Shown: piece by piece, positions 1 through 64,000 of the stretch
How the letters are laid out: every line of letters starts with the position of its first letter
Position numbering within the stretch: position 1 is the first letter of the stretch
Source: Rhytidiadelphus loreus
Taxonomy: Eukaryota; Streptophyta; Bryopsida; Hypnales; Hylocomiaceae
DNA length: 64,000 bases
Direction of reading: 5' to 3'
Assembly (NCBI GenBank): GCA_947034895.1
Contig: OX344763.1
Span: 39,369,025-39,433,024 of the forward strand
Made by a program: the position numbers and the translations under genes
The notes under the pieces: generated by a model
Databases searched by the model: none
Told to the model about the DNA's origin: nothing
What the model saw: only the letters and a program-made list of their open reading frames with translations

Positions 1-364
1 TTGTCATATGAACTAGAATTGACAATGAATTCTTAATTCTAGATCCACAAGAGTTGTCATTCATTTTTATGAGAGTTGCAAGATTTTAAAGCAATACATG
101 CTTTCGGTCTTGTCACTTCCATATATGGGTTTGGAAGTAATCACACAACCAAAATCCAACATTGTAGGGAACATCTCATTGAATGATTAGTTTTGGAATA
201 GTGTACATGTTGAACATGGATCTTGCCCAACATGTGCTTTTTTAATAATTCATAGGAATTTTACTCTAAAAAAAAATTACCAAATTTTGGCAATCTCTAC
301 AGTTGAGAAAATATTTGCTTTGCCTTATTACAATGCACCTCATATCCCAAGTTTCTTATTTGGT
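1..364. other. AT-rich intergenic sequence, nothing recognised
   Basis: No open frame of useful length, no structured repeat end and no RNA gene could be seen here. It is the left flank of the 330-bp repeat that begins at 365. Confidence 0.5.
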
Positions 365-694
365 CAGTTATGGGTCATTTTGATTTAGTGCTATCACACT
401 TCATTAAATAGTTCCAACATGATTTGAGGTAACTTGCTATGATGTTTTCTATCAACTACGGAATGTTCAACAATATTTATTTTATTAAGAAATTTTATGT
501 TTTATATTCTCATACACTGAAACTTACATGTACATGGTTCAATAGGAGAGAGAAACTAGGAATATGGATGCTTGAGGTTTTGGTAGTCCAGTGGCATTGC
601 CAACGCTTGCAATAGTAGGAGGGCCTACTCCAAGAAGTGTTGGGCATAGAATAGTCCGAGCTCGACGTGCAATTCTATTTGGAGACAATGATGT
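365..694 (+). repeat. Left copy of a 330-bp direct repeat flanking the first LTR-like element
   Basis: This segment begins CAGTTATGGGTC and ends GGAGACAATGATGT. It recurs in the same orientation and at the same length at 5,717-6,046, immediately after the LTR-like element. The two copies differ at roughly nine positions, mostly C/T or G/A changes. An ordinary retrotransposon would leave only about 5 bp of duplicated target. Confidence 0.85.
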
Positions 695-3249
695 TGTAAG
701 TGTTTCTAACTCCACCCTTAAGTCAGAAAATTGCACACAGGTTCCAGCGGCATAAGTTAATGGTTTAATTGGGTGAATGGTAAACTCAGTGTTCTTTGGC
801 CTTCCAAGCAATGGACACTTTGTTATGTTGATTTTTACCTAATTTAAGTACTTCAAAACACTCTAATAGTTAAGAAATAAAGGTTGTTGAGGGTTAGTTA
901 ATTGTGATTTAAACTTCTAGCTAACTAAAATTCTACCTAAACTAAATCAAAGAATACAATTTTCCCTTTTCAAAATGGTAAAGCAAGTTGGATTCTGATA
1001 TTCCTAATGAAAGTTATGTGTGGATGAAATTCGTACCTAATTCTATCCTAAAAACTTCATCCGTCAACTAAAAATAGCAAAATAATGTAAATTAAATCTA
1101 AATTTCAGGGTTGAAAGGTTAATTAAGTTATCTAATGGAATTTTAAGAGAAAACCTAATTTTAACCTATTTTAGGATTTTCCATCCAAAACTAGGTCAAA
1201 TCTTCATCCACACTTTTATCCTTCAAATTAAAGTAATTTAAAAAGTAAAAGGTGGATTCTGAATCTTCAAAAGATTCTCTAAAAGATTATGGTTTCAAAA
1301 GATTCCCCAGTCTTGCTTTGAGAATATTCCTAATTGTTCTTTAATTAATTCTAATTCTAAGTTATTATTCTAAATTTAGTGATTTTTTAGGATTTTATGG
1401 TTTTTATGAGTAAAGTGATTAATTAACTTCTTGTTGAGATAAAAAGTAAGAATTTAGGACTTTTAGGTGAAAACTTTTAAATGGATGAAAATTCCCCTTG
1501 GTTAGACGGAATTCGTTCCTTTAATAATTTTCAAAAGAATAAGTAGATAAATTAGGTTTTGACTTCCCCTAATTATTCTAATATTCCCTAATTTCCTAAA
1601 TTAAATTAGATTCCTTTTGAGATTCTTTTGGATGAGATTACTATTTCGTTTTCCAAATTAATTCAAAGTTAATCTAATTATTACTTTTACGACTTTAGTT
1701 AAATTTTCAAGGTTTTCTAACAATTTAAATTCTACTAGCTATTGGATTCTTAATGGTTAATTTTGTTAGTTTTAATTTTCTAATCTTAAATTTTTAAAGA
1801 ATGAAAGCAAAAGAAAAGACAAAAGATAAATTTTGAAATCATACCTTGGTGTCAAGAATGTCGATCGTCCCGTCATCGCAAAACACCATCATAATTGTCT
1901 CCTCGAAATTCTCCATTGTCTTTCATGAATTTGAAAGAAATCTTAGTATTATTGTTTCTAAACCTATCTAAAAAGTACCCCCCCCCTTTGTTAGTTTTGG
2001 CAATTTAAAACTAATCTTATGATTTTAGGAATTTTAAATTAAATGATAAATTTAATTCAATTTTCCCAAGTTTTCAATGAATAGTAGTTTTAGTCAATTG
2101 CCAATTTTTTAATAGTTATTTTGTTAAATATTCCAAAATATTAGTTGTTGTTTGTTTTTATTGTTTTGGCTTATTAGGCCCAATAAAACAAATCCCTAAA
2201 CTACAAACAAACAACTAATTTGGTTTTGGAATCCTAATTAATAACTAAAACCAAATGAATGAATAGTATTCTAATAAAATAATCAAAAGTAATCAAAACA
2301 AATCTATCAATGAATAATAGAAAGCATAAACCAAATAAACAATGCCAAAACAATTAGTTGATGAATAGTAAGATTCTTACCTTAATAGTTGTTTAATCCT
2401 TTAATTCCTTCGCGTGTTGAATTCTTTCTTTCTTATTCTTCTTCATCCTTCAATCCTTCATTTGTTCTTTCGCAATTTGAAATTTGGCTATGGAGTTTGG
2501 AGAGTTGCAAGAATCAAGAGTGTTAGTCCAAATTCTTGGTGCTTAGTTTTCCAAAGAAAAATCAAAATGTTTGAGCGTGGCAACAACTGCCTTAGCTTTT
2601 CCACACTTGTGTGCTAATTAAGATTTTGATTTTTGTTTTGTGAGGCTTGCATTGACCTCAACCTTTGTCTGTGTACTAAGTTGCCGATATCAAATGTTCA
2701 GATGGCTAGTCTCAGTGGTCTGTTCCAGTAGTCAGTTGTTCATCAGCCGTCAGCTCATTCCCCAGCCCCGTCAGCTCGTTCCCCAGCCCCCGTTAGCTCG
2801 TTCCTCAGCTCGTTCCCAGCCCTGTCAGCTGTCCCTGTGCTTACTGATAGGGACCCAGTTTCGGTACCTCCAATGGTTACTAAATTTTTTGAATACCAAA
2901 CTAACTGAATCTTATGGAAATGGAAATTCCTTTGGAATAATAGATTAAATCTTTATTATAAGAACACCACACAATTTCCTAAACAAATCACACTTAAGAA
3001 AGAATACAAAATAAAACAAACTGTTAATAAAAAAACAAAGCTAGACCATTTTATGGGATTCAAATTGATGATAAACTAGCAACTAGACCACCATTAAAGC
3101 AATAAACGACAATTTAAAGGTAAAATAAGGGCAACAAGTGGTGTTGTGGAAGCAAAATACCTCTACCACGTGTGCCGAGCAAAAGAGAATTAAAACCACG
3201 GAACTTTGGACTTTAAATGTGTTTCAAAAGAATCTTTTTCCACAAATTC

Positions 3250-3440
3250 TTCTTTTTAAAATCAAAGCTTCGCTGTATGAGATAATTCTAAGTTTCCAAT
3301 GGCAAATTTTAACTTTGAAAAGTCAAAGCTTCACCGTGTGGGAGCAACCCCAGGAATTAACAGTCAAATCAAGTTTCAAGTACCCGTTTCCAGGTTTCAA
3401 AGTCAAAGCTCCGCAGTGCGGGAGCAACCCCAAGAATAAC
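3250..3440. repeat. ~67-bp minisatellite inside LTR-like copy 1
   Basis: Degenerate units carry the core GTCAAAGCTCCGC followed by GCGGGAGCAACCCC. The core can fold on itself (GCTCCGC against GCGGGAGC). The same block is present in the other long copies, near 38,480-38,730 and 53,650-54,010, with different unit numbers. Confidence 0.6.
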
Positions 3441-3728
3441 CAGTATCCAAAGACCCAAATTAGTATTTTGAAACTTAATTCTTAAAGGAGGTACACATGA
3501 TAGTGTTTAACCGAACATTAGCAATTATTCAAACCAAACACCCGTTATACAACAAGTTTTGGCACGGGATGATGCTCAAAACCTTTTGGCAAAGTCTAGC
3601 TTTGCCGCTTCAAAGTTTTAAGTTCACAAACTAGTATCAATTCGCACAAATAGTTGGTTAGTATCCAAAAGAACAATGAAATCAATTTAGAGTTTGGGAA
3701 CTACTCCCACAACTCTCACAATGTCAAA

Positions 3729-3955
3729 GTTTTGGGGCTTGAAGCCTCCAAATTCAAGAAATAAGTTAGTCAACACAAACAACACTAGAGTTAGGGGATT
3801 TCCTCCACCTAAACTCTTGAAAAGCAAAGTTTTGGGGCTTGAAGCCTCCAAATTCAAGAAATAAGTTAGTCAACACAAACAACACTAGAGTTAGGGGATT
3901 TCCTCCACCTAAACTCTTGAAAAGCAAAGTTTTGGGGCTTGAAGCCTCCAAATTC
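3729..3955. repeat. 100-bp tandem repeat, about 2.3 units, in LTR-like copy 1
   Basis: The phrase GTTTTGGGGCTTGAAGCC begins at 3,729, 3,829 and 3,929, an exact 100-bp period with near-identical units. The copy at 51,104-56,257 has two starts, at 54,381 and 54,481, so unit number differs between copies. Confidence 0.8.
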
Positions 3956-4141
3956 AAACAAGAAAAGAAAACAAAGCTTTGAAGGGGCCCTCCGGACCTT
4001 CAAAATACAAGAGAATAGAAGAAAATAGAAGAAAATAGCCCAAACTTGGCTTAAAAGTGCTTCGACAAGTGTCGGTAGCACGACAAGACCAACAACAAAA
4101 ATGAAACAAGAGAATGAGGTCCACGAACAACCTCAAGGAAG

Positions 4142-4176
4142 GGCCTTATATACTCGCTCCCGGCCCCCCCCGGTAA
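4142..4176 (+). promoter_or_regulatory. Candidate TATA box and start region of the LTR-like element
   Basis: CCTTATATACTCGCTCCCGG is retained in recognisable form in the other long copies (near 39,420 and 54,689). The partial copy at 59,290 starts at the position matching about 25 bases downstream of this TATA. That is where transcription would be expected to begin, so the boundary of that copy supports the promoter call. Confidence 0.45.
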
Positions 4177-5716
4177 GTTGTTCGTAAAATTATCTTTACT
4201 TTCAATCTAGATATTTTGCTAAACTACCTAAACATATTTTCAAAATAATCTTTGTTTAATGGGAAGGAAGGTTCTCAAGCGAGTTCCTTCTAGGCCCTAA
4301 ATGGCCTTAGAATCTTTTCCCAAATCAAATATTTGATTTTCCCAAAGATATTTTGAAAACCTACCTAATTAACCGAGATATTTTGCATTTTAATCTAAGG
4401 TTAGTTCTAAATTGTCTTTCTTTAGTCCAAAAGATGGCTTCTTACGCAAGACAAGTATCTTGGGCAAATCCAATCTTCGATTTTACAAGAGATATTTGCA
4501 AAATCAACCCAGATTAATCCAAAATTACCTTTTAAAAGTCAAACTAAGGGCTGACCTTCTCTATCTTTTGAGGGACAACTCAAAACTGAAAACAAACTGC
4601 GCCATCGCGTTCATAAGACCCCAATTAGCCTTCAGGACTCCTTACCCCTACCTCTCCAGCCGTTTTAAAGCGCAAATTTGAGTCACGGTAACTCAGAACA
4701 AAAGTTAAAAAGCTAACTTTTGGAGTTTGCGTCTTTTGATGAAACTGTCGGTCCTGGGTGGTTTAGAATATTCGTGGGAGTAAGAATTGACCCTTGAAAC
4801 GCTCCATTCGGACACCGCTAGCTCCTGGTTCGCCGGTCAACCCGCCGCCAAGTTGTAAATTCTTCTAAAATTCGCTGTCGGTTCTAATTCTCGTAGTTGG
4901 GAATGTCGGAATGTCTTCAAACTTGACAGGTCTCTTTATTGGCACACAAAACACTATCCTAATTTTTAGTGAGATTTTACCGCAACATTGGTAATTTCTA
5001 GGAATTTACGAATGCAGTTTTAAGCGGTTGACTTCCCATGGAGTCATCGTGGAGTTTTGTAAAATCCCGAAACTTTTGGGCAATCTTCTACAAGATGTCC
5101 ATCAACTAAGGGCAAAACCAAATCTCCAATAAGAATGCTATTTTTAGCAATTCTTGAATAATTTCCACTCGGGGGGGAAATTATTCTTGATACTGGGAGA
5201 ATCTTGGATGATCGGGCTTCTATTTGACCTCTTGGCATGCTTTGACCTAGAAAAGCACCTTTTTGTATGTTCCAATCATCATTTCCTCCATCTTGATCTG
5301 TGAATGACTGTATTTCTCAAAATTACCTGCAAACAATAAATTTAACTCTTTCGAGTTGGATTTGGACTGACTCGGACTAGACTCTAACTTTTAACCAGTT
5401 TGTTACATGTATACTTATAGCTGTTGTATTACATGAACAAGACACTAGGACTGGTTAACTCTCAAATTCTCACATCGTTCGGAATTACTAACTTAACTAC
5501 TTATTTCTACTAATAAGACCTAAAATTAGTGAAAATGTAACATCTTATGTGTTTCACGCATTTAAGGCCATTACACACCTCTTTGATAGGGACTTCTACC
5601 AAAACCCACAATAATTGTATTTTTATATGTTTTTTCCTATTTTTCACTTAAAAATTAATTAAAAATCGCGAAAAATAAGTTCAGAGTTCCAAGTGCCAAC
5701 TTGAGGGCTCACACTT

Positions 5717-6046
5717 CAGTTATGGGTCATTTTGATTTAGTGTTATTACACTTCATTAAATAGGTCCAACATGATTTGAGGTAACTTGCTATGATGTTTT
5801 CTATTAACTAGGGAATGTTCAACAATATTTATTTTATTAAGAAATTTTATGTTTTATATTCTCATACACTGAAACTTACATGTACATGGTTCAATAGGAG
5901 AGAGAAATTAGGAATATGGATGCTTGAGGTTTTGGTAGTCTAGTGGCATTGCCAACGCTTGCAATAGTAGGAGGGCCTACTCCAAGAAGTGTTGGGCATA
6001 GAATAGTCCGAGCTCAACGTGCGATTCTATTTGGAGACAATGATGT
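5717..6046 (+). repeat. Right copy of the 330-bp direct repeat
   Basis: This matches 365-694 at equal length and in the same orientation. It continues rightward into GAAAGGCATGAAGTGAC, which is presumably the original continuation of the target, whereas the left copy is cut there by the LTR-like element. Confidence 0.85.
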
Positions 6047-6542
6047 TGAAAGGCATGAAGTGACAACACAGACGAGGGAAGACATTATAGAACTCATCTC
6101 AGAACTGGGAGTAGTTGTTGGAACAAGAGTCATTGAGGAGAGTATTGTATGTGGGATGGAGTTGCATCATGTTAAACTTTTCCCCCATGAAGTTGTTGTG
6201 CGAGTGTTGCATGTTGTGGATAGAATTGTGTAGACTGGAGAATTGGTAGGGGAGCGTTTTGGGCAATGTTAGAGGTTGGTGATTCATTGGAGTAAATCAA
6301 GAATTTGTACCAGAGGAGGGGGAAGGCCAGTTAACATGCAAGCAAGAAGAGGACAAAATTTTACCTTTTCTCCAATAGCAATACCGGAGTTTGAGTTCCA
6401 CAAGAGCAACAGTAGTCCCAGTCTATCAGAAATATCTCACAATACTTTTGATACTACTAGCACCCATCATGAAAGATCTTCAAGAATTGAATGGCTGAAC
6501 AATTATGGAGACAGTGGAGAAATGAGGGATGGATTACCCTAA
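5943..6542 (+). pseudogene. Decayed coding-like remnant, family not recognised
   Basis: An open stretch at 5,943-6,233 and another at 6,276-6,542 have a more protein-like composition than the surrounding AT-rich DNA. The first contains GGPTPRSVGHRIVRAQRAIL and a run of acidic, leucine-rich sequence; the second contains RRGQNFTFSPIAIPEFEF. I recognise no family, see no convincing splice sites, and the first frame overlaps the 330-bp repeat. It may be a worn exon of a mobile-element gene or chance. Confidence 0.2.
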
Positions 6543-6939
6543 TGCAGAAGTACCCGAAGTTATTCCATGGGTACCCGTAGAAGAAGAGAACGAGGACCAT
6601 GTGTAAGAGGAGAACCATTGACTCAGAAAGTGACTTTGTAAAGTATACTAACAGCCAAAAGTCGAGGCGGATGCAAACAAAACTGCTTGACAAAGATAGA
6701 CGAAAAATACATAGTGTGTTGTATATTGTAAATTTTGAAATGAAAATTGGTGAACATATTCTTTTTCTTTTTCTTCTTGTGATTCCAAAAAAGTATGACT
6801 TGCTTCATTTCGAGTTTGTATGAGAAAGTTATGCTTGATGGAGTAGGAGAAGACTAGTTATAGATTTTGAGGGCAGAATTTTGGGCACCCATAATTATGT
6901 GGTGAGAAAGTATCTAATTTTGAGATTTAATATGCCTAT

Positions 6940-7237
6940 GTATTGAATTATTAGTTCTTTAAAAAGGTAACACACTCTTAATTTGGAATGAGGAAGTGAA
7001 AATTATAAACTAGAGAGTGAAGTAGTGAGAGTGCCTTTGAATTGAAGAGAGAAAGCTATAAAAGTCAAATAGTATGATATTTTCACTTGAGATTTAAAGT
7101 GCTTGTATATATTTGTGTTAGCTTTTTGAAGAGGTATCACACTTTTAGTTTGGAATTTGAAAGTGAAAGTTATGGATTTGAAAGTGAAAAAGAGAGGAGA
7201 TGACTTCAAGATTGGAAGTCTCAACTTTGGAAAGCTA
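6940..7237. repeat. ~158-bp tandem repeat forming the left flank of the 19-kb element
   Basis: Two related units contain a block like TTAGCTTTTTGAAGAGG followed by CACACTTTTAGTTTGG, near 6,950 and 7,107. A third unit continues at 26,378-26,560 on the far side of the 19-kb element. Within the left flank, GAAAGCTATAAAAG at 7,051 matches the inferred uninterrupted junction (GAAAGCTATTAAGTAG), so the insertion lies inside one repeat unit. Confidence 0.7.
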
Positions 7238-7241
7238 TTAA
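7238..7241. repeat. TTAA target-site duplication, left
   Basis: TTAA directly precedes the left inverted terminus. The partner is at 26,374-26,377. Confidence 0.8.
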
Positions 7242-7253
7242 CCCCTCACTGCC
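7242..7253 (+). repeat. Left terminal inverted repeat of the 19-kb element
   Basis: CCCCTCACTGCC, exactly complementary to 26,362-26,373. The next bases (AGAGGGGACGAAATG) keep weak similarity to the other end. Confidence 0.8.
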
Positions 7254-7319
7254 AGAGGGGACGAAATGTGTCCTCACATAGTTTTCAGTCAAATTGAAAC
7301 AGTTGTAACTTTTGCATCT

Positions 7320-7790
7320 CATGTCCAAATTCAATAAAACTTGTTGGAAAAGTTGCGCTCCGTCTTCTAGTTTGTATGGTAAAATTTTCAGATCAATAAA
7401 AGATGAATCAAGATTCTAGAAGCCAATCAAAGTTCACAGGTTCAATTTGAGTTCACCAAACTGTATTTGATGGCTGAAACTTCGGGGGCTTGTATCTACT
7501 TTGTCAAATGTTTGTTTTCAATAAAAATTTATTGGGTTATGTTTCCCTTTCAGCCTAGTTATTGTGGTAAAATTTTCATGTCAATCCAAGCTTCTTTGAA
7601 TGTTTGGTAGCAATTCGAAATTTAAAATCCAGACATTTTTGGATTACAGTGAACTTTGGCGGCTTGTTTCTTCTACATACAATGTTTTTTTCCAATAAAA
7701 TTTGTTGGAAAAGTTGAGCATACTAGTCTAGTTTGTGTGGCTAAAATTTCATATGAATCCAAGTAGTTATGAGTGACTGAGACGCATTTT
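7320..7790. repeat. ~178-bp degenerate tandem repeat near the left end of the 19-kb element
   Basis: Three related units begin near 7,325, 7,505 and 7,683. Each contains a phrase like CAATAAAACTTGTTGGAAAAG, then a variable part, then GGTAAAATTTTCA. The first unit resembles subterminal sequence of the small TTAA elements (AACTTTTG... TCAAAATT). No gene is seen from 7,254 to 8,532. Confidence 0.55.
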
Positions 7791-8532
7791 AGTAGGAGGT
7801 TCAATATTATATGGTGTTTTCTGCAACTTTTCTTGTTATTTTTTGACATTTCAAAGCTATTTTGCAAACACGTTGAGTCAATTCAATGAAATCTTTTTTG
7901 ACCAATGTGGTTGTATGATGATTCTAAATCACTTTATAGTTTTAAGTTTTTCATTTGAGTAAGTTTAGAAATTGAATTTCACCTCCAAATGTGTTTTTAG
8001 GAAAATTTCAGCATCTTTTTTCACCACTAAAACATTATAATCTTTCAATCTATACGGTCAAATGACTCCAAATTTTATCTATGTCATCTCCAACATGTTT
8101 GCTACAAGATTGTACGGTTGCGATTTCTATACATCAGTGAACGCTATATTCACTATTTTGGGAGTTTTCCACAGAATTGAGAGTTTAATTCTAAGGCATT
8201 AGAATGTCCCGAGGCAAATTAAACGTCAGCAAACACATAGAAAGCAATCAATGGCAATGAAAACTATCATCGTATAGAAGATTTAGAAAAAATATACTCA
8301 AAATTATGTGCATTGCATCTCTATTAGTAAGGAAATTCATATCATTTACACATATTTGCTTTCCTATGTGTGCAATACATACTCGTCTATGCAATTACAA
8401 GTGTAGTATCCAAGTAATGATTGCGTGCCAATAGCAACCCTATGTTCCCACCTAAGTCAATAGTGAATTAGAACTCACAGGGACAAGCCTTAACATCATG
8501 TAACAGAAATGTACATATACGAAGCTCAACTA

Positions 8533-9177
8533 TCAACTGCACGACGTACTCTTCATCTTCTCGAGGGCCCTCAAAATTTCAGGCCCACGACTGTATCCCC
8601 CCCGGACACCTGCACCTTCTTGACGCATATGCTCTCTTTTTTGTGCTAGTAGTGACCTTCTCTCCCAAGAGTCCCAAGTAGGAGTGGAGGATTGAGTACT
8701 ACATGATCTCTCCGCATTTCTCTTTAATCTTGCTGATTGAGACAATGCACGGCAACGTGGAAGCAAAGGTCGAACGCCAGCAGGTCTAGTTTTTTTTTCA
8801 AACGAGAGCGGGTCACTTGGCGTATGGACTTTCACTTCTGGTGTCGTCATCAAACAATTAGCATCTCCGTAAAGCTTCCTCTGCGTCCCTTTCTCAGAAA
8901 TAGTTGGCAACGTTGACGAATCCCTGGCTGCTCTAGAGCGCAGAGGAGATGGCGAGCACAAAATTGGCAAGCACGGCCTCTTGTCAGGGGGGCTGTTTAC
9001 CACACCGTCTTCGACGTGCTTGATAGAGAAGTCCATGGTGGAATTAACAGTCGGGGCCGAGCAAAGGAAATTCCCCGTACTAAGTATGACGTATTGTCCA
9101 TAGTCGAGAATAGAGTCCTCAGACGCCTGACACGGAAGAATCTCAATAATCCTGGAACTGGTAGACCCGTTTCTCAT
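8533..9177 (-). CDS. Probable 3' terminal exon of the FCP1-like gene
   Basis: An open stretch of 214 codons read leftward, immediately preceded by a good splice acceptor (TTCTCTGTCAG just above 9,177). It encodes a proline-, serine- and arginine-rich tail with basic patches such as ARLKRNAERS and KREHMRQEGAGVRGGYSRG, and no recognised fold. Because it follows the FCP1-like exon on the same strand with a hairpin palindrome in the gap, I read it as the downstream exon. The donor joining it is unclear: the preceding frame stops at 9,412, and the best donor (GTATGC at about 9,397) lies beyond that stop. It could instead belong to a separate small gene. Confidence 0.45.
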   Translation of the reverse strand: MRNGSTSSRIIEILPCQASEDSILDYGQYVILSTGNFLCSAPTVNSTMDFSIKHVEDGVVNSPPDKRPCLPILCSPSPLRSRAARDSSTLPTISEKGTQRKLYGDANCLMTTPEVKVHTPSDPLSFEKKTRPAGVRPLLPRCRALSQSARLKRNAERSCSTQSSTPTWDSWERRSLLAQKREHMRQEGAGVRGGYSRGPEILRALEKMKSTSCS

Positions 9178-9290
9178 CTGACAGAGAACAAAAACAGAAT
9201 TAGCCGTAGAATTGTCAACGCATCATAAGTACAGATGGTTATGCTTGAACTTCAGATACATCAATTTCACGGTAAACATTATCCCAACTA

Positions 9291-9317
9291 CATTTTAGCG
9301 CGAGCAGCGCTAAAATG
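9291..9317. repeat. CpG-rich hairpin palindrome, inter-exon copy
   Basis: Arms CATTTTAGCGC and GCGCTAAAATG are exact complements around a 5-base loop. The palindrome lies between the two last exons of the FCP1-like gene. Confidence 0.85.
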
Positions 9318-9411
9318 CAATACAGAAATGCGCCAAAATAAGCGTATTACATTTGATACAATTTCTCTGGACTCTAAAAACACGACTAGCTGCATACCTC
9401 CAAAAACACGT

Positions 9412-10547
9412 CTAACTAACACTAGCTGACCCACGGAGGACCTCCATAAGATTTTCATACTCTCGACGACCTCGTTCTTCGCACAGCATCCGTCTCCCAA
9501 TCCTCCATTTTTTATTCTCTCTGAAAGACTTCAGACCATTGCTGCGGTTGACGTGCAATTGTTGGAACCAAGGAAGAAGGACCGTCAGAAGGAACGTGTC
9601 TTTGTCACCGTTTCCTCGGTTGCTCCAAGAATCCGCTAATATCACATTCTCACGCTTGTTCATGATGTGTTTGCGCGGACTATCGTCCACAATCACTGTA
9701 TTCTGAGAAGTGAAATTCCCGTGGAAGCCTGTGAAAAGGAAATCTAGGTTCTTAAGGAACAAATCCTTATTCGTTCCCGGTTCCTTGTAAGAGGTCAGCC
9801 TTCCGGCTCTATCCCTGCACTTAATAGTCTTGCAGGAGTCTTGCCCCAGAACGAGGAAGGGCCACCTTCCTTCTCGAAAGAGGTACACACAGATCTCATC
9901 GGTCGTGGTTTTTTTCATAGAGCTCCATATAGTGATTTTAGCTATCCTCCCTATCTCCTTCAAGAACTCAAGGCAATTTGGACGGACATAAACTGCTTTT
10001 GGTCCAACAATTGTACCGACCGTCGCAGAGTGCGGCTCTGACTCGTTTTGAAAATGCTTGGTTGAACTATTTGACTTCCAGTCCTCGCTGCGGCATAAAA
10101 TGCCATTGAGGTCTAGGACGACGTTCATCCACTTCTCTGCCACCCCAGACCTCAATGGACGATGGATGCCCTCGGAAGTGCCCTCACGAACTACTGTAGT
10201 ATCGGAGCCCTGCTAACAAACATATGAACGGGGAGCAGTTACGATCGTGAAATTGGCTTTGTTCGGCCGTCATGCGAAATCAAGTCATAGCCAGAGGGAA
10301 AAAATAGAAAAAATGTCTAATCACGCCTTAAGGGAACAAGGGACTATACCTTCTCCACTGTCGAACTTGAAGGCTGAACATCATTTTCACAACCAGTATT
10401 CACAGGATCAAGAGGTGACGTATCGTCATCGAGTTCTAGGAGTTCAGCTGTCGTGACTAGATTATCATCCTCAGTTTCAAAATGTGATGTCGTCACCAGT
10501 TCATTTTGTGTAGAAGGGAGGACATAGACCTCAAGACAACTTTCCAT
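9412..10547 (-). CDS. FCP1/NLI-interacting-factor-like HAD phosphatase with DLNG motif
   Basis: Two exons (10,547-10,350 and 10,209-9,412) join in frame across a 140-bp GT-AG intron to give about 331 residues. The second exon holds an FCP1-homology fold: VVLDLNGILC near residue 99, the motif with the nucleophile Asp; AKITIWSSM for motif II; LFLKNLDFLF; and VIVDDSPRKHI near residue 240, the acidic DDSP motif. The family dephosphorylates phosphoserine in proteins such as the RNA polymerase II tail. Here the second Asp of the usual DxD is Asn, as in a plant subgroup with DLNG/DINGLL, so activity is uncertain. The first exon is acidic (ELLELDDDTSPLDP). An acceptor just upstream of 10,560 suggests an earlier exon could exist. 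The gene lies on the same strand downstream of the GQHS-motif gene and is probably cargo of the 19-kb element. Confidence 0.7.
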
Positions 10548-10747
10548 ATCCACATGGCCTGCAATTCACGATTTGGAAAAGTTTCTCTGTGAGATATATA
10601 TTACATTTTCAGAGATAACTGTCTCTTACAATACAAAACTGAGTCCAGAATTGTCGAAACCAGAACTAATGTCTCTACCATGAACGTCCGATAAACATCG
10701 ATTACTGCTCCTATTTACAAAATTTGAGATCAATCTCTACCAAACAG

Positions 10748-10768
10748 TTTAGCGCGAGCCGCGCTAAA
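10748..10768. repeat. Hairpin palindrome between the FCP1-like and GQHS genes
   Basis: TTTAGCGCG and CGCGCTAAA form exact 9-bp arms around AGC, about 30 bp downstream of the GQHS gene's stop codon. Confidence 0.9.
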
Positions 10769-11880
10769 TCTATACAAGGCAATGATGACTAAGTGTTTAT
10801 TGGGCAGAACTTGCAGGTTGATCTTTGGTGGGCAGGGCATCACTTCCAGGCTCCACCTCGGAAGCATCACTAGACAGGTTCTGCCCAATGTCCGTCTCTG
10901 AGGGCAAAATCGGTGCAGCCTTCGGGGATGAGGGGTTATGAACAGGATCATCATCGATCGACAATGCAGGTGGAGACTCCGCTGCACTACTGGGAAGTGG
11001 CGGAGATACCGGCACAGGTAGCGATGGACTCGAGGCATTGCTGACATTAGAGCCAGACGGCAGACCTTGCAGCTCCAACACTGGAGTCACGGTAGGAGGT
11101 GGCAACGCTGCGATCGGCTCAACCCCAACCTTTTTGATCAAGATCTGCAGCATTTCTCTATTTTGCTGGGCTAGCTCTCGGTTGGTTTGAGACTCCAACC
11201 GCATCCACTCTTGATTACGCTTGTGCATTTCAAGGTTTTCAGCCCTCTCCTTCAACTGTTCCGCCCTCAACTGCGCCAGTGCAAGCTCGTTTTGCTGCTG
11301 CGTCAACTGCGATTGTTGCTGCAGATTAGCCAAGGAAACTGCATTCTGCACTGAAATCTCCGCCAACTGTTGCGCGATACTTGACATTGAATTGTGCCTC
11401 CTCTTCTTATGTGGCCGCCCAGACGGAGTAGCAGTCCTCGGCGTCCCAGGCAACAGAGGTAACATAGAGCTCGCCGATGAACCAGGTATATCTGTCGATG
11501 GTCGACTTGTAGGAGTTGCCATCTCATCGATCCCGAAAGGTCCATCTTCGTCGATGTCTTCCTCCTCCTCATCAGATTCCGAATCAGATGCAACATCATC
11601 ATAGCGTGGAACCTCCCTCCGCAGAGGATCACTCATTTCGGATGTCTGAGACGACCTCAGTTTTCTCTTTGCAGTGGAGGGTGCAGTACTTGGACCAGCT
11701 GCAGCAGCAGCCCTCGGGTACCCACTCTCAAGAAAGTCCGCTATATCTAGCGTCATTGCCTTTCTACAAATGTCTTCCCACCATGCTGATTGAGTACCCA
11801 TTCCAGTGGCGAAGACATTCACATTACTCATCTGCCAAGACAAAATTAAATGATTATTTCGATTATCAAAAAAGTCAAGT

Positions 11881-11907
11881 CGCTTTAGTGCAGCCCGCGC
11901 TAAAGCG
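11881..11907. repeat. Hairpin palindrome, intronic
   Basis: CGCTTTAG and CTAAAGCG arms surround a GC-rich centre. This is a slightly diverged member of the TTTAGCGCG palindrome family. Confidence 0.75.
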
Positions 11908-11979
11908 ACAGCTGGTACTAATGTGGAAACATAAATTGAGTGATAACATCATTCAGATCAACTGACATTGATATGTTTG

Positions 11980-12000
11980 TTTAGCGCGACTCGCGCTGAA
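11980..12000. repeat. Hairpin palindrome, intronic
   Basis: TTTAGCGCGA, one base, then TCGCGCTGAA: 9 of 10 arm bases pair. Confidence 0.85.
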
Positions 12001-13367
12001 GTGCAGTCACATTACTTACCACGGCCGCGCACGTAAGTTTCCCCCCAGTGAAAGCAGAATAGATTGACATGCCACTCTTGTAGAAGGCTTTCACGAGCCA
12101 CAAGTAAAATTCCATTCTCAACTCAGTGTTTGTATATCCGATACTCAAGCTCACTATAAGCGCGAGCTTTCAGGTATCGTGCCGTCTCTGGACACTCGAA
12201 TCCCTCTGGAATTTCCACCGTGTTCTTGTTTTGGGGATCCTGCAAGAAAATCAAGAACACTTTCTTCGGCGTCTTCGCTGCGGGAAGATCTCCGAGGCGA
12301 TCGTTCTTCCCAGCAGAGTACACGGAGTACAAAATTGTATACGAATCGAGAACGTCGTCAGATTCAATAAATTTGAGAACTTGGGCTTGCTCCTTCTCGT
12401 CACCGCAAATGAAGAGCCATGATGGAACATCTTCAAGTGCAGGGTTTTTTTTCGCCTCCATTGACGCGAGTACTTTGACGAAGTACGGTTTGTCCACCGT
12501 AGAGCTCTCCTTCTTCTCAATTCCTGGCAAGGACCTGAAGTCAATCACCCCCAACGCAAGATAGTTTCTAGTCTCCGCAGTCCACACCTTCTTTGGCCAT
12601 TCCTTGGTACTGTTTCCGAGGTACTCATAGGGCCGGTAGTGACCACTTGCTATCGGTTTCTCGAATTTTGATTTGTGCAGGAGAAACATCTTGAAGAAAT
12701 CATAGGCATCTTGGGACAGCTCAGTGATCGTCTTGTTTCTTGAAGACTTGTTCTTCGCTTTGCCAAAGTAGGCTTCTCCTGGTCTGTCGAGGAGTACATC
12801 CATAGTGGCGCTGGAGAAGAATTGTTCCTTTTTTAAGGCCTTCCAGTTCTCATTGATGATCTCGTTACGAGCATTCATGAGCCCAAGTTGAGGTTTGATT
12901 TCATGAAGCTCCTTAATCACGAGGTTCTTCCGCTTACAACGTTCAATCCACTCCTTGGTGCTGAAGCAGTCATCTAGGACTGAGGTGATACTCTTGACCG
13001 TGACCTTCGGGTAAGCATGATTGCGTTTTCCTCCCGACTGGTTCAGCAGATGTTTAGCAAGTTTTGCTATTTCATCATAGCTCAAATTACCCAGGTGCTT
13101 GAAGAATTCACGATTCAACATGCAACTCTCGGGATTCCAACCCGGTTTTTCATTGAACATCATGTTCGTGGCGGGGTTGAAGAGTTCTCCGTGCACGGCA
13201 GCGGTGATCACCTCGCTCCAGAGTCTGTACACCTCATCGGGAGCCGTGATGAGTCTCAGTTCGTTGGTTAGCTTCAGCTTTTCCTCCTTCGACTTTGTTT
13301 TTGAGATTTTCAAATTCTTCACAACGTCAATCATGGAGAATCTGACGTACATTGCCTTCTCAAACAC

Positions 13368-13482
13368 CTGAAACATGTTTAAGGAAATATCATCAGAGTT
13401 GAAAACATGTTCATATATCCCGAGAAATTAATGAAATGAATTTTCAATGTTGCAGTTTAGCGTGCCTCGCGCTAAAACGCAC
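13368..13482 (-). other. Intron of the GQHS-motif gene carrying one palindrome
   Basis: A 115-bp intron with donor GTGCG at 13,482 and acceptor TGTTTCAG at 13,368, phase 0. The palindrome at 13,456-13,476 starts about six bases from the donor, so a folded hairpin would sit next to the 5' splice site. Confidence 0.75.
13456..13476. repeat. Hairpin palindrome next to a splice donor
   Basis: TTTAGCGTG, CCT, CGCGCTAAA. One mismatch in the arms; otherwise the family consensus. Confidence 0.8.
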
Positions 13483-14981
13483 CTGGAATGCTTCTCTCTT
13501 GTGCCGGTTCTCGACGGTCCTTCTTGTGGCCACCAGAGATCCAACGGACTTTGTTTGCGTTGGATTCTCGGGCCTTCCCATGTCTTCCCACACTTTCCGT
13601 GCTCCCAGGATATTGGTCGCCTAAGATGGTTGGACCGCCACAAAATGATTTGTTCGGTTGTAATACGCGGAGATGGCTCGCAACTTCTCAGCGTCCTCTG
13701 ACCACACAACGAAGCAGTTCCATTTACGGAAGTGCTCCCTCTCATCCACGTCCACGTTGTTGTCGTCATCGAACATGTATTTGCTTGCTTCAACACTATG
13801 TTGTCCGTTGATGATGTAAAATATTCCATCCTCAATGTCCTCCCACCTTGTCGGCTTGTGGCTGAAGCCGACAGGCATAACACATAGTGTTTGTTTGGTA
13901 CTCTTGTCAGGTATGTTGAGTAGATAATTCACCATGTCTTCGACAATGCGGTTTTCTTTGGAACGGATGTTATATGTCGGAGGTGCCTCAATCAACTGGG
14001 ATATGTCGATCTCCTTCTTCTCATCGAGAGCGAAGACGTAAGCATCATCGAAGGTGCTCCAAAATTTCTTGTACACCTGGCTGACGTGCTCGTAGTCAGG
14101 TTTGTTCTCTGTTGCCCGGGAGTGTGGCACATTTTCCATTTCGTCCACGTAACTTCCTTCTGCCACCTCTGATGTTTCAGATTCCTTTGGTGGCTTTGTC
14201 TTTTCGAGGGTTGGGGTAGCAGCTTTTTTCCCCTTCCGTGGTTGGGCCTTGGATGCTGGCGTCGCAGGCTTCCTCTGACCTCGACTGGCACTGGGCTCTT
14301 GCTTAATCTTCAATTTTGATGTCTGGCTGACTCCGGTATTCAAGATCTCCTTTGATACAAATCGAGGTCTGTTATTTTCTTGTTGCATCTCCATCTTTCC
14401 CTTGAGCGTGTGAAAATCGTTGAAGAGCATGCGATTTTACTGCATAGTTTCTTCCACGAAAGAGGTGTCCCGTTGGCATTGTTCCACTCATTGTTGTCCA
14501 GCTTCTTTTCCAGCTCTTTGATCTCGTCGCGGTAGGGAGTTGGTTCGAGACTCGAGAGGAAGGGGCTGAGATGGAAGGGAATCAGGACGGAGTCAATGCA
14601 AATAGCGAAATGGTATTGATCCTGTCGGCAAGATCCAGGAATTATTGTCATGCATTTGACTTTGATCATGGGATGCATGTCAGCTTCTACATCCTTAATT
14701 TTCTCGTGGAAGGAGAGCTGTAGGTGGCACTGTGCATTCCTGAACTTGTAAGAGAAGTAGATTTGGTTTATGAAAGGAATCATGAAGAAGCTCCATGATT
14801 CTACTCTCTCTGGTTCTTTGAACTCCCAATATTCTCCTTCGATGAGGTTATCGTCTGCACTTTTATCGTCCTCGTGCAGTTGGACTTCGCACTTCTTGAA
14901 GTACATTTCCAGTGCCTCGATCTGGTTTTCCATTCTGCATCACACGATAGAGGAGTGAGATAATTTGTGATGTGTTTGTTG

Positions 14982-15585
14982 TTTAGCGCGAACCGCGCTA
15001 AAGTGCACGGGGTACATTGTGTGCGAGTTTGTGTTTACAGGGTCTAAGCGGGTGTTTGATGTTTAGCGCGGCTCGCGCTAAACAGCATGTGTATTATTCT
15101 TGAGGTCTCTATGTTGTCTGACTTGCTGGATGTGCTCCCGGTATCTTGTTTGTTGAGGTCTGTATCATTGGGTGATTGCTTTTTAGCGCGAGTCGCGCTA
15201 AAGAGTATGGGTAGTTATTTTGTTGGTGTTTCTGTGTAGTCCTGGTGTCACGTATTTTATGGATTTCTGGGATCATACTGTGTGGATGAGTGGGGGGTTT
15301 GTAGTTTAGCGCGAACCGCGCTAAAGTGTTTAAACTTGAGGTTGCGGTACGAACTCTGTTAGTTCTTGTGCATAGAGTTTTGCGGGCATTGGTGTCCTCG
15401 TATACGGTATTCGGGAAGTCGTTTTTGTAGGGTTGAGGTGTTCTACGAATGCGATGATGGAGTATACTATTGAATTGTTTCAATCACGGTCCGGACTGGA
15501 TGCAGTTTAGCGCGACTCGCGCTAAACAGTCAAATTTATGATTGTAGATTTTTTGGAACTGTCATTTAGCGCGAGTCGCGCTAAA
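14982..15585. repeat. Cluster of six hairpin palindromes upstream of the GQHS-motif gene
   Basis: Members lie at 14,982-15,002, 15,062-15,082, 15,182-15,202, 15,305-15,325, 15,506-15,526 and 15,565-15,585. Each is TTTAGCGCG or TTTAGCGCGA, a short centre, and the complement. Arms are exact in all six, while the sequence between them is unrelated. The cluster begins about 50 bp upstream of the first ATG of the minus-strand gene, where a promoter or leader would be. Confidence 0.9.
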
Positions 15586-15599
15586 ATGACTCGTTCTGT

Positions 15600-17160
15600 T
15601 CGTGTTCCAGGCTTTAGGTTTATATTAGGGTTTCTAATTTACTTGGGCAACTTCTGAAATTTCGTAACCAACGGTTCGGTGCCAGTAATTCATTCTCAGA
15701 TTTTAGGGTTTCCTTCTAACTAGACAATTGGAACTAATTTTGCCAGCAATACAGTTGCAATCGATAAATAAATTTTCGATCTTGGAGGTTCAATTCGGCT
15801 GTGGAACTGAGTACGTATTCCAACTTCTGTCTATTACTGGACTCTAGATTGGGAACAACAAAACTGCATGCTTGAATCAGAAATGTCACTGAATCTTGAA
15901 CTCTAGTTAAACTAGTGACATTTCTGGCACTGGTTGCTCCTAGTTCTGACATTTCTGACTCTCAACAACGGTCGTATGATTCTGCAGTTCTGGCTCCTAG
16001 TTTAAGCAACTACAACTCTCAGTAACTCTCAGCAACTCTCATATGTTCAGAAAAACAACGAAACCCTAAATCGAATCTCTAATCCTACTTCAAGTCCAGC
16101 AATGACGGGTAAAATGCAATTCAAGTGCAGCAATCACGAGTAAAATGAAATTCAAGTGCAACAATAACGGGTTAAATGCAATACCTCACAGATCAGGTTA
16201 CACTGACTGGTCGAAGCTGGTGTGCCAAGCTCCTCCAAGTCAGCAACTTCCTCCGAGACCTCCCAATTTCACGAACTACCTTCCTTCATGAGCGCTCGAG
16301 CTGTTCTGCATGGCCACAAGAAATCAAGTTGAATTCAACGCAGCGGCCCAAGTAAGAAGCAGAATTCTGAGAATGTGAGAATCCGCAGACTAGCAAATTG
16401 AATCCGCAAACTAACAAATTCAACGCATACTAGCAATGTGAGAATCCGCAGACTAGCAAATTCAACGCATACTAGCAAATTGAATCCGTGCAAGCCAGAA
16501 CTTCGGCGTAGAAAAAATTTCGTAACCTCGGACCCTGCGGAACGGACCCTGCACGCGTGCTTACCCTAAACCTACGATGAAGGGAGTAACAACATAAACC
16601 CAAACGAAGCTAAACCGCAAATGTGAATGACTTTACATGTCTTGGCGGAGCTGGCGATGGACGGCCTGCAAGCGGGGGGAGACTACCCAGCCAACCCACC
16701 GGACAACCACCACGACAACCACCGTAACAACCACCGAGTGAACCACCGCGAATTCCAAGAGCTTCGGTAAACCTCCTCCGCCTACGATGTCGCGATCCTC
16801 CTCGAAGCACCGCCAAGACCGCGCTAATCTCACACAGCAACAAATTTCGTAACCTGCGACGCCGCCGAAGACCTCGTTGATCTCACACAAACGATGAAGA
16901 CCTCACTGACCACACAAACGATCAAGACCACAAACGATCGGACCAAAACATGGAGAGCGGAAAAAAACGAGCGCCAAACCCTAACTCATTTTGGGTGACG
17001 GACCTGATGCGGATGCGGACCTGATGCGATACGTACCTGCCCGATACCCGTACGTACCCAATGCCCGTGCCCATCGTTGTCCATATTCGCCGAATGTTTG
17101 TACCTGCCCGATGTTCATACCCGCCCATATGTTTGCTTTGAATCGAAGCCTCCTTTATAC
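15600..17160. other. GC-richer non-coding stretch with short tandem repeats
   Basis: No convincing coding frame. Three ~32-bp units with TTCAAGTGCAGCAATCACG occur at about 16,090-16,185. Short units with AATCCGCAGACTAGCAAATT occur at 16,375-16,495. From about 16,500 to 17,110 the DNA is visibly richer in G, C and CpG than its surroundings, which would suit a promoter or leader region of the minus-strand genes, but no TATA box or start could be assigned. Confidence 0.4.
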
Positions 17161-18869
17161 GTAGGCCTTCTTCAACAATATTTAATACCTTAACGCATAT
17201 ATCCTTTTCGAAATTTTGACTCTTTTTGTTTTATACCTTTGTACAGTAACACTTTTGACTCTTCTTGTATTATACCTTTGTACTGTAATACCTTTCATTT
17301 TTTTTGTAATATACCTTCATACAATAACACCATTTATCAAAATTTCCTGAAATTGTACATAAAAGAAGGTTGTCTTCTGAAGATTCAAATATTACATTGG
17401 ATGAATGACAAGGTAGTTGGATTAAAGAACGTCTGCAAGACCTTTGTTCATTGTGCACAATAAAAACGTAAAAGTGCTTAAGGGTACATGTCTGTTGTAA
17501 CCTTTGATTGTGAACCACTTAGCCTTGTAATGCTACCGTGGACACTAAATGTCCAATGCATGACAGTGAATCCTTCTGTAATATATAGAAATGCAACTAT
17601 TCATCCTTGAAATTGTGAAAAAAAAGGGAACATCTTCTACAGTATTTTTACTTTCAAATAATACTTTTCTATTAATTAAAACAATTGATTCCGCGGTATT
17701 GATTTCTTTAAAAAAACACCTTCAATCTCTTTCTGAAGTTAAGGAATTTGCGCTTGTATTTTTTCCGTATCAATGAGGTATAAAAATTGTGTACCACGTA
17801 TTAAGAAGATTTTCATTTCAAACATTTCATTTTTATGTAATTATTTTATTTCTACAATTGCCATTACTTAGAATATTTGAAGACGATAGTTAGTCGAAAC
17901 CTATAGCTCATATTTATAATTTTTGAATATCGATTGTTGAAGAAGTACTAAACTTTCCGTGTAGAGACCACACCCGAAATCCAAAATATGGGAATTTCAT
18001 TTTTATTTTAACTCAAAGAACCCCTAAACTACTCTATTGGCCCACTTCAACAAATGAATGTTTTATTGCACAATCTTCTTGTACTAAATGAAGTTCACAA
18101 ACTTCTCACAATTGCATTGGATGTAAGAAAACTATAATTGAAATGAAAGCCCAAATAATTGTAAGTAAGAGTGATTTAATTTTTTAACCAAAAATTCAAA
18201 CAACATGATCGTGAGGTTGGAGTAAAACAAATTATTAGCTGTTAGAGGGAAAAAAAATACAAAGTTCTCATTTTTGAATTTAAAGTATATAGTTAATTAT
18301 TGTAAGAAATAACTCAAATTTAAAATCATACATAAGTTAAATTTACTTGTTCGGTCCCTTTCACCACTCATTGAAAATAATTAGTCACCATAAATAGACA
18401 TTCATTCTCATAATTGTCATTCATGATTCTACAAGATATTGAAAGTGTGCCACTAGGTACAATGATTTGTGACTTATGATTGGCATAATTGACAGTGCTC
18501 TCCTTGTCTCTTTCAATGCTCCAAGTTTTTGAAACTTCTATAATTATTTAAAATGTACGCGCTCTTTCAATCTTTCTTCATGACATTTGACATTTCATGA
18601 ACCCTAAATACGATAGACTGTATCAAATGTGGTATATATAATGTATAAAAAAAATAGCTTGCACTCAATGTATTATATCCATGATTATTTTCTATTGTAA
18701 GTAAACTTACAACTTCAACATTTAGAACCCTAAACCCTTAAATAAATGATTTTTTATAGTTTGGGGAATTATACGTAAAGTACAAAAAGTTTAGAAAAAC
18801 AAAAAAAAGTAATTCAATGGATTTTTGTACGCCAAGAACTTCTATTTTAATGAGCGATGTGCAGTAGTT

Positions 18870-19600
18870 AACAAAAAATAAATGTTAGCCCAGAAGCCAT
18901 GGGATGAATCAAGTAAATGGAATGAAAAAAATATGTACAAGTTCTAAATAACTTGAACAATTACAATTCATGGAAATCATACATGTACGTTACTTTTATG
19001 CATTTCCATACGCTAGAGAACTTTTTGTTAAATGTGCCATGCGCTGTAGTTAACAAATACTAAAGCCCTAAATCCATGAAATAAATTAAGTAAATGGAAT
19101 GGAAAAAATATGTACAAGTTCTAAATAAGTTGAACAATTACAATTCATATAAATCATACATGTACGTTACTTTTATGCATTTTCGTATGCAAAAGAACTT
19201 TTCATTTGCAGAGCATTGTGTTATAGTTTATACTTGAAGCCCTAATTAAAATCAAATGACGTACCATATTTAACAATTGCAACTTGCACAACATGTTTCG
19301 CATTTTGTTTTACGTGAATTTCATGACTTCATATGTTTTTGGACATCAAAATACAGGGTTTGGTCCTTTTTGAACATTTGATTTCACGTCCACCGTCATT
19401 CAAAGTTACTATTATTTATATATTTTTTTGAATCGTTGAGTTTGTAAAGAATTGCAACTTGCACAACATGGTTCCTATTTACTTCTACGTGATTTTCATG
19501 AGATTCAATTTTTTTGGACACTAAAGTACAGGGGAAGGTTCGTGCCCCAATTTTTAATTCCACGTAGTATGTCATTCGAAGAGACCATTAGTTACGTATT
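18870..19600. repeat. Two consecutive ~178-bp tandem duplications
   Basis: A unit with ATGTACAAGTTCTAAATAA and CATACATGTACGTTAC occurs near 18,930 and again ~178 bp later. A different unit with TTGCAACTTGCACAACATG occurs near 19,274 and again near 19,453. Confidence 0.65.
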
Positions 19601-20169
19601 TTTTTTAATCCTAAATTTACATGGTGTTTAAAACTTCCATTGTTTTCCTTACATTCTTTTAAATTTATTGTTTCTTTTCTTGTTTTAAAAATTTTAACTA
19701 CAGTACATAGCTTTTTCAATGCAAGTTCTCTTGGGTAGGAAGTTGCCTACAAGTAACAAGAATGAGTTTTTCTCCTCAATTTACAAGTTTACTGTATTTT
19801 CAAATTCTACATACTTTTTACTTTCATCTTATTAGTTTAGGGTTTAGGTTTAGAGCTTTAAAATTTTTTAACTACAACACACGTCATGTTGAAGAAGAAG
19901 TTCTACATGTGTGCCTTTGAAGTGCAACGAAGAATGACACTCAATTTTTTTCACTCATTATACTTGACTTCTCAACAAAATAAAAATTATAATCTTATTG
20001 ATTTCACCCCCAAGAAACTTTAGAAATGGATGCATAAATTTGCTCTTTCATTTGCTCGCAATTTTATTTCCAACACGTGAAGCTCGGAAGTACAATGAAC
20101 CATCACTCCGAGTTTTTGTTAGAATGTGATGAATTTGACCTCATTTTTAGTAATGCCATGCATTATTAG

Positions 20170-20200
20170 TATTCCAAACCCTAAACCCTAAGCCTGACCC
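20170..20200. repeat. Short telomere-like (telo-box) motif
   Basis: AAACCCTAAACCCTAAGCC, fewer than three units of the plant telomere repeat. Such telo-boxes are common in plant promoters; this is too short to be an interstitial telomere array. Confidence 0.5.
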
Positions 20201-20673
20201 TAAATTTTCCTAAACCTAAAGTTCAAATATGACTACAGTAAAGTGGAATTTCAGCATTATAAAAAATAATTTTCCAGAGTCATATTTTGCACCATAAAAT
20301 ATGCCTTCCCTATAAAAGGAAAAGGAATTTCCCAAATTGTAGACACTATAAAATCGAAAAAAAAATTGGACTTCCAGAGGATTGGAATGTCATTTCAACA
20401 AAGCAAGAATCCTCTTAATATAATCAAAAGTATTTCACGTATGCTATTTAAGTACTTCAGAAAAGAAGCATGTAATAGGCGACTAAATAGGATGTGACTA
20501 AAAATTAAAATTCTGCCATGCGTCCGTGACACTTTTCGAATTACAAGAAGACACGTCAGTGGACGAAAGTCAACAAGCATTAATATAGGGAATCCTCAAG
20601 ATGCACCTCACCCCATAAAATCCGTTGGGACTGTGGTTTATTCTAGGATTAGTTGGTGCTTTATAGTGTAAAC

Positions 20674-20972
20674 CTGCGCAAGAAATCAGGAATCCCGGGG
20701 TTTCTGAAATTAGACAGAGGGCTTTCAAAATCATAAAATGGGTTGGCGCAATTTTCTTCCCGCCAAGAATTCAAGTGTGCGTCGTCAACCAAGATGCAGT
20801 CATCTCCTTCCACCTTTCTCTTCAACCGAGTCGATTTCTGTACGCGTTGCTCTCGTTGTGTGCGTCTTGTACTTGCATTGTTAGTTTCTGTGCAGAATTC
20901 AAGAGTTTCTTCTGGGGAACACAGATCCACCGAGTAGTTTGTGTCCCATCCTTCTTTCAGGAGGTACTTCAT
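20674..20972 (-). CDS. Small exon of an unrecognised minus-strand gene
   Basis: About 100 codons open from an ATG at 20,972. The sequence starts MKYLLKEGWDTNYSVDLC, contains a basic segment (TRRTQREQRVQKSTRLKRKV) that could act as a nuclear signal, and ends NPGIPDFLRR. A possible donor (CAG|GTTTAC) lies at 20,673; without it the frame stops at 20,661. I do not recognise a family. Composition is unlike the AT-rich surroundings, which favours a real exon. It lies on the strand opposite the DUF7869-like gene, with the palindrome array between them. Confidence 0.4.
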
Positions 20973-21322
20973 CGCATCTCGTTGATGTTACTATACGTGT
21001 ACGTTCTGAATTAGTTTTTAAACATGGAGCGCGAACTTGAAGGAAGTCAAGTCAATTAACTTCAGTAGCTTCACAGGGGCAATTGTTAGCGTCCGTAATC
21101 ACTTATGAAGTCTACATATCATGTCACATCTTTGCCAATACAGTAGATTTCCATCACGTGAGGTTGTTACACAAATTCCAATGACCATTTCATGATACTG
21201 TCTGGAAATATTGCCTTAATTTTCGGGCTTTCTAAAAATAGTAATTTCACTATTCTAAAATGAATGAGTTCTGCAAAACACGGGATTGTTGAGCAAATTA
21301 ATATAAAACCCATTGATTGCAC

Positions 21323-21685
21323 TTTAGCGCTAGTCGCGCTGAAGTACATGTCTCCTCTTTGTGAATCCATCGATTGCACTTTAGCGCTAGTCGCGCTAAA
21401 GTGCATGTCTCCTCTTTGTGAATCCATCGATTGCACTTTAGCGCTAGTCGCGCTAAAGTGCAAGTCTCCTCTTTGTGAACCTGTCGATTGCACTTTAGCA
21501 CAACAAGCGCTATAGTGCATGTGTCCTCTTTGATAATTGTTTGATTGCACTTTAGCGCGACTAGCGCTAAAGTGCATGTCTCCTCTTTGATAATCGTTTG
21601 ATTGCAGTTTAGCGCTAGTCGCGCTAAAGTGCATGTATCTTCTTTGTGAATCGTTAGATTGCACTTTAGCTCTAGTCACGCTAAA
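21323..21685. repeat. Seven-unit palindrome array with exact 57-bp period
   Basis: Palindrome starts fall at 21,323, 21,380, 21,437, 21,494, 21,551, 21,608 and 21,665, each exactly 57 bp apart. Units read TTTAGCGCTAG TCGCGCTAAA with the linker GTGCATGTCTCCTCTTTG and GATTGCAC. The fourth and seventh units are degraded. Here the complementary arm extends outward into GCACTTTAGCGC / GCGCTAAAGTGC, longer than in the 15-kb cluster. Worn relatives follow near 21,710 and 21,901. The array lies about 370 bp upstream of the ATG at 22,057. Confidence 0.92.
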
Positions 21686-22050
21686 GTGTATGTCTTCTCC
21701 ATGTAAATCGTTCGCGCTAATGATCATATGCGACCTCTATGTGTAATTTCACTTTGACAGTAGTCTTGATAGTATAGATGTGGTTTCTAAAGAATCAGTA
21801 GAATGAACTTTAGTGCTAGTGACAAGGATGCCCACATATTTTCAGTGGAGTATCTCCCATTTGCACTTTAGACGTATTGTCCATCCAAACTAAACTACAC
21901 TTTAGCGCAACTCGCCCTAAAATACATCTGTACCTCTTCTGTCCTCATTCAATTGTGGTATTGAAGAACAGATTTAGCGTAACTAATGTGACTTTCATGG
22001 ATTATGTTATTCATTAGCCAGAGAACTTCAATTGTTGATTGTTTTGTACA

Positions 22051-22056
22051 GGTTCC
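22051..22056 (+). other. Possible splice acceptor ahead of the DUF7869-like gene
   Basis: TTTTGTACAG ends at 22,051 or a base before it, followed by GTTCCATGG. A 5' leader intron carrying the palindrome array is therefore possible, though no donor was identified. Confidence 0.3.
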
Positions 22057-23158
22057 ATGGATCCTCTTGCGAACCCGGATATTGACATGGACTTGTCGGG
22101 CGATGAGATACAAATGATTCAAGAGATGAATGTTGACATTCCTAATTGTGAAGGGATTCCGCGTCTGATGTGGAATAAGAAGTGTATTAAGCTGTATAAT
22201 GCTGAAGGCTTACTTGTTCGTGAAGGTACTTGCTACAGCGTGAGCTCTTATCTTGTTCTTGGTGCCAGTGGTCCTCTCGGTGATACTCATGTATCAGTGC
22301 ATATTTCAAAGTCCCATTCTGAGGTGGACCTTCCTGAGGAACTGTTTTACTCGTTGGTAGCTTGGTCAATTGAATTGGTTCATTATCGAGGAGCAAGTCT
22401 TCACGACCATGAAATTAGGGACAATTTCAACCGTCTGCAAGCATCTCTTCTAAACCTGCCATCTGAATCATCTACAAGACCATATGCTAGTGCCATCAGA
22501 AACCCGCCTCGGGAGACTGGTGTGAAAGCTAAAGAACTCCTATCGCAGGAGTCAATTAACTTGGTGTCTAGCAAAGTGTGTTGCAGCAAGAATTGTGTCC
22601 AACCGTTTCCTAGGGAGAAAATTTGAGCTTTCCGAGAACGCATGTACCGAAATTCAACTTTCAAGCATAGAGCTTTCATGAAAACTGATGTGCACAGACA
22701 GATTCATGAAGGTTCACGCCGAAGGAAGATGGTGACAATTGAAGAGATAAATGTGTGTTTACGCGCATGGATGCATATTGCAGGGGTTGCTGAATCTACA
22801 TTCTATCGATACTTGAAATACATGAAGGATGATCGGGAAGCAAGGGATCACGACAATACTGGATTGTTGAAGCCTAGAAAACATACTCAACAAGCCACGG
22901 CTTCATTGAAGTGCATCCTAGACAAGGAGGCTGATCACATGCCTCATCGTACCCGAACTTTGAAGGAAGGTGAGAAGGTTGTGTCCAAGATTCTTCCGGC
23001 ATCATTCCTATGGAAGGACCAGTTACAAAAGCTCAATGAAACCAATGTGGCTTTTGGTTTGAAAGAGATTTCAACTTCAACCTTGAGCAAGATAAGGTCC
23101 ACAAAGTTTTCTGAATTTGATGTGAAGAAACCAGGGGATAATTTTGCTCGGTGTGCTA

Positions 23159-23758
23159 CTTGTGACCCCGGGGAGGACACTCCCTATGTTTTAGCAACCT
23201 ACGTGCGGCGGAAAAAGTAAAACAAGTAATACACCTTAAAATTTAATTTCTTTTTCAAAAAAAAAATTATGGATAGATTTTACTACTTTAGAAGTTTATG
23301 TTTTGAATTATTGGTATTTTTTTGTGCTAATAGTAATTAGTTATAAATTTTTGAAGAAAAAAGATACACTGTAAAGCTGAAAATAACTTTCACACCTCTA
23401 TATTATATAAGAAAAAAAAATGAAAAAAATGAAAAAAAAATGATATAGAATAGCTTTCTATTGAAAGTTTATTTTGGTTGAATATTGATGCAATAGTCAT
23501 CTTCATGTGAGCTCTATAAATATTTTAGTTGGAGAACATGCCATTTTAGTTCATTTTTCAACCCTTTTTAGACAATATATCTTATGTTATTTGGAATTGA
23601 ATTTTTTGTCAATAGAAACCTTTAGTCATTGTTAAACAAAACTCAAAATTTTAGAATGAAATTATAGTTTATTCAAGGTGAATTACATGTATTACTTTTT
23701 CCACCGCCACACGTGGGTACCCCAAATGTAGTGAGAGTGTCCTCCCCTAGCTTGTGAC
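23159..23758. repeat. 8-bp target duplications bounding the MITE in the DUF7869-like gene
   Basis: CTTGTGAC occurs at 23,159-23,166 and again at 23,751-23,758, directly outside the MITE ends. Confidence 0.85.
23167..23750. mobile_element. MITE (584 bp, ~85-bp terminal inverted repeats, 8-bp TSD)
   Basis: The left end is CCCGGGGAGGACACTC and the right end, reversed, is CTAGGGGAGGACACTC. Similarity continues inward for about 85 bases (GGCGGAAAAAGTAA..., ...AATTTC). The perfect 8-bp duplication favours hAT; the long inverted repeats would also suit a Mutator-like element (9 bp with one mismatch). A related element lies at 56,795-57,349, sharing interior sequence in reverse orientation. Confidence 0.8.
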
Positions 23759-25486
23759 AAATATAATGAGCTCATCAAGGGTGCTATCAATGGCTCCCAA
23801 ACAGCTATGAAGTGGTCAAGGAGGTTGATTAAGCATCTCACCGTCGCTCGAGCACATAGGGATGTGTATTACATAAACCGAGACTTGTCCTTCAACTCTC
23901 CGCATGAGTGTCTTACCATCATACACGACAAGATGGATCATGCAAAAACCGCTTGTCCTGTCTTCTCTCACAAGAGTAAAGAACTTGATGGCCTCATGAA
24001 GCTACCTGTATCTGTGACCAGCATGATTGCGCATGGTCATGCGGATGTGCGCTACGCGCATTATGGCTTGGATGTTTTCTCGCATGACTCCAACTATACC
24101 ATTGGTTCAATGGCAAAGTTGTTGCGAGATTTAGAGTTAGCACCGAAGTCGTCTTCTAGAGAGTTGTTCACAAATGCAAAGTCCTCTAATTTGTTTAAGG
24201 CTGTGCTAGAGGGTGCAGACATGTGCCATGCGTCTTTACCTCCGTTGCCAAATACCTTAGCTCCAGCTACGCGACTACCACCCATTTTAAATGTGCAAAT
24301 GGACAATGCTACTGGAGACAATAAGAATAGATTTGTCTTCTGTTTTTGGTCTCTTCTTGTAGCAAACAAGATCTTCCGGGAAGTTTATGTGAACTTCATG
24401 ATCGTGGGTCATACTCATGATGACATTGATGCTTTATTTGGAAGATGGAGCATGGATTTGAAGAAAGAGAATTTCCCAACTGTGCCAGCTCTAATGAAGT
24501 CCTTCATGGATGTGGATTCCGTCCCCACTATCCCTCACCTTATTGAGGAAGTACCCGATTTCAAGGGGTTTATAGCAGGATCATTTGTAGATGGAGATGA
24601 TATTCTTGTTGGGCACACAAGGCCACATCAATTGAAGTTCTACCTAGATTCAACAGGTTGCCCTGTCATGAAGTACAAACTTTTCTACACTGATGCTGAT
24701 TGGTTAGGTGAAGGAGGAGGAGGCATTAAGTTGTGGAAAGAAGATTCTGAAGGGCAAAGTTTGTGGCCACGCGGTTCACCATTGCCTGTTCCGTTGAAGC
24801 CTATGAAAGGCTTGGAAGACATCGTCAAAGGTATGTCGGGGTTTGTAAAGTATTGGGAGAATTTATGCAATGCAGACGTCACTGGGGATTACCGAAGACG
24901 TTACGAACATTTGGTGAACTATTTGCGTGGCGTGAAGGTAGCGTTGATGGAACCGTTACCTACCTTTCATGTTTTGAAGGACGGTTTTTGGCCAACTACA
25001 CGTATTCAAGCAAGTTGCGTAGATGAATTAGACGATGATGGTGAGGATCGTGAAGAGTTTGGGGAAGATGACCCGTATGTCGGGCCATTGAGTGGTCGCC
25101 CGAATCCATCTTTTCGAGTGGCTCGAGATTTATTTGAAGGCTATTTTGCTGCAGTTCGGCCTGCTGATGGTGACTCGCACCCAGTTTGGATTGCAAGGGC
25201 ATTGTCTGATCCAAACTCCAATCCAGAGTATCCAAATTGTGTCCTTCTTCAATACTTCCGTCCAACATCAAGGAATCAGAATGTTCAAGATTTCTACACC
25301 AGATGGGACAGCGAAAGAGGTTTACGTTGGAGGGTTGATGAAACTGAACTTCCGGTTTGGCAACACACGGATGCTCTTATGACAACGTGGAAGTCGAGGA
25401 TCCAGAAAGACATTGTGGAGTGTATGATCAAGATCCCTGCTATACAAATTGAAGTCATCAACGAAAGCTTGACTTCTTATAATTGA

Positions 25487-25940
25487 GAAGCGATATCCAC
25501 ATATGTGTATATGTGGCATGTTTTGTTTTGGATTGAACATCCTTATATTGTGTGTAATGGATGGAATTTGTTTATTGCAGTAGATTGCGTAGGTTTAAGT
25601 TTGGTTTGGTTTGATTTATAATTTGGTATTGCTTGTATGTTTTAGAATATATGTTTAATTTATATAAATAAGACTATTCAATTTCGATTTTAATGTATTT
25701 TTTTAATGTACTTCTGAGTTTAATATCTTACATGTTTTTCCCATCTTTTTATTTTATTTTGAATAGCATTTATGATATAAAAATCTATGACCAGTTAAAG
25801 TGAAAGTGTGAGGCCATTGAAAAAAATGGGTAGTGGGTATAACCACTTTGTTTTTGTTAATCGTGTTAAGCACTTGTCACATTTCGGATAGGGGTCCAAT
25901 TGATTGTTACAACATTTCTTCCTGTCGGATTCACTAGCAG
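25487..25940. other. 3' region of the DUF7869-like gene, AT-rich
   Basis: No further frame is open. T-rich and AT-rich sequence after the TGA/TAA cluster at 25,484 is consistent with a plant 3' UTR, but no single polyadenylation signal can be singled out. Confidence 0.35.
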
Positions 25941-25941
25941 T

Positions 25942-26055
25942 ACCAAGTCATGCATGTCTCTCAGTCGCTCATACGAGTTCAACGGGAATCGAACCCGGAC
26001 CGCCTGAATGAGATAATCAACCCCTTACAACCAACCACAGAGCTCATGACTTGGT
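25942..26055 (-). repeat. tRNA-derived (SINE-like) segment enclosed by an 11-bp inverted repeat
   Basis: Read on the minus strand it has GGTTCGATTCCCG, a canonical tRNA B box, preceded by GTGGTTGGTTGTAAGG, which resembles an A box. GAGCTC and GAACTC could pair as a poor acceptor stem. The anticodon arm is not convincing, so it is not called a functional tRNA. ACCAAGTCATG at 25,942 and CATGACTTGGT at 26,045 form exact inverted ends. It lies about 300 bp inside the right end of the 19-kb element. Confidence 0.55.
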
Positions 26056-26361
26056 GTTCTATATTGCATGATCTTATGTATTTTAATAAAAACATTAGTC
26101 ACTCACAAATCTAAGCTATGTTCATGAAGGACTTTGTATGTCACTTCACTCTCATTTTAATGGAAATTGCACTTAAAAAACTAGTAATTCTATTAGTTAT
26201 CAACACAAATTATTTCCTGAAAATTCATTTGTATTGGTATCAAAATCAACAATATTATTTTGAGAGGGTCCAAAACTCCCAAAATTTTGAATATAACATT
26301 AGTGACATTTAAATTTATAGCACTTCAAAAGCAATGATGATTTTAACCCATTTTGACCTTA

Positions 26362-26373
26362 GGCAGTGAGGGG
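26362..26373 (-). repeat. Right terminal inverted repeat of the 19-kb element
   Basis: GGCAGTGAGGGG, exact reverse complement of 7,242-7,253. Confidence 0.8.
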
Positions 26374-26377
26374 TTAA
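26374..26377. repeat. TTAA target-site duplication, right
   Basis: TTAA directly follows the right inverted terminus. The partner is at 7,238-7,241. Confidence 0.8.
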
Positions 26378-26640
26378 GTAGGGATATTATCTTTTTTAGC
26401 TATGAAATTTGAAGAGATAGTGTAAAATTTTATTAGCTTTTTGAGAAATTGTCACACTTTTGGTTTGGAATTATTAAGTAAAAGTTATGGGCTCTGAAGT
26501 GGAGGGATGTACAATTGCCTTTGAAATTGAGAACGTCAATTTCAACAAGACATAAAATATGAAAAATATATTTTCTAGCTATGAATTTTGGAGAGGTTGC
26601 ACAATATTTTGTTAGCTTTCCATGAAGCTAAAGTAGATTT
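26378..26640. repeat. Continuation of the ~158-bp tandem repeat, right flank of the 19-kb element
   Basis: TTAGCTTTTTGAGAAATTG followed by CACACTTTTGGTTTGG matches the units at 6,950 and 7,107. This shows the two flanks were once contiguous. Confidence 0.7.
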
Positions 26641-26737
26641 GATTTAGAGTTTTGAAATGGCCATGACACTCATTCAACACCTATACAATATTGTATACAA
26701 CTTATATGGTATATTTGTGTGTGTGTGAGACTTATAC

Positions 26738-26738
26738 A

Positions 26739-26769
<31 letters not shown>

Positions 26770-26800
26770 TTTTAATTAATTAATTAATTAATTAATTTAT
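26738..26800. repeat. Compound microsatellite (AT)n-(T)n-(TTAA)n
   Basis: A run of AT dinucleotides, then a T run, then six or so TTAA/AATT units. Confidence 0.95.
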
Positions 26801-27851
26801 TTTTTATTGGTACATAATACTTATATGTATTATATATGAAGTCTTATATGTATGTATACAAAATAGTATATACCTTATATTGTATGACTTTTTATATGAC
26901 AAATGATGCACTTATTTTACTTTGAAGCGATACATTCTATCTCTTATAGCTTATGTAATTATATCTCCCCATATCTTAGGCTAAATTTGGTTGTAGATAG
27001 AAGCCTAACGTTTTTCCAAAGCAAATTCTCTCTACATGACAAAAATAATTAGCGTTAATTTTGAAAAAAACTATTGTTTAAAGTAAAGAATAAGAGGAAT
27101 GGGGAAGAGTATGAAAGGTCTCTCCTTTCCTCACAAACCACCTCTTTTCTTGTTTTGTCAACTTGTTAGTACTCTTGTTGTTATAAGTGTTTGGCCATTG
27201 AGCGATATTTTGTGTTTTTTTGTGTATTAGAGCATTAGCTCACATTCCTTTTGTTTTTAAGCTCTTTCTTGAAGGATGTAGGGGTACCTTCAAGCATTAT
27301 GTTTTATTTTTGTGTTTGGAGAGGTTTCGTCCCCCAAATTTCTTGACTTTTTTTCAATATTTGATTTTCATACTAAATTCTTTAGGTATCCTAGCCAAAT
27401 TCTAGCAAGGCCGTTAGTTAGGAACCTTAAATCTTGCTTTTAGTTTATTAAGTGACCTTTTATCAGCTTCTTGTATAAGAAACCTCAATACAAAGGTATT
27501 TTCCTAGAGTCTAGACCTACAAACACTCAATTGTTGGGTTTAGGGTTTGGGGTTTAGTTATTGTTGTTAAGTAATCTTACACAAGCTTCTTGTGTGGGAA
27601 TCCCCAATACCAAGGCATCCTCCTAGAATGTAGACCTTGTAAAAACTTAGTTGTTGGGATTTGAATGTTTGAATTTAGTCTTTTCTTTATTGTTGTCTTC
27701 TTTTTATATTAACCTCTTTATTTGTTCGTTCTAACTATTGTTTGGTCCTCATATTATTTGATGTTTTTTTTTATGTGTAGGGTTTTATGATAAAGCTTTG
27801 ACTTTTGTACTAACTATCTTTTTGAGTTTTGTGGCTAAACCGTAGTCTATA
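26801..27851. other. AT-rich sequence without recognisable genes
   Basis: Short frames only. A degenerate direct repeat containing TCCTAGAGTCTAGACC or TCCTAGAATGTAGACC (27,500 and 27,620) is the only structure noticed. Confidence 0.4.
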
Positions 27852-28591
27852 CACTACAAGGAAACTGTGACCAAAATGACAGAAAATTGACAAGTTTTTG
27901 TCCAAAATGACAACCGGCCCTTGATTCACATATGATTTTGTCAATTTGGATAAGAATTCTGTGTTTTTGTCAAATGTTTGTCAATTTGGTGTTTTTGTCA
28001 ACTCAATGTTCTTAAAAAATGTGTTGTGTTCAGACTTTCAAGGCTAAATTAGGCACACTAAACTAACTTATTTCAAAAAGTGATTAACTATGAATACTTG
28101 CACAATAAACTAAAGTTTCACCTCCAAAAAGAATTTTTCACTTTGAAGTATTAATGTAAAAATTATAGACATTTTTGAAAAAGAGAATAACTTGTGAATA
28201 AGTAAAAACAAGAAGTTTTGCATAACCCATATCGATTGTCATCACGTACATACTAGTTCAGTATAAGTATACAAGGCTTCTTCATAGTATCATCTTACAC
28301 ATGTGAAGTTCAATTCACATTCATCCTTCAATTCCAAATACGTTTTACGAAATTGGAGAGAGCCTTAGTATATGTGAAAAATTTCCATGGTATTGTCCAC
28401 GTGTATGCTACTTGGATGGCACGTGTCATCATCTCAATGTTCCTTGCTGATGTATATTTGTGTCCTATATGACAGCCAAATTGACAAAAGTTTGTCAACT
28501 AAGCGTCCAAATCAAGGTGTCCTAATTGACAAGACAGTTGACAGAATTTTGTCAAATACTTGTCAATGAGGTCACAGTTTCCCTTGTAGTG
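27852..28591. mobile_element. Non-autonomous CACTA element 1 (740 bp)
   Basis: The left end is CACTACAAGGAAACTGTGACC-like and the right end is its inverted form (GGTCACAG... CCTTGTAGTG). This is the standard plant CACTA terminus. TGTCAA and TTGACA motifs crowd the first and last ~150 bp, as subterminal binding sites do in this superfamily. The 3-bp duplication is imperfect (ATA against ATG). No transposase is encoded. Confidence 0.8.
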
Positions 28592-29055
28592 ATGGCGAAG
28601 CTTTGACTTTGTTTTGCCCTTGTGTAGCTCTCATCTTGACGATGAAGCTTTGACTTACAACTATGTACTGAAAATGTATGAGAGCAGGTTGTTGTCTCAT
28701 TTTTAGTTGTCAAGAGTATCAAAATCTATTATAGCTTTACAAAAACAGTAAAATTGTTGAAAACTGTCAAATTGACATAAAGTTATGAATAATTGAAGTT
28801 TAAAAGGCAAACAAAGGTTGTTTTCGAGCAATTGTCGATATTTTTGTAGCATTCACAAGACTAATAGAAGGTGAGAGAGGAAGTTCCTCAAGAGGCTTCC
28901 TCTATTTAAGAAGCTTCTCAAAAAGCTTTTACTATTTGGAAAGCATCTCTCAAGATGCTTCTGCTATTTAGGAAGCCTCTCAAGAGACTTTTTCTATCTA
29001 AAGACAACATTGTTGATGATAAGATGATAAGATCAGTTGACTTTGTCGTCATATA
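28592..29055. other. Spacer between CACTA elements, no gene seen
   Basis: Short repeated phrases of the type AGAAGCTTCTCAAAAAGCTTTTACTATTTGG recur three times around 28,870-28,990. Nothing coding was recognised. Confidence 0.4.
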
Positions 29056-29095
29056 TAAAGGTAATTTCAAAGTTACTAAGATAATTATTAGGATA
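29056..29095. repeat. Left remnant of the 33-bp minisatellite
   Basis: One unit (GTAATTTCAAAGTTACTAAG, then ATAATTATTAGG) ends at the CACTA insertion point. The array resumes at 30,827. Confidence 0.75.
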
Positions 29096-30826
29096 CACTA
29101 CAAGGGAAACTGTATCCTATTTGACAAGAAATTTGACAGAATTCTGTCAAATGTACTGTAGATTAGGAGTACTTGATTCGAATACTTAATTGACAGAATT
29201 CTGTCAATTTGGCTGTCATTTCGAACAAAGATACATGTCAGCAAGTCTTCCTCTCACTCCTTTGCCACCATGGATTTTTTAATTTCCACGTCACTTAATC
29301 CCAAAAAATATTTCTCAAGGATTTAATAAAATACTTGAAATAATGGCTAGAAAAAAAATTGGATGAAATTTTATCAGATGAATGATAAGTTCTTAGATGA
29401 AATATTTTTAGATGATTTCAACTTTTTTATTAACTTTCCAAAACGTTGACCAAAACAAATCAAGAACATGGAGCTAGTTTATTTACTAAATTATTTTCTT
29501 CCATGAATCATTTGTATTTTGTGAAATGAATAGGGAAGAGAAGCTCCTTATATACACATATGGAGGTAGGAGGTCGACCAATCCATATGGCATATGTGAA
29601 TTTTTGAAGTTGTGAGCTCATAGTGAAGTTAGAAATCCGTAATTTTGTAATAAAACTAAGATTTTAGACCTCATTTGAGCATAGTATAATGTCTTTTTTT
29701 TAAGAACTTTGAACTAAGACTAGTTAATATATGAATTAGAGTTTCAAGTTCAAAAATAATTTTGACATTTCAAGTTTTCAATTAAAAGTTATAGGCAGAT
29801 TTCAAAGAGGAAGTTTGAAAAAATATAATAAGAACAATTTCAAACACCTCTTTGAAATTTCATAACTTTTGATTGAAAACTTGAAATGTCAAAAGATTTT
29901 TGGATGAAAAACTTGAGTTGATTTTCTAACTAATGTTAGTTAAATTGTTTTTGAAAAAACACATTCATCTATGCCTAAATGAGGTCTGAAGTTCTACTTT
30001 CAACACAATTCCTATTTATGTGTAAAGTTAGAAATAGGAATTGTGTTGAAAGTAGAACTTCAGACCTCATTTAGGCATAGATGAATGTATTTTTTCAAAT
30101 ATAATTGAACTAAAATTATTTAGGAAATAAACTCAAGTTTTTCATCCAAAAATTCTTTTGACATTTCAAGTTTTCAATCAAAAGTTATGAAATTTCAAAG
30201 AGGTGTTTGAAATTGTTCTTATTATATTTTTTCAAACTTCCTCTTTGAAATCTGCCTATAACTTTTGATTGAAAACTTGAAATGTCAAAAGAATTTTTGA
30301 ACTTAAGACTCCAATTTATATTCTAACTATTCTTAGTTCAAAGTTCTTAAGAAAAATACATTCTACTATGCTCAGATGAGGTCTAAAATCTTAGTTTTAT
30401 TACAAAATTACGGATTTCTAACTTCACTATGAGCTCTCACAACTTCAAAAATTCACATATCCGATATGCGTTGGTTGACCTCCTACCTCCACATATGTAG
30501 AGGGAGTTTCTCTCCCTTGAAGATAGTAATGTTGGTGGTGGTGAATGGTTAAAAATTGCGATGAGGTATAATTTCTTATATAAACTTAGAAAATGATAGC
30601 CACTTTATTTTGTATCTAAAATAAAAATTGTATATAAAAATTTCTTGGATTTCTAGGAAAACATTAACTTTGTTTGACAAAATTGATTGAAAAATTGACA
30701 AGAATTTGACAGACATTGCAATATTGACTGCATTGACAAAAAGCAAAATTTCAGAAGTTGTGACTGTCATTTCGGACTCTATTCTGTCAAAATTTTTGTA
30801 GATTTGGGCCCATTTCCCTTGTAGTG
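29096..30826. mobile_element. Non-autonomous CACTA element 2 (1,731 bp), target duplication ATA
   Basis: It starts CACTACAAGGGAAACTGTA and ends CCCTTGTAGTG, with a perfect ATA duplication at 29,093-29,095 and 30,827-30,829. Subterminal TTGACA/TGTCAA motifs are dense near both ends, one pair forming TTGACAGAATTCTGTCAA. The middle is occupied by a ~1-kb fold-back. No transposase gene is present. Confidence 0.85.
29531..30520. repeat. ~1-kb fold-back: arms of ~487 bp with a 14-bp spacer
   Basis: The arms meet at 30,017 and 30,032 (CAATTCCTATTT against AAATAGGAATTG). Pairing continues outward to about 29,531 and 30,520 with few mismatches. Transcription through it would give a long double-stranded RNA. 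Confidence 0.9.
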
Positions 30827-31130
30827 ATAATTTTAAAAGTTACTAAGATGATTACTAGGATAATTTTAAAAGTTATTAAGATAATTACTAGGATAATTTT
30901 AAAAATTACTAAGATAATTACTAGGATAATTTTAAAAGTTACTAAGATAACTACTAGGATAATTTTAAAAGTTATCAAGATAATTACTAGGATAATTTTA
31001 AAAGTTACTAAGATAATTACTAGAATAATTTTAAGAGTTACTAAGATAATTATTAAGGTAATTTTAAAAGTTACTCAGATAATTATTAGGGTAATTTTTA
31101 AAGTAATAAAAATAATCACTTTGATAATTT
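30827..31130. repeat. 33-bp minisatellite, about nine units
   Basis: Units read ATAATTTTAAAAGTTACTA then AGATAATTACTAGG with small changes. Decayed units continue to about 31,400 with GTGGTAATTTTAGAAGTTATT. The apparent open frames across it are products of a period divisible by three. Confidence 0.9.
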
Positions 31131-31579
31131 TAGAAGTTATTAAAAAAAATTATTGTGGTAAATCAAAAATCAAAATTATAATTACTGTGGTAATTTTAGA
31201 AGTTATTGGAAAAAACTTATTGTGGTAATTTTAGAGATTATTAGAAAAATTTATTATGGCAATTTTTGAAGCTAATAGAAAAATTTATTGTGGTAAATTT
31301 TGAAGTTATTAAAAAATGATTATAGTAGTTTTTGAAGATACTAGGGAAGTTTATTGTGGTAAGTTAAAAAAATTATTAAGATAGTTATTGTAGAAGATTT
31401 AGAATTCAAATCATTAGATTAGAAAGTATTTGATGGATGAAGTTTGATATGTTAATTTAGAAGAAAAACTTCATCCATTGATAACTTCTTGTAGGAGCAA
31501 TAACGCTAGCATGTGAGTCTAGAAATGCAAGCCTATTGCCTACAAGCCTTGAGCTTAGGTGTAAGTAGGTACTTTACAA

Positions 31580-31840
31580 TTATTGAAGGTGTCTATAATA
31601 TACATACTTATAATATAAGTACCCTATATCATGAAAGGTGCTTATAACATAGGTACCTATAACATAAACATCTATAATATAATTAGGCACTTATAATATA
31701 AACATCCTATAATCATAGAAGGTACTTATAACATAGGTACTTACAACATAGACACTTATGATATAGGCACTTATAATACAAAATATCCTATAACTATAGA
31801 AGGTGTCTATAATATAGGTACTTATAACATAGGAACCTAG
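31580..31840. repeat. Degenerate ~20-bp tandem repeat
   Basis: Variants of CTTATAACATAGGTACCTA recur throughout. Confidence 0.7.
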
Positions 31841-32689
31841 GCTCTTAGGTTCATGGGCTCAAAATCCTAAGCTCACATGTTGGCAACTATACCTGTAGGA
31901 GTGTCCAATTAAGATATATTTTAGCTTTTCAAAAAAAACATTAGATGCTCTAGAACTTAGTTTAGTTAAATTTTTGTTTAGATTAATTGGTCTTTAGGGG
32001 ACCAAAATTTTGACCACTTTGGCCAAAACCAGGCCTAGTTACTAATCTTTTGATATTTCTGTAGTTAGATTTTGCATTTAGGTATTCCAAAAATTAGGAA
32101 AAAAGACAAGGTTGTCTGTTACTTGGAAGCAACCCTTTTAAATTTGGCGAGAAAAACCTAGTTTGCACAAAAATATTAGTGCTAACGAATCCCCTTAAGC
32201 AAAAAAAATTAGAAAATGGAGAGGGGGGGTAACCACCCGGGCACCCAAGTAAATACCCTGGCAACCACTAGAAAAAACCTCCGTTTTTTCTGACATGCTA
32301 AAGAACATGGTTACGTGTTTAGTTTAACGTCAGGCATGTCTACTGTGGATGTCCAGGAAAATCCGTTTAAATTGACAGGACAAAAACAAGAAGAATTTGA
32401 AAAAACATGCTGTGTTTTTTAAGCGACGTCACAACAAACATGGTCAAAAAAGAAGATGAAAGTATGCCATGTGGCAGCCACGTAAGTGCCACGTATGTAG
32501 GCGGGCAATGCTCCATGAAATTTCTTAAACCTAACCTCTTGATGATGTGGTACCTGACGTTATACCGTTTGAAAAAATTAATATTGTTTTCAACAACGTC
32601 AACGTAGATGTCTAAAAGAATTTGAATGCTATTTTTTGTGATGTTCACTTAGACATCTAAACATTTTTTTAAACGTCAGCTTAGACATA

Positions 32690-32935
32690 TACTATATACA
32701 ATACACCATACAAAAAAAGACATATAAAATACACCATATAGAATACATTGTACATCATACACAATACAAAATAGGCCATACACAATATATTATATACCAT
32801 ATACAATACTTTACATCATACATTATACACCATACATAATACGCAATATACTATACATCATACACAATATGTCATACATTGTACACCATATATAATACGC
32901 AATATATTATACAACATATACAATATATTGTATTG
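32690..32935. repeat. Degenerate ~13-bp tandem repeat
   Basis: Variants of CATACACAATACACC recur throughout. Confidence 0.7.
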
Positions 32936-33151
32936 GCAATTATGTCATGACAAGATAAGCTATTTATACAAGTGTGGTGATAGGAGCAAAGACAAAGCAT
33001 ATGGGATATATGAAACTTAGAGATTGTATTTTATGAGAAAACATTTGGACATCTCAATTGATGCGTTAGTTGACATTGCAAAAAACATCTAGATGTTTTG
33101 GAAGATGTCTCAGTTGACATTTTAGTTGATTTCTTCAAAAATAGTGTTAAT

Positions 33152-34000
33152 CTAAATGTTTTTGACTTTGCTTTCACAAAAAATGCTCCAAAACTGCCAT
33201 TTCTAGGACAAGTACTAAAGTTTAGAGGAAAAAAAACATTTGTACACATGTAACGTTAGGATCTTGCAATACACTAATTTGAGAAGATGTGGAAAAAAAT
33301 TCAAAAATTTTCATTGTGTAGATTGCAAGATATTAGTATTTGAATTGACATAAATTCTTTAATTGGCTTTCCCAAAAAATAGGCAGCTACACTTCACAAG
33401 GCCACATTTATATACAAAAATGCCCATATTCATGGTACTTCTTTGGATTCATTCTTCAAGGCAAGTTGGCTACATGCTTGAAAAATTTATGATCCTTTGG
33501 AATTGTACAACATGTAGAAAAAAAATAGTAAGTAAAAAAAAAATAATGATTGAAAATACTAAATTGTCAAGAATTTAGTTATAGAATTGAAAAACGTCAA
33601 TTCCAATGATTGCAATGTTGCAATAAATAATCTACATCCTACAATTTTATTTTTTTACAAAACAATTGAAAATTGAGTTAAATAAAGGACTTCAAAGTTT
33701 ATTTTAGAGTACCAAATCCATAATTGCCTGTAAACTAAAACTCCTCATAACTTTCATCTCATTGATCAAAATGAAATGTCTAAAAGCTTTTTACGCATAT
33801 ATAAATCCAGAAAACCAATTTCAAATTTTTATTTTAGAAATAAAGAATTTTTTGAGTAGCTTGTTAAGCTATGAAAATTATTGTGCCTTAAAGGTACCTT
33901 TTGGCACATGTTGTGTGAAAATTTCAAAGAAAATAAAAATAAAAATTCAATTCATAGTGAACTGCCCAAAATCACAAAATAGTGTTTGGGCATTTAGGGG
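33152..34000. mobile_element. TTAA-flanked MITE (849 bp)
   Basis: The right end, reversed, is CCCCTAAATGCCCAAAC next to TTAA (34,001-34,004). A matching but shorter left end TCTAAATG follows TTAA at 33,148-33,151. The interior (AAAACTGCCATTTCTAG...) is shared with the elements at 39,539 and about 43,290. The left end is the less certain one. Confidence 0.55.
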
Positions 34001-34004
34001 TTAA

Positions 34005-35910
34005 AATTTTCAGATGGCGTCAACGTGTACTAAAGTGGCATGCCACTTCAGCTTCATTGGATGCCATATCATTGAAATGCCATGTCAAATACCATTTTTT
34101 TAAAACCATGCCATGTGGTTGCCCTTCCCATGTCTTTTTCATATGTATTCAACATTTCACCTCAGCCCCCAATAATTTTTAGAAACTTATCCACAGTCAA
34201 ATCGTAAGCCCATGCAGCCATGCAAGTCATTTCTACTCTATAAAGTATAAATCTTATGAAAACGAATATCTATTGTGATTTTTCCTCTAAGATGTATTGT
34301 TCTTGATGGTAATTTTTAAGAGCCCTCAACAATAAATAAAAAATGAAGATTTGCAGTGGACACCCTTGCACAAAATGTTGAATTGGAAAATCATAATCAT
34401 TCATTATAAAAATCAAATGTTTGATGCTAAAACTACACTTCAAGAAGACGTCATTCTTAAAATAAAAAAAATTAGAATAATGTGTAGTTTTAATAAATAT
34501 TTCATTCACTTCAAAGTTCTATCAATACCAAAATGTAGTGCCTTCTGTATTTTTGGTTTAAATGTTGTTAAAGTAATATTAGAAGGTTAATACCTACTTT
34601 TACAATACTATTACTTTACTACACCGTCAAGATAAATTTTGATTAACGAAATAATGAAATGGAACAAAATCTCAATTTATAAAAGTTTATAGCAATATTG
34701 TTTTTGAACATGTAAACTAGAATTTGGATTGGGAATATTGAATTTGAGTATTGAACATATGAAGATTGCAATGTCTTCTAATATATTTGCAATCCAGTTA
34801 TTTTGAAGCCCTTAATGGAGAATGGAAAAAGTGCAGCACATAATGGAAGTGAGTGTAAAGTCATTGTTTTGTTTCCAATATTCTTTGTTGTTTGGGAGAA
34901 GATATGAATAATAATTTTAGCAAAAAAAGAATTTTATTTGCAATGCAGTCAAAAAATAAATCTTCAAAAATTAACAACAAAATATGTTTTATTATGAAGT
35001 ATTTGGGAGCATAAAGACAAATATTTACACATAGTATATATACTATAACATTTTATACTAATGTTTTAGAACTTGTTAATACAATTTGTGCTATATTGGA
35101 AGTACAATAGAAAATGAAGTCATTCCGCAACTTTCCCATCCATGCATGCAAGTTTTTTGAGAAAAGATGCCAAAGAGTTGCCCCTTCTTTGTATTTTTCA
35201 CATGTGGTCAGTGTTTTACCTCAACCCATAGTAAGTTTCAGTAACTTACCTGTAGTCAAACCGAAATCCTTTGCCAACGTGGCAGTTATTTGTTTCTCAA
35301 GACGTCAGGAGAAATGTGACTATGTTTTTTGTGATGTTCTCTGAAACATGGACATCAAATAGGACAAAAGCTTGTTATGACCCTAACGTTGACATGTTTC
35401 TTGCAACATCCAAGTGAATTAAGCCTCCCATGGCCAAAGTCCCATTTCTTTGCTCATGTTTTAAAAAGCATTCTTGTTTCATGCTAACACCCAAAAAAAC
35501 AGGGGCTCCTACTAGTGAACCATCCAAGCACCCGAGCATCAAATAAAGGGGGTCTAGTTCACCCAATTGCCACAGTCCGAGCATCGCGGGGGCATAGTTT
35601 CTCACCACTAGGGTTATGTAAATCCTAGTGCTGGCGACTACTACTCCATTCTTTTGCCATGTTGTATTGCTCCATTAAGCTCCACTTCGCCATGTTTTGC
35701 ACTCAATCATTCTCCCTGATCGCCTAATCTTGCCTTCATTGATTCTTTGTTATCGCCACTCGTTGCACTCAATTGCCTTGCTTGTTCGCCAATATGGTTT
35801 GAGGACATAGGATGAATGCGCATTTGTGGCCACTAAGCATTTAAGATTTGTTTTGTTTGATTGCAAGAGTGGAGCAACGATGGAAATGAATGAAGGAATG
35901 GGGAGGGTGA
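34005..35910. other. Intergenic, with one diverged repeat pair
   Basis: A ~140-bp block at 34,085-34,245 is related to 35,165-35,300 (CCTCAGCCC... AATTTTTAGAAACTTA against CCTCAACCC... AGTTTCAGTAACTTA). Short open frames, including one near 35,375-35,608, show no family features. No gene is supported. Confidence 0.4.
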
Positions 35911-38900
35911 TGTGAGTGTTTCGTATTTCACCCCTAGAGTTGAAACGTGCACACGAGTTCTAGCGGCATACGTAAGTAATTCTTACAGGGTGAATGATAA
36001 ACCTAGTGTTCTATGGCCTTCCAAGCAATGGACACTTTATTTATGATGTTTGTAATCTATTTTAAATACTTCAAAACACACTAAACGTTAAAAGGTTTGA
36101 GACCTTTGATGGATAAATAAAAGAAAATAAACCTAATCTAAACTAAAAATCTATTTAAGCTAATTTGTAGAATGCACTTTGTCCTTTTCAGAATGGTAAA
36201 GTAAGCTGAATTCTGATATTCCTACTAAAAAATATCTAATGATGAAATTTGTAGCTAATTCTATTCTAAAAACTTCATACGTTGACTAAAAATAGCAAAT
36301 AAATTCAAAACAAATCTAAATTTTAGGGTTAAAATGTTAATTAAATTAACTAATGGATTTTTGAGAGAAACCAAAATTAAGCCAAATTTTATCTACACTT
36401 TACTCCTTTAAAATTGAAGTAATTTAAAAGTAAACAATGGTTTTGGAATCTTTAAAAGATTCCTTAAAAGATTAAAGTCTCAAAAGATTCTTTAATCGTT
36501 CCTTTAGAATATTCCTAATTATTTGTTTATCAATCTTAATTTTAAGTTATTATTCTAAATTTAGTAATTTTTGAAAATTTATGTTTTTTATGAGGAAAAT
36601 AAAAAATTACCTTTCTATCACAGTAAAAGCACGATTATTGGACTTTTAGGTAAACTTATAGATGAATGAGAATTCCCCTTAGTTGGATGGAAATCTTTAT
36701 TCAATAAGTTTTATATAGAATAAAGGGACAAATTAGGTTTTAACTTCTCCAAATATTCTAATATTATCTAGATTCCTAAATCAAGTTAGATTCTTTTTTA
36801 GATTCTTTTGGATGAAATTAGTATTCCTTTTTCAAATTAATTCAAAGTTCATCCGTTTATTACTTCCATGATTTAATTAAGTTTTATAAAGGATTTTAGT
36901 GATTTCTAAATTTTAACTAGCAAATGGTATTCTAATTGTTATTTGTGATTTTTAATCCAAATTGAAAGATGAAAAGAAAATTCAAACGACAAGGTTAAAA
37001 GTCTTACCTCAATGTTGAAAACGTCAACGGATCCGTTGTTGAAATACACAAACATAATAGTCTCCTCGTGGTCCTCCATCGCCTTTCAAGAATTACGAAA
37101 TTTTAGTAAATTTCAATAATCCTTTGTTCAATTTATTGTTCTAAAACTTATCTAAATATTCAAACTTTGTTAGTTTTGGCAATAGAAAATAATAATTTTG
37201 TTTTAGGAATTTATTCTAAATTTTTTAATTCATTTAAATCCCCTAGTTCCCAATGAATAGTTATATTATTCTCTCGCCAATTGTTTATTATTTTTTTCGT
37301 TAAATATTCCAAGATATTTGATTGTTGTTTGTTTTTATTGTCTTGGCTTATTAGGCCTAATAAAACAAACGCTAAACAACAATCCAAAGTCTTTAGAATC
37401 TCATTAATTAACTACCAACAAAGATTTGGGAATAATAAACAAACTTCAATAGTGAGATTCCTTTTAAAATGAATATTTTAATCCAAAATCCCTCATGTGG
37501 CCAAATTCCTTTGTATTCCATCTTCTTTTATTCTTCTCTCTCCCTAATTCCTTCTCATTTGTTTTGTGGAAGTTTGAGAGAGTTGTGAGTTGCCAACCCA
37601 AGAGAGAAATGGAGATGGAATGGAAGAATTTTGCTTTAAAATGTTAGTATTCAATTTTGTAGTTTAAAACTCTAAAGTTGAGCAATGACCAATCTTTTTG
37701 TTTTAATGGCAATCAAGAATTTTTGTTATCAAAAGGTTGTTTAGCTTACCAAGGTTTTTAAATGGAGCTCGTTGGACTTCCCAAGGGAGCCTTTGCTGCC
37801 GGAAGCTCTACTCCTGTTTGCCACTCTGACGTTGCATGTCTGGTCTACTTCCTTGTACCCGCTTGGTCTACTTCCGGTACCTGCCTTCGTAACCGTTGAT
37901 ACCCCCTTCATACCCGTTGTTACCTCCGAGAACCTACCGCTCCAACGTGCCTGTCTAATCTGCTTCCGGTATCCACTTTCGTTCCTGGCGATACCTCCTT
38001 CGTACCTGTCTAGTCTGCTTCCGATTCCTGCCTTTGTAACTACTGATACCCCCTTTGTACCCGCTAACTGGTTATCGGTCGACTGGCTAGTTAATCGGTT
38101 GTTGGCTACTTAGTTGAAATTTTATTCTGGATTTGTTACTTAAAAAAAACACTAATATTAATTATAAAACAAAGACTAGCTGAACTAATAGTTATTACTG
38201 GTTTCAACACAATGGATCATTAGCTAATTTTTATGAATTTTTGTTAATGATTTTAAAATTCTAACGACTCTACTCTAATTCTAAATAAACTCAAAGATGT
38301 TTGTTTTTTGGGATTTTTGGGAATAAAATTCAAGACAATGACTATTCTTATTCTAAGTATTATTCTAACACAACAATTCTAACAACGATTACTCTCAAAC
38401 ATCAAACATTTCCAATCAATAATCTCAATTTTCTCAAAGTGGCAAGAAGTGTTTAAACTTTTGGTCCTTAAGTAGCTTTTGGGGGTTCAAAGCTTCGCCA
38501 TACGGGAACAACCCTAGGTTTTTAAAGTAAATTTTAAACCTAAAAAGTCAAAGTTTAGCCGTGTGGGGGGAACCCTAGGAAGAATTGAGCAAATTTAAGT
38601 TTTCAAGTACCTGTTTCCAGATTTCTATAATCAAAGCTCCATTGTGTGGGAGCAACCTCAGGATAACTAGGTTCCAAAGACAAATTTTTGACTGATTATA
38701 GGTCAAAGCTTCGCCATGCGGGGTAACCCCAGAGACAAATAATATCCACGGACAATAGAATAGTATTTTGAAATCTTTTTTTTTTAAAGGAGGTACATAT
38801 GACAATGTTTAACCAAACATTAAAAACTAAACTTCCAAAATTTCAATCAAAGTTCCAAATTAATTACTAAAGGAGGTACACATGACAGTGTTTAACCGAA

Positions 38901-41359
38901 CATTAGCAATTAATCAAACCAAACACACATTATACAACGAATTTTGGCACGTGGTGATATAAAAATCTTTTGGTCAAGACTAGCTTTGCCGCTTCAAAGT
39001 TTTTAAATCACAATATGTTATCAATTTACACAACTTGTTTGTTAGTATTCAAAAGAACCATAGAATCAACTAAAGTTTGGGGTTCTATCCCTTCAATACT
39101 CTTAAAATCAAAGTTTTGGGGCTTCAAGCCTCCAAATTCAAGAAAAAAATTAAGCTAACTTAAACAATAATAGAGTTTGGAGATTTTCTCCTCCTAAACT
39201 CTGAAAATCAAAGTTTCGGAGCTTGAAGCCTCTAAATTCAAACAAGAAAAGCAAGTCAATCTTTGAAGGGGCCCTCCAGACCTTCAAAGTGCAAAAGAAC
39301 TCAAATGAAATAGTCAATTCTTGGCTTTAAAAGTGCTCCGATAATGTGTCGGTAGCACGACAAGAACAACAACAAGAAATGAAATAAAAGAATGAAGGCC
39401 ACTAACAACCTCGAGGAAGGGCTTTTTATACTCACTCCCGGCCCCTCCCCGGTAAGTTGTCAGTAAATATTTTCTTACTTCTTATATAGATATTTTTCTA
39501 AACTAACCTAATGTAATTTCTAAATAGTCTTTGTTTAACCCTTAAAGGATTGTCACTATACTTTCACCAAAAATGCTCTAAAACTGCCATTTCTAGTACA
39601 AGTACCAAAATTTTGAAAAAAACTTTTTTTGACATAACTAACCATAGGATCTTGTATTATATAGTATCAAAAACATGTGGTAAAAATTTCAGACATTTCC
39701 ACCGGGTAGATTGCAAGATATAAGCATTCAAATTAACTAAAATCATTATTTTTACCCTACAAAAAGTAGGGCAACTGCACTTCACAAGCTCACATTTCTA
39801 TGAAAAAATGACCTAAATGGTGGTGCTTCTTTGGATTTGTTTTTGTAGACAAGTTGGCCACATGCTTGAAAAATTTCAGATCATTTGGAGTAGTACAACA
39901 TATAGGAAAAAAATAGTAAGTAGGTAGTAGTAAAGAATGTTTAAAAATACTAAATTATTTACAGTTTAAATATGGAATTGAAAATTTCCAATCCCAATAG
40001 TCAAAATGTTGTAATAATGTATCTACATCCTAAGATTTATTTTTGTCCAAAAATATTGAAAATTGGGTAAGATAAAGGATTTCAAAGTTTATTTTAGAGT
40101 AAGAAATCTAAAATTGCCCGCAAACAAAAAAATCCTCATAACTTTTGACTCATTCAAAATGGAATGATTCAAAGCTTTTTGTGTATATAAAACTCTAGAA
40201 AATCAATTCCAAATTTTCGTTTCTAAAAAAAGAGATTTTTTCTGATCTGCCCGAATTGCCCAATTACAAAAAAAAGTAACATATTAGGCTATAACTTTTG
40301 ACTTGTATTTCCAGATGTCATGAAATTTGGTGCATATGAAAGATCTTCCTCGCCCCCACATTCTATTAAAACTTCAGCCCCAAATATGAAAATCTCCACT
40401 CGTAGGTACCTGCCCAAAATTTCTATACATCCAAAAAACACAGTCCGATCCTTTGGGTTAATGGGAAGGAAGGTCTTCAAACAAGTTCCTTTTAGGCCCT
40501 AATTAGCCTTAGAATCTTGCCTAAATCAAATCCTAGATTTTTCCCAAAGATATTTTGAAAATCAACCTAATTAACCTAAATATTTTGCAAATTAATCCCA
40601 TGTTAATTCCAAATTGTCTTTCTTTAGTTCTAAAGATGGCTTGTTATGCAAGAAAAGGATCTTGAGCAAATCCAATCTTTGATTTTTCAAAAGATATTTG
40701 TAAAATCACCATAGATTGATCACAAATTACTATAAAAAAAAATCAAACTAAGGGCTGACCCTATCCATCTTTTAAGGAACAACTCGAAATCAAAAACCAA
40801 TTGCGCCATTGTATTCAAAAGACTCCAATTAGCCTAGAGATCCCTTACCCCTACCTCTTCGGCTGTTTTTAAGCGCAAATTTGAGTCACAATAACTCCAA
40901 ACAAAAGGCAAAACTTTAACTTTTGGAATCTGCACTTTTTGATGAAATTGTTTGACCAAGTTTCTTTAGAAGATTCATGGGAGTAAAAATTGACCCTTGA
41001 ATCGCTCCATTCGAACACCGTTAGCTCTTGGTACGTCGGTCAACCCGCTGCCAAGTTGTAAATTCTTGTGAAATTTGATGTCGGTCTTAATTTTGGTACT
41101 TGGGAATGTTGGAATGTCTTCAAACTTTATAGGGCTCTTTATTAGCATACAATACACTATCTTAATTTTTATTGAGATTTTACCGCAACATTTGTAATTT
41201 CTAGGAATTTATGAATGCATTTTTAAGTAGTTGACTTCCCATGGAGTCATTGTGGGATTTTGTAAAATCCTGAAATTTTTGAGCATTCTTCTACAAAGTG
41301 TCCATCAGCTAAGGGCAAAACCAAACCTCCAATAAAAATGCTATTTTTAGCAATTCCTT
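35911..41359. mobile_element. LTR-like element, copy 2, truncated and interrupted
   Basis: It starts TGTGAGTGTTTCG and follows copy 1 to the phrase ATGCTATTTTTAGCAATTCC, where similarity stops at about 41,359. The last ~600 bp of the unit are missing. The TATA region is near 39,425 and the ~67-bp minisatellite is at 38,480-38,730. A 919-bp TTAA element interrupts it at 39,539-40,457. No coding frame of a retrotransposon is visible. Confidence 0.65.
39535..40461. mobile_element. TTAA-flanked MITE (919 bp at 39,539-40,457) inside LTR-like copy 2
   Basis: TTAA lies on both sides. The left end is CCCTTAAAGGATTGTCACT and the right end, reversed, is CCCAAAGGATCGGACTG. Removing the element plus one TTAA restores TCTTTGTTTAATGGGAAGGA, the sequence seen uninterrupted in copies 1 and 3, so the insertion is proven by comparison within the window. 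Confidence 0.88.
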
Positions 41360-43275
41360 AAGAGCTAGGTACCATTAGAAGCCAAGTCAGGTTGGATATG
41401 ATTAAAGAATCTTAGAGTAGACCTCGAGAGGTTTCCAAAAACATAAGATACGCACAAATCAGAGTTAGAACGACCAAGATACAGATGGATGAAGTTTAGG
41501 ACCCGTAACGGATGAACCCTAGGAAATCTCATCCAATCAAGCCCAAACCTAGGACTTAATTAGAACATAGAAAGTTAAATTCATAGTTCAAGTTTCACCT
41601 TCAATTAGAAACGGGAGCCCTTAGCAAACTGTGAATGAAGTGGAATAGCCTCGTAGCCAAAACTTCATCCGCCCATAGTGGTTCACCAAAGTGTTCAATT
41701 TGAACAAACTTTAGGTTTTTAGAAATGGCATGAGGTCACCCTTCCCCTGAGTGTGATAGAATAGAACCTAGAAGTAGGGTCACAAAACCATCCATAGTAC
41801 GTAATTAGCCTAGAATTTGGTTTAGAGCCACCATCCGAGAGGTTCAATTAGAAAGAGTAGCAAAAGATCCATTGCTTGGAAGGCATGATGGATTAACGCT
41901 TAGACACCCGTTAGAATAAGAACCTACCATCAAACTAGAACCTAATTGTGTTTGTTGATTTACCAAGGGTGGGTAAATAAGCGCCCACAGGGTACAAAAA
42001 AGGTGATGAACAATGTTAGTGGATTCCATAATAAGCTCACTTTAAGGAGGGTTCACTCAAGAATTTTATCCTTGACATAAGAAGGTAGAGCATTTTTAGC
42101 TTGGGTATGCTAGTAGCGTAATTATACCTTTAGTGCAATATTGTGGGTGTTGTAAGTGATCTCATTAGGAACTTCCAACTTTTTGTGTAAATTCATTGTA
42201 GGAAGTGATTTTTTAGGCCTTCCACGTTTGAAAATACTATGATTGCTTTACGTGAGTAAGGCGAGTATTAAGGATATAAATTTTTTGCTTTTGGAGTAGT
42301 CTAGAGATTCTTTTGGATAGCATACTTCAAAAATTCCTAAAATATTCATATCGTGTCAAAAAAATATCATTTCAATTGCTTGTGCTATTTCTCACACTTG
42401 TCTTAATGTAGAAAAATTCACCAATGGCATGAAGACAAATTCCTAATTCTGACCATGATGGTCTGTTTTACCTAAAGTGCTTTTGTAGGGGAGCATTGAC
42501 ATCATGCAACTAATCTCATGCCCAAGCACTAATTAGGAAGGATTGACCTCCTTATTGCCTTAAATTTTTATTCCTACAAAAAACACTAATTTCTTTTCTT
42601 TGCCACATATGATACGATTTGCAAATTCTCAATTCATAATTGCAATTAGAGGCCCCAAAATATCCACGATAGGTGAAGAAATACCAAATTGATGCTGCAC
42701 AAAGTAGAGGGCAATTTTTATGTTTATTCTTAGTTGGAGCAATAAAGGGGGCAATCCTCCCCGACCCCAAAATTGGGATAAATTGACCCCTCATTCTATT
42801 CCTTGGCAAAATACTGAATTTTTACATTTTCAATGCATTATATAATTTGCAAATTTTGAATTCACATTTGCAATCAAAGGCCCTAAAGTAGCTAGGAAAG
42901 GTGTACAAGGTAAATTAATCCAAATGATTTGGACTATGTTTCCATTAGATGATATTTGGGGCCTCCGAGAGACCGTTTCAGGCCTATTCCCTTCATTGTT
43001 TCCCCCGCAATGAAGGAACAACCGGATGTTAGAAAAGAAAAATTTAAAATTAAAAGAAAAATTTAATTCTTCAAATGCAAAAAAAAATTGAAAGAAAAAT
43101 TGAGAAATGAGGTGACAACCTCTCGGCCACATAGGCCCATTGCGATGTCATTGCAAAAGTCACATTCCCTGATTATCACAGTATTATACTACGTAACTCA
43201 CAATCTCTTGGTTATCACAGTATTATAACTCACAATCTCATGGTTATCATAGTATTATAACTCACAATCTCTTGG
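41360..43275. other. Unclassified intergenic sequence
   Basis: No gene found. A ~33-bp unit (GTTATCACAGTATTATAAC, then TCACAATCTCTTG) is repeated about three times at 43,170-43,275. Two related blocks containing TTGCAAATT...GGCCC occur near 42,600 and 42,840, with an inverted relative near 44,400. Confidence 0.4.
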
Positions 43276-43289
43276 AGGCTCCAAATCTC

Positions 43290-44208
43290 ATGTAATGCAC
43301 TACAAACACTCCAAAACTGTCATTTCTAGAACAAATATCAAATTTTAGAAATAAATCATTTTTAGATACATGTAACCATAGGATCTTGTAGTACGTTAGT
43401 CTGAGAAGATGTGGAATTTTTTTTGGAAATTTACACCATATAGATTGCAAGATATTAATGTTTGAAGTGACAAAAAAAGAATTTGCCCTTGCAAATAACC
43501 GGGCAGTTGCACTTCACAAGGTCACATTTGTATATAAAAATGTCCAAAATTGTGGTTACTCTTTGAATTATTTCTTCAAAGTAAGTTGGCTATGTGTTTG
43601 AAAACTTTCCGATCATTTGTAATTGTACAACATATAGGAAAAAAACAATAAGTAGAAAAAAGTACAAAATGATTCAAAATACTAAATTGTGAACAATTTA
43701 TTTATGGAATTGAAAATTTTCAATCCCAATGGTTGCAATGTTGTGATAAAACAATCAACACCTAATGTTTCGAAAGATATTTAAAATTGAGTTAAATAAA
43801 GGACTTCAAAGTTTGTCTTAGAGTAGAGATTCTAGAACTACCTACAAACTACTACAAACTAAAACTCCTCATAACTTTCATCTCATTAATTAAAATGGAA
43901 TGGTTCAAGCTTTCCACATACATATATAAATCTAGAGAACCAATTTCAAATGTTTATTTCTTAAAAAAGGGATTTTCAAATAAGTTCTTTTGCTGCCTAG
44001 ATTGCCCATTGCGTAATGAAACTACATATCATACAATAACTTTTTAATCATGTACTCTAAATTATGCAAATTGTTGGGCTTCATTGCTACTCCTCAAGCA
44101 CATGTTGTCTGAAAATTTCAAAGAAAAATAAATAAAACTCCATTCATAGTGAGTTGCCCGAAATTGCTATGTTGTCCCTAAAATGCAGTTTGGGCATTTA
44201 GGGGTTAA
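43290..44208. mobile_element. Relative of the TTAA MITEs; right end defined, left end not found
   Basis: The interior matches the element at 33,152. The right end, reversed, is CCCCTAAATGCCCAAACTGC, followed by TTAA at 44,205-44,208. No TTAA plus matching terminus was identified on the left, so the start is where similarity begins. Confidence 0.5.
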
Positions 44209-44369
44209 TTAAGCACAAAAAGTTTGATTTTGATTTTTTAACTTGCACCCCTCAAATGACTTGGAGGGGCCAAGCAAGAGGTTGGAGTGAAATGACTCCT
44301 TGCTTGTCCTTCTAAAGTCGTTCTAGAGGTGCATGTAAAAAAGAAGACCCCCTATTTTATGCTTGATTA

Positions 44370-44942
44370 ATTTATTTCCCACTCTTCCCCTCTTGAATTC
44401 AGGGCCTCTGATTGCAACTATGAATTCAAAATATGCAAATTTTTATCATGTGTGGCAAATAAAAAATTTCAGCGTTTTCCCTCAGGCACCCGCGAGAACA
44501 GATAATTTCAGTTACTTCACGCGTGAAAACCTTTTCCCATTTGAATTATCTCCATCATTGCCAGCGACACTTGACAGTTAATCCCGCCCAAAGATAGAAT
44601 CCCCATCAATTCAGTTACTGGGGCCTGACGGCTAAGCGCTGCCAAATTTAGACGTGCAGGCCCGGAATCATTCAAAGCCTCTACTCTTCCCAGCTGGGCC
44701 ACACAAGTGACACAACTCGAAGACCCACCGAGAAAGTCCCTAGCCTCCACCTTTGCCGAGACCACCCCCGAACCTGTACCGAACCTCTGAAAAGCTGCCC
44801 ATACGTCCCGAAACTTCTCGAAACTTCCCGAACCTGGCCCACAAGTCGAAACGTCAGCAGTCGCTGAAGCAAATTATAAGAAATTCGGAGTCTGCAATCT
44901 ATGGTTCAATTTGCCGCCTTCCTGCACATCTGTTTAGGTGTT
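44370..44942 (+). promoter_or_regulatory. Upstream region of BAH gene copy 1
   Basis: GC-richer DNA, alignable with 62,180-62,545 but strongly diverged with many insertions and deletions. A TTATAAG motif at about 44,872 could serve as a TATA box; it is absent from the second copy. Short runs such as CCGAACCTG and CGAAACTTC are repeated. Confidence 0.4.
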
Positions 44943-46397
44943 CGTCTCGTTGCTGTGGATTGCTTCCTAATCACGCAGCTAGTTTTGAGTTCCATTTCTG
45001 TGTACAGAGTTAGTTTCGGCTTGAGTTCTGTGGAGTTTGTGAAGCTAGCTAGCCTTGGATTCCAGGTTTTTGTGTCAGCGTTGAAATGTCTGGACCCTGC
45101 TTGTAGTTCAGAGAGAGCTCGGGATTCTTGTTTGTATTAGCAGTTTGTCGTCTCGTTATCGTGTATGCAAGTGTGCTTGCCTTGCCCACGGGGTCATCAG
45201 TACGTTGAGTTCTCCACTGGCCGAGGCTCGTCGCTTTGAGTCTCTCGCACGTTTCGAAATCCTATCTAGGCCTGCTCGTTTTGGAGCTCTTCGCGTGTCT
45301 TGGACATTGTGCGTTTGAGTTCGTTGTTCTGTTCTGGAGCAGAGCTGTGCGCTTTCGTTTTGGCGTTCTGGAAGAGATCGAAGTGGAGTGCTGTGTTTGA
45401 GGCTTTTGTTTTCAGAGTCTTGGAAAGAAATGGCGGGGTCTTCTTCTGGTGCCGTGTTTCAATGGGGAAACAAGGAGGACGGGACTGATTCGAGTTACGA
45501 GAGCATGTGTTATCGTGGTGTTTGGTACAATCTGTACGACTGTGTCTTTTGCAAGTCGGGGATGAAGACGCCATTTGTTGGGAAGCTGATGAGGTTGTTT
45601 GAGGATGAAGCTGGTGTTAGAAAAGTGCGCATTAGATGGTTTTTCCGTCCATATGAACTTCCAGTTTCTGTAACGAAAGATTTCCCGGAAGACATTCACA
45701 ACTCGAATGAGCTTTTTATTGCAATTGGGAACGTGAAAGGTGTAGAGAATGAGAATTTGGTGGAAGTGATTTGTGGAAAGGTGATGGTCCTTTGTACGGC
45801 AAGTTATGGAAGAAATGTGATGCCGTTGCATGTGCACATTGATGTAGCCAACTATGTCTTCAATAGAGCATATGATGTGGCCAATCAAAAAGTTGTGAAA
45901 ATGGTGAATATTCAGAATAAACAACTCGGTAAGGTCTAAACTCTTTGCCATTGATAATAGAGAGAGATAAGATTGATTGTGTTTACATATCTTTTGAGCT
46001 TTTCAATATTGCCAATATGTAGACATGTCTTTGGAGTATTTTACATTTGTATTATTCTAGATTTTGATGTTTTTTTTGTATTGTGTAGCACAAAAGTTTG
46101 TCAACAAGCAAGAGTGGATGTTAGTGTTTGAAAATGTGGAAATTGAAGAGTCGAAGTCAACAACCTTTGAAGATGGTGAATCGTCAACTTCAATGAGGAA
46201 TTCTCGAGTTGTGGCAACAAAGCATCATTTAACAAGAACAACATCAATGGATTCTAGTGTATCTCAAGGCAAGAAGTTGAAAGGGAAAGAGAAGAGTATA
46301 GATGAGTGAGCTCAAAAGATGTTGCCAAGTTGAAAACAATAGATTTAGATATGTTGTTAGATTAGAGTTTAAGTGAGAACATTATTAATGGATTGTA
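44943..46397 (+). repeat. Segmental duplicate A containing the BAH gene (>=1,455 bp)
   Basis: This matches 62,546-64,000 at a constant offset of 17,603 with no insertion or deletion and no difference that I could see. The match in the second copy runs to the edge of the window, so the duplicate may extend further. Confidence 0.9.
45430..46309 (+). CDS. BAH-domain protein (ASI1-like, short), copy 1
   Basis: Exon 1 (45,430-45,928) and exon 2 (46,089-46,309) join across a 160-bp GT-AG intron (CTCG|GTAAGG ... TTGTGTAG|CAC) into about 239 codons. The start AAAGAAATGGCG is in good context and leaves a ~490-nt leader. Residues about 30-165 form a BAH domain: YNLYDCVFCKSG, FVGKLMRLFEDEAG, VRIRWFFRPYELP, NELFIAIGNVKGVENEN, and the closing HVHIDVANYVFNRAYDV. 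BAH domains bind modified histone tails; in plant ASI1 this type acts in processing of transcripts from heterochromatin-containing introns. After the BAH comes FVNKQEWMLVFENVEIEES and a Ser/Thr- and Lys-rich end (GKKLKGKEK). The RRM found in full-length ASI1 is missing, so this is a shortened paralogue or captured fragment. Confidence 0.75.
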
Positions 46398-46855
46398 GTA
46401 AGTCTTCAGAGAAGAAGTTGAGGGGAGAATAAAATAGAATATATGGCCAAATTTATAGTATTACTAGTGTGAAAATTATAGACTTTGATATGTTGTTAGA
46501 TTAGGTCTAGATATGTTGCATTGCGCTTATGTATGTTTGGAGATTGTTATACAATGAAAGAAAGAATCTAGTTGACAATTGGTTATACTTGAACTTCTAA
46601 TAAATCTCACCTTTTGAACTTGTTACTAATGTAATTTTAGTAGCTAGTCTTCACCTAGGTTGTATGCACAATGTTGTAAATGATAGCCTTGCAACAATAG
46701 TAAATGACAATTATGTAGTTACAAAAAATTGAATATGAGATTATGTAGCATTGCATTAGAACTTGCCAATTTTATTTGTTTGTATTGTATGTGCAATGTG
46801 TCCAATGTTCTTTATTTGTATAATATAGTAAGAAAAATCATCTTTAATTTATTAA

Positions 46856-47076
46856 CTCTTGAACGTCAAAGGGGTGATGTTCAAAATCATCCTTTTGCAT
46901 TACCATGTGAATCATTAGTCAAAGAAATAGCAAAAGCACCTATTGGAAGTCAAAGTATTGTAGGAGATCTTTCCTTTTCAAATAAATTCCAAAAATAAAT
47001 AGTTGCACTTTCGTCCTACACTGAAAGATTCCTTGTCATCCATCAAATGTTTAGCGTTCGTGTTGACATTCAAGGG
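46856..47076. mobile_element. TTAA-flanked MITE (221 bp)
   Basis: TTAA lies at 46,852-46,855 and 47,077-47,080. The ends are CTCTTGAACGTCAA and, reversed, CCCTTGAATGTCAA. The interior phrase AAATAGTTGCACTTTCGTCCTAC is shared, with changes, with the elements at 61.5-62.1 kb. Confidence 0.8.
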
Positions 47077-47080
47077 TTAA

Positions 47081-50000
47081 TGTAATGATTGTGAATTTGA
47101 TTTAGGCAATGACTATCCCTAATTGTAATAATCTCTTTTGTACAATGTGTTAGACTAGTCTTTGTTTCTTTGCTTTATAGAAGATCTACTATATATAATT
47201 CCATATATTACAATGTAATTCATTAAATTATAAAGTTAAGTGTTGTGAAAAAATTGTCTATTACATATTGACGGATATTAAAAATAGACAATTTAGAATT
47301 GTTGTAATTTAGAATATATAAAATTTTATATTTATAATCAAATATAAGATTGCATATTCTAGTATTGTTAAATGAAGTTAGAGGGACTTTCATGTCTAAA
47401 TTGTCAATATTAGTGATGAAGCATTTTGCAACATCATCTTATTTTTGTTAAAATTATCAATTCATTATTTTCATAAGCTTGGAGGCTTAAAAATTTGAAT
47501 TGAAGTATATGACAAGAGTTGAAATCTTTAAGTTGATTCTTTTTCATTACTGAGTTTTGTGACAAAATCTCATGTAGGATTCATTTTAATCAACAAGACA
47601 TCAATAATTTGCAAAATATTGTTAAACTTTAATTTGGAGCAAATCAAATAGATGAGTGTCTTCGCCTTTATTATAGACATGGTATATTTGCACCTTCATA
47701 TCAACTTCTGGTTGGTCATCAATCAAAGATCGATGCCTTAACATAGCCTAAAAAGATTTAAGATACAATGATGGTGTGTTACGCTACAAAATATTGCATT
47801 TATATTATTTGGATTGTAAACAAAGTAACTTGTAGATTAAACCAACCACCTTAAGGTTGTTTGAAGTATTAGTAAAATAATTTGAAGCTAAAATTACCAC
47901 ATTAGTGATACCTTGAAATATTAGTCCACTAGCGTAGTGAACTAATATTATAAATAGAGAATTGAGGGACATTATATGATATTCTCGTCAACATCGATTG
48001 CACCTAGCTCTTGTTTTAGTTGTTTTTATTTATCAATACAAGCTTAACCTAGGTCTTGTTTTAGTTGTTTTTACTTATCAATGCAAGTTTAGTTTTGAGA
48101 TTTTTAGTTGCACTTCTTGTTCTAAAGTCTAAACTCATGTGCTAATCATGTTACTTTAGAATATCTTCTCAATTCTGATTTTGATTTCATTAAGAGTTTT
48201 GTCCACTATAACCTCATGATATTTTAATTCTTCCTAAAAAAATTCAAGAAAAATTGCTACAATAAATAAAACAACGTAGAGATGAGTATTCAACAATTGT
48301 TAATTACTAAAATAAATTTTGAGAAGAGAAATAATTCAAGAAAATTTAAATAAAAAATTATTTTGAAAAGGAAATTAATCCCGAATTTCTAAAGTACTCA
48401 AATAGTTGTGAGAAGAGGGATAATCTACATTCAATCAAAAAATATCAAACTCTGATATTATTTTAGTGACATTTTCATGCACTAATCATCTCCAACATTG
48501 ATTGTTTGTTAGAAAATAAGAATGAGATCTATAAATAAAACACTATTTATTTAATATTTCTAGTATTTCAAACACTTATAGTTTTTAGAGAACTAAATTA
48601 AATTATGTTTTGTAAACTATATCACATTTTATAAAGCAAAAATAAAAAGACATTAACAAGAATCTACATATTGAATTTTAAAGTATTTAATGTTGTGACA
48701 AAAAATTTGAGAGGAAAATTCTAAAAAAATGACTTGATGAAAGTCTCAACAATCTATTAGAATAAATAATTAGAATTTCAAAAGATTTGTTGTTAAGATT
48801 AGAATTTTTTTGTACTTTGACTTCCTCAAATACTACTTCCTTTGTCCCACTAAAGACCTCCAAATGAAGTACAATTCTTGTCTCATTAAAAAGCTCTGTT
48901 TGCTAATTTTGATTGTTGATTGAGCAAATGTTTGCTGTATTGAATGACCTCGTAGGAGCAAGTCAAGAGATTATGGAGCATTACTCTCCTTGAAACCTTA
49001 GCTTTGCCTATATGAGGCATCTTGTACTTGTTGTGCTTTCCTAGACAATAGTGTTGACGATGGGTTGTATGACTACTTGGGTGCTATGAAGTAGTCCATG
49101 GTCCTTATTGCGGATATTTAGGTTGGATAGATATTTTTAGAATCCCATTGTTGCTACCAATATTTAAATCATTATGAATGATGAAATTGGCAACATTTAT
49201 AAATTATGATCAAATATAATATTTTCCACATAGATCTAGGGTGCCTAAATGATGGCATCTAAGTTGGAGATTTTGCAGAGATCTAAAGGATGGGTTATCG
49301 GTTTTTGAATGCATGTATCACTAGTACAAAGACTAAAAATATAGTTAATCTCTTATGAGGAAGCTTTTTGGAGGTTTAGGGTGGGATAGAAGAAGTCATT
49401 AGATGTGTTTTTGCGCCTTTGGAAGACTGTGAATTTCCCTCAGTTTCTGGATTGTGGAAACTTGGCCGCAACTACAGTTTGACGTGGCCAAGAGATTGCC
49501 ATGTCAGATAATATGAATTCATTAATTTTAAAAATAAAATTTAATTATTTTTTACTTAAAAAATAATATTTTTATAATATTTTTGAATTTTTGAATTTTT
49601 TGAATTTATTATTATTATTTAATAATCTAGTTGCCTTGCTGTGGTTCACAACATGGGGAACCAATTTGATACAATCTCTTAGAGGTTTGAAAAAACATGT
49701 AATGACTATTTAGAAAGTTTTGAAAAAACTCGAAAGTGTTTGGATAGCTTTCAAGAAGCTTCTAGTAATAAAAAAAATTCAAGCAAAGCATAGAAATGAT
49801 GTGGTGTAGATTTGCAAATGAAATTTGTAAATTTTGTTCTAATCTAAATCCTATTTGTAGAATTAATGTTGTATTGTTATCATCAATATTATGTTTTTAT
49901 TTCATTATAAAGTGGAAGTTTAAAAGAGTGGGTCTTTAGTAGAAAAGAAGATTGTTAAGTTTGCAATAGCCAAAGTTTGCAATACTTTATGCTACTTAAG

Positions 50001-50776
50001 CCAACTCTTTTAAAGAAGATGTTGGTTGTAAATGAACAATACAAATCGGCCAATAAATGTAATGAATATTTAAACAAAAGTTCAAACTTCCGGAATGAAT
50101 TTTTAAGGATTTTGGACATATCTATATAATATCAAATTATAAATTATAATTTTATTTGATGGTAAAGGAATGCATTAGCTTTCGAAATATGTAATTTCTT
50201 ATATTGTTTGGTATCTAAAAGAAATTTGTTACATTCACCTATATACAGAATACAAAAAAGATTTGAAATCAATTTTATTTGAATTCTTATAAAAGAGATT
50301 TCACTCATTCTATTTGGATCAGTATTGTGAAAATTAAGAAGAATTTTATTTTTAGACCATCATTGTAAGAACATTGTATATAAGATTCGATTTTTGAATT
50401 TAATTTTCACATTTTTTTTAACAAAAGATCTATAGTGTGTACTACAGTAATCTCACTATTAGGATTGATATGATTCAATTTCATTTTAGGGTTGTTAATG
50501 ATTTAATTTTTCCTTCCATCTTAAACCTAATTCTAGTTACAAATTTTTCCAAAATTGAATTTTTTTAATTGAATTTATTGAATTTAAAATTTATTTCATA
50601 GGCATTATTTTTTTGAATAGTTGTTTGATTCATTAGCTAATAATTCACTAACTCATAAACATTGTCTTCTTAAATCCTAAAGATTCATAACTACATTTAA
50701 TAAAGAAAACCCATCAAAACTTCCATCTCTAATGCTAAAAGTGACATTAAATTTTTAGCCCATTTAACTCTATGGA
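47081..50776. other. AT-rich stretch of 3.7 kb, no gene recognised
   Basis: Only short chance frames are open. A block near 49,430-49,510 (TTTGACGTGGCCAAGAGATTGCCATGTCA) has a diverged relative at about 58,620-58,710, so both are parts of another dispersed repeat. Confidence 0.45.
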
Positions 50777-51103
50777 TTAACCCCTAAAGGTCCAAACACT
50801 ATAGCGATTTAGAGCAACTTACTACAAATTATTTTTTCCTTTTTTTCCTTTGAAAATTTTAAACAACATGTGCCCGACAAAGAACTTTAAGTTGTAACAA
50901 TTTTCATAACTTTTGACTACATGGTTCAAAATTTATTGCATAATACGTAATTCTCGACATAATTTTCAGCATTTGGTGGGCAATTTGGACAATTCAGAAA
51001 ACTTCTTTAAAAATCACTTTTGGCAAGCAGCCTAGGTAGCCTAGGTAGCCTAGGCAAGTTCTTTAAAAATCACTTTTTAAAGAAGTTTTTTGGGCAGCCC
51101 AGG

Positions 51104-54100
51104 TGTGAGTGTTTCTAACTCCACCCTTGAGTTAGAAAGTTGCACACAGGTTCTAGTGGCATAAGCTAGTAAATTGTATGGGTGAAATGTAAACTTAGTG
51201 TTCTTTGGCCTTCCAAGCAATGGACACTTTGTTTGTTATGGTGAAAATTGAATTCTATCTGCTTCAAAACAATCTAAAAGTTAAAAGGTTCAAGACCTTA
51301 ATAAGTAAGTAGAATCTAATCTAATACAAAATTCTATCTAAGCTAACGTGTAGAATGCACTTTGCCCTTCTCAGAATGGTAAAGCAAGTTGAATTCTGAT
51401 GTTCCTACTAAAAGATATTGATGGATGAAATTCGTCCCTAATTCTATTCTAAAAACTTCATCCGATAACTAAAAATAGCAAATGAATTCTAAATAAATCT
51501 AAATTTTAGGGTTAATTTGTTAATTAATTTAACTAATGGATTTTTGAGAGAAAACCTAGTTTTGACCTATTTTTAGAAGTTTCATCCAAATTTAAGTCAA
51601 ACTTCATCCACACTTAGCTCCTTTAAAATCAAAATAATCTTAAAGTAAAAGTTGGTTTTGGAATCTCCAAAAGATTCCCTAAACGATTCTAGTCTCAAAA
51701 GATTCCTTAGTTATTCTTTAAAAATATTCCTAATTGTTCTTTTATTAATCTTATTCCTAAGTTATAATTCTAAAATGAATAGTTTTGGATTTTTTATTAT
51801 ATTTTATTTTTATGAGGAAAGTGATGAATTACCTTTCTACCAAGGTAAAAAGTAAAAATTTAGGACGTCTAGGTGAAAATTTATAAATGGATGAAAATTC
51901 CCCTTAGTTGGATGGAATTTGTTCCTTCAATAATTTTAAAAAGAATAAGGGTATTAATTAGGTTTTAACTTTTTCCAATTATTTTAATATTCCCTAAATT
52001 TCTAAATTAAGTTAGATTCCTTTTGAGATTCTTTTGGATGAAATTAATATTTCCTTTCCAAATTAATTCCAAATTCATCTATTTATTACTTCCACAATTA
52101 TTTTGATTAGGTTTTTTAAGAATTTTAGCAATGTTCAAACTTTCACATAGCAAATGGGATTCTAAATGTTACTTGTGATTTTAAAAAGAAAAATTAAAGA
52201 AAAACAAAGTTATAAATCATAATTGTCTCCCCAAAGTCCTCCATTGTCTTTCATGAATTTGCAAAGTTCTAGTGAGATTTTTTATTAATTTGTTGTTGAA
52301 TTGTCGTTCTAAAAACCTATCTAAAAAGTCCAATTTTGTTAGTTTGAAAATGATAATTTTATTTTAGAGTTTTTTCTTGTAAGTTAGTTAATTCATTAAA
52401 TTCTCTAATTATAATGAATAGTGATTATTCTTTTGCCAATTGTTTAATAGTTTTTAGTTTAATATTCCAAAGATATTAGTTGTTTTTTGTTTTTATCTAT
52501 TTGGCTTATTAGCCTAATAAAACAAAACTCTAAACAACAAATTTGGCCAACTAATACGTTTGGAATCCTAATTAATAACTACCAAACAACTAAATGAATA
52601 GTAAATAGAATAAAATCTAACAACAAACCAAAACAATTAATCAATGAATAGTTAGATTCCGTCCCTTAATAGTTTTTTAATCCTAAAGATCCTTCATGTG
52701 TTTAATTCCTTCCCTTCTTCTTGCACCTCCTACTTCTTATTCTTCTCCCTCCACACCAAATTCTTCATTTTCATGTTTTGAAGTTCAAGTGGTTCAAGAT
52801 AGTGGAGAGAGATGGAAGTTAAGGAATTGTTGTTTGAAGTTCAAGCTTGAGTGTGTGTTTCTTTTAACTAAATTTTGTTTCTAAAGTATCAGTTTTAGAT
52901 TGAGACTACTAAATCTTGTTTCTAAAGTATCAATTTTAGATTGAGATTTTTTGTTTCAACATTCAGATTAGCATCCAAATCTTAGTCCCTGGATCGGTTT
53001 CGAAGGCTCAGTTCTGGTCAGTTCAGACCCTCTCCCTGCTCCAAATCCCCTTTCCCAAACAAACGAACCTCTTACCTACTGTTGGCTGTCATGTATTGCC
53101 GCTGGGTTGGTGAAGATCCCGTCGTCTTCAGACTGGTCTCCTTTGTTCCCGAACTAGTCTTTCATTTCCGAACTAGTCCTTCGTTTCTGAACTGGTCCTT
53201 CGTTTCCAAACTGGTCCTTCGTTCTCGATATTGGTTCTTCGTTCTTTGGGCTCCCCATCCTTGGGCAGTTTCGACCTTCGGTTGTCTTGACCTTGGCTAT
53301 TCCGACCTTGGGCTTTGATTTCACTTACTGAAATTTCGTAAATGGTTGGTTATGAAGGACTAAAGAAATCTAACTATACTTAAAGCAAAAAATCATCAAC
53401 CAAACTAATATTTCAAGGGAAAGTTAGTTTTATAGTTAAAGCGGAAATTAAAAAAACCAATAATAACTAGATTTTTATGAATTTTTAAGACAAGAATTCA
53501 ATCTGACAAATTAAACGAAACCAAAGCAACAATTGGAAATTTGTAAGTAACAATACCTCCTTCACGTGTCCAAAACAAAAGGAAGAAATCAACGAAGTGT
53601 GGATTTAAATAAGTTCCAAAAGAATCTTACTCCATTGATTCTGGTTTGGGAGGTGAAAGCTTCGCTATATGGAAACAACCCTAGTGTTTGAAGGTAAATT
53701 TAAATGTTTTTAAGCTAAAGCTCCGCCGTGCAAGGGCTACTCCAGGCAACACGAAAGATTTAAGGGATTTAGAAATTTTTAAAGTACTTATTTCCAGGCT
53801 TTAAAAAATCAAAGCTCCGCCGTGCGGGAGCAACCCCAGGAAATAACCGACAAATTAAAGTTTCAAGTACCCGTTTCCAAGTTTCCAAGTCAAAGCTCCG
53901 CTGTACGGAAGCAACCCCAAGAAATAACAAACAAATTAAAGTTTCAAGTACCCATTTCCAGGTTTCCAAAGTCAAAGCTCCGCCGTGCGGGAGCAACCCC
54001 AGGAAATAACGGTATCCAAGGACCAAACTAGTATTTCGAAAACTTAATTTTTAAAGGAGGTATACATGACAGTGTTTAACCGAACATTAAAAACTAATTC

Positions 54101-56257
54101 CCAAAATTTCAAACAAAGTTCTAGATTTAATCACTAAATGAGGTACACATCACAGTGTTTAACCGAACATTAACAATTAATCAAACCAAACACCCGTTAT
54201 ACAACGAGCTTTGGCACGTGGTGATGCTCAAAACCTTTTGACAAAGTCTAACCTTGCCGCTTTAAAGTTGTAAGTTCACAAACTGTTATCAATTCGCACA
54301 AATAGTTGGTTAGTATCCAAAAGAACAATAAAATCAAATTAGAGTTTGGGAACTATTCCCACAACTCTCAAAATACCAAAGTTTTGGGGCTTGAAGCCTC
54401 CAAATTCAAGAAAGAAGTTAGTTAACCCAAACAACAATAGAGCTAGGGGATTTCCTCCTCCTAAACTCTTCAAAAGCAAAGTTTTGGGGCTTGAAGCCTC
54501 CAAATTCAAACAAAAAAAGAAAACAAAGCTTTGAAGGTGCCTTCCAAACCTTCAAAGTACAAGGGAATAGAAAGAAATAGCCAAAATTTGACTTAAAAAG
54601 TGTTCCAACAAGTGTCGGTAGCATGACAAGAAGAACAACAAGAATGAAACATGAGAATGAGGGCCACAAACAACCTCGAGGAAGGGCCTTATATACTCAC
54701 TCCCGACCCCCCCCCCCGGTAAGTTGTTCGTAAATATTTTCTTACTTTCAATCTAGATATTTTGCTAAACTAACCTAATGTGTTTTCTAAATAATCTTTG
54801 TTTAATGGGAAGGAAGGTCCTCAAGCAAGTTCCTTCTAGGCCCTAAATGGCCTTAGAATCTTCCCAAAATTAAATATTAGATTTTTTTCAAAGATATTTT
54901 GAAAACCTACCTAATTAACCGAGATATTTTGCAAATTAATCTAAGGTTAGTTTTAAATTGTCTTTCTTTAGTCCAAAAGATGACTTCTTACACAAGACAA
55001 GTATCTTGAGCAAATCCAATCTTCGATTTTACAAAAGATATTTGCAAAATCAACCTAGATTAATCCAAAATTACCTTAAAAAAATCAAACTAAGGGCTGA
55101 CCCTCTCTATTTTTTGAGGGACAATTCGAAACTGAAAACAAATTGTGCCATCACGTTCATAAGACCCCAATTAGCCTACAGAACCCTTTACCCCTACTTC
55201 TCCAGTTGTTTTAAAACGCAAATTTGAGTCACAGTAACTCTAAACAAAAGTCAAAAATCTAACTTTTGGAGTTTGCATTTTTTGATGAAACTATAGGTCC
55301 TAGGTGGTTTAGAATATTCATGGGGGTAAGAATTGACCCTTGAATCGCTCCATTCAGACACCGTTAACTCCTAGTATGCCGGTCAATCCGCTGCTAAGTT
55401 GTAAATTCTTGTAAAATTTGTTGTCGGTTCTAATTCTGGTACTTAGGAATGTCGAAATGTCTTCAAACTTGACAAGGCTCTTTATTGGCACACAAAACAC
55501 TATCCTAATTTTTAGTGAGATTTTACTGCGACATTGGTAATTTCTAGGAAATTACGAATGCAATTTTAAGCGGTTGACTTCCCATGGAGTCATCATGGAG
55601 TTTTGTAAAATCCCGAAATTTTTGGGCAATCTTCTACAAGATGTCCATCAACTAAGGGCAAAACCAAATCTCTAATAAGGATGCTTTTTTTAGCAATTCT
55701 TGAATAATTTCCACACGGGGGGGAAATTATTCTTGATATCGGGGGAATTTTGGATGATCGGGTTTCTATTTGACCTCCTAGCATGCTTTGACCTAGAAAA
55801 ACACCTTTTGTATGTTCCAATCATCATTTCCTCCATCTTGTTCTGTGAATGATTCGAATTCTCAAAATTTTCTGCAAACAACAAATCTAACTATTTCGAG
55901 TTGGATTTTGACTGACTTTGACTAGACTCTAATTTTTAGCCAATTTGTTACATGCGTACTTATAGATGGTGTATCACATGAACAAGACACTAAAATTGGT
56001 TAACTCTCAAATACTTACTTCGCTCGAAATTACTAATTTAACTTACCTAATTCTACTAATAAGACCTAAAATTAGTGAAAATGTAAAGTTTTACGTGTTT
56101 CACGCATTTAAGACCATTACACACCACTTTAGTAGGGACTTACCAAAACCCTCAATAACACTATTTTTATGTATTTTTTCATATATTTTATCTAAAAACT
56201 AACTAAAAATCCCGAAAAATAAGTTTTGAGTTCCAAGTGCCAACTTGAGGGCTCATA
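51104..56257. mobile_element. LTR-like element, copy 3 (5,154 bp), target duplication CCAGG
   Basis: The most complete copy. It begins TGTGAGTGTTTCTAACTCC and ends GAGGGCTCATA. CCAGG is duplicated at 51,099-51,103 and 56,258-56,262. TG...CA-type ends with a 5-bp duplication are the signature of LTR retrotransposon integration. No gag or pol frame is present. It holds the TATA region near 54,689 and five or so units of the ~67-bp minisatellite at 53,650-54,010. Confidence 0.75.
53650..54010. repeat. ~67-bp minisatellite in LTR-like copy 3
   Basis: Units contain CAAAGCTCCGCCGTGCGGGA followed by GCAACCCCAGGAAATAAC, and TTTCAAGTACCCGTTTCC. The last three are close to identical. Confidence 0.8.
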
Positions 56258-56794
56258 CCAGGTTGCCTATTGAATGCTAAAAATTACATATCTTGAAATA
56301 AATTTTGAACCATGTAGTCAAAAGTTATAAAAATAGTTGTGCCATAAAGTTGCTCTTCAAGCACATGTTGTGTGAAATTTTTAGAGAAAAAAAAAAAAAT
56401 TTTGTTCATAGTGAGGTGCCCAAAATTGTTAAGTTATCAAAAAATGATGTTTGAACCTTTAGGGATTAAAAGACATCCGATTGATTTTTGAACCTATGAA
56501 TCATCTTTAATTTTGTCGTTTTTCAAGAATCTTTTTTATCTGAGTACTTCCGAGTGTTAGAATATCATAAAAACTGTCAAAGTATGTTATTAGCATAAAA
56601 GAAGTTCTACTCTTTTTTAGTGAGATTTTACCGCAACTTGGATAATTTCTAGGATTTTTCTAAGTTGAATTTGGGTAGTTCACCGTCCAAAAGAGATCTT
56701 CTACAAATAAATAAAAGATTGAAACTTTGTATGGAACCTCTCATGGAATTTCACAAAAGATGTAGAAGCTCATATTCTTACTTTGCACATTTGA

Positions 56795-57349
56795 CTCAAG
56801 GGTGCACTTAGTTCTACTACAACAAACCACATGCGAACAACTGGTTTCTAATAAACTATAATTTCAACCTAAAAATTTGAGTATTGTTTAATAATGACTA
56901 TAGGTTTCTATTGCCAAAATTTACAACTCAAATAAAATATGAAATGATTTCTAGAAGAGGTTGAAAATGAACAAAAATGGCATATTTTTCAACTGAAATA
57001 ATTATAGAGAAGACATTTAGATGACCATTGAATCAATATTCAACTCAAAATGAGCTTTCAATAGAGAGTTATTTTTCAAAAAAATATATTCATTTTTTAG
57101 ACCTTTTTTTCTTATATAATATAGGAGTGTGAGTTATTTTTCAGTTCTACAATGTATCTTTTTACTTCAAAAGTTTGTAATTAACTATTACTAACAAATA
57201 AAAATATCAATAATTTAAAATATAAACTTTTAAAGTAGGAAAATCTATGCATATTTATTTTATTTTATTTAAAATTCAAAAAGTATATAAGGGGTCTAAA
57301 GTTTTGTTTGCATGTGGTTTCTAATGGACACTCTAAGTGACCCCCCGAG
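56795..57349. mobile_element. hAT- or Mutator-like MITE (555 bp), 8-bp TSD ACATTTGA
   Basis: ACATTTGA occurs at 56,787-56,794 and 57,350-57,357. The ends are CTCAAGGGTGCACTTAG and, reversed, CTCGGGGGGTCACTTAG, extending inward to ACCACATGC. Interior sequence near 57,040-57,260 is the reverse complement of the middle of the MITE at 23,167. Confidence 0.8.
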
Positions 57350-57357
57350 ACATTTGA

Positions 57358-59289
57358 AGAAAGAGAATAAAATCTAGCTATCTCCTTACATCACTAGGAG
57401 ACAAAAAATCTTTTACTTAAAAATGAATCTAAACAAACTAATTTTGATGTTAAATTATTGGTGTGATTTCAACTTTGAAACACTGTACTTTGACAGTAGA
57501 TGCCCTACACTAGTCCATCTTGAGTATATATCACTTATATACTAATAATTGGATATTTTACTATTTTTTGGAATTGACTGGGAAATTCAAACCTATCTTT
57601 GAGAATTGGATTAGGGATCTCTCTAGGATTTCTCTAAGGTTCCTTCAAACCATTTTAGCCAAAAGAGTCACATGCATGGTAGGTTTGGGTAGTTTGGTTG
57701 CTATTCATTCAATATTCACAATTTCTACAACTTCTCAATTTCTAGTCTATTCACATGTGGGATTTGAGTTTACATTGAGTAAAACACTTTATTTGGGACC
57801 ATACACAATATTAGCATTTGAGATACCTATTTTGTTTTTTACACCCTTTTTGGGCTTTTTGTATATAAAACTTAGTTTAAATTTGTGAAAAATAAAAAAA
57901 TAAAAATCACATGTGAAGATTGAAGAGAGTTGTATTTAACATAAAAACATATGAGGTGTCAAAGGTGTTCAAACGACAAAATTGGTTTGCTAAAATTTCC
58001 TTCTAGTCAAAAGATTTTATTTCCATCGAGATTTTACGAGAGATTTTAAAGAGGTAATTAATTTGAACTTTTTTTATGAACAATGCAAAGTAAGAATATA
58101 AGTTTGCATTTAATATTCAATATATTAAAATAAGTATTTTATAACTATGAAAATTTGATTGGAGATGATTAGCAATTGCTTGTAGTCATATTTTTGGAGG
58201 CCAACATCTTGAGAAAAATATAACTACAAATATGACTATCAAAGTGCTAGTCATATTTTAGCCTTGTACTTTATAGACGTATAGTATATGCCAATTGGGA
58301 ACGATAGGAAATATGTCTAAGGAACACCTAAATATATTTTTTAGTTACATTTTTACTATATTCATATTTTGTAGTCACATTTCTATGGTACTCACTGTTT
58401 TCCTTCTGGGTAGTCTAAAAAAATGGGCTTATTATTTTTTAATTGAAAAATTTTCAATTTGGAATTTGAAAGGCAGAAAGGGGAATTTTTACCAATTTGA
58501 AGTTATAGATTTTGGATAATTAATCCTTTTAATGCTCATAAGTATAAATCTGAATTTCTAAGTAGGAAAGTTTTGCAAATTTAATAGTCATCATAAGAGA
58601 TTTTAGGCTGTGGGAGGGCTGTGAGTTTCTAGCTTGTTTCCAACGCAAGAACTGCGCTATTGCAGCTCTCCCGCAACGCAGTGACGTGGCGTAGAGATTG
58701 CCATGTCACTTTTTAGAAAAAAATTAAAATTAATTTTTTTTCAATTTCTTTTTGCATTTTGATAAAAAAATAATAATTTTTTTTAAAAAGGTGACGTGGT
58801 AGCACTCGTGTTTGCAGGGACTGCTAGGGACTAGGCGCTGGGAGGTGCTTGAAACAACCCTCTAGAACTCCAAAATGTCCTCTAATGTAGGGGAGTTAAG
58901 GTTGGAATGGTCGTGGGTAGTAATTCTCCAATTGGTAGTTGAGCGTTGGTGGCGAATCCTTTTAAGTCTCTCTTCTACAATTTGAAAGGTACCTACTATT
59001 GCAAGATGTGTGTGCAAGTCCACCTCCTTGTTAATTCCATTTTTATTTGTGGTTTTAATGAGAGTAATGAAGAATTATGAAGAAAGCTAAAATTGTAAAC
59101 GATGAATGATGAGTTGAATTGAATTATGATATGTTTATTTATGCAGGTAATCGTATCTAAAGCTAGGGATCTAAAGAGAATGAATGTTTAAGTTTGCTTG
59201 TTGTGTGGTTGTGTGTGTGCTAGTTGGGATTGTGGAAATTGAAATTGGAAGCTGTATGTGTAGAGTCAAATTGTGTGTGAAAGGCTAAG
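57358..59289. other. AT-rich sequence without a supported gene
   Basis: A 122-codon hydrophobic frame at 57,520-57,888 is open but has no recognised family, no clear start context and AT-driven composition; it is not called. A relative of the 49.4-kb repeat lies at about 58,620-58,710. Confidence 0.4.
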
Positions 59290-60798
59290 TTGAGTTGTCA
59301 GTGGAAATACACTTTACTTTCTACCTAGAGATTTTTCTAAACTATTCTAATGTAATTGCAAAAATAATCTTTGTTTAATGGCGGAAATCTCTAGAATCCC
59401 CTCCATTTAGCTAATAGATCTTGAGAAAATCAAATTCAAGATCTTATTCCAAACTTATTTTGAAATTAACCTAATTAACCTAGATATTGTGCAAATTAAT
59501 CTTAAGTTAATTCCAAATTGTCTTTCTTTAATTCAAAGTTGGATTTTTACGCAAGCAGAGACAGCTTGAGCAAATCCAATCTTTGATTTTCCAAAAGATA
59601 TTTGTAAAATCACCTTAGATTAATCACAAATTACTATAAAAAAGTCAAATTAAGAGCTGACCCTCTCTATCTTTTAGGGAACAATTCAAAATCAAAAACC
59701 AATTGTGCCATTGCATTTAGAAGACCCCAATTAGCTTAAAGGATCCTTTATCCCTATTTCCTCGGCCATTTTTAAGTGCACTTATAAATTACGGTAACTC
59801 CAAATAAAAGTCAAAACTCTAACTTTTAGAATTTGCACTTTTTGATGAAACTGTCTGGCTAGGGTGGTTTAAAATGATTACGGGAATAATAATTGATCCT
59901 TGATTTTCTCCATTCAGACATTGTTAGCTCTTGATACGTTGGTCAACCCTCCGCTGAGTTGTAAATTCTTATGAAATTCGATGTCGGTCTTAATTCTGGT
60001 ACTTGGGAATGTCAGAATGTCAGAATGTCTTCAAACTTGACAGGGATATTTATTAGCACACAAAATACTATCATAATTTTTATTGAGATTTTACTGCAAC
60101 ATTTGTATTTTCCAGAAATTTACTAATGCGTTTTTAAGCGGTTGACTTTCCATGAAGCCAACATGGAATTTTTCAACATTATAAAACTTTTGGTAGAACA
60201 TCTAGGACATTTCTAAAATCTAAGTGCAAGTTTACGCTCACGTTGCACTAGTCTAAGTATAGTAAATTTGAATAATTTATACCCGAGGGAAAAATCATTA
60301 TTGATATCGGGAAAATCTTGGATGACCGGATCTCAATTTGACCTAGAAAAGCATCTCTCTGTATGTTCCAATCACCTTTGCATTCATCTTGGTTTGAAGA
60401 TGACTTATATTCTCAAAGTTACCTACAATATTTAAAACAACAAACCCAACTCTTTCTCGAATTGGATTTTGACTTAATATGACTTGTAACGCTAAACTAA
60501 ACTCTATTACTTAGCCAGTTTGTCACATGCATACTCATAGATGTTGTTTTGCATAAACATGTCACTAGGATTGACTAACTATTCATTCAACTTACCAATA
60601 ATATCTAAAATTAGTGAAAACATAAAGTTTTATGAATTCTATGTTTTTAGGACCATTTCTTAGTACTTTGGTAGGGACTTCTACCAAAACTCTCAATAAC
60701 TCTCTCTTTATATGTTTTTGCATTAAAATAATCTAAAAATTAGGTAAAAATTGCAAAAAATAGATCTAGAGTTCTAAATGCTAACTTGAGGACTCACA
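59290..60798. mobile_element. LTR-like element, copy 4: partial, covering only the putative R-U5 part
   Basis: Similarity to copies 1-3 starts at the position about 25 bases after their TATA box and runs to the terminal CTCACA. The upstream ~3.5 kb of the unit is absent. No target duplication was recognised. Confidence 0.6.
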
Positions 60799-61487
60799 AC
60801 AATATAGTGACTTTTTTTTTCAAATTCTTTGGTTGAACCTATACATACAATATTCTTTATTGATTTCAGTGATATAAATATAACTTCAATATAATTGTAG
60901 TTTTCAAATCACGATAAGTTAAATTGGTCATTTTCAAATAACAAATCAATTTTTCTTCAAGAGTTAGATAAGGTCAGTTGCACATTGTGTCCCAATGTCC
61001 ATAAATATTTATTCGACAGACATTTTATTTATATACCAATCTTAAGAGATAACTTACATGGGTAGCAAAAGAACCATTTGAAGAAGGTGAAAACTTTGAT
61101 TCCTAAACTCATTTGATTTCATGCAAACTTTTCATTACTATTATCAACTCCATCTTGGATGAGTTGGAAGGATCCTTGGCCTTCAAATGGTGAAAAACTA
61201 TACCAAGTTCCAGTCCTAGTAAAGATGCCAAATAATTCGTAATTTCACCTTGAAATTCTTATTACATTGCAGAAGTCTACCAATTTAGTTGGTGCTAATT
61301 TCAATTTTAAAAAAATTGGCTAGTGAAAAATTGATATTGCAAGAAATAAACAGGTACTTTTGTGATTGAAAAGATGCAATTGGTGACCATAAGGAAAAAA
61401 AACGGTCCATTTTTGTGGAAGGACGAAATCAACTAGAGAAATTCCAAAAATTTCCTAAACATTGCTCTTGAGCATAGATGGTTTAAT
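60799..61487. other. Unclassified AT-rich sequence
   Basis: No gene, tandem repeat or element end could be supported. Confidence 0.4.
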
Positions 61488-61491
61488 TTAA

Positions 61492-61926
61492 TCCTTAAAG
61501 GATAGACTAATGACTATAAAAATCATCCCTTTGGTTACCATTTAAAAAAATTGCAAAAACACTCATTAGAAGTCAAACTATTGTACAAAACCTCTCATTT
61601 TTACAACAAAATTTCAAGGATGAATAGTTGCACTTTTGTCCTACTAGAAGGATTCTCTATCATCCATAGGATCTAAATCATCCTCGTAGCTGTTGAATTC
61701 ATAAATGATGCGAATGATGTTTTTCGGCCTATGAATGACAAAGAATCTCTCTATGCAACTATGCAAGACAAAAATGTAACTATTCATCTGCCAAATTTTG
61801 TGTGAAAAAGGAAGGTCATCTACAATAGTTTGACTTCCAATGAATGTTTTGGAATTATTTTAAGCCAGCAATTCACACAATACCAGAACAAATGATTTCC
61901 ACTATGATCATCTCGTCATTGAAGGA
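61492..61926. mobile_element. TTAA-flanked MITE (435 bp), fold-back type
   Basis: TTAA lies at 61,488-61,491 and 61,927-61,930. The ends are TCCTTAAAGGATAG and, reversed, TCCTTCAATGACGAG. The two halves are inverted relatives (AAGTCAAACTATTGTA against ACAATAGTTTGACTTC). Confidence 0.65.
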
Positions 61927-61937
61927 TTAAAGGTTAA

Positions 61938-62144
61938 TCCTTAAATGTCGAGGAGGACGTTTGACATCATCCTTGTAGTAGGATAGAAGTGCAACTATTC
62001 ATTCTTGAAATTTTGTTGTGAAAAAGGGAGATCTTCTATAATAGTTTGACTTTCAATGAGTGCTTTTGCTATTTCTAAAGCCCATGATTCACATTGTAAT
62101 GAAAAGGGATGATTTCCAAGGTCACCCCTTCGTCCTTTTAAGGC
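61938..62144. mobile_element. TTAA-flanked MITE (207 bp), directly beside the previous one
   Basis: TTAA lies at 61,934-61,937 and 62,145-62,148. The ends are TCCTTAAATGTCGAGGAGG and, reversed, GCCTTAAAAGGACGAAGG. Only a few bases separate it from the element at 61,492. Confidence 0.6.
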
Positions 62145-62179
62145 TTAAGCTTACTTTACACATCCAAATCTTGTCCCAT

Positions 62180-62545
62180 TTGAAATCTCCATTGCCGGTT
62201 TGGTTGACAGTTGGTCTACCTCGAAGATAGAATCGCCATCAATTCAGGAACTGTAGCAGGACTGCCAAATTTAGGGGTCCCTTGGAATCATTCAAAACCT
62301 GTCTTCTACTCTTCCTCGGTGGCCCACATAACTCCCCACCCAGAGGTCCCCACTCTCGGCCTTTACGCAAACCTCCACCGAACCTGTGCGAACCTGCCGA
62401 ACCTGCCGAACCTCCTCGACGGAGCCTGCCCGAACCTTGCCAAGTCTGCAGTCGCTGTCGGCTACCTGCCCTCCCAAGTTTCAGTTTGCCGACTTCCTGC
62501 ACATCTGCAGGTTTCTAGACCCGGTTCTTCGTCTCCTAAGATCTC
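62180..62545 (+). promoter_or_regulatory. Upstream region of BAH gene copy 2
   Basis: Alignable in order with 44,560-44,942 but much diverged, with extra runs of CGAACCTGC and no equivalent of the TTATAAG motif. Perfect identity with copy 1 begins abruptly at 62,546. Confidence 0.4.
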
Positions 62546-64000
62546 CGTCTCGTTGCTGTGGATTGCTTCCTAATCACGCAGCTAGTTTTGAGTTCCATTT
62601 CTGTGTACAGAGTTAGTTTCGGCTTGAGTTCTGTGGAGTTTGTGAAGCTAGCTAGCCTTGGATTCCAGGTTTTTGTGTCAGCGTTGAAATGTCTGGACCC
62701 TGCTTGTAGTTCAGAGAGAGCTCGGGATTCTTGTTTGTATTAGCAGTTTGTCGTCTCGTTATCGTGTATGCAAGTGTGCTTGCCTTGCCCACGGGGTCAT
62801 CAGTACGTTGAGTTCTCCACTGGCCGAGGCTCGTCGCTTTGAGTCTCTCGCACGTTTCGAAATCCTATCTAGGCCTGCTCGTTTTGGAGCTCTTCGCGTG
62901 TCTTGGACATTGTGCGTTTGAGTTCGTTGTTCTGTTCTGGAGCAGAGCTGTGCGCTTTCGTTTTGGCGTTCTGGAAGAGATCGAAGTGGAGTGCTGTGTT
63001 TGAGGCTTTTGTTTTCAGAGTCTTGGAAAGAAATGGCGGGGTCTTCTTCTGGTGCCGTGTTTCAATGGGGAAACAAGGAGGACGGGACTGATTCGAGTTA
63101 CGAGAGCATGTGTTATCGTGGTGTTTGGTACAATCTGTACGACTGTGTCTTTTGCAAGTCGGGGATGAAGACGCCATTTGTTGGGAAGCTGATGAGGTTG
63201 TTTGAGGATGAAGCTGGTGTTAGAAAAGTGCGCATTAGATGGTTTTTCCGTCCATATGAACTTCCAGTTTCTGTAACGAAAGATTTCCCGGAAGACATTC
63301 ACAACTCGAATGAGCTTTTTATTGCAATTGGGAACGTGAAAGGTGTAGAGAATGAGAATTTGGTGGAAGTGATTTGTGGAAAGGTGATGGTCCTTTGTAC
63401 GGCAAGTTATGGAAGAAATGTGATGCCGTTGCATGTGCACATTGATGTAGCCAACTATGTCTTCAATAGAGCATATGATGTGGCCAATCAAAAAGTTGTG
63501 AAAATGGTGAATATTCAGAATAAACAACTCGGTAAGGTCTAAACTCTTTGCCATTGATAATAGAGAGAGATAAGATTGATTGTGTTTACATATCTTTTGA
63601 GCTTTTCAATATTGCCAATATGTAGACATGTCTTTGGAGTATTTTACATTTGTATTATTCTAGATTTTGATGTTTTTTTTGTATTGTGTAGCACAAAAGT
63701 TTGTCAACAAGCAAGAGTGGATGTTAGTGTTTGAAAATGTGGAAATTGAAGAGTCGAAGTCAACAACCTTTGAAGATGGTGAATCGTCAACTTCAATGAG
63801 GAATTCTCGAGTTGTGGCAACAAAGCATCATTTAACAAGAACAACATCAATGGATTCTAGTGTATCTCAAGGCAAGAAGTTGAAAGGGAAAGAGAAGAGT
63901 ATAGATGAGTGAGCTCAAAAGATGTTGCCAAGTTGAAAACAATAGATTTAGATATGTTGTTAGATTAGAGTTTAAGTGAGAACATTATTAATGGATTGTA
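62546..64000 (+). repeat. Segmental duplicate B containing the BAH gene
   Basis: Matches 44,943-46,397 base for base as far as I could compare, and runs off the end of the window. Confidence 0.9.
63033..63912 (+). CDS. BAH-domain protein (ASI1-like, short), copy 2
   Basis: Exons 63,033-63,531 and 63,692-63,912 give the same ~239-residue product as copy 1, including the BAH motifs FVGKLMRLFEDEAG and RIRWFFRPYELP and the short Lys-rich tail. The intron, leader and downstream sequence are also the same. The gene is complete within the window. Because only the upstream region differs, the two copies may be expressed differently while making identical protein. The perfect identity could reflect recent duplication, gene conversion or an assembly artefact. 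Confidence 0.75.

What the first reader, a model, noticed from the sequence alone, without database searches (positions are those of the whole stretch)
7238..26377. A 19.1-kb TTAA-targeting transposon with several host-like genes
Seen directly: CCCCTCACTGCC and its exact complement sit at the two ends, each next to TTAA, and the flanks on both sides are parts of one ~158-bp repeat whose unit reads through the empty site. Everything unusual in this stretch (palindromes, intron-bearing genes, GC-rich segments) stops at these borders. Known: TTAA duplication is typical of piggyBac and of some Sola elements, normally only a few kb long. Inference: this is a giant cargo-carrying DNA transposon of a type I cannot name.
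Basis: partly seen in the sequence, partly recalled or inferred. Interest (0 to 1): 0.92.

Follow-up and report, generated by a model that had tools for sequence, protein, structure and literature searches.

The report
Giant moss transposon inside smaller transposon
The reported 19-kb jumping gene is really two jumping genes, an 18.2-kb giant with its own ends sitting inside a roughly 1-kb relic of another kind, and the giant belongs to a dispersed family that carries extra genes and repeated palindromes.

Summary
TTAA|CCCCTCACTGCC belongs to a ~967-bp piggyBac-type non-autonomous element: in 16 of 20 sampled loci window 7238-8140 adjoins 26296-26377 with no interior. A 5.1-kb element with the same ends encodes a piggyBac transposase.

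The giant lies inside it at 8140-26300 (18,161 bp), with 29-bp inverted ends and an AGTG duplication (8136-8139/26301-26304). The genome holds 106 such ends (control 0). 24 of 26 facing pairs carry an exact 4-bp duplication (mispaired control 0.6%) and 22 of 26 hold a scored DUF7869 gene. Two other copies are colinear apart from about 15.0-17.3 kb.

DUF7869 models as an integrase/DDD-transposase fold, with middling match scores. That, the 4-bp duplications, size and moss relatives fit the Sola superfamily; direct comparison with Sola was not possible.

The unusual part is an accessory gene (NGQHS-motif region, coiled coil, FCP1-like phosphatase) and 19 noncoding palindromes, none elsewhere in the window. 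They may form an element-encoded regulatory system.

The parts
6920..7237 (.). left flank: two units of a ~167-bp host repeat (6920-7029 and 7087-7196, 73% alike)
7238..7241 (.). TTAA, left target-site copy of the piggyBac-type element
7242..8139 (+). left ~0.9 kb of a ~967-bp non-autonomous piggyBac-type element (starts CCCCTCACTGCC)
   Evidence: 18 of 20 sampled loci match here, main alignments 71-83% identical, mostly 78-83%
8136..8139 (.). AGTG, left copy of the giant's 4-bp target-site duplication
8140..26300 (.). giant transposon, 18,161 bp, Sola-like
   Evidence: fetched copies align from 8140 (one alignment from 8136) to 26296-26303 and then diverge
8140..8168 (+). left terminal inverted repeat AACGCTATATTCACTATTTTGGGAGTTTT
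26272..26300 (-). right terminal inverted repeat (reverse complement AATGTTATATTCAAAATTTTGGGAGTTTT; 25 of 29 positions as on the left)
8533..9222 (-). gene E, 229-aa open frame (stop to stop), no Pfam match; 186 database proteins at E<=0.001
   Evidence: 11 contig lengths shared with DUF7869 hits
9412..14933 (-). accessory gene C-B-A: region with an invariant NGQHS motif, coiled coil, FCP1/NIF phosphatase domain at its 3' end; interrupted in this copy by an in-frame stop near 13.62 kb and frame changes near 14.44 and 12.13 kb
   Evidence: one protein in three Physcomitrium gene models, P0122/P0123/P0125
22057..25486 (+). gene D: DUF7869 protein, candidate transposase; broken here by an in-frame stop at 22.62 kb and by an insertion
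23167..23750 (.). 584-bp element nested in gene D (98% identical copy in L028)
9294..15585 (.). 11 palindromes TTTAGCGC-N5-GCGCTAAA at 9294, 10748, 11884, 11980, 13456, 14982, 15062, 15182, 15305, 15506, 15565: introns, 3' side and upstream region of C-B-A
   Evidence: 0 of 19 palindromes overlap coding exons as I drew them
21315..21921 (.). 7 tandem 57-bp units, each with the palindrome, plus one more at 21901, upstream of gene D; palindrome number varies between copies
26301..26304 (.). AGTG, right copy of the giant's target-site duplication
26301..26373 (-). right ~75 bp of the piggyBac-type element
26374..26377 (.). TTAA, right target-site copy of the piggyBac-type element
26378..26619 (.). 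right flank: the same host repeat family (spacing 179 bp)

Best explanation
Two nested DNA transposons, with a third inside. First, a ~1-kb piggyBac-type non-autonomous element inserted at a TTAA in a ~170-bp host repeat. Later an 18.2-kb giant, probably of the Sola type, inserted into that element at AGTG, duplicating 4 bp. Later still a 584-bp element broke the giant's DUF7869 gene. The giant moves as a unit between its own 29-bp inverted ends; the DUF7869 protein (RNase H-like fold) most likely binds the ends and cuts the target with a 4-bp stagger. SHOWN: borders, nesting, 4-bp duplications, dispersed copies, shared gene content in the copies examined. INFERRED: that DUF7869 is the transposase, that the family is Sola (about 0.75), and that the C-B-A protein and the palindromes serve the element's own expression. 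The confidence given is for the nesting, the borders and the family of copies.
Confidence: 0.95

Rival explanations
1. One reading: one 19.1-kb TTAA-targeting giant transposon of unnamed type ending at 7242/26373.
For: Perfect 12-bp inverted ends and TTAA at both borders; the flanks read through as an empty site.
Against: Of 20 sampled loci with these ends, 16 have a partner at 0.72-1.04 kb and 1 is a 5.1-kb piggyBac; 3 are unresolved (L012 and L024 match the small element but lack a recognisable partner end; L013 does not match the window's ends and has only a weak candidate partner at 2.6 kb). None of the 20 showed an exact copy of the giant's palindrome. Giant copies elsewhere end at 8140/26300 with other flanks.
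Confidence: 0.02
2. The ~967-bp elements are internal deletions of a TTAA-bounded giant, and the giant's inner ends are a deletion hot spot.
For: The small copies share both end sequences and one junction.
Against: The junction carries a 4-bp duplication and inverted repeats in this copy, and 23 other pairs at other sites show the same ends with 4-bp duplications of their own. The TTAA ends are shared with a 5.1-kb element carrying a piggyBac transposase.
Confidence: 0.01
3. The giant is a DNA transposon of a superfamily other than Sola (for example Ginger or Academ, which as I recall also make duplications of about 4 bp), or of a new one.
For: No direct sequence link to a known Sola transposase was made; Pfam gives only DUF7869.
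Against: The review PMC10741241 gives Sola a DDD transposase, 4-bp duplications, some elements over 15 kb, TIRs of 11-1124 bp and presence in Physcomitrella (passages); PMC9033089 lists 'Physcomitrella Sola1' (table passage). No integrase-family Pfam match in the proteins scanned.
Confidence: 0.22
4. The giant is a virus-derived or virus-transposon hybrid element.
For: Large size and accessory genes.
Against: Nine proteins from the giant scanned against Pfam gave only DUF7869 and NIF; no capsid, polymerase or packaging family. Viral-family libraries were not searched.
Confidence: 0.02

Closest known systems
Sola superfamily of DNA transposons (Sola1/Sola2; Physcomitrella Sola1)
   Same: DDD-type transposase fold (by model), 4-bp target duplications, inverted ends, moss relatives, size over 15 kb reported for some members (PMC10741241 and PMC9033089, passages)
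   Different: Sequence membership not tested. The C-B-A accessory gene and palindrome arrays are not mentioned in the passages I read
piggyBac non-autonomous elements (for the TTAA borders only)
   Same: TTAA duplication and short ends shared with a 5,092-bp element in the same genome that encodes a PF13843 transposase
   Different: Only the ~0.98-kb shell belongs to it; the 18.2-kb interior does not
Arabidopsis VANDAL21/VANC anti-silencing system
   Same: Element-specific short DNA motif in noncoding parts (introns and upstream regions), often in tandem repeats whose copy number varies between copies; a second, non-transposase gene (PMC5735166, passages)
   Different: The motif here is a 21-bp palindrome; no relation between the accessory proteins was tested; binding and demethylation untested

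Membership tests
Sola | 4-bp target-site duplication | tested here: met
   24 of 26 facing end pairs; 0.6% in 650 mispaired controls
Sola | terminal inverted repeats (11-1124 bp) | tested here: met
   29-bp ends, 106 genome matches at <=3 mismatches, control 0
Sola | DDD transposase | tested here: inconclusive
Sola | sequence similarity to known Sola transposases | not testable with these tools
   Repbase not held; the defining paper PMC2727372 is not in the library
Sola | found in a moss, some members over 15 kb | tested here: met
piggyBac (7238-8139 + 26301-26377) | TTAA duplication | tested here: met
   this locus; 15 of 20 sampled ends have a partner with exact TTAA
piggyBac (7238-8139 + 26301-26377) | ends shared with an element encoding piggyBac transposase | tested here: met
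   L010: 5,092-bp element, TTAACCCCTCACYGCC at both ends, PF13843 E 3.2e-69
piggyBac as the giant's own family | DDE_Tnp_1_7 transposase inside, TTAA at its borders | tested here: not met
   only DUF7869 and NIF among the scanned proteins; the giant's borders carry AGTG here and other 4-mers elsewhere

The most novel reading that the evidence does not exclude
The giant family carries its own sequence-specific activation or anti-silencing system: the C-B-A protein (or a partner) recognises the 21-bp palindromes in both promoter regions and in its introns, and brings its FCP1-type phosphatase (in hosts, as I recall, acting on the RNA polymerase II tail) to keep the element transcribed. This would be a counterpart of VANDAL/VANC, reached independently in mosses.
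Probability: 0.2. Interest if true: 0.78.

Novelty: new variant of a known kind. Interest (0 to 1): 0.5.

Why it matters
It fixes the true ends of a family of large gene-carrying transposons in a moss-like genome. It ties Pfam's unexplained DUF7869, which has many moss relatives, to those elements as their probable transposase. The accessory gene and motif arrays make a testable case that giant plant transposons carry their own expression control. It also shows how a nested insertion can look like a single giant with false borders.

Tried and rejected

Papers: 'DUF7869' 0 papers; Physcomitrella + TTAA + 'target site duplication' 0. In the listings I saw titles and abstract starts, and none names this element; the library is open-access only. 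PMC9587614 (KolobokP): abstract and outline only, not used. PMC4455052: passages.

Not done: genome-wide searches for gene C and for the palindrome, because the genome search did not answer them. In their place two copies were examined along their whole length, and palindromes were counted in fetched loci: 48 exact in 50,939 bp of giant loci, 0 in 200,000 bp around the TTAA elements.

Dropped rows: of 106 giant ends 100 were listed and used; of 78 TTAA-type sites 20 were fetched at 10 kb; of 1817 first-look DUF7869 candidates 75 were scored (35 of 75 without internal stops); of 271 and 186 protein hits 120 each were listed; only alignments over 600 bp were printed. The comparison of ages rests on the 20 sampled small elements; a closer one among the other 58 sites is possible.
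Full report
The observation. CCCCTCACTGCC occurs twice in the window, at 7242-7253 and, inverted, at 26362-26373, each next to TTAA. The flanks are units of a diverged repeat (spacing 167 and 179 bp). Joined, they align through the junction to neighbouring units with moderate support: 81 against 64 for the better part alone and 63 for the best shuffle, and 80 against 54 on the other side. An earlier alignment did not span the junction.

Whose borders are they? In the window's own genome (G000, 407 Mb, 489 contigs) TTAACCCCTCACTGCC has 78 exact sites; the reversed control has 0. By my reading of that list only this locus has a facing exact pair within 25 kb. I fetched 20 of the 78 at 10 kb. 16 of 20 have a partner end 719-1036 bp away, and 15 of those end in exact TTAA; six of the 20 share one flank and probably sit in another repeat. 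18 of 20 match the window's left part. In 16 of 20, window 7238 to about 8132-8140 is followed directly by about 26296-26303 to 26377. One of the 20, L010, is a 5,092-bp element with the same ends and a piggyBac transposase (PF13843, E 3.2e-69). L013 matches neither.

The giant inside. Gene D of the window (DUF7869) has many relatives in the genome: 75 scored places out of 1817 first-look candidates, 35 of 75 free of stops. Four of them, fetched with surroundings, match the window up to 26296-26303 and then differ from it and from each other. Three left-end stretches start matching at 8140 (one at 8136, inside the duplication). The ends are inverted repeats of 29 bp, 25 of 29 positions alike in this copy. 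Searching them with up to 3 mismatches gave 106 sites (59 + and 47 -), control 0. Of the 100 listed, 26 neighbouring pairs face each other within 80 kb, 0 are tandem and 2 point outward; the other 48 ends are unpaired. 24 of 26 pairs show a 4-bp duplication and none a longer one; 650 mispaired controls give 0.6%. Here it is AGTG, at 8136-8139 and 26301-26304. Sizes are 17.5-20.8 kb in 16 of 26 pairs, larger in 9 and 9.5 kb in 1; 22 of 26 contain a scored DUF7869 gene, ending 749-871 bp from one end in 20 of the 22. Two copies fetched along their whole length are colinear with the window, except that about 15.0-17.3 kb of the window did not align well there.

The palindromes. There are 19 copies of TTTAGCGC-N5-GCGCTAAA with 0-2 mismatches; the 12 exact ones all have a 5-base spacer, and 0 of 19 overlap exons as I drew them. 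They lie upstream of C, upstream of D (as 57-bp tandem units), in introns of C-B-A and beyond its 3' side. In 8.2-kb stretches around D, one copy (L031) has 29 exact palindromes where three others have 3, 4 and 6, so the array changes in size. There are 48 in 51 kb of fetched giant loci and 0 in 200 kb of other fetched loci.

How it most likely works. D binds the 29-bp ends, excises or copies the element and joins it to a target cut with a 4-bp stagger. The C-B-A protein and the palindromes probably serve control of the element's own genes. The Arabidopsis VANC system, where an element-encoded protein binds motifs that build up as tandem repeats in noncoding parts (PMC5735166, passages), is the nearest parallel I know; whether it applies here is untested.

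Order of events, from nesting: host repeat, then piggyBac-type element, then giant, then 584-bp insert. In line with this, the giant is 95-99% like its two closest fetched copies (82-97% for a third), while the main alignments of the enclosing element to its 18 matching relatives are 71-83% identical. Only 20 of the 78 sites were sampled.

Place among known kinds. Sola elements are described as having a DDD transposase, 4-bp duplications, variable inverted ends, some over 15 kb, and presence in Physcomitrella (PMC10741241, passages; PMC9033089, table passage). What could be tested fits, but the DDD evidence rests on a model and no Sola sequence was at hand. I file it as a probable Sola, and as a new variant because of the accessory gene and motif arrays.

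Noticed in passing
44943-46397 and 62546-64000: Identical direct repeat of at least 1,455 bp (100%), running off the window end, with a BAH-domain open frame in each copy (45319-45936 and 62922-63539); the left edge did not look like an LTR start to me.
   Followed up: partly
23167-23750: 584-bp element with GGGGAGGACACTC-type inverted ends and a duplication of about 7-9 bp, 98% identical copy in L028; weaker inverted copy (81%) at 56850-57266 in the window.
   Followed up: partly
L010:4409-9500: 5,092-bp piggyBac-type element with TTAA at both ends and a long PF13843 frame: a candidate source of the enzyme for the ~967-bp elements.
   Followed up: partly
L012, L015, L018, L019, L022, L026: Six of 20 sampled TTAA elements share the same left flank (ctggcattccaaat), so one insertion has probably been copied inside another repeat.
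   Followed up: no
G000:C1:76754854-76797001 (part in L031): A giant copy of 42 kb whose 57-bp palindrome array is greatly expanded (29 exact palindromes in the 8.2 kb seen).
   Followed up: no
G000:C1:48055731-48096450, C3:66433508-66484116, C4:927960-983383: Facing end pairs 41-55 kb apart with intact 4-bp duplications: nested insertions or extra cargo, not examined.
   Followed up: no
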